From assembly GCF_003572205.1 (NCBI RefSeq), contig NZ_QXNY01000001.1:62001-126000 (forward strand): a stretch of 64,000 bases of DNA, written 5' to 3'. A model generated the notes under the pieces. It saw only the letters and a program-made list of their open reading frames with translations, searched no databases and was not told the origin of the DNA. Both the position numbers and the translations under genes were made by a program. The DNA is from Algihabitans albus (lineage in GTDB: Bacteria; Pseudomonadota; Alphaproteobacteria; Kiloniellales; DSM-21159). Shown one piece after another: positions 1-64,000 of this stretch. Position 1 is the first letter of the stretch. Every line of letters starts with the position of its first letter.

Positions 1-298
1 GCTCGATCTGCGCGTCATCAACTCGCGCAACTTCTCTGTCCCCTACGTCACCTCTCTGCAGAAACAGATCTACGGCTTCGAAGTCGAGGCCAACATCTTC
101 CGTTTCTTCGGAGACACCCTGGTCGAATTCGACGCCGGGCGGATCCAAAACGAACCGCTTCAGCTCGGCGTTCGCTCGGTGGTCGAGATGGCCGTCTACC
201 AGATCATGACGGACTTCCTCGGTCTGCCGGCCAGTGATGGGTGCGACCTCGTGAAGACCGACTTCATGGGCGAACACCTGAAGCGGTTCGAATCCTGA
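1..298 (+). CDS. hfaB: CsgG/HfaB family holdfast anchor protein, C-terminal part
   Basis: The open frame enters from the left edge (first full codon at base 2) and ends at a TGA at 296-298, leaving 98 C-terminal residues. They match the end of the CsgG/HfaB family: an aromatic stretch with IYGFEVEANIFRFFG, then a segment ending in VVEMAVYQIMTDFLGLP. HfaB is the outer-membrane lipoprotein pore of the Caulobacter holdfast-anchor system and is homologous to the curli secretion channel CsgG. It exports or anchors HfaA and HfaD, which attach the adhesive polysaccharide to the cell. The next gene downstream is HfaD-like, 32 bases away, which supports the assignment. The N-terminus and its lipobox lie outside the window. 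Confidence 0.8.
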   Translation, partial: LDLRVINSRNFSVPYVTSLQKQIYGFEVEANIFRFFGDTLVEFDAGRIQNEPLQLGVRSVVEMAVYQIMTDFLGLPASDGCDLVKTDFMGEHLKRFES

Positions 299-330
299 AG
301 CGAACCAAACGAAACAGGAGTAGTCGTGAG

Positions 331-1938
331 ATGATCAAATATCGCCTTCTGGCAGGCACGGCGATCGTCGCCGCTGCCGCTCTGGGATCGTCGCAGGCCT
401 TCGCCTTCGACGAGCTCAACTGGAGCTGGGACCTCGATGTGGATACCGACATCACCCAGCAATTCACCTTCGCGGCCGATCTGGAGCCGAGCGGCCTCGT
501 CGTGGTCGAGGATTGGCAGATCCACATCGGCGACGTGACTGCCACGTCGCTCGTCACCGACGTGACCAACAATCAGCCCGCGGGCGAAGGCGGCACCGTC
601 GCAGTGCCTCTGACCCTGACTCTGACCGGCGAAGCCTCCGCCACCGGCGACACCACACTCGAAGCCCTCGCCGATGCGCAGGTCACCGATTCCGAGGACA
701 ACGTTCTCGCGGACGTGTCGGACACCATCAACAACTCGGGTATCGATCCGGCCGGCGACTTCACCGGTACGGCCGACTTCATCGTCGAAGTCGAGATCCC
801 CGGCGAGGCGATGGCCTTCGACGCGACCGTGGAACTGCCCGAGGTCGTCAGTGCCGCGGTGGCCGTCGGCAACAACGCCAACATCACCAGTGCGGTGAAG
901 ACCGATGTGCACGACACGCAGATCCTCTTCAACGCGGACGAGGACGAGCCGCTGGGGAGCTTCACCGTGACGGAGGAGAAGACGACCACGAGCCAGTCCG
1001 AAATGGACAGCTCCTCCGAGTCTTGGGACCTCGCCAAGACGGCGTCGCTCGGCGGATCCTTCAATTGGGACTACGCAGCCAACGAGTCCGCAAGCGAAAC
1101 GAGTTCGGCGACCTGGAACAGCTCGCATGACCTGAACGCCGACTTCGCGAAGACCGCCTCGCTCGACGCCGAGGGAACGGCCGACTTCGAGGGCACCTTC
1201 GACGCCGACCTGGAGAAGAACTTGAAGTTCGCCAGCCTTACGGCAAACGCGACCGGCGAGTTCGACGGCACGGCCGACTTCGAAGCCACAGCCGACCTGA
1301 CCGCCGAAGGCACACTGTCGGCCTCGGAAACCGCTTCCTCGACCTCCGAGAACGCGGCCAACTTCGAGTCCACGACGGCGGCCAGCCTGGCCCTGGAGGG
1401 GAGCAAGACCTGGGCATTCAACCAGGCTTCGGAGGCTGCGTCCTCCAACAGTTTCGAAACGGAGACGATGACCCACAGCATGTCCGTCGAAACCGACGGG
1501 GATCTCTACGCTCTCTACGCCGCCGGCTCCCTTTGGGGTCACCTGCTGCACGAGGGCGTGAACACCGGGTTGGCAACCACGTTGACCCTGATGACCGCCG
1601 CGGCCTTGGGCGGCCTGGAGCAAGCGGAAATCTCCGCCGACTCCCAGGTCTACAACATCCTGAACGCCTCGGTGGACAGCTCGGCGGCGGCGATCGGCAA
1701 CAACAAGTCGATCACGGTCGACGCAGCGACCCCGGACGACGCGGCTCTGCTCGCCGACGTCAACCAGTTCGCCTACGCCAACATCACCGCCAACTCCCAG
1801 GTCGGCGGTGTCACGGTCGACAACTACATCAAGCTCGGGCAGATCGACCGCGCCCTGGTCAACTCCAGCGCAACGGCGATCGGCAACAACCTGAACGTTT
1901 CCGTCTCCTCGCCGCTCAGCCCGAACGGCGACGAGTAA
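331..1938 (+). CDS. hfaD: HfaD-like secreted surface protein, low-complexity repeats
   Basis: A 535-residue protein with a clear signal peptide (MIKYRLLAGTAIVAAAALG, cleavage after AFA near residue 25). I chose the ATG at 331 because it starts the signal peptide and has AGGAG 10 bases upstream; the frame is open further upstream without a leader. The glycine-asparagine motif A-x-A-[VI]-G-N-N occurs near residues 178, 454 and 516. Between about 215 and 385 lies a Ser/Thr/Ala/Asp-rich tract with periodic Phe (repeated TADFE/FDGT-like units). HfaD is a surface anchor of the holdfast in Caulobacter. The position just after hfaB makes HfaD the best call, but the middle tract is not something I recognise from the family, so orthology is inferred. 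Confidence 0.6.
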   Translation: MIKYRLLAGTAIVAAAALGSSQAFAFDELNWSWDLDVDTDITQQFTFAADLEPSGLVVVEDWQIHIGDVTATSLVTDVTNNQPAGEGGTVAVPLTLTLTGEASATGDTTLEALADAQVTDSEDNVLADVSDTINNSGIDPAGDFTGTADFIVEVEIPGEAMAFDATVELPEVVSAAVAVGNNANITSAVKTDVHDTQILFNADEDEPLGSFTVTEEKTTTSQSEMDSSSESWDLAKTASLGGSFNWDYAANESASETSSATWNSSHDLNADFAKTASLDAEGTADFEGTFDADLEKNLKFASLTANATGEFDGTADFEATADLTAEGTLSASETASSTSENAANFESTTAASLALEGSKTWAFNQASEAASSNSFETETMTHSMSVETDGDLYALYAAGSLWGHLLHEGVNTGLATTLTLMTAAALGGLEQAEISADSQVYNILNASVDSSAAAIGNNKSITVDAATPDDAALLADVNQFAYANITANSQVGGVTVDNYIKLGQIDRALVNSSATAIGNNLNVSVSSPLSPNGDE

Positions 1939-1955
1939 GTGCCAACCTGACCTTC

Positions 1956-1990
1956 GAGGGAAGCCGGCAAGCCGGCTTCCCTCATTTCCT
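1956..1990 (+). terminator. Rho-independent terminator after hfaD-like gene
   Basis: A perfect 13-bp inverted repeat, GAGGGAAGCCGGC (1956-1968) and GCCGGCTTCCCTC (1971-1983), is followed by ATTTCCTTT. It sits 18 bases after the stop codon. It may only partly stop transcription, because the next small gene is in the same direction 45 bases on. Confidence 0.75.
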
Positions 1991-2034
1991 TTGGACCCCT
2001 TGCCTGTCACCGTTTCACGGAAAGGGACATAACC

Positions 2035-2520
2035 ATGACGAAGCTCACCAGAACGGCCGCCGCCGGCGTCACGATCTCGCCGGTCCCGCTGCTTCTAGCG
2101 GCACTGATCCTGACGATCCCGCCCGCAGCCGCGCAGATGTACGAGCGCCCCTTCGGCTTTGCCGGGCGCGACCGCGCCTCGCTGGCGGTCATCATGAAGC
2201 AGGCGGAAAGCGGTATGTTCGACAACAGCGGCAGGACCTCGTCCGGCAGCAGCGGTCTCGACTACAACGTGACCAATCTGATCTGCGGCGGCGACTCGGG
2301 TACCGCGAACGCCGACGCCAACTCGGCCTGCGTGATCCTGAACAACTCGACCGGCAACGTCGGCGCCGATCAGGACGCGATCGGCGATCAGGGCGCCAGC
2401 TCCGACGTCGACTCGACGCAGAACAATCAAGGCGACGGCAGCCTCTCGAACGCGCTGAACGATCTGAACGGCGGCAGCGATTCCGCCGGCGGGGACGGCG
2501 ATCCATCGTCCGTCCAATAG
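2035..2520 (+). CDS. Small secreted Asn/Asp/Ser-rich protein of the hfa locus
   Basis: A 161-residue protein starting at ATG 2035, with GGAAAGGGA upstream. It has a hydrophobic signal segment (residues about 12-33, ending PPAAAQ). The mature part begins MYERPFGFAGRDRASLA and then becomes rich in Gly, Asn, Asp and Ser, with two Cys (near ICGG and SACV) and repeats of the NNSTGN / DQDAIGDQ kind. It follows the HfaB-HfaD pair, so it may be an HfaA-type small anchor subunit or another HfaB cargo. I cannot confirm homology to HfaA from the sequence alone. The gene is flanked by strong terminators on both sides, so it may have its own promoter. Confidence 0.55.
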   Translation: MTKLTRTAAAGVTISPVPLLLAALILTIPPAAAQMYERPFGFAGRDRASLAVIMKQAESGMFDNSGRTSSGSSGLDYNVTNLICGGDSGTANADANSACVILNNSTGNVGADQDAIGDQGASSDVDSTQNNQGDGSLSNALNDLNGGSDSAGGDGDPSSVQ

Positions 2521-2545
2521 ATCCGAAACGTTCCTTCGGCAGGCC

Positions 2546-2582
2546 AAGGGCGAGACGGTGAAAGCCGTCTCGCCCTTTTACT
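2546..2582 (+). terminator. Rho-independent terminator ending the hfa locus
   Basis: The stem GGGCGAGACGG (2548-2558) pairs with CCGTCTCGCCC (2565-2575), with a short loop, and is followed by TTTTACTTT. It lies 25 bases after the stop of the small secreted protein. Confidence 0.85.
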
Positions 2583-2678
2583 TTAGCTGGGACTGCATTA
2601 CGAATCCTGCCCCACGCCCGGCATCGCTCCAAGCCTTGAAAAGGGAGGCTGCGAAAGAGTGGCGGGCGACGCCTTGTT

Positions 2679-3341
2679 TTAGCGGGCGCCTGCGGCCCTC
2701 TGCGCGCCGAGCGGCGCTCGGACGCCTTGCGGCACCTCCGCCGGCCCGCCCTGGTCGTTGCCTTCGCAGACCATCATGGAGACCGGCGCAGCCATCCCCG
2801 GCAGACACGCCGGGCGCACACTGCAACGCTTACCCGAAACGCTCTCCTGCCGAGCCGCCGCCGTCTGAAACGCGCCCGGTGTTGCACCTGATGGCGCATC
2901 TGATGTCACACTTGGTGGCGACGAGGGCGCGGGCGCCGGAGGGCCGCTGAATTCGCGCGGCAGCGGACGGGGTGCCGAAAGCGGCATGTCCGCCGGCTTC
3001 GGGCTCCGGTCGAGGCTTTCGAACCGCCAGTCGGACTCGCCCCAGACGCCTGCCGCCCTGGCCCCGTCGCCGGCACCCCTGGAACCATCCTGTTCGACGC
3101 GCAGCCCGGCCAAGCGCGCGGTGCAGCTTGGCGAGACCTGATCGTCCAGTCTGGAGAGAGCCTGTTGAATCTGCGCGCCGGGAGCGGTCGCGCCCTCCGG
3201 CGCTCCAGCACCGCCGCCGATCGCGGAGCTCAGGACGTTGGTCGCGATACCGGCGATGGTAAGTGCCACGCAGCCAGATAGGGCAATCGTCGAAACGGCC
3301 AGAGTCGAAACCAGCAGAAGTTGTCGAAATCCTTGCGTCAT
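2679..3341 (-). CDS. Putative lipoprotein of unknown function
   Basis: A 220-residue protein with a lipoprotein signal: a charged N-terminus, a hydrophobic stretch and the lipobox L-S-G-C with acylated Cys24. The start at 3341 (MTQGFRQ) puts the signal peptide at the N-terminus; an upstream ATG at 3377 would add 12 residues. The mature part has a short hydrophobic segment just after the lipobox (VALTIAGIATNVLSSAIGGG), a Pro/Ala/Ser-rich middle, and a C-terminal Cys-containing region (RCSVRPACLPG, MMVCEGN). I do not recognise the family. It converges on the hfa locus, and its promoter must lie in the AT-rich region shared with the response-regulator gene. Confidence 0.5.
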   Translation of the reverse strand: MTQGFRQLLLVSTLAVSTIALSGCVALTIAGIATNVLSSAIGGGAGAPEGATAPGAQIQQALSRLDDQVSPSCTARLAGLRVEQDGSRGAGDGARAAGVWGESDWRFESLDRSPKPADMPLSAPRPLPREFSGPPAPAPSSPPSVTSDAPSGATPGAFQTAAARQESVSGKRCSVRPACLPGMAAPVSMMVCEGNDQGGPAEVPQGVRAPLGAQRAAGAR

Positions 3342-3653
3342 GCCGGTCAGTTTCGCTTGGGTCGCAAGCGAGATCACCTGTCTGTCCGGCTCCTCGCTCT
3401 ACTCCCTGTAGAACGGCTTTTTTCCCAAGGGGGTATCTGGCCAGAAAGAGGTAGATCGTAAGAAACGGTGGATCGAACTATCCAAATGATCAATTATAAA
3501 ATCAAACAAGTGACAGGTCTGAATTTTGTCACAGCGCCAAAGAAGACATGAACTTCACTTGAAGAGTTGCTCCGGCGGCGCTCGTTTGACGAGTTTCTAA
3601 GACAACTAAAAAAGAAGAACTCTCAAACGCGTGGGGCAAGCGGGGAGGAAACG
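3342..3653. promoter_or_regulatory. AT-rich divergent promoter region with an inverted repeat
   Basis: These 312 bases separate the lipoprotein gene from the LuxR-type regulator and contain no convincing gene. The stretch from about 3480 to 3560 is much more AT-rich than its surroundings. It holds an inverted repeat, GTGACA (3510-3515), 11 bases, TGTCAC (3527-3532), which could be an operator. No specific regulator can be assigned. Confidence 0.4.
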
Positions 3654-4406
3654 ATGCGCGCGATAATCGCCGACGACCATCCCATGGTGCGCGATGCGAC
3701 AGCATCCTTGCTGCGCGACCGCTATGGAGCAGAGGCCGATATCCGTCGTGTCGGCACCTATGACGCCCTTCTGTTGGCTTTGGAGATGGGACGTACGGAT
3801 CTTATCGTCGTCGATCTGGACATGCCCGATCTCAGTCCGTCTCATAATCTCACGACCGTGACTCGCAAGTCGGGGGAAGTCCCGCTGATCGTCTTCTCCT
3901 CGTCCCGCGCAGTCTCCGTTATCCGCTCGGCCAGACAACAGGGTGCCCACGGTTATGTCTGCAAGGCGGACTCGCCCGACACCTTGCTCGCGGCGCTGGA
4001 AACGGTCCTGGCGGGGGGAGAGTTCTTCCCCGATGAGCTGACGGCCGCAAGCGAAGCCTTCGCGCGCTTCCTGCCGAACGAAGCCGCGTTGCACGCCGCA
4101 AGCGCAGAGGGCTGCTCCGCACCGGGGGCCAAGGACAGGCCGGAACTGCCGCCCCTGACACCGCGGCAGCAAGAGATTCTGCACTGCCTCGGCCTCGGTC
4201 TTGCGAACAAGGAGATCGGTCGCCGGCTGGGAATTTCGGATTCCACGGTGAAGGTGCACATGCACGGCCTGTTCGAACGCCTGGGTGTACAGAACCGCAC
4301 CCAAGCGGCGCTGCTGGCCCGGCGTTGCGAAGGCGAAAAGGACCGGGACGATCCGGCCAAAGACAGCGCTCCTGGCGACCTCGCCTCTCCGCCCCTGTCC
4401 CGCTGA
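3654..4406 (+). CDS. LuxR/NarL-type response regulator
   Basis: A 250-residue two-domain regulator. The receiver domain (1 to about 125) has the acidic pair D7/D8, the phospho-acceptor D54 in VVDLDMP and the conserved Lys in VCKAD. A linker leads to a C-terminal LuxR helix-turn-helix (about 170-232, LTPRQQEILHCLGLGLANKE then SDSTVKVHM). The ATG at 3654 was chosen because GGGGAGG lies six bases upstream and it begins the receiver fold. No histidine kinase is adjacent, so the partner is unknown. It belongs to the NarL/FixJ family and would bind DNA as a dimer on phosphorylation. It may control the neighbouring lipoprotein or the hfa genes; that is inference from position only. Confidence 0.85.
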   Translation: MRAIIADDHPMVRDATASLLRDRYGAEADIRRVGTYDALLLALEMGRTDLIVVDLDMPDLSPSHNLTTVTRKSGEVPLIVFSSSRAVSVIRSARQQGAHGYVCKADSPDTLLAALETVLAGGEFFPDELTAASEAFARFLPNEAALHAASAEGCSAPGAKDRPELPPLTPRQQEILHCLGLGLANKEIGRRLGISDSTVKVHMHGLFERLGVQNRTQAALLARRCEGEKDRDDPAKDSAPGDLASPPLSR

Positions 4407-4566
4407 CTGCCAATCCAGAGAGGGGACTCCGCCCCCCGATTCCGCAAGCCGTCACGAAGCTGTGTCGAGGGCGGCATGAAAGCGTCATACAGCCGCAATG
4501 GAGTCGTGATTTACCGCCGTTAGCTTGCCGCCTTCGGTCGTATGGCGTCAAACAAGGGAGGCGGAG

Positions 4567-5952
4567 ATGCAACTCACGCGAAGGATCGGCGGCTTGGTCG
4601 CCGCGAGTTTTCTGCTTGCGGCGCCGAGCGCACTCGCCGCGGAGGCCGTCAAGTTCGAGGCCAAACTGGTAGGTCATGCCGCCTTGCCGGCCAGCACCTT
4701 CGTCCCGGCGCCGGCCGACGCGCCCAGCCTCTTCCACACCTCCGGCAAGTTCACCGGGCCGGAGAACCTGCGCGACGAAAGCCTCTACACGCGCGAGGGC
4801 CAGACCTGGCTGTCCGATCCGGCCGCGCCGCGCATGACCGGCCTGTTCCTGCCTTTCACCGGCCAGCCGATCCAGGGCTTTTCCGGCATCAAGACACTCG
4901 GCGGCGGGGAATTCCTGGTCCTGATCGACAATGGCTTCGGCAACAAGGCGAACTCGCCCGACGCGATGCTGATGGCCCTGCGCGTCAAGCCGGACTTCGA
5001 GAGCGGACGTGTTGAACTGCTCGAGACCATCTTTCTGCGCGACCCTGACGGGGTGGTGCCCTTCCGGATCGTCACGGAGGCGACCGACACGCGCTACCTG
5101 ACGGGAGGCGATTTCGATCTCGAGGGCATTCAGCCGGTCGGCGATCTGATCTGGTTCGGCGACGAGTTCGGCCCCTACATCTTCGCCACCGATCTGGAAG
5201 GCCGCGTCGTACGCTTTCTCGAGACCGAGGTGGAGGGCGAGATCGTCAAGTCGCCGGACCACTACAGCCTGAGCTTGCCCGCCACGCCTGATGGAGCGGT
5301 CGACTTCCGGGTCCGCCGCAGCCGCGGCTTCGAGGGCATGGCTCAGACCATGGACGGCCGCTTTCTACGCCCGATGTTCGAGGCCCCGCTCTGGGATGCC
5401 GAAGCCGGCGATTGGGAACGTCAGAACGGCCAACAGGTGCTGCGGATCATCGAACTGGACGTCGAGACCGGCGAATTCACCGACAACCAGTGGCGCTACA
5501 CCCTGGAGGCCGACGGCCACAACATCGGCGATTTCAACATGATCAGCGAGACCTTGGCGCTGGTGATCGAACGCGACGGCAACGAGGGCGATCCGCGCCT
5601 GGGCTGCAATGGGGCCGTGGCACCCGATTGCTTCAACGCACCGGCCCAGTTCAAACGGGTCTACCTGGTCGACTTCGGCCAGACCGACGCCCAGGGCAAC
5701 GTGGCCAAACTCGGCTACGTCGATCTGCTAGACATCGCCGACCCCGACGGCGTCGCCCTCGGCGGAACGATCGACGGCGTCTTCACCTTCCCCTTTGTGA
5801 CCATCGAAGACGTGGATCTGGTCGACGACCGCCACATCATCGTGGCCAACGACAACAACCTGCCCTTCTCCACCGGTCGCGAGATCGGAACGGCCGACAA
5901 CAACGAATTCATCCTGTTGGAAGTCGCCGACCTGCTGGCACCCCTGCGCTGA
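4567..5952 (+). CDS. Secreted esterase-like/phytase-like beta-propeller protein
   Basis: A 461-residue exported protein. The start at 4567 follows GGGAGGCGGAG and opens a standard signal peptide (MQLTRRIGGLVAASFLLAAP, cleavage near ALA-AEA). The mature sequence has the features of the 'esterase-like activity of phytase' family: FSGIKTL, LIDNGFGNK, DLEGIQPVGD, DEFGPYIF, RGFEGMAQT, and IEDVDLVDDRHIIVANDNNLPFS near the end. These proteins fold as periplasmic or extracellular beta-propellers and are thought to act on phosphoesters, but the true substrate is rarely known. The gene stands alone. A GC-rich hairpin follows it, before the convergent PhyH gene. Confidence 0.8.
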   Translation: MQLTRRIGGLVAASFLLAAPSALAAEAVKFEAKLVGHAALPASTFVPAPADAPSLFHTSGKFTGPENLRDESLYTREGQTWLSDPAAPRMTGLFLPFTGQPIQGFSGIKTLGGGEFLVLIDNGFGNKANSPDAMLMALRVKPDFESGRVELLETIFLRDPDGVVPFRIVTEATDTRYLTGGDFDLEGIQPVGDLIWFGDEFGPYIFATDLEGRVVRFLETEVEGEIVKSPDHYSLSLPATPDGAVDFRVRRSRGFEGMAQTMDGRFLRPMFEAPLWDAEAGDWERQNGQQVLRIIELDVETGEFTDNQWRYTLEADGHNIGDFNMISETLALVIERDGNEGDPRLGCNGAVAPDCFNAPAQFKRVYLVDFGQTDAQGNVAKLGYVDLLDIADPDGVALGGTIDGVFTFPFVTIEDVDLVDDRHIIVANDNNLPFSTGREIGTADNNEFILLEVADLLAPLR

Positions 5953-6011
5953 GATCCGGGTTCCTCCGCGAAGGGTCGGTGGGTGGTCGTAGGGCCGCCT
6001 GACCGGCCGGT

Positions 6012-6054
6012 CGGCGGTTTCGCTCTCGAAGGGTTTCGCTCTCGAAGACCGCCG
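6012..6054. terminator. Possible bidirectional terminator containing a 14-bp direct repeat
   Basis: CGGCGGT (6012-6018) pairs with ACCGCCG (6048-6054). The loop holds two copies of TTTCGCTCTCGAAG (6018-6031 and 6034-6047). It lies between two convergent genes. There is no good T-run, so the terminator role is only likely. Confidence 0.35.
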
Positions 6055-6063
6055 GTGCCGGCC

Positions 6064-6966
6064 TTACTCCGCCGCCTGCTCTTCTCCGGCCTGAGCCGCG
6101 AAGATCGAGGTGTAGCCTTTCGACCAGTCGGGCGGTACCTGGCCGGGTCGCGGATCGTGATGCGCCCAGCGCACCGCCTCGCCACGCAGGAGCGCCCGGT
6201 CGTTTCGGGAGCGCGAGGGATTGGCCGTGTAGGCAAAGGCATCGGCCGAGGTGTAGGCGTTGAGCAGCAACGGTCGTGCGGTCGAACTGCGCGCCGGCTC
6301 GGAAGCGTGAACGCTGCGGCAATTATGCACGGTGATGGAACCGGCTGACCCGGCCAGCACCTGGGCTTGGCTGGTGTCGAGACCGGCGGCATCCGCGTCA
6401 CTCAGACACCCCGTCCAGGTCCCGGCCGCGTCGTAGTGGTCGTAGAGCGGCCCGTCGTGGCTGCCCGGCAGCACGATAAGCGGTCCGTCGTCCGCTGCGA
6501 CATCGGTCAGGTAGGTGCCAATGGTCAGCGGGCTGTAGTTGGTATGGGGATAGAAGGGAGCATCCTGGTGCCAGCGAACGGCGTTGGCCGTCGGATCGGA
6601 ATCCGCCCATTTGAAGTTCAGTTTCGAATGGTGAAAGGCGACGTTCGGCCCGACCAGGTCGGCCGCGACGTCCGCCAACAAACCGCAAGCGAAATCCCAG
6701 TAAGCCTTGTCCTGAGCGTCCGGCGTCTTGAGGCGGCGGACGCGGGGCGCATCGGCGCAGTGTCCCGGTGCCAGATCATAGACACCGTCGCTTTCGCGTC
6801 GCTCCCGGCTCTTCTCGACGAAGGCCGCGGTGACACGGTTCAGGCCGGCGATGGTCTCGGCATCGATCAGCTCGTCAACCAGCAGATAACCTTTCTCAAG
6901 GTAAAAGGCACGCTGGTCCTGGCTCAGAACGCGTGGTGGGCAGGCGAGGATCTCTTCGGGCTGCAT
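6064..6966 (-). CDS. Phytanoyl-CoA dioxygenase (PhyH) family protein
   Basis: A 300-residue Fe(II)/2-oxoglutarate oxygenase of the PhyH family. The iron ligands are visible: H133 and D135 in RWHQDAPF and a distal His, most likely H220 in RSVHASEP, with R231 eleven residues later as the expected 2-oxoglutarate contact. The start at 6966 has GGAGG upstream and removes a 13-residue extension. PhyH-family members hydroxylate diverse small molecules (phytanoyl-CoA, ectoine, natural products), and the substrate here cannot be read from sequence. Its neighbours are an esterase-like protein and an unknown protein, with no obvious pathway link, although the sulfonate operon begins less than 1 kb away. 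Confidence 0.82.
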   Translation of the reverse strand: MQPEEILACPPRVLSQDQRAFYLEKGYLLVDELIDAETIAGLNRVTAAFVEKSRERRESDGVYDLAPGHCADAPRVRRLKTPDAQDKAYWDFACGLLADVAADLVGPNVAFHHSKLNFKWADSDPTANAVRWHQDAPFYPHTNYSPLTIGTYLTDVAADDGPLIVLPGSHDGPLYDHYDAAGTWTGCLSDADAAGLDTSQAQVLAGSAGSITVHNCRSVHASEPARSSTARPLLLNAYTSADAFAYTANPSRSRNDRALLRGEAVRWAHHDPRPGQVPPDWSKGYTSIFAAQAGEEQAAE

Positions 6967-7127
6967 CGCTTTTTTTCCTCCATCGAGCGGTTTTAACCAA
7001 ATCATACGCCTTCGTGCCGTTTCGCAAAGGTCTCACGTCGAACCGTCCGGTCGAGTCGCCGCGCTTCTCTCTCCTATCCGAATGAGGTAGTAGTCATTTG
7101 TGCAAGGGATACAATTTGGGGGATCTG

Positions 7128-7667
7128 ATGTTAGTGCCCAGCCTGATCGAAGGATCCGGCGCACTGCCGGCCCAGAGCGACAAGGTCTACGGTGTCGGCG
7201 GCCAGCTTCTGGCGCTGCGCCTGCGCTTCCGGGCCAACTGCGGCGCATTGCAGCAAGTGCTGAGAATCCTCACGGAGGAGGACTTCGTTGCCCGCTACCA
7301 CGAGCGGCCGACACGCGCGGATGAAGCCTTCCCGGAACTTCTGCAGAGCCATGGCTTCGCGCGGGAGTTCGGGAGCTACTTTTCGTCGTCGATCGCCCTG
7401 GGGACCTGCATCGACGGCATCCGCACGGCCTGGAAGGAGTCCGACCTGCTGATGCGTGAGGTAGGCAGCGACTTCGGCGACCCTCTCTTCGCCGACTGGG
7501 AACATGCGCGCCTGGCGCTGACCGGCTACCTCCACGCGATCGGACGCGGCGACTTCCTCGTCGCCCGGCTCCTGGACTGCCACAACGGACTGCGCGACCA
7601 GGCAGACGAGACCCGCGAAGACCTCAACGCCTACCTGGAGCAGTTACGCCACTGGGCCGGGATGTAG
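7128..7667 (+). CDS. Hypothetical protein, 179 residues
   Basis: I do not recognise this protein. The ATG at 7128 follows GGGGG by five bases; an in-frame TTG at 7098 is possible but has a worse ribosome site. There is no signal peptide or membrane segment. The sequence is mixed alpha-helical with acidic and hydrophobic residues (TEEDFVARYHERP, HARLALTGYLHAIGRGDF) and looks like a soluble cytoplasmic protein. It converges on the hpsN-like gene with a 34-base gap. Codon use is like its neighbours, so it is probably real. Confidence 0.55.
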   Translation: MLVPSLIEGSGALPAQSDKVYGVGGQLLALRLRFRANCGALQQVLRILTEEDFVARYHERPTRADEAFPELLQSHGFAREFGSYFSSSIALGTCIDGIRTAWKESDLLMREVGSDFGDPLFADWEHARLALTGYLHAIGRGDFLVARLLDCHNGLRDQADETREDLNAYLEQLRHWAGM

Positions 7668-7701
7668 CGCCTGGCGTAAATCGGATCTGCGGTGAAAGCG
7701 A

Positions 7702-8970
7702 TCAGGACGCGCAGCGCAAATCGGCGGCGCGGGCATGTCCCTCCATGCCTTCCAGGCGCGAGATGCGCGCGGTCGTCGCGGCGATTTCGCGGATGCCCTG
7801 CGCCGTCCCGCGCTGCCAGGTGACGGTCTTCATGAACTTGTGGACCGACAGCCCGCCCGTGTAACGCGCGGCGCCCGAGGTCGGCAGCACGTGGTTCGGT
7901 CCGGTACATTTGTCGCCCATGGAGACGGTCGTCTCGGCCCCCAGGAACAGCGAGCCGTAGGCGCGTAGCCGGCTGAGCCACCAGTCGAGGTCGGCCGCCT
8001 GGACGTGCAGATGTTCCGGCGCATAGCTGTCGGCCGCCTGCGCCATCGCCTCGCGGTCGCTGCAGAGCAGCACTTCGGCATGGTCGCGCCAGGCCGCTTC
8101 GGCATTGGCGCCGTTCAGCTCCGGCAGGGCCTCGATCAATTCCGGCGCCCGTTGCAGCACCGCCTCGGCCAGACCGCGGTCGGTGGTGGCCAGCCAGACC
8201 GGAGAGTTGGCGCCGTGCTCGGCCTGGCTGACCAGGTCCCAGGCAACGGTTTCCGCGTCCGCCGTCTCGTCCGCCAGCACCATGGAGTCGGTCGGACCCG
8301 CCACCATGTCGATGCCGACCCGCCCGAAGAGCAGGCGCTTGGATTCCGCGACGTACTGGTTGCCCGGCCCGACCAGGATATCGGCCGGCGGCAAGCCGAA
8401 CAGGCCGAAGGCCATCGCCGCCACGCCCTGCACGCCGCCCAGGTTGAGGATCCTGTCGGCGCCGCAGAGCTTCATGGTGTAGAGGATCGCGGGCGGGATG
8501 CCGATGCCCGGCTGCGGCGGCGAACAGGCGAGAATGCGCTCGACGCCTGCGACCTTCGCCGTGGTGATGGTCATGATCGCCGAGGCGACGTGACTGTAGC
8601 GGCCGCCGGGCACGTAGCAGCCGGCGGTCTGGACGGGGATATGCTTCTGGCCTGCGAAGACGCCGGGTACGACCTCGATCTGGCATGGCGAAATGGTCGC
8701 CTTCTGCGCCTCGGCGAAACGGCGGATATTGCCGTGGGCGAAGCGGAGATCGGCCTTCAGATCTTCGGAGAGCTGAGACTCCGCCGCGGCGATCGTCTCC
8801 TCCGACACCAGGACATCGCCCTCCCAGCGGTCGAACCTCCGCGCGTAAGCCCGCGCGACCTCGTCGCCGCCCCGCTCGATTTCGTCGAGCAGGCCCTGCA
8901 CCGTCTCGCGCAGGTCGCGCTCGGCCGTCTCCGTTGGCGCCGTTGCCTTCTTGAGGTATTCGATCGTCAT
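7702..8970 (-). CDS. hpsN: HpsN-like sulfopropanediol 3-dehydrogenase (histidinol dehydrogenase family)
   Basis: A 422-residue member of the HisD superfamily. Zinc ligands and catalytic residues are in place: Q249 and H252 (SQAEHG), E319-H320 (PEHLHV), D353 (GDKCTGPNHVLPTSG) and H412 (EGMEGHARAAD). The overall sequence (N-terminal EYLKKA, AGCYVPGGRYSH, GNQYVAESKRLLFGRVGIDM) resembles HpsN, which oxidises (R)-2,3-dihydroxypropane-1-sulfonate to sulfolactate with NAD+, more than biosynthetic HisD. There are no other his genes nearby. It is the last gene of an operon with an ABC importer, a racemase, an aminotransferase and CuyA, which fits C3-sulfonate catabolism. The start at 8970 begins the conserved fold; the longer open frame upstream overlaps the permease gene and is spurious. 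Confidence 0.75.
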   Translation of the reverse strand: MTIEYLKKATAPTETAERDLRETVQGLLDEIERGGDEVARAYARRFDRWEGDVLVSEETIAAAESQLSEDLKADLRFAHGNIRRFAEAQKATISPCQIEVVPGVFAGQKHIPVQTAGCYVPGGRYSHVASAIMTITTAKVAGVERILACSPPQPGIGIPPAILYTMKLCGADRILNLGGVQGVAAMAFGLFGLPPADILVGPGNQYVAESKRLLFGRVGIDMVAGPTDSMVLADETADAETVAWDLVSQAEHGANSPVWLATTDRGLAEAVLQRAPELIEALPELNGANAEAAWRDHAEVLLCSDREAMAQAADSYAPEHLHVQAADLDWWLSRLRAYGSLFLGAETTVSMGDKCTGPNHVLPTSGAARYTGGLSVHKFMKTVTWQRGTAQGIREIAATTARISRLEGMEGHARAADLRCAS

Positions 8971-9011
8971 CGTCGGTCTTTCGTTCCGGTCTCTAAGACT
9001 GCTTTTGGGGA

Positions 9012-10574
9012 CTACTTCTGATCGGCCCGGCGAAACGCGCCCTGGACGATCCGGTCGATCACCATGGCAACGAACAGGATCGCGAAACCGCCGAGCAAAC
9101 CGGGACCCTTCGCCGCGAACTGCAGAGCTTCCAGGATCACTTGACCGAGGCCGCCGCCGCCGATCAGCGAGATGATGACCACCATCGACAGACACATCAG
9201 AATGGTCTGATTGACCCCGGTCATGATCGAGGGCAGAGCGAGCGGTAGTTCGACATCCTTGAGGATCTGCCAGCGCGACGCACCGAATGCGCTCGCCGCC
9301 TCCTTGATACTCTCCGGCACCCCGCGTATGCCGAGCGCTGTCAGACGGATCACCGGCGGCATGCCGAAGATGATGGTGGCGAGAATGCCGGGCGGATTGC
9401 CGGTCCCGAAAAACGCGATGATCGGGATCAGATAGACGAAGGCCGGCAGCGTCTGCATCAGATCCAGCACCGGCTCGGCGAAGCGATAGGCGCGTTGGGA
9501 CTTGCCGAACCAGATACCGAAGGGAATCCCGGCAATCACGCAGATGACGACCGCCGCCCCGACCAGCGCCACGGTTTCCATCGCGATTTCCCAATAGCCG
9601 AGAAAGGCGATATAGGCCAGGGCCGCGGCGGTGAAGATGGCAACGCGCGGCCCCGCCGAGCGCCAGGCGACGACGCAGATCACGGTCATCACCACCGGCC
9701 AGGGCGTGCCCATCAGGGCAAGCGAGATTGTGTCGAGAACACCGCGCACGGCCAGGACGATCGAGTCGAAAGCTCCGGCACCGCCGCGCGCCGCGGCATC
9801 GATCTGGGATTCGAGCCAGCGGGCCGAGAGCGTGTAGTGATCCGGATCGGCTGGAAAGGCCGTCAGCAAGGGCGAGACGTCTTCGACGGTGAAGCGGTAG
9901 ATCGTCAGGGGGGCGACGGCCAAGGCCAGGACGATCCCCAGAACGACGTTGCGCGGCCGCACGCCCGAGAAGACGGAGTCCGGATCGATCCGCCAACGGG
10001 TGTACTGCTTCTCGTAGGCGATGTTGGCCCAGACGCCCTGAGCCACTTTGAGCACCAGCAGTAAGACCAGACCGGTCACCAGAATGCTCATGGCATCCGC
10101 CGCCGCGGCCGCCGCCGTCTCGCGGCTGCGCTCGGCCGCGCGCAGAAGGTTGCCGGCCAAGGTCTCGAAACGGGTCGGATCCTCGCCCGCCAGCCGCGCT
10201 GCCTCGGCGCGTTCGAGGAAATCCCCTGCGCGCGCTTCTTGACGCGCCGCCTGAGCCAGGTTGTCCGCCCCCAGTTCTCCCCAGGTCCCGCGCCCGATCT
10301 GCACCCAGGCGATGATTTCCAGGATCAAAAAGCCCCAGAAGAAACCCCAGACACCGCGCCCGGCGGCCCAGATCGGGCCCAGGAGGGCGGCAGCCCAGTT
10401 GAAGGTCAGCGGAATACCCCGCGTGGTGTCGTGAATACGGTGAAAGGCGCGGGCGTAATAGGCCGTACTGCGCTCGACGAAGCTGGCGATTGAGGCGTCG
10501 AGTTCGGCGTGATCCACCTTGACGTCGGCGACGGCGGAGATGGCAGGCGGCTCCGGCGAAGTCTGGGGTTTCAT
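9012..10574 (-). CDS. proW: Glycine-betaine/proline-type ABC transporter permease with N-terminal extension
   Basis: A 520-residue membrane protein. The C-terminal third (about 300-515) is a ProW/OpuAB permease domain with the coupling motif EAASAFGASRWQILKDVELPLALPSI. The first 200 residues are additional: an amphipathic start, then two membrane segments within YYARAFHRIHDTTRGIPLTFNWAAALLGPIW and following, resembling small DUF2628-type membrane proteins, and an Ala/Glu-rich helix. Family permeases are usually near 280-350 residues, so this is an extended or fused form. It overlaps the ATPase gene by ATGA (10571-10574). It would import a betaine-like or sulfonated substrate together with the adjacent ProV and ProX proteins. 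Confidence 0.85.
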   Translation of the reverse strand: MKPQTSPEPPAISAVADVKVDHAELDASIASFVERSTAYYARAFHRIHDTTRGIPLTFNWAAALLGPIWAAGRGVWGFFWGFLILEIIAWVQIGRGTWGELGADNLAQAARQEARAGDFLERAEAARLAGEDPTRFETLAGNLLRAAERSRETAAAAAADAMSILVTGLVLLLVLKVAQGVWANIAYEKQYTRWRIDPDSVFSGVRPRNVVLGIVLALAVAPLTIYRFTVEDVSPLLTAFPADPDHYTLSARWLESQIDAAARGGAGAFDSIVLAVRGVLDTISLALMGTPWPVVMTVICVVAWRSAGPRVAIFTAAALAYIAFLGYWEIAMETVALVGAAVVICVIAGIPFGIWFGKSQRAYRFAEPVLDLMQTLPAFVYLIPIIAFFGTGNPPGILATIIFGMPPVIRLTALGIRGVPESIKEAASAFGASRWQILKDVELPLALPSIMTGVNQTILMCLSMVVIISLIGGGGLGQVILEALQFAAKGPGLLGGFAILFVAMVIDRIVQGAFRRADQK

Positions 10575-11608
10575 CCGCTTCCTCCCTGAATACCACGCAG
10601 CAAGGTGGCCTTCGTAATGACGCCGACGTCGTTGCCGCCATCGGTGACGATGACGGGAGACTCGCCGGCGACCGAGAGATCGATCAGCGTGTCGAGATCG
10701 GTGTTGCCGTCGGCCCGGGGCGCGCCGTTGAGCGCGATCCGCTCGGCCTCGGACAAGGGCTCCATGATGGTGTGCGCCCGCACCAGTTTGAGCCGGGAGA
10801 TGCCTTGCACGAACTCACGCACATAGTCGTCGGCGGGATGGGTGACGATTTCCTCGGGCGTGCCGATCTGGACGATGACGCCGTCCTTCATGATCGCGAT
10901 GCGGTCGCCGATGCGGATCGCCTCGTCGAGATCGTGGGTGATGAAAAGGGTCGTCTTCTTCAGCTGGTCCACCAGCAGCTTGAACTGGTCCTGCAACTGC
11001 AGTCGGATCAGCGGGTCGAGCGCGGAGAAGGGCTCGTCCATCAAGAGAATCTCGGGGTCGGAGGCCAAGGCCCGTGCGATCCCGACCCGCTGCTGCATTC
11101 CGCCCGAGAGCTCCTGAGGCAGCCGGTCCTCGTAGCCCTCCAGGTTCACCAGCCCGAGCGTGTGATCGGAGACCGCCCAGCGGCGCGACTTGGGCACACC
11201 CTGCACTTCCAGCGGATAGGCGACATTGTCGCGAACGGAGCGATGCGGCATCAGCGCCATATGCTGGAAAACCATGCCGATGTGCCGGGCACGCATCTCG
11301 CGCAGCGCCGGCGGCGCCATCGCGCCAACCTCCTGACCGAGCACCCTGATCGTGCCGGCACTCGGCTCGATCAAGCGGTTGACGTGGCGCACCAGCGTCG
11401 ACTTGCCGGACCCGGACAGGCCCATGATGCAGAAGATCTCACCGCGCGCGACCGAGAAGTTCGCGTCGCGCACGCCGATCACGGTCCCGAAGCGGTCGAG
11501 CGCCTCGGACTTGGAAATGCCATCGGCCTTCGCTGCGGCGATCGTCTCCGCAGCCTGAGTCCCGAATACTTTCCAAACGCCGGAAAGCTCGACAACCGGT
11601 TCCGTCAT
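10571..11608 (-). CDS. proV: Glycine-betaine/proline-type ABC transporter ATPase
   Basis: A 345-residue ATPase of the ProV/OpuAA class. It has Walker A (GLSGSGKST, about 63-71), the signature LSGGMQQR, Walker B ILLMDEPFSALDP, the H-loop FITHDLDEA, and the ProV-specific N-terminal segment before Walker A. The C-terminal tail (about 275-345) looks like a regulatory CBS region (SPVIVTDGGNDVGVITKATLL). The ATG at 11608 is preferred over the GTG at 11614 because AGGTAGGG then lies nine bases upstream. A 185-base gap separates it from proX, and its stop overlaps the permease start by ATGA. Confidence 0.9.
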   Translation of the reverse strand: MTEPVVELSGVWKVFGTQAAETIAAAKADGISKSEALDRFGTVIGVRDANFSVARGEIFCIMGLSGSGKSTLVRHVNRLIEPSAGTIRVLGQEVGAMAPPALREMRARHIGMVFQHMALMPHRSVRDNVAYPLEVQGVPKSRRWAVSDHTLGLVNLEGYEDRLPQELSGGMQQRVGIARALASDPEILLMDEPFSALDPLIRLQLQDQFKLLVDQLKKTTLFITHDLDEAIRIGDRIAIMKDGVIVQIGTPEEIVTHPADDYVREFVQGISRLKLVRAHTIMEPLSEAERIALNGAPRADGNTDLDTLIDLSVAGESPVIVTDGGNDVGVITKATLLRGIQGGSG

Positions 11609-11793
11609 ACTCACGGTCCCTACCTTTTCTGACCCTGCGAGAGTGTGACCCAGTGAAATCCTGACTCGGCGAGATCCGGACTCAGCGAGACTGCCGCACC
11701 ACGAGGCGTGCAGCCGCCGACGGAGCCGGCAGCCGCACGATCGTCACGAGGTCGAGGACTCACATGAGGTCAACGGATGACTCGGTCAGCGGA

Positions 11794-12768
11794 TCATTCG
11801 GTCAGCCAGCCGAGAACGACGTCTTCGTTCTCATCGACCCATTGACGGGCGAAGACGGCGGGGTCCATGTCCTCGAGGGTCAGGGCATACCCCATCTCGC
11901 TGAGCGCCTCCGACGGCATCTTGTAGGCGTCGAGCATGGCCGCAACCTCCGGGAATTCCTCCTGGATGCTGGCTGCGTAGTGCAGGTGGAGCGTCGCCCC
12001 CTTCCAGGCCGTCGAAGCCTCCGACTTCTCGAGCCAGGCCGGATCGTCGGTCGGCTGGATGATGGTCCAGGTGTCCGGATCGTGTTCCGGCTCCTCCAGG
12101 AAGGTCAGATCGTAGGCGACGAAGATGAAGTGCGGGTCGTAGCAGAAGCCGAGCCAGGGCTCTCCGGCATCGACGGCGGTCCCCAGCGCACCCCAGGCGA
12201 CGGTTCCGTCGTACTCCTGCAGATCCAGCACCTCGTCGTAACCGTAGGACTTGGCCCGGATGCGCTCGATGGCCGTGGAGGCCCAGCCCGGCGCACCGAT
12301 CCAGATCTCGGGCCGTCCGTTGCCGTCCTTGTCGAAGATCGCCATCTTTTCCGGATCGGTCAGATCCTCGATCGAGCGGATATCGTACTCCTCGACGACA
12401 TAGCTCGGCACGCACATCCCCTGCACGGCCTGGACCGGGTTGTCGTTCATTATAACCGACTGACTTTCCTTCACGTAGCGATCGTGCAGGTTCTGCTGGT
12501 TCGGCATCCAGACCTCGGGATGCAGATGCATCGAGCCCTGGTCCATGGCCTCGAAGATGATCGGATTGGTACCGTTCTGCAGCTGCACGTCGAGGCCGAA
12601 GTTCTCCTCGATCACGAGCTTCAAAACGTTGGCGGTCGCGCTGGCCGCAGGCCAGTTGGGAACGCCCAGAACCAGATCGGCGGCTGAAGCCCCAGGGGCG
12701 GCCGTCGACAGGGACGCCATGCTGAAAACGCCTGCCGCAAGGGCAAGACGGGTGGTTGACTTGATCAC
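11794..12768 (-). CDS. proX: Glycine-betaine/proline-type ABC substrate-binding protein
   Basis: A 324-residue periplasmic binding protein of the OpuAC/ProX family. It starts at GTG 12768, overlapping the racemase stop by GTGA and preceded by AGGGA. The signal peptide runs to about residue 29 (STAAPGASA-ADL). Family motifs include VLGVPNWPAASATANVLKLVIEE, a segment rich in Trp/Tyr (HLHPEVWMP, EIWIGAPGWAS, GEPWLGFCYDPH) and the C-terminal WVDENEDVVLGWL. Aromatic residues of this family box quaternary ammonium groups. Whether this one has been retuned for a sulfonate is not visible. It sits between the catabolic genes and its own ATPase and permease. Confidence 0.88.
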   Translation of the reverse strand: MIKSTTRLALAAGVFSMASLSTAAPGASAADLVLGVPNWPAASATANVLKLVIEENFGLDVQLQNGTNPIIFEAMDQGSMHLHPEVWMPNQQNLHDRYVKESQSVIMNDNPVQAVQGMCVPSYVVEEYDIRSIEDLTDPEKMAIFDKDGNGRPEIWIGAPGWASTAIERIRAKSYGYDEVLDLQEYDGTVAWGALGTAVDAGEPWLGFCYDPHFIFVAYDLTFLEEPEHDPDTWTIIQPTDDPAWLEKSEASTAWKGATLHLHYAASIQEEFPEVAAMLDAYKMPSEALSEMGYALTLEDMDPAVFARQWVDENEDVVLGWLTE

Positions 12769-13574
12769 GTTGCAAACTCCCTGTTCTTTCGGCCGACTGA
12801 TTTCGCTGATATCGCCGGGCCCGGCCGAAGCACGGCGTTTTGGTTCTTCCAGCCGTCGGCGATCGCCGCGGCCAGCACGTCTATCGCGTCGAGAATCGGT
12901 ACGGCCCTCGGTAGGCCATCGGCGATCACCGAAATCTCGGTGCAGGCGATGGCAAGCGCGTCGGCCCCCTCGGCGATCAGTGAGACGGAGATTTCCGCCA
13001 GAGCCGCCCGCTCGGGCGCGCCCGCGTCGCCGCGCTTGACGGCGCGGATGATCTCCATCACCTCGGCCTGCCGCTGTGGGAAAATCTCCTCGATGCCCCG
13101 GTCGGCCAGAGCCTCTCTGTAGAGACCGGTGATCTGCACCGCGGTCGAAGCGAGCATACCGACCCGCTTCGGTCTCGGCGCGAGCGCGGCGAGCCGCGCG
13201 GCCGTCAGCCCGACCATGTCGAGCAAAGGAACCTCGCCGGCCGCAGCGCGGATCTCGGGCAGGTAGGCGTGAGCCGTGTTGCAGGGCATGGCAAGCGCCG
13301 TCGCACCCATGGCGACCAGCCGTGCGGCCATCGCGGCCAGAACCGGCCCCGGGCTTTCGCCGGTTCCCTCTATCAGCGCCTTGATGCGCGAGGGAACCTG
13401 ACTGTTGCAGTCGACCAGCAGCGGCACGTGATCGCTGTCGTCCTGCGCCGGCGTCGCGGCGAGCACGCGCGACATCAGCAGGACGGTGGCCTCGGGCCCC
13501 ATGCCGCCGAGAATACCGACTGGAGACTTGCTGGCCGGCGACTGAGCGGCGACAGGGAACGACGGCTTGTCCAT
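12765..13574 (-). CDS. Aspartate/glutamate racemase family protein, possible cysteate racemase
   Basis: A 269-residue cofactor-independent racemase. It has GILGGMGPEAT near the N-terminus and both catalytic cysteines: C98 in MPCNTAH and C211 in ACTEI. The start at 13574 overlaps the aminotransferase stop by one base (TGATG), and its own stop overlaps proX (GTGA), so it is tightly coupled in the operon. Aspartate racemases act on acidic amino acids. Cysteate is the sulfonate analogue of aspartate, and the operon also encodes a CuyA-like cysteate lyase, so cysteate racemisation is a reasonable inference. A hydantoin-racemase-like or maleate-isomerase-like role is less likely given the motifs. 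Confidence 0.78.
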   Translation of the reverse strand: MDKPSFPVAAQSPASKSPVGILGGMGPEATVLLMSRVLAATPAQDDSDHVPLLVDCNSQVPSRIKALIEGTGESPGPVLAAMAARLVAMGATALAMPCNTAHAYLPEIRAAAGEVPLLDMVGLTAARLAALAPRPKRVGMLASTAVQITGLYREALADRGIEEIFPQRQAEVMEIIRAVKRGDAGAPERAALAEISVSLIAEGADALAIACTEISVIADGLPRAVPILDAIDVLAAAIADGWKNQNAVLRPGPAISAKSVGRKNREFAT

Positions 13575-14806
13575 CAAGCCGCGCTCCTGTCCGCAAGCGT
13601 CTGAGCGCAGGTGGCGATGATATCGCCGATCTGCGCGCAGTCTTCGAGCGAGAAGGTCAAGGGAATGCGCATGTCGAAGAGCCCGGAGAGGACGGCATCC
13701 GTCTGCGGCAGCGACTGCGGCTCGAGGTAGCGCCAACTCTTATGGGTGCTGGTGAAGGCCACCGGCTCCTCGTCGCCGAACCACTTCAACTCCACGCCGA
13801 GCGCCCCGGTGGCGGCGAGAAAGGTGCGCGCCGCCGCTTCCGAAATGCCCGGAACGAGAAACTGGATCGAGCTGCCGACGTAGCGCTCCTCGGGCGGGCG
13901 GACCGGGACCTCCAGACTGTTGACGCTGCGCAGTTTGCGCTCGACCGCGCGGTAGCGCTCGTTCCAGCGCGCGCAGTTGGCATCCAGACCGGCGAGCTGC
14001 GGCCGCAAGACCGCGGCACGCAGATTGTCCATCCGTCCGGACCAGTTCGGCGTCTCCAGGCGAACATCGGCGAAGGCCTCCGGCCCCGGCGCGGCGCCAT
14101 GCCGTTCGTACTGCATGTAGGACCCGGACAGCACGATGGCGCGGGCCATGAAGTCTGGATCGTCGGAGGTCAGAAACCCGCCTTCGCCCGAGTTCAGATG
14201 TTTGTAGGTCTGGGTGCTGAAGCACCCGGCCAAGCCGAAGTTTCCGCTGTTGCGACCGCGCCACTGCGCACCCATCGTGTGGGCGCAGTCCTCGATCACG
14301 GTGACCCCATGAGCTTCGGCGAAGGCCATAAGCCGGTCCATGTCGGCCAGATGGCCGCGCATATGAGACAGCAACAGGAAACGCGCGCCGCTGTCCGCGT
14401 GTTTACGCGCGAGGTCATCGAGATCGAGGACCAGGTCCCGCGTGATCTCCACGAAGACCGGCGCTCCGCCGGCATTGACGATGGCCCCCGGCACGGGCGC
14501 CAGGGTGAAGGCGTTGGTGAGCACCGCTTCGCCAGCCCGCAGTCCGGCCGCTTTCAGCGCGATCTGCATGGCATAACCGCCGGACGCGCAGGCCAGGCAG
14601 TAGCGGCTGCCCTGATAGTCGGCATAGTCGCGCTCGAGACGCGATGCTTCCGACAGCTCGTCGCCGAGCGTATTGTAGCGATGCAGCCGACCGGACCGGA
14701 GGACCTCGACCGCGGCCGCGATGGCCTCTTCACCAATCGGCTCTTGCTGGGTGAAGCTACCGGTAAAGGCTCCCGGAGCGCCCTGTGGCAAGTGTCGAGA
14801 GGACAT
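13574..14806 (-). CDS. DegT/DnrJ/EryC1/StrS family PLP aminotransferase
   Basis: A 410-residue fold-type I PLP enzyme of the DegT family. It has the Schiff-base lysine K202 in STQTYKHLNSGEGGFL, D173 in EDCAHTMGA and the Gly-rich TGSF/SGGYAMQ region. It is well preserved and of normal family length. The start at 14806 has AAGGCGGGG upstream. Most DegT enzymes transaminate keto-sugars. Here it sits 20 bases after cuyA and overlaps the racemase, with no sugar-biosynthesis genes near. It may therefore aminate or deaminate a C3-sulfonate intermediate such as sulfopyruvate/cysteate, or the imported substrate itself. That substrate is inferred from context only. Confidence 0.8.
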   Translation of the reverse strand: MSSRHLPQGAPGAFTGSFTQQEPIGEEAIAAAVEVLRSGRLHRYNTLGDELSEASRLERDYADYQGSRYCLACASGGYAMQIALKAAGLRAGEAVLTNAFTLAPVPGAIVNAGGAPVFVEITRDLVLDLDDLARKHADSGARFLLLSHMRGHLADMDRLMAFAEAHGVTVIEDCAHTMGAQWRGRNSGNFGLAGCFSTQTYKHLNSGEGGFLTSDDPDFMARAIVLSGSYMQYERHGAAPGPEAFADVRLETPNWSGRMDNLRAAVLRPQLAGLDANCARWNERYRAVERKLRSVNSLEVPVRPPEERYVGSSIQFLVPGISEAAARTFLAATGALGVELKWFGDEEPVAFTSTHKSWRYLEPQSLPQTDAVLSGLFDMRIPLTFSLEDCAQIGDIIATCAQTLADRSAA

Positions 14807-14826
14807 CGCCCCGCCTTCCTTCGCCG

Positions 14827-15855
14827 CTACTGCGCCGCGATCGGCTCGGACAGCGGTGCGTAATCGAACGCCATCGTATAACCGAACAACGCGGCTGATC
14901 CCCCAGTATGCAGGAAGACGATGCGTTCGCCTTGTTCAAAATGCCCCTTGCGGATGAGATCTATGAGACCGGCTGCACCTTTAGCGGAATAAACCGGGTC
15001 GAGCAGGATGCCCTCGAGCTGGGCGAACATCTCGATGGCCTCGATCGTCCCGGGGGTCGGAATGCCGTAGCCCTCGCCCACGTAATCGGTGTTGGCCACG
15101 ACGTCCTCGCGCGTCACGACGCCCGAACAGCCGAGTTTTTCGGCCGTCGCCGCCGCCAGCTTATAGACGTTCTCCTCCTGCTTGGGCTTGGGCGCGCGCA
15201 CCCCGATCCCGAGCAGGGGAATGTTCGCGTTCATCGCCTTCAGGCCGACCACCAGGCCCGCCTGCGTTCCCGCGCTGCCGGTGGCGTGAACCAGCCGGTC
15301 GATCCGCAGCCCGCGCTCGTTGGCCTGGTTGACCAGCTCGAGCGCGCAGTTGACGTAGCCGAGCGCGCCCGTCGGATTCGAACCGCCGCCCGGAATCGCG
15401 TAGACCTTGCGGCCGCCTGCGCGCAGTTGATCGGCCACGGCCTCCATCTCCGCCTGCATGTCGAGACCCGAAGGGCGCTTTTCGGCGGTCGCGCCATGCA
15501 GGTAATCCAGGAAGACGTTGCCGTTCTCTCGGTAATTGCTGTCCTCGTAGCCGGTGCGGTCCTCGAGCAGGATGTGGCAGTCCAGGCCGAGTTTGGCCGC
15601 GAAGGCCGCGGTCTGGCGGGCATGGTTCGACTGAGTCGCGCCCTGGGTCACCACCATGTCGGCACCCTCGGCCTCGGCCTCGGCCATCAGGAATTCGAGC
15701 TTGCGCGTCTTGTTGCCGCCGGTGGAAAGACCCGTGCAGTCGTCCCGCTTGATCCAGAGTTCCGGGCCGCCGAGTTCCTTGGACAGGCGGTCCATCCGCT
15801 CCAGCGGCGTCGGCAGATGCGCCAGATGGATGCGCGGGAAGCGGGCAAGATGCAT
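14827..15855 (-). CDS. cuyA: CuyA-like L-cysteate sulfo-lyase (D-cysteine desulfhydrase family)
   Basis: A 342-residue fold-type II PLP enzyme of the ACC deaminase/D-cysteine desulfhydrase group. The PLP lysine K49 is in [13 protein letters not shown]. Other conserved parts are [21 protein letters not shown], the phosphate-binding [20 protein letters not shown] and the C-terminal [13 protein letters not shown]. The sequence resembles CuyA, which splits cysteate into pyruvate, ammonium and sulfite, more than generic DcyD. It is the first gene of the operon, with AAAGG before the ATG at 15855, and diverges from a LysR gene. D-cysteine desulfhydrase activity is the main alternative, but hpsN and a racemase downstream favour sulfonate use. 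Confidence 0.75.
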
Positions 15856-15886
15856 GAGGTGGACCTTTCGTGCGGCGCGAAGTGAT

Positions 15887-15926
15887 GCAAAAACCGATCT
15901 TTGCGTGATCCAATCCTTTGCGCAAA
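15887..15926. promoter_or_regulatory. Candidate LysR operator with TTTGC/GCAAA half-sites
   Basis: The 120-base gap between cuyA and the LysR gene holds GCAAA (15887-15891), eight bases, TTTGC (15900-15904), and then the palindrome TTTGCGCAAA (15917-15926). Repeated half-sites in a divergent LysR intergenic region are the usual layout for the regulator's own binding sites. An AT-rich stretch follows toward the lysR start. Confidence 0.5.
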
Positions 15927-15975
15927 TGCCAATTTTTCGTAATAATATGCTTACATTGCATATTGTGAGAGCATC

Positions 15976-16941
15976 ATGCGTCTCGAGTGGATCGAGGATC
16001 TCTTGGCCGTCATGGAGACCGGTTCACTCAGCCGGGCCGCGGAAAAACGCTTTTCGACCCAGCCTGCCTTTTCCCGGCGCATCCGCTCGATCGAGGAGCA
16101 TATCGGGGTCGAACTGCTCGACCGCACTCGCAAACCGGTGCAGATCAAGACTTCCCTGCTCGATCAGCGCCAGCGCATGCAGGAACTCGCCGCCGGCCTG
16201 CGCCAACTGACACTGGATCTGAAGCGGCAGGACCGTACGGCACAAAATCGCGTGGTGATCGCCAGCCAACACGCCATCACCACCGCGATGGCGCCCCATC
16301 TGATCAACCGCCTGTCGGATCGGCAGGATCTCAGCATCCGTCTGCGCTCGGCCAATCGTAAAGAGTGTCTCATCCTGCTGATGACGCGGCAGGCGGATAT
16401 CATTCTGATCTACGAGAGCGAGGGCGACAGGCTGGCCGCCGACGAGGATTTCCTGGAGCGCTGCGCGGTCGGCCGCGAACGGCTGGTCCCCGTCTACGCC
16501 ACGAACCGCCTGACGCAGTTGAACGAAGCCTATGCTCTGGGCGAGCTGCCGGTCATCGCCTATCCTCCGGACGTCTTTCTCGGCAGCCTGCTGGAAGCCA
16601 AGGTCTTTCCCAGGCTGCCGGCCCGCAGTTTCATTCAAAGAAAGGCGGAAACGGCCCTGACCCCGGCGGCGCTCCAGCTGGCCGTGGCCGGCGTCGGGAT
16701 CGCCTGGGTGCCGCGCTCTCTGGCCCTGGGCGAAATCGGCCGGGGCAGCCTGACGGAACTCGCCGGCAGCCTGCCCAGCAGCGAGCTCTTCATGACCGCC
16801 CTGCGCCTCACCACACCGAAATCAGCGGCGGAAGAGCGCATGTGGGCGACGGTTGCCGCTCTGTCGCAGGACGAGACCGCGCGAGATCTCCCGACCGGCG
16901 CCGTGCCCACGGCGCCCTTCGCGGATCCGATGGAGGCCTAG
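15976..16941 (+). CDS. LysR-family transcriptional regulator of the cuyA-hpsN operon
   Basis: A 321-residue LysR-type regulator. It has an N-terminal winged helix (1-60, [28 protein letters not shown]), a linker helix, and a periplasmic-binding-like effector domain (about 90-290). It diverges from cuyA, so it most likely controls the sulfonate operon in response to substrate or intermediate, and itself. The ATG at 15976 begins the canonical HTH. Its stop TAG (16939-16941) lies inside the left edge of a dispersed repeat, so the last residues may have been set by insertion of that repeat. Confidence 0.88.
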
Positions 16942-17079
16942 ACCAGATAGTGATCGGTCGGACCCACCTATTGGGTCCGGCGATTCCGTTGAATCCAGTC
17001 TCGATTCGAAGTGTGAGAGTCTGTTTCTTGGGATCGGCGGAACCGCGAAGCGAGTCCATACCATCACAACAGGCTCTAG
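16938..17079 (+). repeat. Dispersed repeat, copy 1
   Basis: 142 bases that match a second stretch at 43974-44114 over their whole length. They share CTAGAC at the left, TATTGGGTCCGGCGATT in the middle, GTTTCTTGGGATCGGCGG, CCGCGAAGCGAGTCC and CTCTAG at the right. In this copy the right arm of the internal hairpin is degenerate (17061-17069). The left CTAG carries the lysR stop codon. It is non-coding and looks like a short interspersed intergenic element. Confidence 0.85.
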
Positions 17080-17099
17080 GCGGCGAGCATCTCCTAAGG

Positions 17100-17127
17100 A
17101 AAAAAGCGGCCCGCCGAAGCGGGCCGC
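17100..17127 (-). terminator. Rho-independent terminator after the molybdopterin subunit gene
   Basis: On the minus strand a 9-bp GC stem (GCGGCCCGC 17106-17114 with GCGGGCCGC 17119-17127, loop CGAA) is followed by a run of six T (17100-17105 read as A on plus). It lies 35 bases past the stop of the idrA-like gene and closes the operon. Confidence 0.9.
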
Positions 17128-17162
17128 CCTGAACCTCGAATCGAGACCTGTCGCGCAGGCCG

Positions 17163-19832
17163 CTAGCCGCTGACGATCGGCCGGGGCTTCAGCGACATCT
17201 CCAGGAAGTTCTCCTCGTAGGCCGAGGGCCCGATGCGGCGGAGCACGCCGCGGCCGAGCTTGTAGCGGTAGTTGCCGCTGACCGGGTCCGGCACTGCGTG
17301 GCAGACCGCGTTGGCCATCGAGCCCGGATAGTTGAAGGCCGCCTTCGCGACACCCGGGCGCATCTCGTCGGAGACAATGGCGACGGCGACGAACTGCCCG
17401 GTCGTGGTGCGAATATGCCCGTTCTCCATCAGCTTCGTGAAGCTGAGGTCGTCGGACTTCACGCCGACCGGCTCGCCCTCCTGAACATAGACCGTGTCGT
17501 TGAACCCCTCGACCAGATCGCCGGACTCGATGCCGTGCGGCGCGGCGTCGTCGGGATGGATCACGATGTGCGGCCAGGGCCAGCGCCGGGCCAGCTCGGG
17601 CTTGCGCAGATCGTCGAAGCCGGATTGCCAGGTCTCGTTCACCCGGCCGTTGGTGATCCAGATTTCCCCCTTTTCGGCCCGCGGCTTGATCGCCTCGTAG
17701 AAATCCGACCAGCTATCGTTGACCCAGGGTGTCTTCAGCAGGTTGGCCTTGCCGGTGTGCGTCCCGAAGGCATAGAGCCACTTCTTATCGGTGGTCACGT
17801 CCTCCAGCTCGCCCCAGTCGTTGTCCGGGTCGTGCAGACGGGGCGTCCCGGTCAGCTCGCCGTCGACCATGCGGATCGGCGTCTGGATGCCGGTCGTCCC
17901 ATATTCGCGTAGCTTCTCGTGACCCGCCTTGCCTTCCCGTTTCGCCTGGACCGCCAGGGCGTAGTAGTTGAGAACGCCGTTGCGGGAATGGCGCGCCGCC
18001 TCCTCGAAAATCTCGTTGGAGTCGGTCCAGTCGAAACCCTCGAAGCCCATCTTCTGGGCGAACTGCGAGACCGCCCACCAGTCCGGCTTGGCGTCGCCGG
18101 GCGCGTCGTTGAATTTGGAATAGAGACGCAGGCGGCGTTCGGCGTTGCAGCGGGTGAAGTCCACCTCGCCCCAGCCGGCGGCCGGCAGCACGATATCGGC
18201 ATACTGCGTGTTGAGCGGGTCGACCGGATAGATGTCGGAGTCGACCAGCACCATGCCGCCCGATTCGACCCGCGCGATCAGCGTCTCGATCAGATGGTCG
18301 CGGTTGACGTTGGTGGCGTGATGCGGATTCCGCACGGTCAGGTCGGCGACCCGCGAGGACAGCGCCTGTGACGCCAGCATCGCCGGGAACCAGGTCAGGC
18401 CGATGGTCCACATGAACTTGACCTTGCCGTCCATCACCCAACGGTCGACGTTGAGCGACTTCTTGCGCCGTCCGGGATGCTTTTCGGGGCTCAGGAAGCC
18501 ACGGCCGCCGCCGGCGCTCATGCCGCCGCGCTGATGACCGCCGCCGCGCGAGATTACCTGGCCCGGACGGTTGCCCGCCCCGCAGACCAGGGCCAGCGAC
18601 GCCAGGGAGGCGGTGTTCATGTAGTTGTTGGACCAGTAGTTGCCCTTCTCCAGCATGAAGGAGGTCTTCGGGCGGCTGCCGTCGTCGCGCGGACGCGCGA
18701 TCATCTCCGCCGCCGCCTCGATCAGGTCGGCGTCCAGTCCGGTGATGGCCGCGGCTTCCTCCAGCCGGGCGGCCGGCTCGTTGGCGATGAAGTCCTGATA
18801 GTCCTCCCAGTCGCTCTGCCAGCGGCCCCAGGTCGTCCGCCACTGCCAGCGCGTGTTGCGGGTGCCGCGTCCGTAGCCGGACTCGATCTCCCAGCGGTTG
18901 TTGACCCAGCGCTCGATGAAGTCCTGGTCCTGCCAGCCGTTGTCCAGGACGATCTTGGCCATGGCCAGATGCAGGGCGGTATCGGTACCCGGCGTGATCG
19001 GCAGCCAGAGCCCGCCGTTCTGCAGGCCGTACTCCACGCCCATGGTCCGGTGCGGCGTGACGAAGATCATCTTCTTCGCCGGATTCTCGCCGTACATCAT
19101 CCACTCGGTGAAGAGCACCGTTTTGGTCTCGTAGGGATCGACGCCCGACAGGAAGGCGACGTCGCAGGCGCCCCAGTCGGCGTAGGAGGCGGAGAAGGAG
19201 TTGACGCCGCTGTCGTCCAGACCGGCGGCATCCTCCGCCGCCTGCGGCTTGTCGTGCGGCGCGAAGACCGGCGTGCCGATCCCCCGGTTGACCAGCTTCG
19301 AGATCGCGTAGGTGTTCTCGAAATACTCGTATGAATAGGCCTTCATGCCCCAGGCGTGCTCGCCGTGAGTCCGGAGCACATGCTTGGAGACCTCGGCCAT
19401 CACGTCGGTGACCAGATCCCAGGAGACGGGCGTCAGCACGCCGGCCACGCGGACCATCGGATACTTCAGCCGGTCGCGGGTCGGGGTCCTGGGATTGTAG
19501 ATCTTCTGGGCCAGGGTTCCGCCACGCACCGAGTGGTTGCCCAGGGGGTTCACCACCTCGGTATCGGGATCGGGCATCACCACGACATGGTGTTCCTGGC
19601 CTTCGTGGATCGCGATGTTGTGCTGCGACGGCGAGATCCAGGACCCGCCCGCCGTCGGGAAGTCGATCCCGAGCGCGTTCTGGTCCGCCGCTGGACCACC
19701 CTCTTGGCCCACGGGCCAGCGATAGACGCGGTAGCCGCAGGCGACGATGCAGTAGGAGCAGGCCGTGGTCAGCAACTCGGCGGTCACCGGCGGCAAGGGC
19801 ACGCGTTCGATATTACCAATGATGTCGGTCAT
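17163..19832 (-). CDS. idrA: Iodate-reductase-like molybdopterin catalytic subunit (AioA/IdrA branch)
   Basis: An 889-residue DMSO-reductase-family enzyme. The Fe-S site is C25-x2-C28-x3-C32, and S101 (GNHSVRGG) stands where the arsenite oxidase branch has Ser instead of a fourth Cys, predicting a [3Fe-4S] cluster. An R429-GGG-H433-Q motif matches the active-site Arg and His I recall for arsenite oxidase AioA. There is no signal peptide, as expected if it is exported piggyback with the TAT-bearing Rieske subunit 13 bases upstream. AioA operons do not carry paired cytochrome c peroxidases. The combination A+B+two peroxidases is the hallmark of the idr iodate reductase cluster, so IdrA is the best call. 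Arsenite oxidase remains the alternative. Confidence 0.78.
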   Translation of the reverse strand: MTDIIGNIERVPLPPVTAELLTTACSYCIVACGYRVYRWPVGQEGGPAADQNALGIDFPTAGGSWISPSQHNIAIHEGQEHHVVVMPDPDTEVVNPLGNHSVRGGTLAQKIYNPRTPTRDRLKYPMVRVAGVLTPVSWDLVTDVMAEVSKHVLRTHGEHAWGMKAYSYEYFENTYAISKLVNRGIGTPVFAPHDKPQAAEDAAGLDDSGVNSFSASYADWGACDVAFLSGVDPYETKTVLFTEWMMYGENPAKKMIFVTPHRTMGVEYGLQNGGLWLPITPGTDTALHLAMAKIVLDNGWQDQDFIERWVNNRWEIESGYGRGTRNTRWQWRTTWGRWQSDWEDYQDFIANEPAARLEEAAAITGLDADLIEAAAEMIARPRDDGSRPKTSFMLEKGNYWSNNYMNTASLASLALVCGAGNRPGQVISRGGGHQRGGMSAGGGRGFLSPEKHPGRRKKSLNVDRWVMDGKVKFMWTIGLTWFPAMLASQALSSRVADLTVRNPHHATNVNRDHLIETLIARVESGGMVLVDSDIYPVDPLNTQYADIVLPAAGWGEVDFTRCNAERRLRLYSKFNDAPGDAKPDWWAVSQFAQKMGFEGFDWTDSNEIFEEAARHSRNGVLNYYALAVQAKREGKAGHEKLREYGTTGIQTPIRMVDGELTGTPRLHDPDNDWGELEDVTTDKKWLYAFGTHTGKANLLKTPWVNDSWSDFYEAIKPRAEKGEIWITNGRVNETWQSGFDDLRKPELARRWPWPHIVIHPDDAAPHGIESGDLVEGFNDTVYVQEGEPVGVKSDDLSFTKLMENGHIRTTTGQFVAVAIVSDEMRPGVAKAAFNYPGSMANAVCHAVPDPVSGNYRYKLGRGVLRRIGPSAYEENFLEMSLKPRPIVSG

Positions 19833-19845
19833 TACAGTGCTTCCC

Positions 19846-20406
19846 TTACGCCCCGGAGGGATTGCGGTTGTAGCCGTAGAAGAGCCCCATGACGCCGGTC
19901 GCCACGATCTCGTCGCCGTCGGCCTCCAGGACGATCTGCGGCAGGCTGACGCTCGCGTGACCGGAGACGACCATGCCGTGCTTGGTCAGATCGAAGGTGG
20001 AGAGGTGCAGCGGGCAGGGCCCCATGACGCTGTGCTCGGCCTTGAAGGTGCCGGTCATGTAGCTGCCCATGTGCGGGCAGACGACGTTGAAGGCGACGAC
20101 GTTGCGGTCCGGTCCGATCCCGCCGCCGGCGGGTTCGTTCAACATCACCAGGGCGTTCTCGATATCGTCGGTCGGGTAGGTGAAGGAAACCTCGGACCCC
20201 GGCTGAAGCTCCGACAGGCGTCCGATCACCTTACGGGTATACCCGCTGGAGACCAGCTGCTGGGCCATCGCGCCGCTGCCCACGGTGGCGAGCACGGCCA
20301 CGGCGCTGCCGCCGAGGATCAGGAACTCGCGGCGCGCCATACAGAGACCTGGCTGTTGGACTTGCCGTGCGCGAGACGCGGGCTCTTTCAGATCAGTTTT
20401 GCTCAT
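19846..20406 (-). CDS. idrB: Rieske 2Fe-2S subunit with TAT signal
   Basis: A 186-residue Rieske protein. The twin-arginine signal ARREFLILGG (R25-R26) precedes a hydrophobic segment and a cut near AMA-QQ. Cluster ligands are C110-P-H112 and C131-P-L-H134. The position that usually forms the Rieske disulfide after the first ligand pair is Ser115 (CPHMGS) rather than Cys. The start at 20406 is chosen because its ATG overlaps the upstream peroxidase by 14 bases (ATGAGCAAAACTGA), suggesting translational coupling; an ATG at 20340 just before RR has no ribosome site. It is the AioB/IdrB-type electron-transfer partner of the molybdopterin subunit, in the periplasm. Confidence 0.85.
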   Translation of the reverse strand: MSKTDLKEPASRARQVQQPGLCMARREFLILGGSAVAVLATVGSGAMAQQLVSSGYTRKVIGRLSELQPGSEVSFTYPTDDIENALVMLNEPAGGGIGPDRNVVAFNVVCPHMGSYMTGTFKAEHSVMGPCPLHLSTFDLTKHGMVVSGHASVSLPQIVLEADGDEIVATGVMGLFYGYNRNPSGA

Positions 20407-21523
20407 CGGGAAACTCCGCCCAGGTTTGGGTTTGCGGCAATTCGGGAGGGTCTTGCAGGAGAGGCTCGTCCATCGACAGGGCCTCCAGGAAGGCCACGAG
20501 ATCGGCCTGCTGCCGGTCGTCCAGGTCGAGCGGAGAAAGCACCGTGTTACCGGCACCGCCGCCCCCGTTGTAGAAGGCGACCACTTCCTCCAGCGTCGCG
20601 AAGACGCCGTTGTGCATATAGGGTTCGGTCCAGCGCAACTCGCGCAGGGACGGCGTGCGGAAGCGCCCCTTGTCCTCGGGCCGCTTGGTCACGTGGAAGA
20701 GCCCCAGGTCGTCGTCGCCCGCGCGGTAGACCGCCTCGGGCACACCCTTCTGATAGAGCTCCCAGCGCAAGGTGATCTGGAAGAGCGAGTCGTCATCGAA
20801 CTGAGGCGCGGCGGGAACGCCCAGAGCATAGTAGCGCTGGTCGGACGCCAAGGCGCCGTTGTGACAGGCGATGCAGCCCGCCTGCCCTTCGAACAGGTCC
20901 CTGCCCCGCAGCGCGCCTTCCGAGAGGGCAGTCTCGTCGCCCGCCAGATAGCGGTCGAAGGGCACCTGCTCCGGGTCGGTTACCAGAGTCCGCTGATAGG
21001 CGCCGATGGCCTGCCAGGCCTGGGAGATCTTCGGCCAGTCGGTCCCGAAAACCTCGCGGAAGGCCTCGACGTACTCCGGCACGAAGCGCAGCCGCATCTC
21101 CATCATGGAGCCGTCGCCGTTGCCGGCCACGCCGCCGCCGGCCGCCGCCGGGGCCTGAGCCTCCAGCGAGGTGACGCTGCCTTCCCAGAACAGCTTGTTG
21201 TAGTAGGCGCTGTTGAGAATCGTCTGGGAGTTCCGCCAGTGTTCGGTGCCCGGATAACCGAAGGAGATCGGCGTCGCGGTACCCCAGCCGAGTTCGGGCA
21301 GGTGACAGACGGAACAGGCCATGGCGCCGTTGCCGGACAGCCGTCCGTCCCAAAACAGCTGCCGGCCGAGTTCGACCTTCTCCGGCGTCATGGGATTGTC
21401 GGCCGGGACCGGCACCGGCGGCAGGGTGGCCAGAGGCGGAAGCTCCTGGGCGGCGGCGGCGAGGCCGGCGACCGTCAGAAGACCGGCGGCCAGAGACCCC
21501 AGCAGTAAACGACGAGATGTCAT
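20393..21523 (-). CDS. idrP1: Di-heme cytochrome c peroxidase-like protein, Rieske-proximal
   Basis: A 376-residue exported di-heme protein of the MauG/CcpA family. The signal segment MTSRRLLLGSLAAGLLTVAG is followed by two c-type heme sites, C70-SV-C73-H74 and C217-IA-C220-H221, and by the late PYMHNGVF motif that usually carries the distal Met. It lies 11 bases after the other peroxidase gene and overlaps the Rieske gene by 14 bases, so it is in the same transcript. In idr clusters the two peroxidases are thought to detoxify H2O2 or reactive iodine intermediates formed during iodate reduction. Assigning P1 versus P2 is arbitrary here and follows adjacency to idrB. Confidence 0.72.
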   Translation of the reverse strand: MTSRRLLLGSLAAGLLTVAGLAAAAQELPPLATLPPVPVPADNPMTPEKVELGRQLFWDGRLSGNGAMACSVCHLPELGWGTATPISFGYPGTEHWRNSQTILNSAYYNKLFWEGSVTSLEAQAPAAAGGGVAGNGDGSMMEMRLRFVPEYVEAFREVFGTDWPKISQAWQAIGAYQRTLVTDPEQVPFDRYLAGDETALSEGALRGRDLFEGQAGCIACHNGALASDQRYYALGVPAAPQFDDDSLFQITLRWELYQKGVPEAVYRAGDDDLGLFHVTKRPEDKGRFRTPSLRELRWTEPYMHNGVFATLEEVVAFYNGGGGAGNTVLSPLDLDDRQQADLVAFLEALSMDEPLLQDPPELPQTQTWAEFPDEQN

Positions 21524-21534
21524 CGCAGTCTCTC

Positions 21535-22668
21535 CTAATTCTCGCCGCGGGCGCGGAGTTGGTACGCGGGCAGCTCGGGCCGGGTCGCGTCCGGCGCGGC
21601 GCCGGTCAAGCTCTCCAGGAAGGCGACCAGATCGCCCTTCTCCTCGTCGGAGAGATCGAGCGGCGGCAGGCTCTCCGTGCCCACGTCGTAGAAATCCACG
21701 ACCTCCCCCAGCGTCTCGAAGACGCCCGAGTGCATGTAGGGCGCGGTCTGACCCACATCCCAAAGGGACGGCGTGGCGAAGCGGCCGATATCCTCGGCCT
21801 CCTTGGAGATCACGTAGGCCCCGACGTCCTCGCGCAGGTTCATGTAGTTGGGCGTCCCCATCGTCGCGTAGAAACGCAGCATGGTGATCTGGCGGTCGGC
21901 CTCCTGTGCCAGTGCCGGATGGTCGGGCACGCCGGTCGCATGCCTGCCGCCGTCCGACAGCATCGACCCGCTGTGACAGGCCGAGCAGTTGGCCTTGCCG
22001 GCGAAGACGTCCATGCCGCGCCGCGCCTCCGCGCTCAGGGCGTCCTCATCTCCGCGCAGAAAGAGGTCGAAAGGTGCATCGACCGTGCGGATGGTCTTCA
22101 GGTACTCGGCGATCGCACTGTAGATCCGCCCGCCGTAGGGATCTGTGCCGAAGACCGATTGGAAGGCCTCCGCATAGTCCGGGATCTGCTTCAGCCGCTC
22201 CTGCATCAGGCGGCTGTCCATCTGCATGGTGTGCGACTCGGTGATCATATCGCGCACGAGGGTCGGCAGATCTGCACCGTCGAGCCGCCCGTCCCACATG
22301 AAGAAGTTGCGGTTGGCGACGTTGAACAGCCCCGGCGCGTTCCGGAAGTAGAGCACGCTCGTGTAGCCGTTCGACAAGGCCATCCCGTCGCCCCAGCCGA
22401 GATCGGGCGCGTGGCAGGTCGAACAGGAGCTCGCCGTGTCGCCGGAAAGACGCGGGTCGAAGAAGAGCGACCGGCCGAGGTCGGCCTTTGCCTGGTCGAT
22501 CTCCGGAACGTCCGGAAGGGGGGCGAAGACTTCGCCGTCGGCCTGCTGCGCTCCCGCAGCCGATACGCCGAGCACGAGCACGGCCAAGCCGGCGGGCACG
22601 ATCTTACCCCACTTCGACAACCAACCGGCGGGCTCACCGCCCCGCTCGGATGCGCCTTCTTGGGTCAT
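21535..22668 (-). CDS. idrP2: Di-heme cytochrome c peroxidase-like protein, promoter-proximal
   Basis: A 377-residue di-heme protein, first gene of the operon, with GAGGGA before the ATG at 22668. An N-terminal tail of about 24 residues precedes a hydrophobic signal or anchor (IVPAGLAVLVLGVSAAGA). Heme sites are C82-ST-C85-H86 and C228-SA-C231-H232, and PYMHSGVF follows near the end. It is a clear paralog of the next gene (shared LSGD/N.C..CH, LGWG, FWDGRL-type motifs). It would act in the periplasm as a peroxidase with the Idr complex. The FNR-type box upstream lies at the right distance for activation. The P1/P2 label is arbitrary. Confidence 0.72.
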   Translation of the reverse strand: MTQEGASERGGEPAGWLSKWGKIVPAGLAVLVLGVSAAGAQQADGEVFAPLPDVPEIDQAKADLGRSLFFDPRLSGDTASSCSTCHAPDLGWGDGMALSNGYTSVLYFRNAPGLFNVANRNFFMWDGRLDGADLPTLVRDMITESHTMQMDSRLMQERLKQIPDYAEAFQSVFGTDPYGGRIYSAIAEYLKTIRTVDAPFDLFLRGDEDALSAEARRGMDVFAGKANCSACHSGSMLSDGGRHATGVPDHPALAQEADRQITMLRFYATMGTPNYMNLREDVGAYVISKEAEDIGRFATPSLWDVGQTAPYMHSGVFETLGEVVDFYDVGTESLPPLDLSDEEKGDLVAFLESLTGAAPDATRPELPAYQLRARGEN

Positions 22669-22725
22669 CTCTTATCCCTCGTTTCGATCTCATCCCAGCC
22701 CAACAAAAACAAAATTTTGGATCCA

Positions 22726-22749
22726 CTGCATTGACTGCAATCAATGCAG
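22726..22749. promoter_or_regulatory. FNR/FixK-type box between idr operon and its regulator
   Basis: The core TTGAC-TGCA-ATCAA (22731-22744) differs from the FNR consensus TTGAT-N4-ATCAA at one base. It is embedded in a longer perfect dyad, CTGCATTGA / TCAATGCAG (22726-22734 and 22741-22749). It is centred about 70 bases upstream of the first peroxidase start and 131 bases upstream of the divergent FNR-like gene. Confidence 0.75.
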
Positions 22750-22828
22750 ACACTGCCAAGTCGGCGTTTCTGAAAGAAATTCGGACTGCGGGGCAAAGAA
22801 AAAACCGAACGTAGACAAATGAAAAGAC

Positions 22829-22844
22829 GCGAATAACTATTCGC
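22829..22844. promoter_or_regulatory. Perfect palindrome upstream of the FNR-like regulator
   Basis: GCGAATA-AC-TATTCGC is a 7+7 palindrome with a two-base centre, 24 bases before the ATG of the FNR-like gene. It could be an operator for autoregulation or for another protein. It does not match FNR. Confidence 0.4.
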
Positions 22845-22868
22845 CATCTTGAATAAGAGGGCAATCTT

Positions 22869-23615
22869 ATGGTGAAGAGCACCTGCGCTGCCTGCCAATT
22901 CTCCCGAGCGAACAAGGTGATCTGCAGCGTGATGAAGGCCTCGGACCGCAAGGCGCTGTCACGCCGGTCTTGCAGTTTGTCGCTTGGGAAAGGAGAAATT
23001 CTGAGCAGCGAGCGCCTGAGCGACTGGCCGGTCCTGGCGATCTGCGGCGGAGCCATGGCGGTGCAGACCTGGCTCAGCGACGGCCGGCGCTCGCTCTCGC
23101 AACTTTTTCTTCAGGCGGACCTGATCGAGCTGCGCAGGTCCCCCCGCCCCTTCACCGGAGAGCTTTTCGCTCTCCGCCCGACCCACCTCTGCGCGCTGCA
23201 CGGGCGGACGCTGGACGAGATCCGCTGGACCGACCGGAGCGTCAGCCAAGCCTACGACGCCCAGATCGCCGACCAGACTCATATCCTGCGCGACCACTGC
23301 GTCAACATCGGCAAGAAGACGCCGGCGGAACGCCTCGCCTCCTTCCTGCTCGAGCTATCCGGCCGGGCGGTCGACGCCGCAGACGAGCTTGACGGCAAGG
23401 GCGGGAAACTCGACCTCCCCATGAGCCACGCGGAGATCGCGGACTACCTGGCGCTGCAACCCGAAACGGTGTCGCGCGTCTTCGCCCGAATTGCCGACGA
23501 ACACCTCATCACCCGCCCGGCCCGCAACACGACAAGCATCCTGGACGCCCCCGAACTCGCCCGCATCGCCGGCGGCGGCCGGCCCAGGCGCCGCGTCGTG
23601 GGCGGCGCCGAATAG
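22869..23615 (+). CDS. Crp/Fnr-family regulator, FNR-like, with N-terminal cysteines
   Basis: A 248-residue Crp/Fnr regulator. The N-terminus has C6-x2-C9-x9-C19, and C108 (THLCALH) lies in the sensory domain, a pattern compatible with the four-Cys [4Fe-4S] oxygen sensor of FNR proteins. The C-terminal helix-turn-helix (about 185-215) has the FNR recognition residues E-x2-S-R (E199, S202, R203 in PETVSR), which read TTGAT half-sites. It diverges from the idr operon across a region holding a near-perfect FNR box. Together this supports an oxygen-responsive activator of the idr genes. Cys spacing is not identical to E. coli FNR, so Fe-S binding is inferred. The ATG at 22869 has AGAGGG upstream. 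Confidence 0.85.
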   Translation: MVKSTCAACQFSRANKVICSVMKASDRKALSRRSCSLSLGKGEILSSERLSDWPVLAICGGAMAVQTWLSDGRRSLSQLFLQADLIELRRSPRPFTGELFALRPTHLCALHGRTLDEIRWTDRSVSQAYDAQIADQTHILRDHCVNIGKKTPAERLASFLLELSGRAVDAADELDGKGGKLDLPMSHAEIADYLALQPETVSRVFARIADEHLITRPARNTTSILDAPELARIAGGGRPRRRVVGGAE

Positions 23616-23660
23616 CTCGTTACGGCGCCGGCTTATCGGCCTACAGTCGATTTGATCTCT

Positions 23661-24329
23661 ATGCTCGATCAGACCGGGGGCCGAAGCTCAGTGCTGCAGC
23701 TCGATCATCTGACCGTTATCGCTCCATCGCTGGCCGAAGGCGTCGATCATGTCCGCGCCTGCCTCGATCTCGACATTCCCTACGGCGGCACTCACCCGCA
23801 AATGGGCACGCACAACCATCTGCTGCGATTGGGCGACGACGTCTACCTGGAGGTCATCGCCGTCGATCCGAAGACGCCTGCGCCATCGGGACCGCGATGG
23901 TTCGGCCTCGGCGATGCGGAGACCGTTCGTTCGGATTGGGCAGATGGCCGGCGCTTGAGAGGCTGGGTTGTACGGACCACTCGGATCGATGCCGTTCTGG
24001 CCGAACACGGCGACCGGTTTGGAAAGAAAATCCGGGGCTCGCGCGGCGGCCGGTACTTCCTGTTTTCCTTGCTGCCCGATGGCTCTCTACCCTTGAATGG
24101 GGCCCTTCCGCCCGTGATCGACAGAGGCGACCGGCCTCCGCCCGCCACGAGGATGGAAGACCAGGGCGCCCGCCTCACGGACGTCCTGCTCGAACATCCC
24201 TCTCCCGACGAGATCGCAAGACTCTACGCGCAGCTCCAGATCGGCAGTCCGCCGCTGGTCCGGGAAGGCCCGATAGTTCGATACTCCGCGAAAATCGACA
24301 CGCCGAGCGGGATGAAGGTCTTGCAGTGA
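23661..24329 (+). CDS. Glyoxalase-like (VOC) domain protein
   Basis: A 222-residue protein of the glyoxalase-like type 3 family: LQLDHLTVIAPSLAEGVDHVRACLDLDIPYGGTHPQMGTHNHLLRLGDDVYLEVIAVDP. The N-terminal VOC fold is clear (H in LDHLTV, E in YLEVIA). The start is uncertain: ATG 23661, TTG 23652 or an internal GTG just before LQLDH, with no strong ribosome site. The function of this family is mostly unknown. It follows the FNR-like gene in the same direction by 45 bases, and I see no functional link to iodate reduction. Confidence 0.7.
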   Translation: MLDQTGGRSSVLQLDHLTVIAPSLAEGVDHVRACLDLDIPYGGTHPQMGTHNHLLRLGDDVYLEVIAVDPKTPAPSGPRWFGLGDAETVRSDWADGRRLRGWVVRTTRIDAVLAEHGDRFGKKIRGSRGGRYFLFSLLPDGSLPLNGALPPVIDRGDRPPPATRMEDQGARLTDVLLEHPSPDEIARLYAQLQIGSPPLVREGPIVRYSAKIDTPSGMKVLQ

Positions 24330-24440
24330 CAGGCGCTGCGCAATGACAGGCATCGCGCAGGGACAGGCGTCGCCCGGGCCGACTCGTGCAAAGCCGGTTT
24401 CCGGCGCCGTCATACCTTGGCCGCTCGACGCGAGAAAAAG

Positions 24441-24516
24441 TGGTGGAGCCGAGGGGAATCGAACCCCTGACCTCAGCAGTGCGATTGCTGCGCTCTCCCA
24501 ACTGAGCTACGGCCCC
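24441..24516 (-). tRNA. tRNA-Ala (anticodon CGC)
   Basis: The minus-strand sequence folds as a full cloverleaf. The acceptor stem GGGGCCG pairs with CGGCUCC and contains the alanine identity pair G3-U70. The anticodon stem CAGCA/UGCUG encloses the loop AUCGCAC with anticodon CGC, and the T-arm has GGUUCGAUUCC. The 3' CCA is encoded. A short T-run follows on the minus strand. Confidence 0.97.
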
Positions 24517-24829
24517 GACCGGGACGGAGGGCCTTTACACGCCGGCTTCGGCGATGCCCCCTGTCGAGGCGGCGGATATTGGGTAGCGGCCCGCTCCTTG
24601 TCAATATAGGGGGGCAATAAGAGGGCATGACGCCGGGGCGCTTTGGGGGCCGCCCCGCCTCCGGGCGAAACGTCTTGCCATTTTCGCTCGCTATCCGCAC
24701 ATCTAGCGGGCCTGCGTCCGGTCCCCGGGGATCCGTTCTCCCTGGAAAACCGTGCCGGGCCCATTAGAAGCCGTCGGCCGGTCGTGGCCGGTCAGGCCCG
24801 ACCTCGGCGAAGGAGCCATCGCGCAACTC
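24517..24829. other. Intergenic region between tRNA-Ala and yggT
   Basis: These 313 bases hold the tRNA promoter (minus strand) and the yggT leader (plus strand). I see no gene, repeat or clear hairpin. A frame runs into yggT from 24752 but adds 26 residues without family support. Confidence 0.5.
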
Positions 24830-25126
24830 ATGTCCGCCTTGCTTTGGCTGTTCGATACAGTCGTTCAGATTTACCTGATCTTCCTGATCGCCTCGATCGT
24901 GCTGTCGTGGCTGATCGCCTTCAATGTGGCGAACCCCTACAACCAGTTCGTCTACACGATCCGGGATTTCCTGGCCCGGGTCACGGAGCCGGCGCTGCAG
25001 CCGATCCGCCGCATCCTGCCGGATCTCGGGGGTATCGACCTTTCGCCGATGGTGCTGATCATCGGCATTATCTTCGTGCAGCGTCTGGTCCACGAAGCCT
25101 TCCGATCCTTCGCTTACGGCATGTAA
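24830..25126 (+). CDS. YggT family membrane protein
   Basis: A 98-residue integral membrane protein of the YggT family. Two hydrophobic segments ([25 protein letters not shown] and [18 protein letters not shown]) flank the signature [29 protein letters not shown]. The start at 24830 gives the normal length; AGGAG upstream is 14 bases away, longer than ideal. YggT proteins are linked to cell division and osmotic or ion homeostasis but have no settled biochemical role. It precedes folD in the same direction by 161 bases. Confidence 0.88.
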
Positions 25127-25287
25127 CGCCCCGCGGCGCAGTTCCGATCCGGGCGAGGCCTCCTCTGCGACGCTTCTCCGCCGCCGCGCGTCGCCGCGCT
25201 GTCGGACGACAAGGGCTGGACGGCATCGGCGGGCAGATCGTAAAGCCGTGCGGATATGACGGGTCGAGCGGGGGGAAGCAGAGGGCG

Positions 25288-26202
25288 ATGACGGCTGAGA
25301 TCATCGACGGCAAGGCTTTCGCGGCCGGGCTGCGCGCCAGAGTGGCGGAGCAAGTGGCCGCGCTGACGGCCGATAACGAGGCGGGCGGGGCCGGCGGCGG
25401 CCTGAGACCCGGCCTCGCCGTGGTTTTGGTCGGCGACAATCCGGCCAGCGAGGTCTACGTCCGCAACAAGGCGCGCCAGACCCTGGAGGTCGGCATGCGC
25501 AGCTTCGAGCACCGCCTGGAGGCCTCGACTAGCCAGGGCGAACTGCTGGCCCTGGTCGAGCGTCTGAACCGCGACCCCGCCGTGCACGGCATCCTGGTTC
25601 AGCTTCCGCTGCCGGAGCAGATCGACGCCGCCGCGGTGATCAACGCGATCGACCCGGCCAAGGACGTCGACGGCTTCCACATCCTCAACGCCGGGCGGCT
25701 CGCGACCGGACAGGACGCGCTGGTGCCCTGCACGCCGCTCGGCTGCCTGATGCTGCTGCAGGCGCGTTTCGGCGACCTTTCCGGTCAGCGCGCCGTCGTC
25801 CTGGGCCGCTCCAACATCGTCGGCAAGCCGATGGCGCAGCTCTTGCTCGGCGCCAACTGCACGGTCACCTTGGCCCACTCGCGGACCCGCGATCTGCCGG
25901 CGATCTGCCGCGAAGGCGATATCCTGATCGCCGCCGTCGGCCGGCCCCGGATGGTGGAGGCCGGCTGGGTCAAGCCCGGCGCAACCGTGATCGACGTCGG
26001 GATCAACCGCCTGGAGCCGGAGACGCCGGGCGGCAAGGGCCGGCTGGTCGGCGACGTGGATTTCGACGCGGTCCGGCAGGTCGCCGGCGCGATCACTCCG
26101 GTACCCGGCGGCGTCGGCCCCATGACCATCGCCTGCCTGCTGGCCAACACCCTGACCGCCGCCTGCCGCGCCACGGGCCGGGCGGCGCCGAAATTGCTCT
26201 AG
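25288..26202 (+). CDS. folD: Bifunctional methylene-THF dehydrogenase/methenyl-THF cyclohydrolase
   Basis: A 304-residue FolD. It interconverts 5,10-methylene-, methenyl- and 10-formyl-tetrahydrofolate with NADP+. Visible motifs: [14 protein letters not shown] with the catalytic Lys, [39 protein letters not shown], and [18 protein letters not shown] near the end. Length is normal. The ATG at 25288 is preceded by GAGGG; the longer open frame upstream overlaps yggT and is not coding. The TAG stop is followed at once by a hairpin-rich intergenic repeat region. Confidence 0.95.
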
Positions 26203-26345
26203 CTCTCGAGTCCAGAGCAGGATCGCCCGAGGTGGACTCGCTCTGGCGATCCCCCTAAGGCGTGACTCCTACTCTCACCATCAGGTTAGAGGGCGATTCA
26301 CGTCTCGGGCGGACGCGAAGCGCTTCCGCCCGAGACGATCGCGCT
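26203..26345. repeat. Intergenic hairpin repeats between folD and the phosphodiesterase gene
   Basis: Two hairpins lie between convergent genes. GGATCGCC (from 26220) pairs with GGCGATCC (to 26252). CGTCTCGGGCGGA (26301-26313) pairs with TCCGCCCGAGACG (26325-26337). The right edge TCTAGAGCGCGATC (read on minus from 26350) carries the neighbour's stop codon and resembles the element at 47773. Confidence 0.6.
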
Positions 26346-27203
26346 CTAGACGGCGGGACGGTCTGCTGGAGCTTCCTCCAGCGGCGGCAGCTCGGTCAGC
26401 GTCTGAGCCGGCTCGGTCGCCTCGGTCATCTCGAAGCGCGGGCTGTCGTCCAGATAGGCCTGCACATGCATGACGACGGCATCGGGCCGCAGCAGGACCA
26501 CGCCGTAGGCCGGCGGTTCGTGGCTGCCGGGCACATCCTCGCGATGGAACTGCAGCAAGACCTGATGGTTCGTTCCCGGCAGGGTCGAGTAGGGCAGGCC
26601 GTGCCAGGACCCCGCGATGGTGCGATGGATGTGGCCGAAGAAGATGTGGCGCAGGCCGCCCTGGGCCTGCAGCAGCGGCAGCAGAGCTTCGGCGTTCTGC
26701 AGGCGGATCGCATCCATGCCCGGAATCCCCAGGTCGAGCGGCGCATGGTGCAGAAACAGATAGACCGGCCGGCCCTTCGCCGCCGCCAGAGTCCGCTCCA
26801 GCCACTCCAGCCGGGCGTCGCAGAGACGGCCGCCGTCGCTGCCGGGCACCAGGGTGTCGAGGAAGACGAAAAGACCGGCCTCGGTTTCCTCGGCCCACTG
26901 CACGAAGCCCTGCGGGTCGGTCGGGCTGTCGGGAAAGGCGGCCAGGAAGTTGGTGCGGTCGTCGTGATTGCCCGGGATCAGGCGATAGGGCGGCGCAAGC
27001 GCGTCGAGCGCAAGCTTGAGATCGGCATAGGCCTCCGGCTCGCCCCAATGGGTCAGGTCGCCGGTCACCACCACCATCGCGGCGTCGGCATGCTGCCGGT
27101 TGATGTCCGCCACCGCGGCGGCGAGCCGCGCCCGGGGGTCGAGGGCGAAGAGCTTGCGCGGGGCCGGCACCACATGGGTGTCGGTCAGATGGATGAACTT
27201 CAA
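26346..27203 (-). CDS. Metallophosphoesterase, CpdA-like phosphodiesterase
   Basis: A 285-residue calcineurin-type phosphoesterase with the full metal set: D8 and H10 (LTDTH), GDLTHWG, GNHDD, HHAP and GHIH. The pattern and length match CpdA-type cyclic-nucleotide phosphodiesterases, so hydrolysis of 3',5'-cAMP or a related phosphodiester is likely; the exact substrate is not certain. It starts at TTG 27203, overlapping the HAD gene stop as TTGA, with AGGAG seven bases upstream. Its stop TAG (26346-26348) is inside the CTAG of a neighbouring repeat edge. Confidence 0.85.
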   Translation of the reverse strand: MKFIHLTDTHVVPAPRKLFALDPRARLAAAVADINRQHADAAMVVVTGDLTHWGEPEAYADLKLALDALAPPYRLIPGNHDDRTNFLAAFPDSPTDPQGFVQWAEETEAGLFVFLDTLVPGSDGGRLCDARLEWLERTLAAAKGRPVYLFLHHAPLDLGIPGMDAIRLQNAEALLPLLQAQGGLRHIFFGHIHRTIAGSWHGLPYSTLPGTNHQVLLQFHREDVPGSHEPPAYGVVLLRPDAVVMHVQAYLDDSPRFEMTEATEPAQTLTELPPLEEAPADRPAV

Positions 27204-27988
27204 GCGACGGCTCCTTCAGGGTCGGGTCCGTGAGGGTCGGACGCAAGCGCGAGCAGGCTTGCGAGGTCGGGGGCGACGGCGTCCGGGTGGGTCCCGATCA
27301 GGAGGGCCGGGATGCCCAGGGATGCGGCGCCGGCACGATCGGTGCGGGGATTGTCGCCGAGCATGACCGCATCCTCCGCGGCGACGCCGGTCGCGTCGAG
27401 CGCCGCTTGGAACAGGGCCGGCTCCGGCTTGCCGAAAATCCGCGGCGTGACGCCGGGCGCCACGGCCCGCACCGCTGCCAGCAAGGCTCCGGTCTCCGGC
27501 ACCGGAGCTTTGCTGGGTCCGGGATGGGTCAGGTCGGGATTGGCCACCCAGAGTTCCGCGCCTCCGGCCAGCGCTCCGGCAATGACCTGGAGCCGGCCGT
27601 AGTCGAAAGCGGTGTCGCGGCAGAGCGCGACGATCGCCGCATCCTCCCGGCCCGGAAGGATACCGAGCCGCTCGGCCAGGGCCGGCAGATCGCCGGCTGC
27701 GGCAAGCAGGACCCGCGCGTCCGGCCGCTCGCGCCTCAGGCGGCGCAGGAGGGTCTCCCCGGCCAGATGAATGCGGGTCGGCGCGATCTCCAGCCCCCCA
27801 GCCGCCAGGGTCCGCGCGAGGCCCTCCGCCGTGTCGGTGGAGTTGTTCGATACGAGATGCAGGCGGGCGCCCCGCCGCGCGGCCAGGTCGGCCGCCCCCG
27901 GCAGCGGCCGGTTGTTCACGGCAAGACAGCCATCGAGATCGGCAAGCAGCAGATCGGCGGAGATCAGGCGGCGGGGATCGACGAACAT
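27200..27988 (-). CDS. HAD-family hydrolase, NagD-like phosphatase
   Basis: A 262-residue haloacid dehalogenase-family phosphatase of the NagD/PGP type. The nucleophile D17 and acid D19 are in LADLDG, then SNNST (motif II), FGKPEPALF (motif III Lys) and GDNPRTDRAGA (motif IV). The C2 cap region lies between motifs II and III. It would dephosphorylate small molecules such as sugar or nucleoside monophosphates. It is translationally coupled to the downstream phosphodiesterase (TTGA overlap), suggesting related phosphate-ester metabolism. Confidence 0.88.
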   Translation of the reverse strand: MFVDPRRLISADLLLADLDGCLAVNNRPLPGAADLAARRGARLHLVSNNSTDTAEGLARTLAAGGLEIAPTRIHLAGETLLRRLRRERPDARVLLAAAGDLPALAERLGILPGREDAAIVALCRDTAFDYGRLQVIAGALAGGAELWVANPDLTHPGPSKAPVPETGALLAAVRAVAPGVTPRIFGKPEPALFQAALDATGVAAEDAVMLGDNPRTDRAGAASLGIPALLIGTHPDAVAPDLASLLALASDPHGPDPEGAVA

Positions 27989-28176
27989 GCTCTCTACCTG
28001 CCATCGTCATTGTGACGGTTGCAATCACCGACGTCCGGCAAAGACCGCGAGTCCGACAACTCGGCCCAAAGAGATCGAAAACCCTGCGTCACCGGGACAA
28101 TCGCGGCCTTGCGGCCCGACCGCAAAGCGGTTAGCGAAGACGATTGTGTCTCAGCCGATCCCTGGTCAGACAAGCC

Positions 28177-29373
28177 ATGCCCGATAAACCGCACGACGAC
28201 GCACCCGCTCAAGCGGCCCCCCTGCCCCTGCGCCCCGAGGTGGAAACGCTGGAGGAATCGCAGATCGTCGAGGTCTGGAAGCTGGGTTTCGGGCGCGACG
28301 ACGTGATCGGCCTGTGGGTCGGGGAAGGCGACGCGCCGACGCCGGATTTCATCAGCGAGCCGGCCATCGCCGCGCTGCGGTCGGGCCAGACCTTCTATTC
28401 CATGAAACGCGGCCTTCCGGAGATGCGGCGCGCGCTGGCCGACTACTCCGCCCCGCTCTACGGCCTTCGCCCCGACGAGGCGCGGATCACCCTGACCCAG
28501 AGCGGCATGAACGCCATGATCGTGGTGTTGCAGGCCTTCCTGCGGCCGGGGGACCGGGTCGCCATCGTCAGCCCGATCTGGCCGAACATCGTGTCGGCCG
28601 TGCGTTTGCTGGGCGGCGAGCCGGTACAGCTTTCGCTCGACCACAGCCCCGACGGCGGCTTTCGGCTCGACATGGACAAGCTGGAGGCTCTGCTGAAGAC
28701 GGGCGTGCGGGCGCTCTTCATGGCCACGCCCGGCAATCCCACCGGCTGGATGCTGGACGAGCAGGGCATCGCCGAAGTGCTGAGTCTGACCCGCAAGTAC
28801 GGCGTCTGGCTGATGGCCGACGAGGTTTACAACCGCTTCACCTACGAGCGGCTCTCGGCGCCCTCCTTCCTGGCGCAAGCCGACCCCGAGGAACCGGTGA
28901 TCGCCGTGAACTCCTTCTCGAAGGCTTGGGCCATGACCGGCTGGCGCCTCGGTTGGATCGTCCATCCGCCGGTGCTGGGCGACGTCTTCGACAAGATCAT
29001 CGAGTTCAACACCTCGGGCCCGCAGGCCTTCCTGCAGCACGGTGCCATCGCCGCCCTGGAACAGGGCGAGCCCTTCGTCGCCGAGATGGTGGAGCGCTGC
29101 CGGCGCGGGCGCGACTTGGTCTATCAAGGTCTCGCCGACCTGCCGCGCGTGACCCTGGCCAATCCGCCGGGCGCCTTCTACAGCTTCTTCAAGGTCGAGG
29201 GCGTGGACAACTCCCTGGCCTTCGCCAAGCGCCTTGTGCACGAGGCCGGCGTCGGTCTCGCGCCCGGTTCCGCCTTCGGCCCCGGCGGCGAAGGGCATCT
29301 GCGGCTCTGCTTCGCGAGCTCCGAAGCACGCCTCAGCGAGGCTTTGGAGCGAATGCGACCCCTCCTGTCTTAG
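28177..29373 (+). CDS. Class I/II pyridoxal-phosphate aminotransferase
   Basis: A 398-residue fold-type I aminotransferase. The PLP lysine is K249 in NSFSKAWAMTGWRLGW. TPGNPTGWM holds the substrate-facing Asn, and DEVYNRFTYE the conserved Asp and Tyr. The start at 28177 removes 11 unsupported residues. Which amino acid it handles (aspartate, aromatic, or another) cannot be told. It diverges from the HAD/phosphodiesterase pair with no operon partners. Confidence 0.85.
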   Translation: MPDKPHDDAPAQAAPLPLRPEVETLEESQIVEVWKLGFGRDDVIGLWVGEGDAPTPDFISEPAIAALRSGQTFYSMKRGLPEMRRALADYSAPLYGLRPDEARITLTQSGMNAMIVVLQAFLRPGDRVAIVSPIWPNIVSAVRLLGGEPVQLSLDHSPDGGFRLDMDKLEALLKTGVRALFMATPGNPTGWMLDEQGIAEVLSLTRKYGVWLMADEVYNRFTYERLSAPSFLAQADPEEPVIAVNSFSKAWAMTGWRLGWIVHPPVLGDVFDKIIEFNTSGPQAFLQHGAIAALEQGEPFVAEMVERCRRGRDLVYQGLADLPRVTLANPPGAFYSFFKVEGVDNSLAFAKRLVHEAGVGLAPGSAFGPGGEGHLRLCFASSEARLSEALERMRPLLS

Positions 29374-29536
29374 ACGCGACAAGTAATTGGAATTTCTAAA
29401 GAAATCCTTGTCCAACGTCTGCGCTGACTGCATGAGCGCTGCGTGAAACCGGCATTGGCGCCGGAGCGGCCGGGGCAATACTTCCGACTCAAGCGGTCCG
29501 CCGCCGGGCAAACCTATTTGAGCCGGAGTTCAGTTC

Positions 29537-29761
29537 ATGGCCTACAGACCCTTCGTCGCCGACAGCACCATCCCCGGCCTGGGTGCCAGCGATCTCGTGC
29601 GCCGCGCCGCCGTCCACCTTGGAGACAACGTGACGGGGTTCGGTGCGAATTTGCGCGCGGAAATCTTCGCGGCCCGTGAGGAGCTGCGCTTGCGCCGCGA
29701 CCTCCGGAATCTCGGAGCGGAAGCCCTGACCGACATTGGCCTCGACCGCGATCATCTCTAG
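29537..29761 (+). CDS. DUF1127-type small protein
   Basis: A 74-residue protein whose C-terminus LRRDLRNLGAEALTDIGLDRDHL matches the DUF1127 signature (Arg-rich helix ending in DIGL.R). In alphaproteobacteria, short DUF1127 proteins act as small RNA-binding or stress-related regulators. The N-terminus is longer than the minimal family. GGAG lies nine bases before the ATG. The stop TAG is within TCTAGAGCG, the edge of an intergenic repeat. Confidence 0.7.
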   Translation: MAYRPFVADSTIPGLGASDLVRRAAVHLGDNVTGFGANLRAEIFAAREELRLRRDLRNLGAEALTDIGLDRDHL

Positions 29762-29895
29762 AGCGGGGTGTCTGCGGCCGGCGGACGCGCGAAGCGATTC
29801 CCTACGGTCGCGATCCTGTCCAACGATTTCTCGCCAGACCGGATCCAACGCAATCGTCTGACCCACGAAATGGGTCAAACCGATCGCTACCCGGT

Positions 29896-30288
29896 TCAGG
29901 AGTCGACGCGCGCCTGGAGCACCCCGTTCAAGCAGGGGGCTACATCCGTGGCATGGGCCGCGCCGTCGCGGGCCTCGACATGTACGACCTGAATGTCATC
30001 CGCCGTGACGGCATAGAAGAAAACGTCCAGCACGCAGTCCCCGCCTTCGTACTGCCAGACCTCGGCCGGCCGTTCCCGGCGCTGCGCCTTCGGCTGGCCG
30101 AGCGCGGCCAGCAGACGTTCGGGCGCAGCGCCGATCAACTCACCGGGACTGCGCGGAGGGGAGACCTCGACCGCGGACAGGGTTCTCGTCTGCAAACTCC
30201 CGACAGTCCGGTCCGGTTGGCCGGTCGCACAACCGGCCAGCCATAGGGTCGCGGCCAAAGCCGCCACCATCGGCGCTATCCTAGACAC
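29896..30288 (-). CDS. Small lipoprotein, SmpA/OmlA-like architecture
   Basis: A 130-residue predicted lipoprotein with the lipobox L-A-G-C (Cys20). The GTG at 30288 has a G-rich ribosome site six bases upstream and gives an Arg before the hydrophobic segment; a TTG at 30303 and an ATG at 30270 are alternatives. The mature part contains PGELIGAAPERLLAALGQPKAQRRERPAEVWQYEGGDCVLDVFFY, similar to short alphaproteobacterial lipoproteins with an SmpA/BamE-like fold. An outer-membrane or assembly role is possible but not shown. Confidence 0.7.
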   Translation of the reverse strand: MSRIAPMVAALAATLWLAGCATGQPDRTVGSLQTRTLSAVEVSPPRSPGELIGAAPERLLAALGQPKAQRRERPAEVWQYEGGDCVLDVFFYAVTADDIQVVHVEARDGAAHATDVAPCLNGVLQARVDS

Positions 30289-30428
30289 GCCACGTCCCCC
30301 CAAACACCACTAACGAACCGATCGTGAGACATCCTCGTTTTGAGAAGGATGCGCTCGTCTTCGCCCGGCTCAATCGAAGCCGGACCTTTCCAACTGGCCT
30401 CAGGCGTCCCACCCGGGACGCGGCGCGA

Positions 30429-31106
30429 TCAGCCTGCCGCGCCGCCGGCCTTCGCCGCGCTGCCGGACTCGCCCTGACCCTTGCCGTCTTTCTTGTCGGC
30501 ACCGAACATCGGCGTGTCCTTATCGCCCTCGACGGCCGCGACCTTCGATTTCGAAGCTCCGTTGCCGAGCTGCTGCTGAGCGATTTCCTCGATGCTGCCG
30601 TTCACACGGCCACCACGCTCGATCTCCAGTTCGGCATAGCGAAGGGTTCCCTTCACCTGGCCGGTCGACCGCAGGACCAGCCGCTCGCGCACCGTCAACT
30701 CGCCGTCGAAGGTGCCGCTGACCTCGGCGATATCCACTTCGGCCCGGCCCTTGAAGAGGCCGCTTTCGGCGATCTCGAGCACCTGAGCGTCGGCCAGATC
30801 GGCCTCGACCTGCCCTTCCACCACCAGCTTGTCGCAAGCGGTGATCTCACCGGCGAGCCGGATATCGCGGCCGACGATCAGTTTTTTCATCTCGCCGTCG
30901 CCGCCGCCCTGGCTGCTTGCGGGCTTGCGAGCCGCGGCGGCGGAACCGGCGCCACCGGACTGGTAGCCGGCCGGGCGAACCGGCGGCTGCGGCTGGCGCT
31001 CCAACAGAGCCGAGGCATCGGGCTTGCTGGAGCGGGACGCCGTCCGGGAGGCATCGCTGCTGTTGTCTGTGGACTGAGGCGTATCGGGCTTGCGCTTGCC
31101 GAACAT
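30429..31106 (-). CDS. Bactofilin (polymer-forming cytoskeletal protein)
   Basis: A 225-residue bactofilin. A Ser/Pro/Ala-rich disordered N-tail (about 1-70) precedes the right-handed beta-helix core (about 75-180: MKKLIVGRDIRLAGEITACDKLVVEGQVEADL, then stacked hydrophobic repeats to GGRVNGSIEE) and a charged C-tail. Bactofilins polymerise without nucleotide and scaffold cell-shape, stalk or envelope enzymes. The start at 31106 has AAAGGA six bases upstream. It is 16 bases downstream of the EI24 membrane protein gene and likely co-transcribed with it. A GC stem (GCGTCCC 30404-30410 with GGGACGC 30415-30421) just after its stop may aid termination. Confidence 0.92.
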   Translation of the reverse strand: MFGKRKPDTPQSTDNSSDASRTASRSSKPDASALLERQPQPPVRPAGYQSGGAGSAAAARKPASSQGGGDGEMKKLIVGRDIRLAGEITACDKLVVEGQVEADLADAQVLEIAESGLFKGRAEVDIAEVSGTFDGELTVRERLVLRSTGQVKGTLRYAELEIERGGRVNGSIEEIAQQQLGNGASKSKVAAVEGDKDTPMFGADKKDGKGQGESGSAAKAGGAAG

Positions 31107-31122
31107 AACGAATCCTTTCACA

Positions 31123-31848
31123 TCACGCGGGGGAGGGAACGGAGGCGCCCACGCTCTTGCGGCGCAGGCCCTCGAAGACGTGCAGCATGAAGGCGGCGGC
31201 CACCAGCGGCACGATGATGTTGAAGATGGGAATCCACATCAGCAGCGCGATCACCAGTCCGGCAAAGAAAACTTTGCCGCCATTTTGCTGTCTCAAGTCG
31301 CGCACCTGGTTGGATGCGGTGCGGCGCACGGCGATCATTTCGAAGTACTCGCGTCCGAAAAGATAACCGTTAACGCCAAAGAACACAAAAGGCGCGAGCG
31401 GCGCAGCGATAAGATAAAGCGGAAGCAACAACAGATTGAGACCGACGGTGACGGTCAGGAGCTTCAGGCCGTCGCCGACCGCTTCGCCGAAGGGCTGCTC
31501 GCGGGCCGGCGGCAGGTCCGGGTAGTGCCGTGCCTCGACCGCCTGACAGACCTTGTCGATGAAGAGACCGCTGATGATCCCCGCTGCGACGCCGGGAAAG
31601 AGAATGGCGGAGGCGAAAAGCAAGGCGACGAAACCGCCGAGACCGACCAGCCACTCCAGCAGACCGGCCCAGAAGCCCTCCACGCCAAGCCAGGACTGCA
31701 AGCCGGCCGCGCCGGCCGACAGGCCCCAGGCGGCAAGAGCCCAGACCAGCATCAAGAGACCGGCCGAGAGAGTCAGGGTCAGCCAGATCACCCGACGCGA
31801 GGCGGGGTCGGAGAGCTGGCCGAACGCTTTGCTGAGAGCGGATACCAT
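31123..31848 (-). CDS. EI24/CysZ-like membrane protein
   Basis: A 241-residue multi-spanning membrane protein of the EI24 domain family, which includes CysZ sulfate permeases. Hydrophobic segments include VIWLTLTLSAGLLMLVWAL, GLGGFVALLFASAILFPGVAAG, LLLLPLYLIAAPLAPFVFFG and LVIALLMWIPIFNIIVPLVAAAFM. The motif GYLFGREYFE is typical. No strong ribosome site is visible before the ATG at 31848. The neighbouring bactofilin gives no clue to transport function. Confidence 0.8.
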   Translation of the reverse strand: MVSALSKAFGQLSDPASRRVIWLTLTLSAGLLMLVWALAAWGLSAGAAGLQSWLGVEGFWAGLLEWLVGLGGFVALLFASAILFPGVAAGIISGLFIDKVCQAVEARHYPDLPPAREQPFGEAVGDGLKLLTVTVGLNLLLLPLYLIAAPLAPFVFFGVNGYLFGREYFEMIAVRRTASNQVRDLRQQNGGKVFFAGLVIALLMWIPIFNIIVPLVAAAFMLHVFEGLRRKSVGASVPSPA

Positions 31849-32038
31849 AAGCGCGCGTGTTAACCCGATCCGCCGTGTCTCTCAAAGTGGCATTTTCGGG
31901 GCGATTGCGGAGGTACGAACGACCTTGGCCAATATCGCCGCCGCAGCGAGTCCGCTGGACCTTCCGCTTCGGCTCGGGTAGGGATTGCGCCGGCAGCTAA
32001 GGGCAAAGCTGTAAACAGATCTATCGAATGGACGGACC

Positions 32039-33037
32039 ATGACCGCAGCCGAGCTGGACGTGGTGGGAATCGGCAACGCCATTGTCGATGTCCTGACACA
32101 CGCCGACGACGACTTCCTCGTCTCCCACGGTCTCAACAAGGGCTCCATGACCCTGATCGACACCGAGCGGGCCGAGGCGCTTTACGGCGCCATGGGCCCG
32201 GCGGTCGAGGTATCGGGAGGCTCCGCCGCCAACACGATGGCCGGCATCGCTTCGCTGGGCGGCGCGGGCGGTTTCATCGGCAAGGTGCGCAACGATCAGC
32301 TGGGCGGCATCTTCGCGCACGACATCCGCGCCGGGGGCACCACCTTCCGCGCCCCGCCGGCGACGGACGGCCCCCCGACCGCACGCTGCCTGATCTTCGT
32401 CACACCCGACGCCCTGCGTACGATGGCCACCTATCTGGGCGTTTCCGTGCAGTTCGGGCCGCAGGATCTGGATCTGGATCTTCTGCGCAGCGCCAAGGTC
32501 GTCTACCTGGAGGGCTACCTCTGGGATGCTGAACCGGCCAAGAAAGCCTTCCTGGAGGCCTCCAAGGCTGCCCATTCGGCCCAGCGCAAGGTGGCGCTCA
32601 GCCTCTCGGACCCCTTCTGCGTCGAGCGGCACCGCGCCGCCTTCCGTCAGCTCATCGAGGGTCATGTCGATATTCTTTTCGGCAACGAGGCGGAGATCGT
32701 CAGCCTGTTCGAGACGCCCGACTTCGACAGCGCGCTGCAGCAGGCGCGCGGCCACTGCGAGGTGGTGGCCCTGACGCGCAGCGAGAAGGGCTCCGTCGTG
32801 CTGGCCGGCGATGAGGTGCATGTCGTCGACGCCATTCCGATGGGACCGATCGTCGATACGACCGGAGCCGGCGACGCCTATGCCGCCGGTTTTCTCTACG
32901 GCTACACCCGGGGACTCAGTCTTTATCGCTGCGGCGAGCTTGGGTCCCTTTGCGCGGGCGAGGCAATTTCCCATATGGGGCCGCGACCGGAACGTTCGCT
33001 GAAACAGCTGGCGTCCGAAAAACTCAACCTTACGTGA
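32039..33037 (+). CDS. Adenosine kinase, PfkB family
   Basis: A 332-residue PfkB-family sugar/nucleoside kinase. It has [12 protein letters not shown] at the N-terminus, [17 protein letters not shown], and the catalytic [16 protein letters not shown] with the base Asp. The pattern is typical of the alphaproteobacterial adenosine kinase type, converting adenosine to AMP. Inosine-guanosine or ribokinase-type specificity cannot be excluded. It is followed by bipA after 10 bases and may be co-transcribed with it. Confidence 0.9.
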
Positions 33038-33047
33038 GATCTGCGAC

Positions 33048-34922
<1,875 letters not shown>

Positions 34923-34996
34923 CGGCGCGGCGCCTCACCTTCGTTTCACACCCCCGTGTCTTGCCGGATACCCCGGTTTCGGCCATCTAGCGGGGT

Positions 34997-35845
34997 ATGG
35001 AAAGCGCAATTCAGTTCCTGCTGTCCTGGAAGGCGGTGCTGGTCGGAGGGTGGCTGGCCGCCTTCTTCCTGGCCGAACGGCTGCGTCCGGCCGCGCAGCC
35101 GCCGGTCCGACCGCGCGGCGGCGAAGCCGGGTTCGGGGCCAAACGTCTCGCCCGCAATGCGGGTCTCTGGCTCGGCAACGCCGGGTTGTCGCTGCTTTTC
35201 GTGGTGCCGGTCAGCCTCTGGGCGGCCAGCGTCAGCCTGGACTGGCGGCCGGCCTGGTGGTCGGGCTGGCAAGGCCTGCTGATCGACCTGATCATCCTCG
35301 ATCTGGCGATCTACTGGTGGCACCGGGCCAACCACGAGATTCCCGTCCTCTGGCGCTTCCACGAGGTCCACCACCTGGACCGCTTCCTCGACACCACCAC
35401 GGCGGTTCGCTTCCACTTCGGCGAGGTCGCGCTCTCCGCCGCTTTCCGGGCCGGCCTGATCGTTCTGCTCGGCCTGCCGATCGTCTCGGTCCTGGTGTTC
35501 GAAATTCTGGTTCTGGTGGCGGCGATCTTCCACCACTCCAACCTGCGCCTGCCGCCGGGCCTGGAGCGCGCGCTCGGCCGGCTGGTAATTACGCCGAACC
35601 TTCATTGGATGCACCATCACGCGGTACGGCGCGACACCGACAGCAACTACGGAACGATCTTCAGCTTCTGGGATCCGCTGTTCGGCTCGCGGAATCCCAA
35701 CCCGCGTCGCCTGGGCATGACCATCGGGGTCGAACGCCGCGTGGAACAAAGCCTGCCGCAACTTCTGCTGCGGCCCTTCCTCTCCGAAACGGCGCGAACC
35801 ACCCCGCCGCTGCCGGCGTCGACATCATCCGCACAGGACGGCTAG
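34997..35845 (+). CDS. Sterol desaturase/fatty acid hydroxylase family protein
   Basis: A 282-residue di-iron membrane oxygenase. It has the His boxes of the family: H109-RAN-H113, H122-EVHH126, HHSN near 177 and NLHWMHHH near 200. Four or so hydrophobic segments anchor it in the membrane. The family includes carotenoid, fatty acid and sterol hydroxylases. The substrate is unknown here, and no lipid or carotenoid genes are adjacent. It lies 74 bases after bipA. Confidence 0.88.
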   Translation: MESAIQFLLSWKAVLVGGWLAAFFLAERLRPAAQPPVRPRGGEAGFGAKRLARNAGLWLGNAGLSLLFVVPVSLWAASVSLDWRPAWWSGWQGLLIDLIILDLAIYWWHRANHEIPVLWRFHEVHHLDRFLDTTTAVRFHFGEVALSAAFRAGLIVLLGLPIVSVLVFEILVLVAAIFHHSNLRLPPGLERALGRLVITPNLHWMHHHAVRRDTDSNYGTIFSFWDPLFGSRNPNPRRLGMTIGVERRVEQSLPQLLLRPFLSETARTTPPLPASTSSAQDG

Positions 35846-35880
35846 CCGACAGGCCGCATTGCGCCGGCGAAGTGCGAGAC

Positions 35881-36525
35881 CTACCGCCCGAGACCCACGT
35901 TCGGAAGGCCTCGGCTCTCGAAGCGGGCGCTGTCGACTGCCACGCCCCAGAGCGGGTCCACCAAGGAGACCTCCGTCGCTATGCCCTGGGCATCGATCAC
36001 GGTCCAGCCGAGCAGGGACAGAGGCTGCTCCGCGAAGCGCAGCACCAGTTCACCGCCATCCGGAGCCCCGGCATCCCGGACCCGCACCGACAGCTCCGCC
36101 GGTGAGCGCCGGAAGCCCATGACCTCGATGCCGTCGCTCAAGGTCGCCTCCTCCTTGAGCACCAGCCAAAGCGGGGTCTGCCACAGCGGCACGAAGGTAG
36201 GCTGTTCCAGCTCGCGGTCGTAGTAGAGCAGCTCCAGCCCATTGGCGATCATCAGGATCGGCACGGGAGGATCGTACTCGAAGCGCATCTTGCCGGGCCG
36301 GTCGAGCCAGAGCGTGCCCCGCGCGAAGCCGCCGTCGGAGGACACCTGGATGAAACGCGCCTCCAGCGTGCCGATGGAGCGCAGGTGGGACTCGAGCCGC
36401 TCCAAGTCGTCGAGATCCTGCTGAGTCAGCTGAAGCGGCTCGGACGCCCGAACCGAAGCGACCGGCGCGGCGACGGCGACGACCAAGCCGAGAATCAACG
36501 TCGCGAGCAGGTGGCGGAAAACCAT
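35881..36525 (-). CDS. lolA: Outer-membrane lipoprotein carrier LolA-like, copy 2
   Basis: A 214-residue exported protein of the LolA family. The signal peptide runs MVFRHLLATLILGLVVAVAAP and is cut near VRASE. The mature part has the family pattern ARFIQVSSDGGFARGTLWLDRPGKMRFEYDPPVPILMIANGLELLYYDRELEQPTFVPL. The start at 36525 has AAGGAG nine bases upstream. LolA carries lipoproteins from the LolCDE complex across the periplasm to LolB. This is the second of two tandem paralogs downstream of ftsK. Confidence 0.85.
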   Translation of the reverse strand: MVFRHLLATLILGLVVAVAAPVASVRASEPLQLTQQDLDDLERLESHLRSIGTLEARFIQVSSDGGFARGTLWLDRPGKMRFEYDPPVPILMIANGLELLYYDRELEQPTFVPLWQTPLWLVLKEEATLSDGIEVMGFRRSPAELSVRVRDAGAPDGGELVLRFAEQPLSLLGWTVIDAQGIATEVSLVDPLWGVAVDSARFESRGLPNVGLGR

Positions 36526-36681
36526 ACGGAAAGGCTCCTTGAAACAGATGAGGAAGGAGAACAAGACCGGCGGATTGTGGCATCGCTGGGGTCGGCTGAC
36601 GGCGCCGGAGAAGATCGCAGCGCTAGAGGCCGGGACGCGCCCCGACTCAGCGGGCACGTCGGCATGCAAGCCGGACGCGAC

Positions 36682-37380
36682 TCAGTTGTCGCCTCCGCTG
36701 CGCTCCTCCAGGCCGACATTGGGAAGATCGCGATATTGGAAGAGAGAGTCCTCGAGAGCCACGTCGAACTGCGTGTCCACCAGCGACACTTGAATGATGT
36801 AGCCCTGCTCGTCGACCACGCTCCAGCGCCGCAGCTCCAGGGGGCTGTCGCTGAACAGCAGATCGACCTGCGCCCGGCCCAGCGCACTCCGGCCCAGCAT
36901 CGAGACCAGCAGCGCACCCTGGCCGCGCTCGACGGCCAGGATCTCGACGGTATCGGTGAAGTCGATGGGATCGCGGGTCAGGAACCAGAGCGGCGATTGC
37001 GACAGCGGGATCTGCGAAGCGCTCTCGATCGACTTGTCGTACATCACCATGGTGTGGCCGTCGGAGATGAGCAAAAGCGGCACCGGAGCATCGTACTCGA
37101 AGCGCAGCTCGCCGGGCCGGCGCAGATAGATGTCGCCCTCGCTGAAATGACCGGTCGAGGTGATCTGCACGAAACGGCCGTGCACCGTACCGATTTGATT
37201 CAGGTAGTCCTCGGCACGCAACAGATCTTCGCGATCCTGCTCCGTCAGCGGCTCCGGCGTGCGCCAGGGGGCCGCGTCTTCTTGCGCGGAGGCCGCGGCC
37301 CCCGTCAGCAACAGGGCCAAAAGCAACAGGCCCGGCAGCGGGACGGCGGCGGTTCGCAACAGGTCTTTGAAGAGGCGCAC
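36682..37380 (-). CDS. lolA: Outer-membrane lipoprotein carrier LolA-like, copy 1
   Basis: A 232-residue LolA-family protein. It starts at GTG 37380, with GGAG nine bases upstream and only four bases after the ftsK stop, so it is in the ftsK operon. The signal peptide ends near AAASA-QED. The core shows GRFVQITSTGHFSEGDIYLRRPGELRFEYDAPVPLLLISDGHTMVMYDKSIESASQIPL, parallel to the neighbouring copy. The usual arrangement in related bacteria is one lolA after ftsK; the pair suggests an old duplication with divergence. Confidence 0.85.
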   Translation of the reverse strand: MRLFKDLLRTAAVPLPGLLLLALLLTGAAASAQEDAAPWRTPEPLTEQDREDLLRAEDYLNQIGTVHGRFVQITSTGHFSEGDIYLRRPGELRFEYDAPVPLLLISDGHTMVMYDKSIESASQIPLSQSPLWFLTRDPIDFTDTVEILAVERGQGALLVSMLGRSALGRAQVDLLFSDSPLELRRWSVVDEQGYIIQVSLVDTQFDVALEDSLFQYRDLPNVGLEERSGGDN

Positions 37381-37384
37381 CGCT

Positions 37385-39814
37385 CTAGTCTCCGTCAGGT
37401 CCGTGATCGGGCAGCAGGATCTCACGCTTGCCGACGTGGTTGGCCGGCCCCACGATTCCCTGCGCCTCCATCTCTTCTACGAGATTGGCCGCCCGATTGT
37501 ACCCGATTTGAAGTTGACGCTGGATGAACGAGGTGGAGGCCTTGCGATGCTGGGCCACGACTGCGACCGCGCGGTCGAACAACTCGTTGCCGCTCCCGCC
37601 GCCCGGACCGCCGCCGGTCAGACCCAGGTCGCCGCCACCCGCATCCAGCTCGTCCGTGACGCCCTCGACATAGCTGGGTTCGCCCAAGGCCTTAAGGTAG
37701 GCCACCACTTCCTCGACCTCCTGGTCGCTGACGAAGGGGCCGTGGACGCGGGCGATGCGGCCGCCATGGGCCATGTAGAGCATGTCGCCCATGCCCAGCA
37801 GATGCTCGCCGCCCGATTCGCCCAGGATGGTGCGGCTGTCGATCTTGCTGGTGACCTGGAAGGAGATGCGGGTCGGGAAGTTGGCCTTGATGGTGCCGGT
37901 GATGACGTCGACCGAGGGGCGCTGGGTCGCCATGATCAGATGGATGCCGGCCGCGCGCGCCATCTGCGCCAGGCGCTGGATCGCGGCCTCCACCTCCTTG
38001 CCGGCGACCAGCATCAGGTCGGCCATCTCGTCGACGATCACGACGATGTAGGGCAGCGTCTCCAGCTCGAAGGGCTGTTCCTCGTGGATCGGCTGGCCGG
38101 TGTCGGGATCGAAGCCGGTCTGCACCCGCCGGGTCAGGACCTCGCCCGACTTCTGCGCCTGTTCGATGCGGGCGTTGTAGCCGTCGATATTGCGCACGCC
38201 GAGCCGGCTCATGGCGCGGTAGCGCTCCTCCATCTCGCGCACCGCCCACTTCAGCGCGACGACCGCCTTCTTCGGCTCCGTCACCACCGGGCTGAGCAGA
38301 TGGGGAATGCCGTCGTAGACGCTCAGCTCCAGCATCTTCGGATCAACCATGATGAAGCGGCACTTGTCGGGTCCATGGCGATAGAGCAGCGAGACGATCA
38401 TCGCGTTGACCGAAACCGACTTGCCCGAGCCGGTGGTGCCCGCGACCAGCAGGTGCGGCATGCGGGCGAGGTCCACCAGTTGGGGATGGCCGCCGATATC
38501 CTTCCCCAGCACCAGCGGCAGATTGCCGCCCGCCTTCTCGAAAGCGTCGGCGGCGAGCAGCTCGCGCAGATAGACCGTCTCGCGCTTGGCGTTGGGCAGC
38601 TCGATCCCGATCACGCTGGAGCCCGGGACAACGGCGACACGTACGGAGATCGCCGACATGGAACGGGCGATGTCGTCGGCGAGATTGACGACGCGGCTGG
38701 TCTTGGTGCCCGGTGCCGGTTCCAGCTCGTAGCGCGTGACCACCGGACCGGGGCGCACCTTCACGATCTCGCCCTTGACCCCGAAGTCCTCCAGCACGCC
38801 CTCCAGAAGCCGGGCGTTCTTCTCCAGCGCGTCCTGACTCTGCGCGCCCTCGCGGCTACGCGGCGGCTCGGCGAGCAGCGCCAGCGGCGGCGGCTCGTAG
38901 CTGCCGTTTTCCAGCGCGAGGCGGCCCTGGGCCGCCTCGCGGCCGCGTTTGCCCGGCTGCGGCTTCGACTTCGGCTCGACGCGCGTCGCGACGGCCGGCT
39001 TCGGCGGCGGCGCGCTGACCGCTTCCTCCGCCGCATCCGCGCCGAAGTGCGGCTCGGCCCGGCGCTGGCGTTTACGGGCCGCGGCTCTGGCTTGACCGGC
39101 CTCCTCGGGCTGCGGCCGCCGGTTCAGACGGCGCAGCGCCCTGTAGCCGACGGCGATCCCTTGACCGGCGACGGCCGAGGCCCGCCGCGCGCCACGTCCG
39201 GCGGCACGATATTCGCCACCTTCCAAGGCGACCAGATAGACGAAGGCCGCCGTCGCCGGGACCGCCGCCAAAGCCGCCCCGATCCAGTCCTGCCAGGGGC
39301 CGAACCAGGAAAGCATTTGGGTCAAGTGGGCGAGCAGCAGGTCGCCGACGAAGCCGCCGAGATCGGCCGCCTGTACCCAGCCGGCGGGGCGCGGCAGGCC
39401 GTCGAGCGCCGTCGCGGCCAGCAGCAACATGAGCGGAAACAGGGCCAGACGCAGGCCCCAGCGCGGCAAGGCCTTGTCGCGCAGCAACCGCCAGGCCCAG
39501 CCGAGCAGAACCAGCGCGACCAGACTCGCCGCCAGGCCCAGCGTGGCCAGCGAGAAGTCGGCCACCCAGGCGCCGGGCCGGCCCAGCAGATTCCGTACGG
39601 CCGCATCGGTCGCGACGTTCGGACCGGGATCGCCCGGATGATAGGTGAGGAGCGCCAGCAGGCCAGCCAGACCGAGCGCCAGAGCCAGACCGCCGAGCGC
39701 TTCGGCACCGCGTTTCCTGAGGAAGTCGCCGGCGCCGGCGGGCAAGAGCCTGCGCCCGCCCGCGGCCTTCCCGCCGCTGCGCCGCTTACCGCTCGTTGCT
39801 CCCTGGAGTGCCAT
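37385..39814 (-). CDS. ftsK: DNA translocase FtsK
   Basis: An 809-residue FtsK. Four N-terminal membrane segments lie within about residues 35-195. A basic, Pro-rich linker follows, then the motor domain with Walker [10 protein letters not shown], Walker [14 protein letters not shown] and [34 protein letters not shown]. The gamma winged-helix domain at the end (about 745-805, [37 protein letters not shown]) binds KOPS sites. FtsK coordinates chromosome dimer resolution with septation. A tandem pair of lolA genes follows four bases downstream. Confidence 0.96.
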
Positions 39815-39916
39815 TATCCGCGAACTGCCATGTCCGTTACCGAAGTGTCTGTTACCGGGTGTTCGTTCCCGAGTGTCGATCCCCGCCCCGCCCGTGCCGA
39901 GCGCTCTCGCTCCCCC

Positions 39917-41272
39917 CTATCGTCCGATCCCGTCGCCGAGAACCTCGACCAGGCGGGTGAGCGCGCGCTCCGTGGTTTCGCCGTCGTAGACCAGGGCGAC
40001 CCGGATGTAGCGTTCGCCGGCGTTGTCGGGCAAGTCGGCGGGTCCCGCCATATAGGCGCCCGGCAGCACGCGCAGGCCCGCCTCGGCCCAGAGCTTGCGG
40101 GCCGCCGCTTCGCCGTCGCCGACGTCGAGCCAGAGAAAGAAGCCGCCGGCCGGCCTGCTGTAGCCATAGCGGCCCGCGAGGGCCCGCTCCGCCCGTTCGA
40201 AGAGATCGCCGTAGTAGGCCCGAGTGCGCGCCGAAAGATCGTGGTCGCGCCAGAGGCGGGTGCCGGCGCGCTGGATCGGCAAGGGAACGCCGGCCCCGCC
40301 GATCCGCAGGCAGGCATCGACCCGCTCGACCAGTTCCGGATCGCCGGCCAGAAACCCGCAGCGCAGCCCCGCCGCGCTGGCGCGCTTGGAGAGCGAGTGA
40401 AACACCAGCAAGCCCTCCAGCGACCCGCCCTCGGCCGCCGCGGCCTGCAGCGCGCCAGCCGGCGGTGCGTCCAGATAGACGTCGGCGTAGCACTCGTCGG
40501 CCAGCAGCGTGAAGCCGCAGGCCCTGGCCAGATGCAGTGTGGCGCGCCACCCCTCCAGATCCAGGGCCGTTCCTTGCGGATTCGACGGACTGCAGAGATA
40601 GGCCAGCAAGCTGGTGCCGAGGGTATGGGCCGGCAGATTGGCCAGATCCGGCAGGAAGTTCGTGTCCGCCGAGGCCGGCACGAAAACCGGCGCCAGGCCC
40701 GCCACGGCCGCCGCACCCATGTAGCAATGGTAGCCTGGAGAGGGCAGCAGTACCGCGTTGCGCTCGGGCTCGCCGTCGGCGGCCGCCGTCGCCAGGGCCA
40801 GGGCGGCGAAGAAGAGGCCTTCGCGGCTTCCGGGAACCGGCAGCACATGCCGCGCCGGGTCGAGCCAGCCCGACGGCAGCTCGTAGCGGCGCTCCAGGTA
40901 GGCGACACAGGCTTCGGCATGCTCGCTGGTGCCGCGCGGCGGCGGGTAGCGGCCCCAGGCGCCCAGATCCGCCGTCAGCTCGTCCAGGACGTAGGCGGGC
41001 GGGGGGGTCTGCGGGTCGCCGACCGACAGGTTGATCGGCGCACCGTCCGGGGCCGGCGACGCCCCTGGCCGGATGTCGGCGAGCAAGCCGTTGAGCCGGA
41101 TGAAGGGGTGAAAATCGCGCGGATCGCGCCGCCGTGCCGGACCTTGATGGGGCAGCACGTGATTTTGCGGCGCGTGCAGCGGTAGCGGTAGCGGGCTCGG
41201 ATCTCCAGCGGACTCTCTCGCCGAATCGCGCGGCATCTCTGCCGGCACTCCCATATCGGGCGCCGTGGACAT
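39917..41272 (-). CDS. Class I/II aminotransferase, possibly N-succinyl-DAP aminotransferase
   Basis: A 451-residue PLP aminotransferase. K296 in FHSLSKRASAAGLRCGF is the Schiff-base lysine, with PSPGYHCY, SPSNPQGTAL and LADECYADVY as the other active-site motifs. The SKRS/SKRASAAGLR pattern recalls DapC/succinyldiaminopimelate aminotransferase. The first 50 residues look unstructured, so the real start may be one of the in-frame ATGs just downstream of 41272. It lies 102 bases before ftsK in the same direction. A role in lysine or peptidoglycan precursor synthesis is probable, not proven. Confidence 0.8.
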   Translation of the reverse strand: MSTAPDMGVPAEMPRDSARESAGDPSPLPLPLHAPQNHVLPHQGPARRRDPRDFHPFIRLNGLLADIRPGASPAPDGAPINLSVGDPQTPPPAYVLDELTADLGAWGRYPPPRGTSEHAEACVAYLERRYELPSGWLDPARHVLPVPGSREGLFFAALALATAAADGEPERNAVLLPSPGYHCYMGAAAVAGLAPVFVPASADTNFLPDLANLPAHTLGTSLLAYLCSPSNPQGTALDLEGWRATLHLARACGFTLLADECYADVYLDAPPAGALQAAAAEGGSLEGLLVFHSLSKRASAAGLRCGFLAGDPELVERVDACLRIGGAGVPLPIQRAGTRLWRDHDLSARTRAYYGDLFERAERALAGRYGYSRPAGGFFLWLDVGDGEAAARKLWAEAGLRVLPGAYMAGPADLPDNAGERYIRVALVYDGETTERALTRLVEVLGDGIGR

Positions 41273-41558
41273 GGACGACGGACCCCCTTCCCTCTATGAC
41301 GACGCAGGGTTGGATCGAATCGCCGATCCCCCTGCGGGCCTCTTGCGGTGAACATTCTGTGTACCATGCCGTGTTACGGCAGGGACAAACCAAAAACGAT
41401 AACCTGATCGTTCAAAGGTTTAGCAAACTCTTGGGGGATACGCGCCGCGACTCCCAAGATGTCGTCAGAACGAATCGTGTTTGTTCACCCTTCCGAGTCG
41501 ACTCGAAGTCGCGCCCGATTCGCACGGCATCGACCCAAGATCTAGTATGCCAGCTCTT

Positions 41559-42815
41559 TCAGCGTTCCACAGCCGCGTCGTCCGATCCCGTCGAGGGCTC
41601 GGGCCAGATCCTGAAGGCCACCTGATGCACCACAACGGCGATCAGAGCACCAAGGGTCATGACGTAAACCACGGCATAGGGCTCGAAACCCTGCAGGAAA
41701 CCGACGGACTGACTGGTGGCGGCCCCCAGGCCGAGCTGAAGGAAGCCGGCCAGTCCCGCGGCCGTGCCGGCCAGGCGCGGATTGACGCTGACCGCGCCGG
41801 CGATCCCGTTGGGAATCGCCAGGCCGTTGCCGAGCGCCACCAACATCATCGGCGTGAACAGCGCCCAGGGCGCCAGCGCACCGGCCAGAAACAGACCGAG
41901 GGCGGCCGCCGCGCCGAGGAACGCCACGACCGTACCCAGGGCGACCATCCGCTCGACCCCCAGCCGTTCGGAGAAGCGCCCGGCCAGGCCGTTGCCGGAC
42001 ATGTAGCCGAGGCCGGAGAGGATGAACCAGAGGCCGTATTCCACCGGACTCCGGCCCAGCACTTCGACCATCACGTAGGGCGCGCCGGCGAGGAAGGAGA
42101 AGAAGACCGAGGAGGTGAAACCCGTCGTCAGCGCATAGGCGTTGAACCGCGGGCGCCGCAGCAGCCAGCCGTAACCCTCGATCAGGCCGCGCCCTCCGCC
42201 GCCGAGGCTGCGCGCATGATGCGTTTCGTGAAGGTAGGCGTGACAGGCGAGCACCACGCCGACGCCCGCCCCGGCCAGCAGCCAGAAACCCGCGCGCCAG
42301 TCGAAAGCCTGGTCGAGCAGACCGCCGACGGAGGGCGCGACCATCGGGGCCAGAACCCAGGCCATGGTGATATAGCCGATCATGCTGGCCGCCTTGTCGC
42401 GGCCGTAGAGATCGCGAACGATCGCGCGGGCCAGTACGATCCCGGCCGCCCCGCCCAGCGCCTGAGCCAGCCGCGCGGCGATCAGCAGTTCGATGCTGGG
42501 TGCCGCCGCCGCCGCAAGGCTGCCCGCCACGAACAACCAGAGCCCCGCAATCAGCATCGGCCGTCGCCCGAAGCGGTCGGACAAGGGCCCATAGACAAGC
42601 TGCGCGGTCGCCAGGCCGATCAGATAGAGGGTCAGCGTAAGCTGGGCCGTGGCGTAGGGAATGCCGAAGTCGGCCTGCAGGCCCGGCATCGAGGGCACAA
42701 AGAGGTTCAGGGCCAGCGGCCCGATCGCCGAGACGGCGACCAGAATCAACAAGGATGGCTTTGGCTGAGACGCTGCGCCCGCGTCGCGGGCCAGCGCCGC
42801 CTCGTCACGTGGCAT
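41559..42815 (-). CDS. MFS drug-resistance transporter, Bcr/CflA type
   Basis: A 418-residue twelve-helix exporter of the major facilitator superfamily. It has LNLFVPSMPGLQADFGI in helix 1, the loop 2-3 motif GPLSDRFGRRPML and the helix 5 antiporter region VLARAIVRDLYGRDKAASMIGYI. Members of the Bcr/CflA group export antibiotics and other drugs by proton antiport. The start at 42815 has AGGA upstream and removes 56 unsupported residues. No regulator is adjacent. Confidence 0.9.
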   Translation of the reverse strand: MPRDEAALARDAGAASQPKPSLLILVAVSAIGPLALNLFVPSMPGLQADFGIPYATAQLTLTLYLIGLATAQLVYGPLSDRFGRRPMLIAGLWLFVAGSLAAAAAPSIELLIAARLAQALGGAAGIVLARAIVRDLYGRDKAASMIGYITMAWVLAPMVAPSVGGLLDQAFDWRAGFWLLAGAGVGVVLACHAYLHETHHARSLGGGGRGLIEGYGWLLRRPRFNAYALTTGFTSSVFFSFLAGAPYVMVEVLGRSPVEYGLWFILSGLGYMSGNGLAGRFSERLGVERMVALGTVVAFLGAAAALGLFLAGALAPWALFTPMMLVALGNGLAIPNGIAGAVSVNPRLAGTAAGLAGFLQLGLGAATSQSVGFLQGFEPYAVVYVMTLGALIAVVVHQVAFRIWPEPSTGSDDAAVER

Positions 42816-43024
42816 TTGGGCAAGTCCTATCGGCTGACGGGAGCTTAGGGCACTGCCATTCCCTGAGGATGTCGCACGGGGGTCTCTGGTCGATCTCCCG
42901 CGAGCCCCCTCATGGCAGGGCGTCTTTATGATGGTATCCGGCGTACCGTCCGGCAAACCCAGCCTCTGCATGGCTGGGTCCAAGCGCGGACCCGGCTCGC
43001 CGCAAGACAGTCGAGCGGCTAACC

Positions 43025-43903
43025 CTAAGCGCCGCCGCTCCAGGGGCCGGCCTTGGGCGCCTGGCCCATCTCGCCCGCCAGCGCACGCAGGCGGGAGACG
43101 CGATTGGTGGTGTTGGGATGGGTCGAGAAGAGGCTATCGACCGCCTGGGCATGCAGTGGGTTGATGATGAACATATGCGCCGTCGCCGGATTGCGCTCGG
43201 CCGGCTGGTTGTCGATCTGCGCGGCGCTGGCCTGGATCTTCTCGAGCGCGCTGGCGAGCCAGAGGGGCCGGCCGGAAATCTCGGCGCCGATCCGGTCGGC
43301 TTCGTACTCGCGCGAGCGGCTGATCGCCATCTGCACGAGACCGGCGGCCAGCGGCGCCAGGATCATCAGCGCGAGGGTGCCGATCAGGCCCAGGGGATTG
43401 TTGCGGTTGCCGCCGAAGAAGAGCGCGAAGTTGGCGAGCATGGAGATGGCGCCGGCCAGCGTCGCCGTGATCGTCATGATCAGCGTGTCGCGGTTCTTCA
43501 CATGGGCCAGCTCATGCGCCATCACCCCCGCTACCTCTTCCGTCGAGAGACGCTGCAGCAGCCCGGTGGTGGCCGCGACGGCCGCGTTCTCGGGATTACG
43601 CCCGGTCGCGAAGGCGTTCGGCTGCGGATTCTCGATGATGTAGACCTTGGGCATCGGCAAGCCGGCGTTTCCGGCCATCTGCTCCACCAGGCCATGGAGG
43701 GTCGGGGCGGTCTTGGCATCGACCTGACGCGCGCCGTACATGCGCAGCACGACCTTGTCGCTGTTCCAGTAGGCGAAGAGGTTCATGCCGGCGGCCACCG
43801 CCAACGCGATCAGCAGGCCCGCCTCGCCGCCCAGGAGGAAGCCGATGCCGACGAACAGCGCCGTCATGACGGCCATCAGCATGAAGGTGCGCATCATATT
43901 CAT
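43025..43903 (-). CDS. htpX: Membrane zinc protease HtpX
   Basis: A 292-residue integral membrane M48 metalloprotease. The zinc-binding HELAH motif is at 130-134 ([14 protein letters not shown]), with the third ligand Glu in [11 protein letters not shown]. Four hydrophobic segments flank the catalytic site, two at the N-terminus and two after the motif. HtpX degrades misfolded membrane proteins together with FtsH, usually under envelope or heat stress. Length and motifs are normal. Confidence 0.95.
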
Positions 43904-43973
43904 GAAGAAAACTCGATCCCTGCAGCTCCTGGCGAGCCATAGGCCTTTTCCGCCAAGGCCTTGGCGCGACCCA

Positions 43974-44114
43974 CTAGACTAGATAGTGATCAGTCGGCCC
44001 CACGTATTGGGTCCGGCGATTACCTTGAATCTGGTCTGGATTCAAAGTGTTAGAGTCTGTTTCTTGGGATCGGCGGAACCGCGAAGCGAGTCCGCCGATC
44101 CCAACATGCTCTAG
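43974..44114 (+). repeat. Dispersed repeat, copy 2
   Basis: 141 bases matching 16938-17079, from CTAGACTAG at the left to CTCTAG at the right. This copy keeps the full internal hairpin: TTGGGATCGGCGGA (from 44066) pairs with TCCGCCGATCCCAA (to 44104) around a 13-base loop. It lies between htpX and the DUF1674 gene and codes for nothing recognisable. Confidence 0.85.
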
Positions 44115-44182
44115 CAGATGGACGTCGGCGCAAAGCCCTTCAAGCCTTGGCAGCCCAGCCCTTCGGCGCCATATCCTGACCT

Positions 44183-44440
44183 ATGTTCGATCTTTTCAAA
44201 TCTCACCGTCCGCGAAACGCCAAGCCTCCCAAGCGCGCGCCGGAGGCACCGCAGGCCAAGCGGCGTGTCGCTCGGGCCGATCTGGACCGTGCCGAAGCGG
44301 AGGCCAAGTCCGCCGAGCAAAGGCAGGCCGGCGAGGGCGAGGCCGGTAGCGGCAAGGTCGAGGAACTGGGCGGTCCGAACGGCCCCGAACCCACCCGCTA
44401 CGGCGATTGGGAACGCAAAGGCATCTGCTACGATTTCTAG
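44183..44440 (+). CDS. DUF1674 protein, SdhAF4-type succinate dehydrogenase assembly factor
   Basis: An 85-residue protein. The C-terminus EELGGPNGPEPTRYGDWERKGICYDF is the signature of DUF1674, homologous to the eukaryotic SDHAF4 that helps flavinylated SdhA assemble into succinate dehydrogenase. The N-terminal half is Lys/Ala-rich and probably disordered. It starts at ATG 44183. The stop TAG again lies in a CTAG that begins a repeat-like intergenic stretch. Confidence 0.85.
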   Translation: MFDLFKSHRPRNAKPPKRAPEAPQAKRRVARADLDRAEAEAKSAEQRQAGEGEAGSGKVEELGGPNGPEPTRYGDWERKGICYDF

Positions 44441-44493
44441 CCCGGCTCGATAAGCTTGCCGGCCAAGCTTCGGACCTGACGGCCTAGCGCTTC

Positions 44494-44594
44494 GCCTTTC
44501 GACAAGCTCAGGATGAAGCGCTCACCGGGCTGAAACTCCCGAACGCAGAGAGGCGGGCACGGCCCCCCGTCATGCCGAGCCTGTCGAGGCGCGA
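44494..44594. repeat. REP-like inverted pair in the DUF1674-argG gap
   Basis: TTTCGACAAGCTCAGGATGA (44497-44516) and, on the opposite strand, a related arm read from CATGCCGAGCCTGTCGAGGC (44574-44593) form a loose inverted pair. They match the CATCCTGAGCCTGTCGAAG-type sequence found scattered between genes in many proteobacteria. The 195-base gap (44441-44635) holds no gene. Confidence 0.6.
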
Positions 44595-44635
44595 AAGGCA
44601 GCCTGCGCCAGTCGGCTATCCGTTGAGCCTTTGTC

Positions 44636-45862
44636 CTACCCCTGACGCTGGCGGTAGAGCAGCCGCAGGCGCAGGGCGTTCAGCTTGATGAAGCCCTCGG
44701 CGTCGCGCTGATCGTAGACCGCGTCATCCTCGAAGGTGACGTGCTCCAGGCTGTAGAGGCTGTCGGGACTCTGGCGGCCGGTGACCTGAATACCGCCCTT
44801 GTAGAGCTTGAGACGGACGCGGCCGTTGACCTTGCCCTGGCTGTGATCGATGGCGGCCTGCAGCATCTCGCGTTCCGGACTGAACCAGAAGCCGTTGTAG
44901 ATCAGCTCCGCGTAGCGCGGCATCAGCTCGTCCTTCAGGTGGAGCGCGCCCCGGTCCAGGGTGATGGACTCGATCGCCCGATGGGCCGCCTGCCAGATCG
45001 TGCCGCCGGGCGTTTCGTAGATCCCGCGCGACTTCATGCCGACGAAACGGCCCTCCACCATGTCGACCCGGCCGATGCCGTTGGCGCCGCCGAGTTCGTT
45101 CAAGCGGGTCAGCAAGGCGGCCGGCGAGAGAGGCTCGCCGTCGACCGCCACCGGATCGCCGCGCTCGAAGTCGATCTCCACGAATGTCGGCCGGTCCGGC
45201 GCCTCCTCCGGCGAGACGCTGCGGGAGAAGACATGCTCGTCCGGCGCTTCCCAGGGATCCTCGAGGATCTTCCCTTCGGCGGAGATGTGCAGCAGGTTGG
45301 CATCGACCGAGAAGGGCGCCTCGCCGCGCTTGTCCTTGGCGATCGGAATCTGGTGCTGCTCGGCGAAGTCGATCAGCTTGCTGCGGCTGGTCAGGTCCCA
45401 TTCGCGCCAGGGGGCGATCACCTTGATGTCCGGATCGAGCGCGTAATAGCTCAGCTCGAAGCGGACTTGGTCGTTGCCCTTGCCGGTGGCGCCGTGGGCC
45501 ACGGCATCCGCGCCTGTCTGCTCGGCGATCTCGATCTGCCGCTTGGCGATCAGCGGCCGGGCGATGGAGGTCCCCAGCAGGTAGACGCCCTCGTAGAGCG
45601 CGTTGGCGCGGAACATCGGCATGACGTAGTCGCGCACGAAGTCCTCGCGCAGGTCCTCGATGAAGGTGTTCTCGGGCTTGATCCCCAGCAGCTCCGCCTT
45701 ATGGCGCGCCGGCTCCAGCTCCTCGCCCTGACCCAGGTCGGCGGTGAAGGTGATCACCTCGCAGTTATATTTCTCTTGCAGCCACTTGAGGATGACGGAG
45801 GTGTCCAGCCCGCCGGAATAGGCGAGCACGACTTTCTTGATCTCAGACGCGGGGGCTGACAT
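44636..45862 (-). CDS. argG: Argininosuccinate synthase
   Basis: A 408-residue ArgG, which joins citrulline and aspartate using ATP in arginine biosynthesis. It has the PP-loop AYSGGLDTS (14-22), [22 protein letters not shown] and [22 protein letters not shown]. The start at 45862 matches the family N-terminus; the 51-residue upstream extension is unsupported. Length is normal and no arg partners are adjacent. Confidence 0.96.
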
Positions 45863-46075
45863 GGGAACGGGGATACTCCGGAACCGGACGGGAAAAGCGG
45901 CGCGGAGTATAGGGATCGTCCGCGCAGGAGCAAGAGATGCGACCCGCTTCCGCCCGCCGGAGGCCTTTTCGCTTGAATTTCCCGTTTTACGGTATGTTAA
46001 GAGCTTATCTTCCACTCATAATTTTCATCCGAGTGGCGGGACCGCACGCTCATTCAGCAAGGGAAGACAACCGAG

Positions 46076-46606
46076 GTGAAGCCGCACATGTTCCTGACAC
46101 CTTCCGCGACGACGGCAAGAGTTGCCGCGATCCTGGCGCCGCTCCTGCTCACGGCCTGCGCGTCCAGCGAATTCGAGGCCGTCAAGGCAATCGGCGCCGC
46201 CGAAGTTTCTTCGGTTCGAATTTCCGAGATCCTGGTCGAAGTCGACACCAGCCGACCGAATCAAGAGTTGATGCGGGAGCTGAAAAGCAACCTGCGGCGC
46301 GCAACCTCGGTCTGCGCCACCGGCACGGTACCCTACCGCATGGAGGTTCGCGTTCTGGACTTCGAGGATCAGAATGTCGGCCAGTCGATCATGGTCGGCG
46401 ACGCGATCGAGCTGAAGGGCCGCGTTGAACTGACCGAGGTTGCCACCGACCGCAGTGCCGGCGACTACTATATCGAGCAAAGCTTCTACTGGGGCGGACT
46501 GATCGGCGCCGCGATGATGTCGGACGCCGAGAAGTCGCTGAGCCGGGAGTTCGCGAGCAGCGTCTGCGAAGACGTCTTCGGCAAGAGCTGGGACCCGGAG
46601 GGCTAG
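46076..46606 (+). CDS. Putative lipoprotein, conserved hypothetical
   Basis: A 176-residue predicted lipoprotein. The signal segment ends at the lipobox L-T-A-C with Cys28. The start is GTG 46076, with AAGGGA about 11 bases upstream; the ATG at 46088 is possible but badly spaced. The mature domain has beta-strand-like stretches (SVRISEILVEVD, YRMEVRVLDFED, ELKGRVELTEV) and a pair of Cys (SVCATG, SSVCED). I do not recognise the family. It converges on rlmN with a 13-base gap. Confidence 0.6.
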   Translation: MKPHMFLTPSATTARVAAILAPLLLTACASSEFEAVKAIGAAEVSSVRISEILVEVDTSRPNQELMRELKSNLRRATSVCATGTVPYRMEVRVLDFEDQNVGQSIMVGDAIELKGRVELTEVATDRSAGDYYIEQSFYWGGLIGAAMMSDAEKSLSREFASSVCEDVFGKSWDPEG

Positions 46607-46619
46607 CTTCTTCCCAGCC

Positions 46620-47762
<1,143 letters not shown>

Positions 47763-47772
47763 GACCGCTTAC

Positions 47773-47840
47773 TTAGAGCGCGATCATCCGAGGTGGAAGA
47801 GGTTTCGCTTCTACTTCGGACGTGAATCGCTCTCTGGACT
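47773..47840 (+). repeat. Short dispersed repeat with TAGAGCGCGATC edge
   Basis: It begins TTAGAGCGCGATC, holds a variable hairpin-like middle (CCGAGGTGG...TTCGG), and ends GACGTGAATCGCTCTCT. The minus strand from 26350 to about 26290 has the same left edge and the same ACGTGAATCGC right edge with a different hairpin. It is non-coding. Confidence 0.55.
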
Positions 47841-47933
47841 TATGAAAGAGCAGGCTGGCACTTCCAGAGGCAAAGCCTTTGCCCCGTTCGAGCACGCCCG
47901 GGAGCCGACGGCGGCCTTGCACCGGGGTGACGA

Positions 47934-48461
47934 TCAGAGCCCGCAGGCCTCGCGCGAGGAACGATAAGCGGCCGTGAAGCCGCGCAGGGAATAGGTATCC
48001 CGAGTCGCCGTTCCGCGCGACGATACGCCCTCGACCACCATTTCGATGCCGTTGATCATGGCCTGGACCAGCGACTGGTTGGTCTGATCGTCCGGCGCCC
48101 AGGCACCGTCGTCCTGGGTGAAAAGCGTGAACTGCCGCTCACCCACGGTCACGGTTACCGGACTGCCTTCGCGAAAGGTGTAACCGGCGATGAAGGTCGC
48201 TTCGTCGATCCGGCGTTCGTCCGGGCGCTGGGCGACCATGGCGTAGATGTCGCCGCGCCGGGTGTAGTTGCCCTCGTCGGTTTTCGGCCGGCTGACGACG
48301 AAGCAGACGGGCTGGTCGTTCTCCTGAGCCTGGAAAGCGCTCCAATCGGTGAAGTCGCCGACGCGCTGCACCGTCTGTGCCGCAACCGGCAGAGCACAAA
48401 CGATCGTCAGAGCGGCGGTCAAAGTGGCGGCGAAGGCCATGGATGTCAGGTGTCTGGGCAT
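47934..48461 (-). CDS. Invasion-associated locus B (IalB) family protein
   Basis: A 175-residue secreted protein of the IalB-like family. The signal peptide ends near PVAAQ. The mature part has DWSAFQAQENDQPVCFVVSRPK and a second Cys near the end (REACGL), a typical pair for a disulfide. Several in-frame starts exist (48482, 48470, 48461); I chose 48461 because the signal peptide then has normal length, and a TATAAT-like -10 overlaps the longer starts. The role in free-living bacteria is unknown. Confidence 0.78.
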   Translation of the reverse strand: MPRHLTSMAFAATLTAALTIVCALPVAAQTVQRVGDFTDWSAFQAQENDQPVCFVVSRPKTDEGNYTRRGDIYAMVAQRPDERRIDEATFIAGYTFREGSPVTVTVGERQFTLFTQDDGAWAPDDQTNQSLVQAMINGIEMVVEGVSSRGTATRDTYSLRGFTAAYRSSREACGL

Positions 48462-48593
48462 GGCCCGCATTATAGGTGCCATGGCGCGGACCGCCAGTCC
48501 CCGCAGTGCGTCAAAGTCCGTGAATCTTCATGGCGCAATTCTGGCTGACTCGCGGGACGATCTCTCTCTGTTCGATGGAAATATCGTTCGCGA

Positions 48594-48622
48594 TGATCCG
48601 TTTTGCCGACTGCCGCGTAAAC
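48594..48622 (+). promoter_or_regulatory. Candidate RpoE-type promoter for the ECF sigma gene
   Basis: TGATCC (48594-48599), an 18-base spacer and TAAAC (48618-48622) match the alphaproteobacterial RpoE promoter pattern TGATCC-N18-TAAGA I recall from Rhodobacter. It lies about 120 bases before the rpoE-type start codon and predicts autoregulation. Confidence 0.55.
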
Positions 48623-48740
48623 CTGTCCGATGGAACGATTGGTAACGTCGCCTATGTCGAGCGCGAAACCGAGGAACACGGCAGGGTCTGTCGGCCCAGT
48701 CGGTGTTGCAGGATCGACGGGCATCGCGTTTGATAGAGCG

Positions 48741-49328
48741 ATGCCTGTCAAAGACCCCACTGTTCCGGATGCCGGTTCGCCGACGCCGGAGCAACTGCTT
48801 CTCGCCGTCGCGCAACAGCGCGACAAGGTGGCTTTTACCGCTTTGTTTCGGCATTTCGCCCCGCGGCTGAAGGCCTATCTGATGCGGCTGGGAGCGGAAG
48901 CGGGTGCTGCGGAAGAGTTGGCACAGGAAGCGATGATCATGGTGTGGCGGCGGGCCGAGACCTTCGACCCGACCCAGGCCAGCGTCGGAACCTGGATCTT
49001 CCGCATCGCCCGCAACAAGCGGATCGATGCTCTTCGCCGCGAGCGGCGACCGGAGTTCGATCCAGAGGATCCTTGTCTCCAACCCGACCCGGCACCGGCA
49101 GCCGACGGGCAACTGGAACGGGGGCAAAGCGACGAAAGGGTGCGGGCGGCGCTCAAGACGCTGCCACCCGAGCAGGCGGAAGTTGTGCGTATGGCGTACT
49201 TCGAGGACAAGGCGCACGGCACGATCGCGGAGGAGACCGAGCTACCGCTCGGGACCGTCAAGTCGCGATTGCGCCTGGCGATGGGTCGCCTTCGAAAAGC
49301 CCTGCGCGAGGAGAGTTTGGAACCATGA
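48741..49328 (+). CDS. rpoE: ECF RNA polymerase sigma factor, RpoE/ChrR type
   Basis: A 195-residue ECF sigma factor. Region 2 spans about 35-105 (FTALFRHFAPRLKAYLMRLG, EELAQEAMIMVWRRAETFDP, SVGTWIFRIARNKRIDALRRERRP). Region 4 spans about 135-185 (LPPEQAEVVRMAYFEDKAHGTIAEETELPLGTVKSRLRLAMGRLRKAL). It overlaps the ChrR gene by ATGA, as in the Rhodobacter rpoE-chrR operon, where the pair responds to singlet oxygen. The start at 48741 begins the conserved protein; an upstream frame adds an unconserved 37-residue tail. Confidence 0.9.
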   Translation: MPVKDPTVPDAGSPTPEQLLLAVAQQRDKVAFTALFRHFAPRLKAYLMRLGAEAGAAEELAQEAMIMVWRRAETFDPTQASVGTWIFRIARNKRIDALRRERRPEFDPEDPCLQPDPAPAADGQLERGQSDERVRAALKTLPPEQAEVVRMAYFEDKAHGTIAEETELPLGTVKSRLRLAMGRLRKALREESLEP

Positions 49329-49999
49329 CAGGATCTCGCGTTCCCGAAGAAATGTTGCTGGCTTACGCGACTGGCGCGCTGAACGAGCCACTGTCGCTCG
49401 TGGTCGCCAGTCATATGGCCCTGAATCCGCAGTCGCGGGCGGAGGTCGAAGGCTACGAAACGGTGGGCGGCGCGCTGCTGGAGCAGCTCGAGCCGAAAGC
49501 CCTCGCCGACGGTGCGCTGGAGCGCACCTTGAGCTTGATCGACCTGATTCCGGACGAGGACAGAACGGCGGTCGGGCAGATTTGCGCGCCCGTGAAGCCG
49601 CAGCCGGTCGACGGTCTGGCCCTTCCCTCGGTCTTGCGCGACTATATCGGCCCCGACATTGAGGCCCTGGCTTGGAAGCCCGTGCTGCGCGGCGTCGAAG
49701 AGGCGGATCTGACAATGGGAAGCGAGGGTGCACGCACTCGCCTCATGCGGATCGCGCCCGGCGCGGGCGCCCCTCGTCACACCCACGGCGGCCTGGAGGT
49801 CACCCTGGTGTTGGACGGTGCCTATCGGGATGTTTCGGGGCGCTATGGGCGCGGTGACGTTCAGGTAGCGGACGATGCGCTCGAGCACGCGCCGGTCGCC
49901 GAAGCGGACGGTCTCTGCCTCTGCCTGGTGGTCAGCGACGCGCCTATCCGCCTGACCGGCTTCTTCGGCCGCCTGTTCAACCCCTTTATCCGGCACTGA
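49325..49999 (+). CDS. chrR: ChrR-like anti-sigma factor lacking most ZAS zinc ligands
   Basis: A 224-residue ChrR family protein. Its C-terminal cupin domain keeps the metal ligands H152, H154, E158 and H188, with the same spacing as Rhodobacter ChrR (H141/H143/E147/H177), plus the Cys pair C198/C200. The N-terminal anti-sigma domain, however, has R5, H30, N34 and S37 where ChrR has H6, H31, C35 and C38, so only one zinc ligand remains. It starts by ATGA overlap with rpoE. It should still inhibit its sigma factor if the helical fold does not need zinc; that is uncertain. Confidence 0.85.
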   Translation: MTGSRVPEEMLLAYATGALNEPLSLVVASHMALNPQSRAEVEGYETVGGALLEQLEPKALADGALERTLSLIDLIPDEDRTAVGQICAPVKPQPVDGLALPSVLRDYIGPDIEALAWKPVLRGVEEADLTMGSEGARTRLMRIAPGAGAPRHTHGGLEVTLVLDGAYRDVSGRYGRGDVQVADDALEHAPVAEADGLCLCLVVSDAPIRLTGFFGRLFNPFIRH

Positions 50000-50066
50000 T
50001 CTGCCGCAGGTTCGCCGACTGCCGCGGAAGGGCTGCTGCCCGACGGTTGGTGTTCAATTGTGCGTG

Positions 50067-50603
50067 CTACGCCGGTTTCGGCGTGCGAATGACCGGTCCG
50101 CCGTGGACGTGATCCGCCAGCGGGTCGGTCGGCGCGCCGGCCTTGACCGGGCGCGGAGCGAAACGCCCCATCGAGATCGTCCTGTCGTACATCACCAGCG
50201 CGCCGGCGATTCCCACGTTGACGCAAAAGCGCGTCGGGATCTTCACGATCAGGTCGCAGCGTGCCTGCAGCTCCGGGGAGAGACTGCCGCGTTCCGGACC
50301 CAGCACGTAGGCCGCGGCCAGAGGATGACGGAAACTCGGAAGCTCGACCGCCTGGTCCGTCAGTTCTACGCCGACCAGGCTGCAGCCGCGCGGCAACTGC
50401 ATCTGCCCCAGCGAGTCCCAAACGTAGAGCGGCAGATGCTTCGAGGCATCGGAGGTATCGGACTGACGCACCTGCCGCGGTGAGAAGGTCGCCTCGAGCG
50501 TAAAGAAGAAGCTGGCCCCGAAGGCGTGAGCCGAGCGCATCAGCGTGCCCAAGTTCAGGGGTTTGCTGATTCCCTCCACACCGAAACCGAAGTAGCCGCG
50601 CAT
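50067..50603 (-). CDS. SpoU/TrmH family RNA methyltransferase
   Basis: A 178-residue SPOUT-class methyltransferase. GFGVEGISKPLNLGTLMRSAHAFGA holds the N-terminal motif with the catalytic Arg, then VLGPERGSLSPEL (motif 2) and IPTRFCVNVGIAGALVMYDR (motif 3, trefoil-knot SAM site). It lacks an N-terminal L30e-like domain, like the TrmH/YibK-sized enzymes. It 2'-O-methylates tRNA or rRNA; the exact target is unknown. The start at 50603 has GGGAGGG upstream. Confidence 0.88.
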   Translation of the reverse strand: MRGYFGFGVEGISKPLNLGTLMRSAHAFGASFFFTLEATFSPRQVRQSDTSDASKHLPLYVWDSLGQMQLPRGCSLVGVELTDQAVELPSFRHPLAAAYVLGPERGSLSPELQARCDLIVKIPTRFCVNVGIAGALVMYDRTISMGRFAPRPVKAGAPTDPLADHVHGGPVIRTPKPA

Positions 50604-50788
50604 CGCCCCACCCTCCCGAGCGGCCCGCCTTTGAGATTGGTCAACCGTGCAGATCGGCCAGCCGTGCGGGCTGGATCGTGCCCCTTCCTTGCATGACGGC
50701 AAACGCTTCGGCAAGGTTCAGCCGCCAAGGCGCCGCTCCAGGCGTCCTCCGCCGACATTCTCATGCCCTTTTGCGAGTTCGAACCGCG

Positions 50789-51868
50789 ATGTGCCCGTCC
50801 GACAGTCCCCCCGAACGTCACGACCCCGGCCATGAGCAGGCCGTCTCGCTGCTCGCGCCGGCCGACAATCCCGTGCTGGTCGAGGTGACGCGTGGCACCA
50901 TGGTGGAAAGCCGGCATCGCGGTGCTTTCGCGGTCTGCGATACCGAGGGCCGGGTGCTGCTTTCGGCCGGCGACGTGGAGCGCACGATCTACCCGCGCTC
51001 GGCGATCAAGCCGCTGCAGGCGCTGGCGCTGGTCGAAACCGGCGCCGCGGAGTCCTTCGCCGTCAGCGATGCCGAGGTCGCGCTGGCCTGCGCCAGCCAC
51101 GACGGCGAGCCGCTGCACGCCGAGGCCGCGCAGCACTGGCTGCAGCGCATCGGCTTGTCGGTCGCGGATCTGGAATGCGGTGCCCATTGGCCTTACCATG
51201 AGCCGAGTCTGCGGACGCTGGCGGCTCACGGCGGAACCCCGACGGCCGCGCACAACAACTGCTCTGGCAAACACAGCGGTTTCCTGAGCTTGGCCCAGCA
51301 TCTTCGCGCACCGACGGCCGGTTACATCCGCTTCGAACATCCGGTGCAGCAGAGCGTTCTGGGAATCCTCGAAATGATGACCGGCCTCGATCTGCGCGAT
51401 GCGCCACGGGGGATCGACGGCTGCGGCATCCCGCAGTACGGCATGCCGCTGGGCAACCTGGCGCTGGCCTTCGCCCGCTTCGCCGAGCCCAACGATCAGC
51501 CGGAGCGGCGCCAGGCCGCCTGCGCCCGGATCCGCCGGTCGATGGCCGAACACCCGGTCATGGTGGCGGGACACGAGCGCTTCTGCACCAAGGTGATCGC
51601 GGCCACGCAGGGCCGCGCCCTGGTCAAGACAGGCGCCGAAGGGGTCTTCGCCGCGGCGGTTCCGGAGCTGGGGCTGGGTGTGGCCGTCAAGATCGACGAC
51701 GGCCAGAAACGGGCCAGCGAAGTCGTGATGGCCGGCCTGTTGAATCGCCTGGGCCTGCTCGACGAGGGTGCAAGACAGGTGCTGGCCCCCTTGCTGGAGC
51801 CGCCCCTGGTCAACCGGCGCGGCGAAACGGTCGGCGTCATCCGCTTGGCCCCCGAGGCGATCACGTAG
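50789..51868 (+). CDS. Type II asparaginase, Rhizobium ReAII-like family
   Basis: A 359-residue protein of the asparaginase family that is unrelated to E. coli AnsA/B. It contains VEVTRGTMVESRHRG, GDVERTIYPRSAIKPLQALALVE, ASHDGEPLHAE, NNCSGKHSGFL with the catalytic SGKH region, GIDGCGIPQYGMPL and KTGAEGVFAAAVPELGLGVAVKIDDG. It hydrolyses L-asparagine to aspartate and ammonia. The start at 50789 is chosen because the family begins near there; the upstream frame overlaps nothing but is not conserved. Confidence 0.88.
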   Translation: MCPSDSPPERHDPGHEQAVSLLAPADNPVLVEVTRGTMVESRHRGAFAVCDTEGRVLLSAGDVERTIYPRSAIKPLQALALVETGAAESFAVSDAEVALACASHDGEPLHAEAAQHWLQRIGLSVADLECGAHWPYHEPSLRTLAAHGGTPTAAHNNCSGKHSGFLSLAQHLRAPTAGYIRFEHPVQQSVLGILEMMTGLDLRDAPRGIDGCGIPQYGMPLGNLALAFARFAEPNDQPERRQAACARIRRSMAEHPVMVAGHERFCTKVIAATQGRALVKTGAEGVFAAAVPELGLGVAVKIDDGQKRASEVVMAGLLNRLGLLDEGARQVLAPLLEPPLVNRRGETVGVIRLAPEAIT

Positions 51869-51933
51869 GCCACAGCGACCGAATACCCAGAAGCAACGAC
51901 AGGAAAAGCAAAAACATGAAACGGGAGACAGCC

Positions 51934-52905
51934 ATGCGCGCCCTGGTCTGCAGCGCCATCGACGGCGCGTCCGTCGCACCCGGCGACCTTCCCAGGCCGC
52001 AGCCGGGTCCGGGCGAGGTTCTGGTGAAGGTGGCCGCCGCCGGCGTCAACTTCGCCGACACACTGATCGTGCGCGGCCAGTATCAGGAGAAGCCGGAGTT
52101 GCCCTTCGCCCCAGGCCTGGAACTATCCGGCGTCGTCGAGGCTACGGGCGACGGCGTGACGGAGCCGGCGTCGGGTCGAAGGATCATGGCGCTGACCGGC
52201 CTCGGTGCCTTCGCCGAATATGCCGTCGCCAAGCAGAGCGACGCCTTCCCTCTGCCCGAGGAGATGGACTTCGATACCGCGGCCGGTTTTGCCGTGACCT
52301 ACGGCACGGCGCACGGGGCGCTGCGCTGGCACGCGGATCTGCAACCCGGCGAGACCCTGATGGTTCACGGCGCGGCCGGCGGAGTCGGCCTGGCGGCCGT
52401 CGAGTGCGGCAAGGCCATGGGCGCCCGCGTGATCGCCTCGGCTGGCAGTCCCGAAAAGCTGAAGGTGGCCAGCGACCACGGCGCCGACGCGACGATCGAC
52501 TATCGCCAGGAGGACGTGAAGACCCGCATGCGCGAGCTGACCGAGGGCCGTGGCGTCGACGTGGTCTTCGATCCCGTCGGCGGCCAGGTCTTCGACGCCT
52601 CCCTGCGGGCCACGGCCTGGGGCGGCCGGCTGGTGGTCATCGGCTTCGCCGCCGGCGAGGTACAGCAGATCCCGGCCAACATCCTCTTGGTCAAGAACAT
52701 CTCGGTCCATGGCATGTACTGGGGCTCGAACCGGAAGATGGCGCCGCAACGGCTGGCCGAGCAGTTCGCGGAGCTGTTCGACTGGTACAAGGCCGGCCGG
52801 ATCAAACCCTACATCAGCCACGCCTATGCGCTGGACGAGGGCGCGCAGGCCTTGGCCGACCTGCGGGCGCGCAAGACCGCGGGCAAGGTCGTGATCCGCC
52901 CGTGA
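51934..52905 (+). CDS. NADPH:quinone oxidoreductase, zinc-less MDR family
   Basis: A 323-residue medium-chain reductase without the catalytic zinc site. It has AGVNFADTLIVRGQYQEKPELPFAPGLELSGVV, the NADPH motif VHGAAGGVGLAAVE and DVVFDPVGGQVFDASLRA. Quinones, or alpha,beta-unsaturated carbonyls, are the likely substrates. The ATG at 51934 (GGGAG upstream) is preferred over 51916. Its stop overlaps the next gene as GTGA, so three genes here form one tightly packed operon. Confidence 0.88.
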   Translation: MRALVCSAIDGASVAPGDLPRPQPGPGEVLVKVAAAGVNFADTLIVRGQYQEKPELPFAPGLELSGVVEATGDGVTEPASGRRIMALTGLGAFAEYAVAKQSDAFPLPEEMDFDTAAGFAVTYGTAHGALRWHADLQPGETLMVHGAAGGVGLAAVECGKAMGARVIASAGSPEKLKVASDHGADATIDYRQEDVKTRMRELTEGRGVDVVFDPVGGQVFDASLRATAWGGRLVVIGFAAGEVQQIPANILLVKNISVHGMYWGSNRKMAPQRLAEQFAELFDWYKAGRIKPYISHAYALDEGAQALADLRARKTAGKVVIRP

Positions 52906-54155
52906 GCGACGCCCGCGACCGCGCCGGACGTCGCAAGGGCGATCCCGTCGCGGCGCAGTACGAAGCCTATCCCTATCCGGCCCGCGATCCCGCCGAGGAA
53001 GCCAAGCGCCTGATCGCGGGCTCGCCCAGCCGGCTGCTGGAGATCCGCCACTACCTCCGGGCCGGCGCGGCGCTGCCTCAGGGCTTCCGCGCCCTGGTCG
53101 CCGGCGGCGGCACAGGCGACGGCACCGTCATGCTCGCGCAGCAACTGGCCGACGCCGGCCTGGCGGACGCCGAAGTGATCTACCTCGACCTCTCCAAGGC
53201 CTCGCGCGCGATCTGCGAGGCGCGTGTGCGCGAGCGCGGCCTGACCAACGTCGGCTTCCACAGCGGCGCCATCGAGGACCTGGCACGCCTCGACCTCGGG
53301 CAGTTCGACTACATCGACTGCTGCGGCGTGCTGCATCACCTGGCGAGCCCGGCCGAGGGCCTGCGCCGGCTCACCGAAGCCCTGACGCCCTCGGGCGGAC
53401 TTGGCGTGATGGTCTACGGCCGCTTCGGCCGCAGCGGCGTCTACGAGCTGCAGGGGGCGCTGCGGCACCTCGGACAAGGTCTCGATCTGCTGGCGCGGGT
53501 GAAACTCGCCAAAACCCTGCTGCCGAAGCTGCCGGCAACCAACCGTTTCCGGCGTAACCCGAACCTGGGCGATCACAAGCGCAGCGACGCGGAGCTGGTC
53601 GACCTGCTGCTGCACGAACGGGATATCGCCTACAGCGTGCCGGAACTGGCGGCGCTCGTCGCGGAGGCCGGCCTTGAGATCGCCGCCTGGATCGAGCCGC
53701 TGCGCTACGATCCGGCGACCTATCTACCAGACGAGTTGCAGGACCGGCTCGAGGGGCTAAACCCCTTGGAACGCGCCACCTTGGCCGAGCAACTGGCTGG
53801 AAACCTCAAGACACATACGTTGTACCTCAGCCGTCGTACGCGTACGGCCGCGCAGCCGCATCCGGAGGCCTTACCAGCCTGGGTGGAGTGGGACGGCGCC
53901 GCCGTTGCCGCCATGGTCAGACGCGAAGGCGCGCTGGCCGGCAGCTTCGACGGTTTGCCGCTGCGCCTGCCCTTGCCGGCCCGCGCCGCCGCCTTCGCCG
54001 AGCTCTGCGACGGCCGGCGCAGTCTGGCCGAGATCCAGGCAGCTCTGCAGGCACGCTTCCGCGACCTGCCGGCCGCCCGGCTGGAGCGCGAGATCGCGGC
54101 CTGTCTGGAGGTCTTCGGCGGCGTCAACCGCCTGCTGCTGATGGCACGGTCGTGA
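52902..54155 (+). CDS. Class I SAM-dependent methyltransferase with C-terminal domain
   Basis: A 417-residue protein. A short N-terminal helix (VAAQYEAYPYPARDPAEEAKRLI) precedes the SAM site FRALVAGGGTGDGTVMLAQQLA and the acidic VIYLDLSKAS. CCGVLHHLASP lies in the core, and a second helical domain begins near residue 230. The C-terminal 90 residues look like a winged or bundle domain of unknown use. It starts at GTG 52902 overlapping the oxidoreductase, and its stop overlaps the GST gene as GTGA. The substrate is unknown. Confidence 0.85.
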   Translation: MSDARDRAGRRKGDPVAAQYEAYPYPARDPAEEAKRLIAGSPSRLLEIRHYLRAGAALPQGFRALVAGGGTGDGTVMLAQQLADAGLADAEVIYLDLSKASRAICEARVRERGLTNVGFHSGAIEDLARLDLGQFDYIDCCGVLHHLASPAEGLRRLTEALTPSGGLGVMVYGRFGRSGVYELQGALRHLGQGLDLLARVKLAKTLLPKLPATNRFRRNPNLGDHKRSDAELVDLLLHERDIAYSVPELAALVAEAGLEIAAWIEPLRYDPATYLPDELQDRLEGLNPLERATLAEQLAGNLKTHTLYLSRRTRTAAQPHPEALPAWVEWDGAAVAAMVRREGALAGSFDGLPLRLPLPARAAAFAELCDGRRSLAEIQAALQARFRDLPAARLEREIAACLEVFGGVNRLLLMARS

Positions 54156-54784
54156 CGACGCCGGTTCTCTACGGTGCCGACTACAGCGTCTATACGCGTA
54201 TCGCGCGGCTGGCCTTCGCCGAAAAGGGAGTGGCCTACGACTTCGAAACCCTCGACATCTTCGCCAAGGAGACGGCGCCGCCCGCCTGGTACGGTACGCT
54301 CCACCCCTTCGCCAAGATCCCGGCGCTGCGCCATGGCGAGCTACAGCTCTACGAGACCCAGGCCATTCTGCGCTACATCGATGCCGCCTTCGCCGGCCCG
54401 GCCCTGACACCCGATGCCCCGCCGGATATCGGGCGGATGGCCCAGGTCATGAGCGTCGCCGACAGCTACGCCTACCCCCGGCTGGTCTGGGGTATCCTGG
54501 TGCCCGAGCGCAAGGGACGGAGCCTTGCACCCGGCACGCTCGAAGCCGGGGCGCTCTGCCTGACCGCCCTCGACACGCTGCTGGCCGAACCCTTTTTCCT
54601 GGGCGAAGCCCTGACCCTGGCGGACCTGCACGTCGCGCCGATGCTGATCTACCTGGCTCTCGCCCCCAGCGGCCCGGCGCTGTTGAGCCGACAGAAGCGC
54701 TTGCAGTCCTGGTTGGCGCGCCTGCAGGAGCGCGAAAGCTTGCGAACCACTCGCTATCCGGCGGAAGACGTCGATGGCGCCTGA
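54152..54784 (+). CDS. Glutathione S-transferase family protein
   Basis: A 210-residue GST. The N-terminal thioredoxin-like half has VLYGADYSVYTRIARLAFAEKGVAYDF with a Ser/Tyr active-site region, HPFAKIPALRHGELQLYETQAILRYID (cis-Pro and the SNAIL-like motif) and a helical C-terminal half with FFLGEALTLADLHVAPML. It starts at GTG 54152, coupled to the methyltransferase gene. A detoxification role alongside the quinone oxidoreductase two genes upstream is plausible. Confidence 0.88.
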   Translation: MTTPVLYGADYSVYTRIARLAFAEKGVAYDFETLDIFAKETAPPAWYGTLHPFAKIPALRHGELQLYETQAILRYIDAAFAGPALTPDAPPDIGRMAQVMSVADSYAYPRLVWGILVPERKGRSLAPGTLEAGALCLTALDTLLAEPFFLGEALTLADLHVAPMLIYLALAPSGPALLSRQKRLQSWLARLQERESLRTTRYPAEDVDGA

Positions 54785-54800
54785 CAGTCTTCTCAGGCCA

Positions 54801-55097
54801 TCAGGTGGCCCTGGCGAATCGATCCATGCGGCGGGCCAGGGAAACGTCCTTTTCCGTCAGGCCGCCGGCATCGTGGGTCGAGAGCGTCACCTCGACCCGG
54901 TTGTAGACATTGAACCATTCAGGGTGATGATCGGCGCTCTCGGCCGCCAAGGCGACCCGCGTCATCCAGCCGAAAGCGGCGTTGAAATCCTTGAATTTGA
55001 AGGTCTTGGCAATGGCGTCCCGGCCCTCGACCTCCACCCAACCCTCGAGATCGGCCAGCGCTCCCGCGCGCGCCTCTCCCTGCAGCTTCATCGTCAT
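54801..55097 (-). CDS. phhB: 4a-hydroxytetrahydrobiopterin dehydratase (PCD/DCoH)
   Basis: A 98-residue pterin-4a-carbinolamine dehydratase with the active-site signature [30 protein letters not shown] and [19 protein letters not shown]. It recycles the hydroxylated pterin cofactor of aromatic amino acid hydroxylases. No hydroxylase is present nearby, as is common for stand-alone bacterial PCD genes. Confidence 0.93.
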
Positions 55098-55311
55098 TTC
55101 CCCGTGACTCCCCTTGCAGTTCGCGCAAATGCCGTTATGTCTGCCGCGCTATGCCGCGCATACAAATCCTAAGCCGTCCGGCAGGATGGCCGGCCGTCGC
55201 AAGGATCGGCACGATCCACCGGACCGCCGGCACCGTCCGATCCCTTCCCGTCCGACCTCTGGACTTGGCGGCGCTTGGCCCCCGGGTCAAGCCGCGCTAG
55301 GTTCCGATCCC

Positions 55312-55740
55312 ATGAGTCTCGCCATCATGACCAGAAACGCCCAACTGCAGGCGACTTCGACGCCGCCGAGCCTCGCCGACCTGGAGGCGATGGCGCGCGA
55401 GCAGCTTGCCGCGGTCCCGCCCGAACTGCGCCAGCACCTGGGCGACCTGGTTATCCGCGTCGACGATTTTCCCGACGAGGAGACCATGGAGGAGATGGAT
55501 CTGGAGTCGCCCTTCGACCTGCTGGGCCTCTACCGCGGTGTCGACCTGCTGCAGCGCTCGGTCGGCGACCAGCCTCAGGCGCTCGACATGATCTATCTCT
55601 ACCGGCGGCCTTTGCTGGACTACTGGTGCGAGACCGAAGAAGACCTGACGCGTATCGTGCGCCATGTGCTGATCCATGAGATCGGCCATCACTTCGGCTT
55701 CTCCGATGACGACATGGAGCGCATCGAGCAGGGCGCCTAG
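55312..55740 (+). CDS. Zincin-like metallopeptidase family protein
   Basis: A 142-residue member of the small zinc-metallopeptidase-like family. HEIGHHFGF gives H122, E123 and H126. The upstream part has LESPFDLLGLYRGVDL and YLYRRPLLDYWCE. These proteins are widespread in alphaproteobacteria, but a peptidase substrate is not known. The start at 55312 has no strong ribosome site; an ATG at 55327 is possible. Confidence 0.85.
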   Translation: MSLAIMTRNAQLQATSTPPSLADLEAMAREQLAAVPPELRQHLGDLVIRVDDFPDEETMEEMDLESPFDLLGLYRGVDLLQRSVGDQPQALDMIYLYRRPLLDYWCETEEDLTRIVRHVLIHEIGHHFGFSDDDMERIEQGA

Positions 55741-55771
55741 GCCCTTTCTCGCTCCGCCGTCCCCCGCTCCC

Positions 55772-56659
55772 TCAGACGCTTCTCGCCCGCGTTTCCCGAT
55801 AGAGCACGTAGAGACCGCTGCCGACCAGCAAGGCCGCACCGGCCCAGACCCAGGCATCCGGCAGCTCGCGCCAGATCAGCCAGCCGAGCAGGGTGGACCA
55901 GAGCAGCGCCGAGTAGTCGAAGGGCGCCAGCACGGCGGCCGGCGCGCTGCGGAAAGCCAGGGTGATCCAGTAGATCGACACCCCGCCGAGCAGTCCCATC
56001 AGCGCGAAGACGGCCATGTCGCCCCAGCTCGGCGTGACCCAGGCGAAGGGCAGGCTCACGCCCGCGACAATCGCGATGATCAGCGCATTCCAAAAGACGA
56101 TGGCGGCATTGGTATCGCTGCGCGCCAGAACCCGCGTCGTGATCATCGCCAACGCGTAGCAAACCCCGGCCGCCAGGGGCAGAACCGCCGCCCATTGAAA
56201 GGCTTCCGAGCCCGGTCGCAGAATGATCATGGCGCCCAGGAAGCCAACGGAAACGGCGGTCCAGCGCCGCCAGCCGACCGTTTCGCCCAGCAGCGGAACA
56301 GATAGAGCCGTCACCACCAGCGGCGCGACGAAAGCGATCGCCGTCGCCTCCGCCAGGCCGAGGTAGCGCAGGCTGGTGAAGAAGGCGAAGATCGCGCCCA
56401 TGCCGGCCAGGGCGCGTACCCCCTGCATCCTGAGATTGCCGGAGCGCAGACTCGGCCAGCCGCCCTCGGCCCAGACCAGCACCAGCGCCGGCAGCAGGCC
56501 GAAAGCCATACGGAAGAAGACGATCTGGTTGATCGGGTAGTCGCCGCTGAGCCACTTGGCGCAGGCGTCCATGCCGACCATGCCGACCATGCCCAGCAGC
56601 ATCATCCCGATACCGAAGCCGATGCGCGAGGAGACCGCCTGGGGCGCGGCAGTTTGCAT
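55772..56659 (-). CDS. EamA-type DMT superfamily transporter
   Basis: A 295-residue ten-helix transporter made of two EamA repeats (about 10-145 and 155-285). Typical motifs are NQIVFFRMAFGLLPAL, LRYLGLAEATAIAFVAPLVVTALSVPLLGE and, in the second half, AFRSAPAAVLAPFDYSALLWSTLLGWLIWRELPD. Substrates range over metabolites and amino acids and cannot be told here. It diverges from a SufR-like regulator, which might control it. Confidence 0.88.
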   Translation of the reverse strand: MQTAAPQAVSSRIGFGIGMMLLGMVGMVGMDACAKWLSGDYPINQIVFFRMAFGLLPALVLVWAEGGWPSLRSGNLRMQGVRALAGMGAIFAFFTSLRYLGLAEATAIAFVAPLVVTALSVPLLGETVGWRRWTAVSVGFLGAMIILRPGSEAFQWAAVLPLAAGVCYALAMITTRVLARSDTNAAIVFWNALIIAIVAGVSLPFAWVTPSWGDMAVFALMGLLGGVSIYWITLAFRSAPAAVLAPFDYSALLWSTLLGWLIWRELPDAWVWAGAALLVGSGLYVLYRETRARSV

Positions 56660-56745
56660 GCCTGTTCCGCTTTGTCTCTGGGTGAAGGAGCAAGTCGACG
56701 CGCCGGCACGCTTGCATAGCGCAAAAACGCGGCTTACCAGAAGGG

Positions 56746-57474
56746 ATGGATTTCACGTCGAGTCGTTCCGTTCCGCAACCGGAAAGGTCGGATAGGGCGT
56801 CAGCGGACAGGCGCGGCGAAGCTGCCGCCACGCGCCGGCCCGGCGCGACGCGCGGCCGGCTTCTGGCGCTGCTGGCCAATCTGGGGCCCAGTTCCGCGAC
56901 ACGCCTGGGCGAGGTTCTGGGCGTCAGCGACATGGCAGCCCGGCAGCACCTGCATGGCCTCGCCGCCGAAGGACTGACGAGCTTCGACCTGGCCCGCGGC
57001 GGCGTCGGCCGCCCGACCAAGCTCTGGAGCCTGACGCCGAGGGCCGAGGAATTGGCGGCCGGGGACGCCGCGGACGGCCATGCCCAGTTGGCCGCCGAGC
57101 TGCTGGCGAGCCTCGAGGCGGCGCTGGGCACCGAGGGTGCGGCGGACGTCCTCACCCTGCGGGACAAGCGGCTCGCCAAGCTCTACGCCCGGACGATCGA
57201 CCGCAAAGCCCCGCTGCGGACCCGGCTCGAAGCCCTGGCCAGGCGCCGGACGGCGGAGGGCTACCAGGCCTCCCTGGAGGTCTCGCCGGACGGCTGGTAC
57301 CTGCTGGTGGAAGCACACTGCCCGATCCGCGCCGCGGCCAGTGCCTGTTCCGCGCTCTGCGATGGCGAGACCAGACTGTTCAAGAAGGCGCTGGGCAAGG
57401 ACGTCACGGTCGAACGCCGCGAACACCGCCTGTCCGGCGACCGCCGCTGCAGCTTCGCCGTTCGCCGGACCTGA
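56746..57474 (+). CDS. SufR-like winged-helix regulator with C-terminal cysteine cluster
   Basis: A 242-residue DNA-binding protein. The winged helix spans about 35-105 (GRLLALLANLGPSSATRLGEVLGVSDMAARQHLHGLAAEGL with wing GRPTKLWSLT). The C-terminal half has C192, C201, C205 and C235 (HCPIRAAASACSALC and GDRRCSF), the pattern of SufR-type iron-sulfur sensors. Classical SufR represses suf genes; none is adjacent, and it diverges from an EamA transporter. Iron-sulfur binding is predicted from the Cys pattern. The ribosome site is poor, so the start is uncertain. Confidence 0.8.
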   Translation: MDFTSSRSVPQPERSDRASADRRGEAAATRRPGATRGRLLALLANLGPSSATRLGEVLGVSDMAARQHLHGLAAEGLTSFDLARGGVGRPTKLWSLTPRAEELAAGDAADGHAQLAAELLASLEAALGTEGAADVLTLRDKRLAKLYARTIDRKAPLRTRLEALARRRTAEGYQASLEVSPDGWYLLVEAHCPIRAAASACSALCDGETRLFKKALGKDVTVERREHRLSGDRRCSFAVRRT

Positions 57475-57505
57475 CGAGCCCGAAGCGCACAGCCCGCGGC
57501 TCAGT

Positions 57506-58099
57506 CTATCCGCGGCAGGCGGCCCGCAGCTTCCGCAGCGCCGCTGGAAAGCCCGCCAAGTCGAAGACCGCCGTCGCCCGGTTCGTGCGAAAAGGCGTCG
57601 CCTGAACCGTCAGACGGTCCTGCCCTTCGAGCTCGCCGAGGAAAAGCCCGGCCGCGCGGCCGGTCCAGAACCCCAGGCTGCGGCGGTCGTTGGCGACCGC
57701 GAAGTCGCGCCGACGCGCAGCGCCGTCGCCGAGCCGGTAGATCATCGTGGCGCCGCCGGCATGCTCCGAGAAGTAGGCGCCGCCGAAGTGCACCCAGACC
57801 TGCATCTCCTCCCCGCGACAGGCGAGATGCAGCGAAGCCCGGACCAGCTCGCCGAAGCGGTCCTCGAAGGGCGCCACCGCGTCGAGGACCATTTCGACCT
57901 CGCGCCGGTCGTCCAAGGCGGAGATCGTCTCGGACAAAGCCCAGCGCGGCGTTTCCTGCCCCGGCGCCCGATAGACGGAGTCATAGCAGGCCAGTCGAGC
58001 GGCATCGTCCGGAATGCCGGCGCAGTCCGTGGAGGCTACGGCAGGTAGGGGCAGGACCGCCGCAACGAGCGAAGAGAGAACACAGGCGCGTATAAACAT
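57506..58099 (-). CDS. VasI-like secreted protein
   Basis: A 197-residue protein with a signal peptide (MFIRACVLSSLVAAVLPLPAVA-STD). The N-terminal motif CAGIPDDAARLACYD and the C-terminal FDLAGFPAALRKLRAAC, with a middle of RASLHLACRGEEMQVWVHFGG, match the VasI family linked to type VI secretion. No other type VI genes are in the window, so it is probably a stand-alone relative of unknown role. The start at 58099 begins the signal peptide. A hairpin separates it from the following gltB gene. Confidence 0.7.
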   Translation of the reverse strand: MFIRACVLSSLVAAVLPLPAVASTDCAGIPDDAARLACYDSVYRAPGQETPRWALSETISALDDRREVEMVLDAVAPFEDRFGELVRASLHLACRGEEMQVWVHFGGAYFSEHAGGATMIYRLGDGAARRRDFAVANDRRSLGFWTGRAAGLFLGELEGQDRLTVQATPFRTNRATAVFDLAGFPAALRKLRAACRG

Positions 58100-58100
58100 C

Positions 58101-58127
58101 GGGCTCCAAGGGTATCCCCCGGAGCCC
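58101..58127. terminator. Hairpin between gltB and the VasI-like gene
   Basis: GGGCTCC (58101-58107) pairs with GGAGCCC (58121-58127), with an inner GGG/CCC pair. It lies 32 bases past the gltB stop on the minus strand and just before the VasI-like start. There is no clear T-run, so it may be a weak or attenuating terminator. Confidence 0.5.
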
Positions 58128-58158
58128 GCTTTGAAAGTCTTTTCGCGCCGGCCGGGGC

Positions 58159-61100
58159 TCAGGCCCGCTGCAGCGTCCCCTCGTTGATCGGATGTTCCAG
58201 GCGCTCGACCATCTCCTTCGGGACGACCTGCCAGAACTTGTCGCGTTCCAGCGCCCAATCGATCAGAAGGCGTTCGGCGAAGCGCGACTGGGTCTCGCGC
58301 ACATGCTCGGCGACCAGATCGCGCAGCAGGGTTTCGTAGTGCTCCGTCTCGACCCGCTGATAGATCACGGACTCGGGGTTGACCTGCTGCGGGAACTGGC
58401 CCTCGGGATCGTAGACGAAGGCCATGCCTCCGGTCATGCCGGCGCCGAAGTTGAACCCGACCGGCCCCAATAGCACGGCGGTACCGCCAGTCATGTACTC
58501 GCAGCCGTTGGAGCCGCAGCCCTCGACCACCGCCACGGCGCCGGAATTGCGCACGCAGAAGCGCTCACCCGCCTGGCCCGCGGCGAAGAGGGTGCCGCCG
58601 GTCGCGCCGTAGAGAACGGTGTTGCCGATGATGGTGTTCTCGTTGGTCGCCAGGGGCGACTTGGTCATCGGCCGGACCGAGATGGTACCGCCCGACAGGC
58701 CCTTGCCGACGTAGTCGTTGGCATCGCCGAACACTTCCAGCTTAAGGCCCTGCACCGCCCAGGCGCCAAGCGACTGGCCGGCCGAGCCGCGCAAGCGCAC
58801 GGTGATGTGCCCCGGCTTCAGTCCGCTCATGCCGAATTTGCGCACGATGTAGCTGGACAGCTTTGTCCCGATCGCCCGCTGGGTGTTCCGGATCGCGTAC
58901 TGGAGCTGCATCTTCTCGCCGTCTTCGAAGAGCGCGCGGGCATCGGCGATCATCTGGGCGTCCAGAGATTCCGGAACCTCGTTGCGGCCTTCCAGAGTGC
59001 AGTAGACCGCCAGGCCGCCGCTGTCGGCGCGCGCCAGCAGCGGGTTGAGGTCCAGGTCGTCCAGGTGCGGCGCACCGCGGCTGACCTGGGCCAACAGATC
59101 CTTGCGGCCGATCACCTCGTTCAACGAACGCACGCCCAACTCTGCCAGGATCTCACGCACCTCCTCCGCCACGAAGGAGAAGAGGTTGACCACCTTCTCC
59201 GGCGTGCCGGTGAAGCGGTCGCGCAGACGGTCGTCCTGGGTGCAGACACCGACCGGGCAGGTGTTGGAGTGGCACTGCCGCACCATGATGCAGCCCATGG
59301 CGACCAGCGAAGCGGTCCCGACGCCGTACTCCTCGGCGCCGAGAATGGCGGCGATCACCACGTCGCGGCCGGTCTTGAGCCCGCCGTCGGTGCGCAGCTT
59401 CACACGGTGCCGCAAGCGGTTGAGCGTGAGCACCTGATGGACCTCGGACAGGCCCATCTCCCAGGGCACGCCAGCGTACTTGATCGAGGTCTGCGGGCTG
59501 GCGCCGGTACCGCCGTTGTGGCCGGAGATCAGGATCACGTCGGCATTGGCCTTGGCCACGCCGGCCGCAATGGTGCCGACGCCGGAGCGCGCGACCAGCT
59601 TCACGCAAACCTTGGCATCCGGGTTGATCTGCTTGAGATCGTAGATCAGTTGCGCCAGGTCTTCGATCGAGTAGATGTCGTGGTGCGGCGGCGGGCTGAT
59701 CAGCATCACCCCCGGCGTCGCATGCCGCAGCTTGGCGATCATCTCGGTGACCTTGAAGCCGGGGAGCTGGCCGCCCTCGCCGGGCTTGGCCCCCTGCGCC
59801 ACCTTGATCTCGATTTCGCGGCACTGGTTGAGGTACTCGGCCGTCACACCGAAGCGGCCCGAGGCGACCTGCTTGATCGCCGAGTTCTCATTGTCGCCGT
59901 TGGCGTGCGGCGTGAAGCGGCTGGGGTCCTCGCCGCCCTCGCCGCTGTCGGATTTCGCGCCGATGCGGTTCATGGCGATGTTGAGGGTGCCGTGTGCCTC
60001 GGGCGAGAGCGCACCGAGGGACATGCCGGGCGTCACGAAGCGCTTGCGGATCGCGGTGATCGATTCGACCTCGTCGACGGAGATCGCCTGGCTGGGGTCG
60101 ACCTTGAACCCCAGGAGGTCGCGCAGGGAGGAGGGCGGCAGTTTGGCGTTGCCTTCCGAGAACTTCTTGTAGGTCGAGTAGCTGTCGGTGGCGACGGCCG
60201 CCTGCAGGGTGTGGATCAGCCCCGCCTCCCAGGCGTGCTGCTCGCCGCCGCGCCGGTAGCGGTAGAAACCGCCGACCGGCAGCGCGATCACGTCCTCGTC
60301 CCAGGCCTTGCGATGCAGCTCCAGCACCTTCTGCTGGACCCCCGAGAGTCCGATGCCCGAGAGGCGGCTCGGCATGCCGGGCAGGAACTCGTCGACCAGG
60401 GTGCGCGACAGGCCGACGGCCTCGAAGTTGGAGCCGCCGCGATAGGAGGAGATGACGGAAATGCCCATCTTGGACATCACCTTGAGCAGGCCGTCGTCGA
60501 CCGCCTGGACGTAACGGCGGATCGCCTCCTCCAGCGACATCTCGCCGAACAGGCCGCGGGTGTGGCGGTCGGCGATCGACTCCTGGGCCAGATAGGCGTT
60601 GACCGTCGTGGCCCCGACCCCGATCAGCACCGCGTAGTAGTGCACGTCGATGCACTCGCCGGCGCGCACGTTGATCGAGCTGAAGGTGCGCAGGCCCTCG
60701 CGCATCAGGTGGGTGTGCACCGCGCCGGTGGCCAGGATCATGGGAATCGGCGCCCGGTCCGACGCGACATCCCGGTCCGAGAGGACAAGGTGCGCCGCGC
60801 CGCCGCGCACCGCGTCCTCGGCCGCGCGCTGAACGCGCTCCAGCGCCTCGCGCAGGGCCGTCTCGCCGCCGTTCGCTTCGAAGGTGCAGTCGATGTCGAC
60901 CATCGCCTCGCCCAGGTGCGTGCGCAGCGCCGCGAAGCGGGCATTGCTGAGGACCGGCGAGTCGAGCTGGACGATGGAGCACTGCTCGGCCCGCTCCGCG
61001 AGGATGTTCCCGAGATTGCCGAGGCGGGTCTTCAGGGTCATCACCCGTCGCTCGCGCAGGGAGTCGATCGGCGGATTGGTGACCTGGCTGAAATTCTGCC

Positions 61101-62670
61101 GGAAGAAGTGGTGCAGACCGCGATAGCGGTCGGACAGCACCGCCAGGGGCGTATCGTCCCCCATAGAGCCGATGGCTTCCTTGCCGGTCTCGACCATGGG
61201 ATGGAGGATCAGCTCCAGGTCTTCCATCGAGAGGCCGTAGCCGTACTGCCGGCGGCGCAGCTCCGTTCTGTCGAGACCGGGGGCCTCCGCGCCGACCTCG
61301 AAGGCCGTGTCGGCCTCGACGATGCCGCTGACCCATTCGCCCCAGGGGCGCCGCGCGGCCTGCGCGTCCTTCAGCTCGCGGTCGGTGTAGAAGCGGCCCT
61401 TTTCCAGGTCCACGGCCAGCATCTCGCCGGGGCCGAGCCGGCCCTTTTCGACGATGGTCGCCTCGTCCAACTTGACCATGCCGGTCTCGGAACCGGCGAA
61501 CAGCAGTCCATCGTCGGTGATGGTGTAGCGCAAAGGACGCAGGCCGTTGCGGTCCATGCCGGCCAGCACCCAGCGGCCGCCGTAACCGCAGATCGCCGCG
61601 GGGCCGTCCCAGGGCTCCATGACGGAATTGCAGTAGCTGTAGAGATCCTTCCAGGCCTGCGGCATCGGGCTGTCCGGGCTCCAAGCCTCCGGGATCAGCA
61701 TGGTCTTGACCATCGGCAGGTCGCGGTCGCCGCGCACCATCAGTTCGGCCACGGCATCCAGCGCCGCCGAGTCCGAGCTGCCGGACTGCACCACAGGCTT
61801 GAGGTCGTCGACATGCGCACCGAAGGCGTCGCTGGCCATGCGGCATTCGTGCGCCTTGGTCCAGTTCACGTTGCCGCGCAGGGTGTTGATCTCGCCGTTA
61901 TGGGCGATCACGCGGAAGGGCTGGGCCAGGCGCCAAGTCGGGAAGGTGTTGGTCGAATAGCGCTGATGGAAGATCGCGAAGTTCGACTCGAAGCGCATGT
62001 CCCGCAGGTCGGGATAGAAGATCGATACCTGCTCCGCCAGGAACATGCCCTTGTAGATGATGGAGCGGCCCGACAGCGAGCAGATGTAGAGGTCCTTGAT
62101 CGATTCCGCTTCGGCCGCCTTTTCGATCCGCCGACGGATGATGTAGAGGTCGATCTCGAAGCGCTGCGGATCGACGCCCTTCGCGTTGGCGATCATGATC
62201 TGCTCGATCTCGGGACGGGTGGCGTTGGCCTTTTCCCCGATCACGCTCGTATCGACCGGCACCTGACGCCAGCCGTAGATCGAATAGCCGAAATGCAGGA
62301 TCTCGCGCTCGACCAGAACGCGGCAGCGCTCCTGCGCGCCGTAGTCGGTGCGCGGCAGGAAGATCATGCCGACGCCGATCTGGCCTGCATCGGGCCGATG
62401 GCCCGTCAGCTCGATGTGCTCGCGGAAGAAGGCCTGCGGGATCTGCACGTGAATGCCCGCACCGTCGCCGGTCTTGCCGTCGGCATCGACCGCGCCCCGG
62501 TGCCAGACCGCCTTCAATGCCTCGATGGCCTTCTCCACTACGTCGCGTCGTGGCTTGCCGTCGATCGAGGCGACCAGACCGACGCCGCAGGCATCGTGCT
62601 CGTCGGCTGGATCGTAGAGGCCGGTCTCTGCCAGCAGGGCGGCTTCGGGAGTCTGAGCGTCGAGAGGCAT
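58159..62670 (-). CDS. gltB: Glutamate synthase (NADPH) large subunit
   Basis: A 1503-residue GltB. The N-terminal nucleophile Cys28 (DEHDACGVGLVA) would be exposed after removal of a propeptide of 27 residues, forming the glutaminase domain (about 28-430). The central and FMN-binding synthase domains follow, with MSLGALSPEAHGTLNIAMNRIG, GGEDPSRF, LRTDGGLKTGRDVVIAA and the [3Fe-4S] motif CIMVRQCHSNTCPVGVC. The C-terminal beta-helix domain ends the protein. It makes glutamate from glutamine and 2-oxoglutarate. It follows gltD by 38 bases. Confidence 0.97.
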   Translation of the reverse strand: MPLDAQTPEAALLAETGLYDPADEHDACGVGLVASIDGKPRRDVVEKAIEALKAVWHRGAVDADGKTGDGAGIHVQIPQAFFREHIELTGHRPDAGQIGVGMIFLPRTDYGAQERCRVLVEREILHFGYSIYGWRQVPVDTSVIGEKANATRPEIEQIMIANAKGVDPQRFEIDLYIIRRRIEKAAEAESIKDLYICSLSGRSIIYKGMFLAEQVSIFYPDLRDMRFESNFAIFHQRYSTNTFPTWRLAQPFRVIAHNGEINTLRGNVNWTKAHECRMASDAFGAHVDDLKPVVQSGSSDSAALDAVAELMVRGDRDLPMVKTMLIPEAWSPDSPMPQAWKDLYSYCNSVMEPWDGPAAICGYGGRWVLAGMDRNGLRPLRYTITDDGLLFAGSETGMVKLDEATIVEKGRLGPGEMLAVDLEKGRFYTDRELKDAQAARRPWGEWVSGIVEADTAFEVGAEAPGLDRTELRRRQYGYGLSMEDLELILHPMVETGKEAIGSMGDDTPLAVLSDRYRGLHHFFRQNFSQVTNPPIDSLRERRVMTLKTRLGNLGNILAERAEQCSIVQLDSPVLSNARFAALRTHLGEAMVDIDCTFEANGGETALREALERVQRAAEDAVRGGAAHLVLSDRDVASDRAPIPMILATGAVHTHLMREGLRTFSSINVRAGECIDVHYYAVLIGVGATTVNAYLAQESIADRHTRGLFGEMSLEEAIRRYVQAVDDGLLKVMSKMGISVISSYRGGSNFEAVGLSRTLVDEFLPGMPSRLSGIGLSGVQQKVLELHRKAWDEDVIALPVGGFYRYRRGGEQHAWEAGLIHTLQAAVATDSYSTYKKFSEGNAKLPPSSLRDLLGFKVDPSQAISVDEVESITAIRKRFVTPGMSLGALSPEAHGTLNIAMNRIGAKSDSGEGGEDPSRFTPHANGDNENSAIKQVASGRFGVTAEYLNQCREIEIKVAQGAKPGEGGQLPGFKVTEMIAKLRHATPGVMLISPPPHHDIYSIEDLAQLIYDLKQINPDAKVCVKLVARSGVGTIAAGVAKANADVILISGHNGGTGASPQTSIKYAGVPWEMGLSEVHQVLTLNRLRHRVKLRTDGGLKTGRDVVIAAILGAEEYGVGTASLVAMGCIMVRQCHSNTCPVGVCTQDDRLRDRFTGTPEKVVNLFSFVAEEVREILAELGVRSLNEVIGRKDLLAQVSRGAPHLDDLDLNPLLARADSGGLAVYCTLEGRNEVPESLDAQMIADARALFEDGEKMQLQYAIRNTQRAIGTKLSSYIVRKFGMSGLKPGHITVRLRGSAGQSLGAWAVQGLKLEVFGDANDYVGKGLSGGTISVRPMTKSPLATNENTIIGNTVLYGATGGTLFAAGQAGERFCVRNSGAVAVVEGCGSNGCEYMTGGTAVLLGPVGFNFGAGMTGGMAFVYDPEGQFPQQVNPESVIYQRVETEHYETLLRDLVAEHVRETQSRFAERLLIDWALERDKFWQVVPKEMVERLEHPINEGTLQRA

Positions 62671-62708
62671 CTCATCGATCCTGAAAAGTCGGGTTTGCTT
62701 CGAAAAAC

Positions 62709-64000
62709 CTACTCGGCGGCCACGGCCGCCGCGCCGAGGGCGCCGCTGGCGGCCTTGGACTGCAGGTAGCCGTCAATCTGGTCGGCGGCATCGCGGCCGT
62801 CGCGAATGGCCCAGACCACCAGGGAGGCGCCGCGCACGATGTCGCCGGCGGCGAAGACGCCGTCGAGCGAGGTCATCATGTTCTTGTAGCTGACCTTCAA
62901 GGTACCCCAGCGGGTGGTTTCCAGCGCTTCGGCCTCGAACTGGCCCGGCAGGTCTTCCGGATCAAAGCCCAGCGCCTTGATCACCAGGTCTGCCTCCACC
63001 GTGTAGGCGCTGTCCGGCAGCACCTGCGGGGCCTGTCGCCCGGTGGCATCGGCGACGCCGAGATGGACGCGGCTGGCGCGCACGCCGGAGACGGTCTCGT
63101 CGCCCAAGAAGGCCTCCGGCGCCGAGAGCCAGACGAATTCCACGCCTTCCTCCTCCGCATTGGCGACCTCGCGCTGCGAGCCAGGCATGTTGGTGCGATT
63201 GCGGCGGTAGAGGCACTTCACCGAGGTGGCGCCCTGGCGCACCGCCGTACGCACGCAGTCCATCGCCGTGTCGCCGCCGCCGATGACCACCACACGCTTG
63301 CCCTCCGCGTTGAGGGTACCGTCGTCGAAGGCCGGAACCTCGTCGCCTAGGCCATTGCGGTTGGAGGCCGTGAGGTAGTCCATCGCCGGCTGGATGTTCC
63401 CCAATCCCGAGCCGGGCGCCTGCAGGTCGCGCGCCTTATAGACGCCGGTGGCGACCAGCACCGCATCGTGCTGGATGCGCAGCTCGTCCAGGGTGGCGTC
63501 GCGGCCGACCTCGAAATTCAGCTTGAAGGTGACCCCGGCCTCGGCGATCAGGCGCGCCCGGCGCTCGACCACCTCCTTTTCCAGCTTGAAGTTCGGGATG
63601 CCGTAGATCATCAGGCCGCCGATCCGGTCGTAGCGGTCGTAGATCGTGACCTGGTAGCCCTTGCGCCGCAGCTCCTCGGCCGCGGCGAGGCCGGCGGGTC
63701 CGGCGCCGACGATGCCGACCGACTGATCGCGCTCGCGCGTCGGCCTGACCGCCTTAACCCAGCCCTTCTCCCAGGCCGTGTCGGTGATGTACTTCTCGAC
63801 CGCACCGATCGTCACCGTTCCGTGGCCCGACTGCTCGATGACGCAGTTGCCTTCGCAGAGACGGTCCTGCGGGCAGATGCGGCCGCAGATCTCCGGGAAG
63901 TTGTTGGTCGCCTGGCTGACCTCGTAGGCCTCTTCCAGACGGCCTTCGGCGGTCAGCATCAGCCAGTCGGGGATGTTGTTGTGCACCGGACAATGCACCT
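62709..64000 (-). CDS. gltD: Glutamate synthase (NADPH) small subunit, N-terminus cut by window edge
   Basis: About 430 residues of GltD are present; the first part lies beyond base 64000. Visible are the Cys-rich electron-transfer region (CPVHNNIPDW, CGRICPQDRLCEGNC), the FAD motif GIVGAGPAGLAAAEELRRKG and the NADPH motif VVVIGGGDTAMDCVRTA, followed by the FAD-closing AAGDIVRGASLVVWAI. GltD passes electrons from NADPH to GltB. Upstream promoter signals are outside the window. Confidence 0.96.
   Translation of the reverse strand, partial: VHCPVHNNIPDWLMLTAEGRLEEAYEVSQATNNFPEICGRICPQDRLCEGNCVIEQSGHGTVTIGAVEKYITDTAWEKGWVKAVRPTRERDQSVGIVGAGPAGLAAAEELRRKGYQVTIYDRYDRIGGLMIYGIPNFKLEKEVVERRARLIAEAGVTFKLNFEVGRDATLDELRIQHDAVLVATGVYKARDLQAPGSGLGNIQPAMDYLTASNRNGLGDEVPAFDDGTLNAEGKRVVVIGGGDTAMDCVRTAVRQGATSVKCLYRRNRTNMPGSQREVANAEEEGVEFVWLSAPEAFLGDETVSGVRASRVHLGVADATGRQAPQVLPDSAYTVEADLVIKALGFDPEDLPGQFEAEALETTRWGTLKVSYKNMMTSLDGVFAAGDIVRGASLVVWAIRDGRDAADQIDGYLQSKAASGALGAAAVAAE

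Follow-up and report, generated by a model that had tools for sequence, protein, structure and literature searches.

Iodide in the sea reacts with ozone, and bacterial iodate reduction is relevant to it (PMC11445184). The closest described systems are those of Roseovarius azorensis, Notoacmeibacter marinus and Denitromonas iodatirespirans IR-12. IdrA of R. azorensis was found in an iodate-reducing gel band and N. marinus reduces iodate (PMC11445184), while IR-12 grows anaerobically on iodate and an idrA knock-out phenotype has been reported for it (PMC8692401). The usual order of Idr clusters is peroxidase-peroxidase-idrB-idrA (P-P-B-A; PMC10989891), and the iodate sensor suggested so far is a two-component system (PMC8801600). 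Upstream of idr, R. azorensis and N. marinus have a sensor kinase together with a divergently transcribed response regulator (the two-component Pfam domains were checked in R. azorensis alone), whereas IR-12 carries a sensor kinase and a sigma-54-dependent regulator related to those of Azonexus, together with a cytochrome c match.

Here we describe an idr cluster from Algihabitans albus, found in a stretch of 64,000 nucleotides (hereafter the window). It shares its four genes, their order and a phylogenetic clade with R. azorensis and N. marinus, and its gene set and order with IR-12, but its upstream regulator is of the Crp/Fnr family. Judged from its sequence, the cluster is an ordinary and intact one in an alphaproteobacterium; the new element here is its control region, consisting of the divergent Crp/Fnr gene and a TTGA-N6-TCAA box.

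The idr cluster and its relatives

The cluster occupies positions 17163-22668, with all four genes on one strand (Table 1). The first-pass annotation had claimed four co-directional genes, which were all found where it had placed them, as well as a C25-x2-C28-x3-C32 plus S101 motif, a TAT-type Rieske protein and two di-haem peroxidases, all of which the motif check confirmed; only its gene order, A-B-P1-P2, has to be corrected, as transcription runs P-P-B-A.

Table 1. Features of the idr cluster and its control region (positions in the window)
Feature	Positions	Strand	Length	Description
idrA	17163-19832	-	889 aa	Mo / [3Fe-4S] catalytic subunit
idrB	19846-20406	-	186 aa	Rieske [2Fe-2S] subunit, twin-arginine motif RREFL
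idrP1	20393-21523	-	376 aa	di-haem cytochrome c peroxidase; named by position, adjoins idrB
idrP2	21535-22668	-	377 aa	di-haem cytochrome c peroxidase; named by position; transcribed first in the operon
Perfect palindrome TGCATTGA-N6-TCAATGCA	22727-22748			holds the FNR/FixK-type TTGA-N6-TCAA
TTGA-N6-TCAA box	22731-22744			centre 69.5 bp from the operon's first ATG
Crp/Fnr-family regulator	22869-23615	+	248 aa	divergent; idr-linked subfamily

The full [3Fe-4S] motif of IdrA is C25-x2-C28-x3-C32-x68-S101, the spacing to the serine being x70 in DN11 (PMC10149662), and no signal peptide was seen in IdrA by eye. IdrB combines its twin-arginine motif with a Rieske motif CxH-x18-CxxH; its start was set at the ATG at 20406, as a longer ORF reaching 20556 would overlap the upstream gene. 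Both peroxidases match the CCP_MauG family and contain two CxxCH motifs each. Compared with Aurantimonas marina SW136, whose IdrA is the closest found (L032, 86% identity), dN/dS is 0.12 for idrA, 0.23 for idrB, 0.14 for the second peroxidase and 0.27 for the first, at a dS of 0.8-1.0 across the cluster genes, and the ORFs are thus not due to chance.

The P-P-B-A order recurs in 67 of the 76 loci with sufficient upstream sequence, IR-12 and R. azorensis included (20 of 96 loci, with less than 3.3 kb upstream, were left out of the count). The nine exceptions comprise one P-P-B-A locus with swapped labels, five with a single long peroxidase ORF (673-901 aa), one with a peroxidase after idrA and two with B-A only. 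IdrA is 79% identical to its counterpart in R. azorensis (L039), 76% in N. marinus (L042) and 66% in IR-12 (L053). In a tree of 54 rows, hand-chosen from 89 rows of at least 700 aa (the shorter rows L073 and L086 were dropped), it falls within a 13-row clade together with the two shown iodate reducers (SH-aLRT 99), and within a 29-row clade that includes IR-12 (support 100). By these comparisons the cluster joins the known Idr family as a new member.

A proposed Crp/Fnr-type control region

The divergent regulator matches HTH_Crp_2 with 64.4 bits and has a CRP/FNR fold according to Foldseek (best FNR, then FixK2), while staying below the NCBIfam equivalog cut-offs for FnrL (62.9 against 300 bits) and FixK (61.2 against 300 bits). 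It has N-terminal cysteines at positions 6, 9 and 19 and further ones elsewhere; these are not conserved through the subfamily, and a reading as a classical four-cysteine FNR was therefore dropped. The idr-linked regulators, gathered by a profile built from ten of their own members, form a single clade (SH-aLRT 96) that excludes the other Fnr-family rows, and the subfamily of the window regulator is separate from the other Fnr-family genes of the same genome. At thirteen other loci a kinase/response-regulator pair takes the place of the Crp/Fnr gene.

All 11 idr loci that carry the regulator have the TTGA-N6-TCAA box, against 5 of 58 that lack it (p 2.4e-9, a value that overstates independence, since some three to six lineages account for the 11 loci); with two of the four upstream stretches tried, the count at regulator-bearing loci is 10/11. 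These counts come from 97 loci, from which 22 with an unassigned first peroxidase, 5 with less than 300 bp upstream and 1 duplicate contig were removed, leaving 69. The box core occurs twice in the window, a number reached in 8 of 100 shuffles, so that the core alone is insufficiently rare; the longer palindrome, with up to three mismatches, appeared in 3 of 100 shuffles, having been read off the window first and tested afterwards. A scan for sigma-70-type promoters between 22600 and 22950 gave no match.

Taken together, the gene and the box make it fairly probable that the Crp/Fnr regulator, acting through the box, activates the operon in response to low oxygen and/or iodate, and we predict an idr-dedicated regulator that answers to one or the other signal. 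The regulator and the box could instead serve control unrelated to idr, such as self-regulation or control of the downstream glyoxalase-like gene, their company with idr being hitch-hiking; both lie where two units diverge, the location of the box within the upstream stretch varies by locus and the independent lineages are few. Against this stands the fact that the regulator adjoins idr in two deep IdrA clades (the window protein and its A. marina counterpart are only 40% identical), and that strong matches to the subfamily were confined to idr-bearing genomes: 6 among 98 relatives and 2 among 385 genomes of the class, both surveys having scored a limited number of candidates per genome. Four of the eight regulators behind profile A2 come from genomes in the 98-relative survey, which leaves G021 and G056 as the two strong hits, out of six, that are independent of the model. 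On balance, we regard hitch-hiking as rather unlikely.

A dedicated control of idr would resemble that exerted by CprK, which controls halogen-linked respiration (PMC2610375). CprK and FixK/FNR are like the window regulator in fold and in type of DNA box; iodate or low oxygen is a candidate effector for the window regulator. To a more specific reading we give equal weight for and against: a dedicated Crp/Fnr subfamily, swapped with two-component systems at otherwise similar idr operons across two deep IdrA clades, would directly sense low oxygen, iodate or the reactive product of iodate and activate iodate reduction through the box, as a counterpart of CprK in organohalide respiration. The regulator-box pair would offer a testable way for low oxygen or iodate to activate the pathway without a two-component system. 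The same pair is carried by Pelagibius litoralis and by A. marina, whose cluster, compared by its genes, shares the divergent type of Crp/Fnr regulator and the TTGA-N6-TCAA box.

Substrate, mechanism and physiological role

As a whole, the cluster is best explained as encoding a periplasmic Idr-family iodate reductase, which we consider very probable, and from its relatives we strongly infer that iodate is the substrate. An Idr-family enzyme whose principal substrate is a different oxyanion or halogen species, iodate reduction being a side activity, is improbable: in PMC11445184 the substrate of the clade is known solely from iodate assays with cells and gels, but iodate at 0.1 uM already induces idrA of R. 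azorensis, and clade members are able to reduce it at 2 mM (PMC11445184).

For the iodate reductase, electrons from the quinol pool would pass via the bc1 complex and then a c-type cytochrome, whose gene would lie outside the cluster, to the [2Fe-2S] centre of IdrB, and from there to the [3Fe-4S] cluster of IdrA, where iodate would be reduced to hypoiodous acid at the molybdenum site. Hypoiodous acid would then disproportionate to iodide and iodate, and the two di-haem peroxidases would clear peroxide arising along the way. The bc1 Rieske protein and cbb3 ccoN were found in the genome. The Cld family has no match there, in keeping with the disproportionation model of PMC8692401, and the cytochrome c and moaA genes known beside some idr clusters have no match within 12000-26000.

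The first-pass annotation had further proposed that the organism can respire iodate. Iodate reduction stands as a strong inference; respiratory growth does not, since the closest tested relatives could not grow on iodate without oxygen. According to PMC11445184, R. azorensis and N. marinus cultures reduced iodate best when static and under N2 neither grew nor reduced it, although R. azorensis cells that had been grown in static culture with iodate and then washed did reduce it anaerobically. Serving as an electron sink when oxygen is limiting is no less likely a role than growth-supporting anaerobic respiration.

Relation to arsenite oxidase

The cluster shares with AioBA the two-subunit architecture and the cluster motifs, and differs from it in pocket residues, in sequence identity and in regulators (aioXSR on pSinA), the aio regions of pSinA and of the same-genus genome G001 also being without peroxidases. 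The pocket pattern H-N...E is present in 5 of 5 AioA rows and differs from H193-D194...D201 in the window; H193 and D194 occur in all 82 Idr-like rows, and position 201 is D in 63, S in 17, P in 1 and A in 1. IdrB scores 89.4 bits against TIGR02694, below the cut-off of 95.65.

A reading of the cluster as an arsenite oxidase operon to which two accessory peroxidases belong is most improbable: IdrA does exceed the cut-off of TIGR02693, a model named for the arsenite oxidase large subunit (438.6 against 359.05 bits, with no Idr model among the NCBIfam matches), its top-scoring solved relatives are all AioA, and both enzymes have the [3Fe-4S] motif and the second-segment pocket Arg and His (conserved in all 89 rows), but identity to AioA rows is just 28-34% by several methods, the five AioA rows form their own group (support 100), the AioA pocket Asn...Glu is replaced in 82/82 Idr-like rows, and G001 has an aioBA-type region elsewhere, without peroxidase matches. 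An arsenite oxidase identity was accordingly rejected; the protein did not cluster inside AioA, and the earlier assignment of the gene set to Idr, made on its paired peroxidases, holds. One genome survey scored a limited number of candidates per genome and missed the AioA gene of G001, so that its absences are not firm alone.

Genomic setting

No idr genes were found in two other sampled genomes of the genus, which makes the window operon a fresh case of likely transfer. A clean empty site was sought in the complete genome G001 and not found: the genes to the left of the cluster (LysR, cuyA) and those to its right (tRNA onward) are about 800 kb apart there, so that the cluster marks a break in synteny. 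A look for attachment-like repeats across 14000-27000 found none. Neither cuyA nor the LysR gene (15976-16941) was accepted as a member of the system, both being present at the G001 flank without idr. On the flank beside the tRNA, the names yggT and folD were given by eye. A tmRNA called by ARAGORN at 24441-24762 was also rejected; its Rfam match (47.1 bits, cut-off 47) covers only 24441-24516. We read this element as a plain 76-nt tRNA, which recurs near the same flank, with 94-99% similarity, in four genomes of the family.

The idr Gene Cluster of Algihabitans albus

The four co-directional genes reported in the first-pass annotation were confirmed at their position, all on the minus strand. 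Since the gaps within the cluster measure only 11 and 13 bp and one gene pair overlaps by 14 bp, the genes likely form a single operon, as judged from sequence. The motifs of the encoded proteins are complete, and Pfam recognizes Rieske_3, Molybdopterin and Molydop_binding in the large subunit and CCP_MauG in both peroxidases. NCBIfam names the large subunit an arsenite oxidase with a score over the cut-off, the small subunit stays under its cut-off, and no Idr model is found among the NCBIfam matches of the window's subunits. Measured against Aurantimonas marina (dS 0.8-1.0), dN/dS is 0.12 for idrA, 0.23 for idrB, 0.14 for the second peroxidase and 0.27 for the first, and the genes look to be under constraint.

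Features of the idr region and its surroundings in the window
Feature	Position	Strand	Description
CuyA gene	14827-15855		D-cysteate sulfo-lyase
idr cluster	17163-22668	-	likely single operon
First gene transcribed		-	di-haem cytochrome c peroxidase, 377 aa
Second gene		-	di-haem cytochrome c peroxidase, 376 aa
Third gene (idrB)		-	Rieske protein, 186 aa, twin-arginine motif
Fourth gene (idrA)		-	molybdenum subunit, 889 aa
Palindrome	22727-22748		TGCATTGACTGCAATCAATGCA
Box (palindrome core)	22731-22744		TTGA-N6-TCAA
Regulator gene	22869-23615	+	divergent, Crp/Fnr family, 248 aa
tRNA	24441-24516		most likely reading of a tmRNA call

IdrA and Its Substrate Pocket

A genome scan, queried with a nine-sequence alignment (the window's protein and eight relatives), returned 433 related stretches; among the best 80 of the 433, identity to the window's IdrA was 86% for Aurantimonas marina, 79% for R. 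azorensis, 76% for N. marinus and 66% for D. iodatirespirans IR-12. The tree, a quick search on 54 of the 89 available rows with SH-aLRT as its only support and four long-branch rows, places the window's protein in a 13-row clade with R. azorensis and N. marinus (SH-aLRT 99), nested in a 29-row clade also holding IR-12 (SH-aLRT 100). The five AioA rows form a group of their own (SH-aLRT 100), and the earlier assignment to Idr rather than Aio is thus borne out. The His-Asn...Glu positions, which we take to be substrate-pocket residues of AioA, are His-Asn...Glu in 5/5 AioA rows; Idr-like rows carry His-Asp at the first two (82/82) and Asp (63/82), Ser (17/82), Pro (1/82) or Ala (1/82) at the Glu position, and the Arg and His that follow are kept in all 89 rows. 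Two further rows were counted separately; by this motif L016, on a long branch, is Idr-type and L019 Aio-type.

The R. azorensis IdrA was detected by mass spectrometry in an iodate-reducing gel band; for both R. azorensis and N. marinus, cultures left static reduce nearly all of 2 mM iodate, and shaken ones 0.1-0.5 mM (PMC11445184). In another study, idrA deletion in IR-12 abolished growth on iodate (PMC8692401). The window's cluster, sound and intact, is a new addition to a known family.

A single IdrA gene is present in the genome (next-best match E 3e-8); because the three other IdrA-related matches look formate-dehydrogenase-like, no AioA is seen in it. It encodes a cbb3 oxidase and a bc1 Rieske protein, and holds no match to Cld and none over cut-off to NarG or NapA. 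IdrAB would act as in the published model, and the lack of a Cld match fits a route in which hypoiodous acid disproportionates, not the Cld model. Given the cbb3 oxidase and the lack of Nar or Nap, the organism has the appearance of a microaerobe and may use iodate as an electron sink under oxygen shortage, a use suggested for R. azorensis (PMC11445184). The earlier proposal stands, its claim of respiration narrowed to iodate reduction.

Gene Order and Neighboring Genes

Gene order was surveyed at 96 loci, of which 20 had too little upstream sequence. Among the 76 scored, 67 (IR-12 and R. azorensis included) read peroxidase-peroxidase-idrB-idrA, one has this order with the peroxidase labels swapped, one has a peroxidase after idrA and two hold idrB-idrA only. 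At five (L067, L070, L075, L096, L097), a single ORF of 673-901 aa labelled as peroxidase, roughly double the normal length, replaces the two genes and may encode fused peroxidases. Two reports give A, B, P1, P2 as accession order in strain DN11 (PMC10149662) and idrP2, P1, B, A as stated order in Ca. M. iodofontis (PMC10989891); in these orders idrP2 is the first gene and idrP1 the neighbor of idrB. By position, the window's 377-aa peroxidase corresponds to idrP2 and the 376-aa one to idrP1.

Idr-like A-B pairs without peroxidases occur in two genomes of one genus, at L156 (G049:C8, 3493-9332; neighbors nitroreductase, ECF-type sigma factor and zinc-finger protein) and at L157 and L016 (G053:C11). 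In place of idr, the same-genus complete genome G001 has a region of aioBA type (L129, G001:C1:3818000-3834000), which shows a match to a sigma-54-type regulator and none to either peroxidase. On the 1.7-Mb record of Vibrio sp. THAF190c plasmid pTHAF190c_a, a locus (L031) encodes an IdrA 48% identical, with peroxidase and IdrB matches; our collection lists no feature in that stretch.

The Azonexus plasmid cluster includes a sensor kinase (annotated ATP-binding protein) and a sigma-54-dependent regulator, with a cytochrome c downstream; relatives of all these occur at many betaproteobacterial loci. Among 45 loci, nearly all alphaproteobacterial, 11 have a divergent Crp/Fnr regulator and 13 a kinase with divergent response regulator, kinase and response regulator alike identified through weak similarity; none of these 24 shows the two types together, and the remainder show neither type or have sequence too short to reach. 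Whereas the window has the Crp/Fnr gene beside idr, R. azorensis has a kinase (PAS, HisKA, HATPase and receiver domains) and an OmpR-type response regulator, the one pair examined with Pfam.

A Crp/Fnr Regulator and Its Candidate Box

The regulators make up an 11-row clade (SH-aLRT 96) that excludes four further Fnr-family genes from the window's genome and has three branches in broad agreement with the IdrA groups; rows were gathered with a profile built from ten clade members, and several outer rows are long-branched. Run against 98 relatives, a profile of eight regulators gave six strong matches (between 299 and 371 bits; next 145 bits). Each lies in one of the 15/98 genomes that have Idr-like genes, and four of the six had supplied rows of the profile itself. 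In 385 genomes of the class, the profile gave two strong matches, both in idr-bearing genomes (next 139 bits). G053, which carries the B-A-only relative, holds a 55-residue piece scoring 82 bits; the regulator of G056 sits close to the end of a contig, consistent with linkage but not proof of it. The predicted fold (mean pLDDT 81) best matches FNR and FixK2, and E-x-x-S-R in the recognition helix, presumably an FNR-type reading head, is invariant in eight rows. N-terminal cysteines occur in the window's protein and some relatives, not all.

The stretch between operon and regulator gene holds a perfect palindrome, the window's only such site at up to three mismatches (0.03 expected; 3/100 shuffles hold one). 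Its core, found twice in the window (0.34 expected; 8/100 shuffles reach 2), is the consensus for FixK-type proteins (PMC5582078). Counted over 500 bp around the operon start, the box is present at 11/11 idr loci with the regulator and 5/58 without, with a p of 2.4e-9 that overstates independence, as the loci are related and make up roughly three to six lineages; three other stretch choices gave 11/11 vs 5/58, 10/11 vs 4/58 and 10/11 vs 3/58. In the part of the open PubMed Central literature covered by our search, no Crp/Fnr regulator is described for an idr locus; PMC8801600 suggests the two-component system as iodate sensor. The regulator-box pair is what this analysis adds; the idr-linked subfamily with its box is an alternative to the kinase/response-regulator pairs of other alphaproteobacterial idr loci.

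Genomic Context

No idr match is among those listed for two other sampled same-genus genomes (one, G002, 82% complete). A DNA search of G001 with the region turned up nothing of idr beyond short stretches resembling idrA at the aio locus, and three family members have only 34% matches. As the flanks of the cluster lie about 800 kb apart in G001 and the nearest IdrA relatives in the 54-row tree belong to other orders, these comparisons support horizontal gain, a history also described for other idr clusters (PMC8692401).

A tmRNA called by ARAGORN at 24441-24762, barely by Rfam, was rejected as most likely only a tRNA. The CuyA gene (563 vs a cut-off of 450 bits) adjoins a LysR gene, and G001 carries both without idr.
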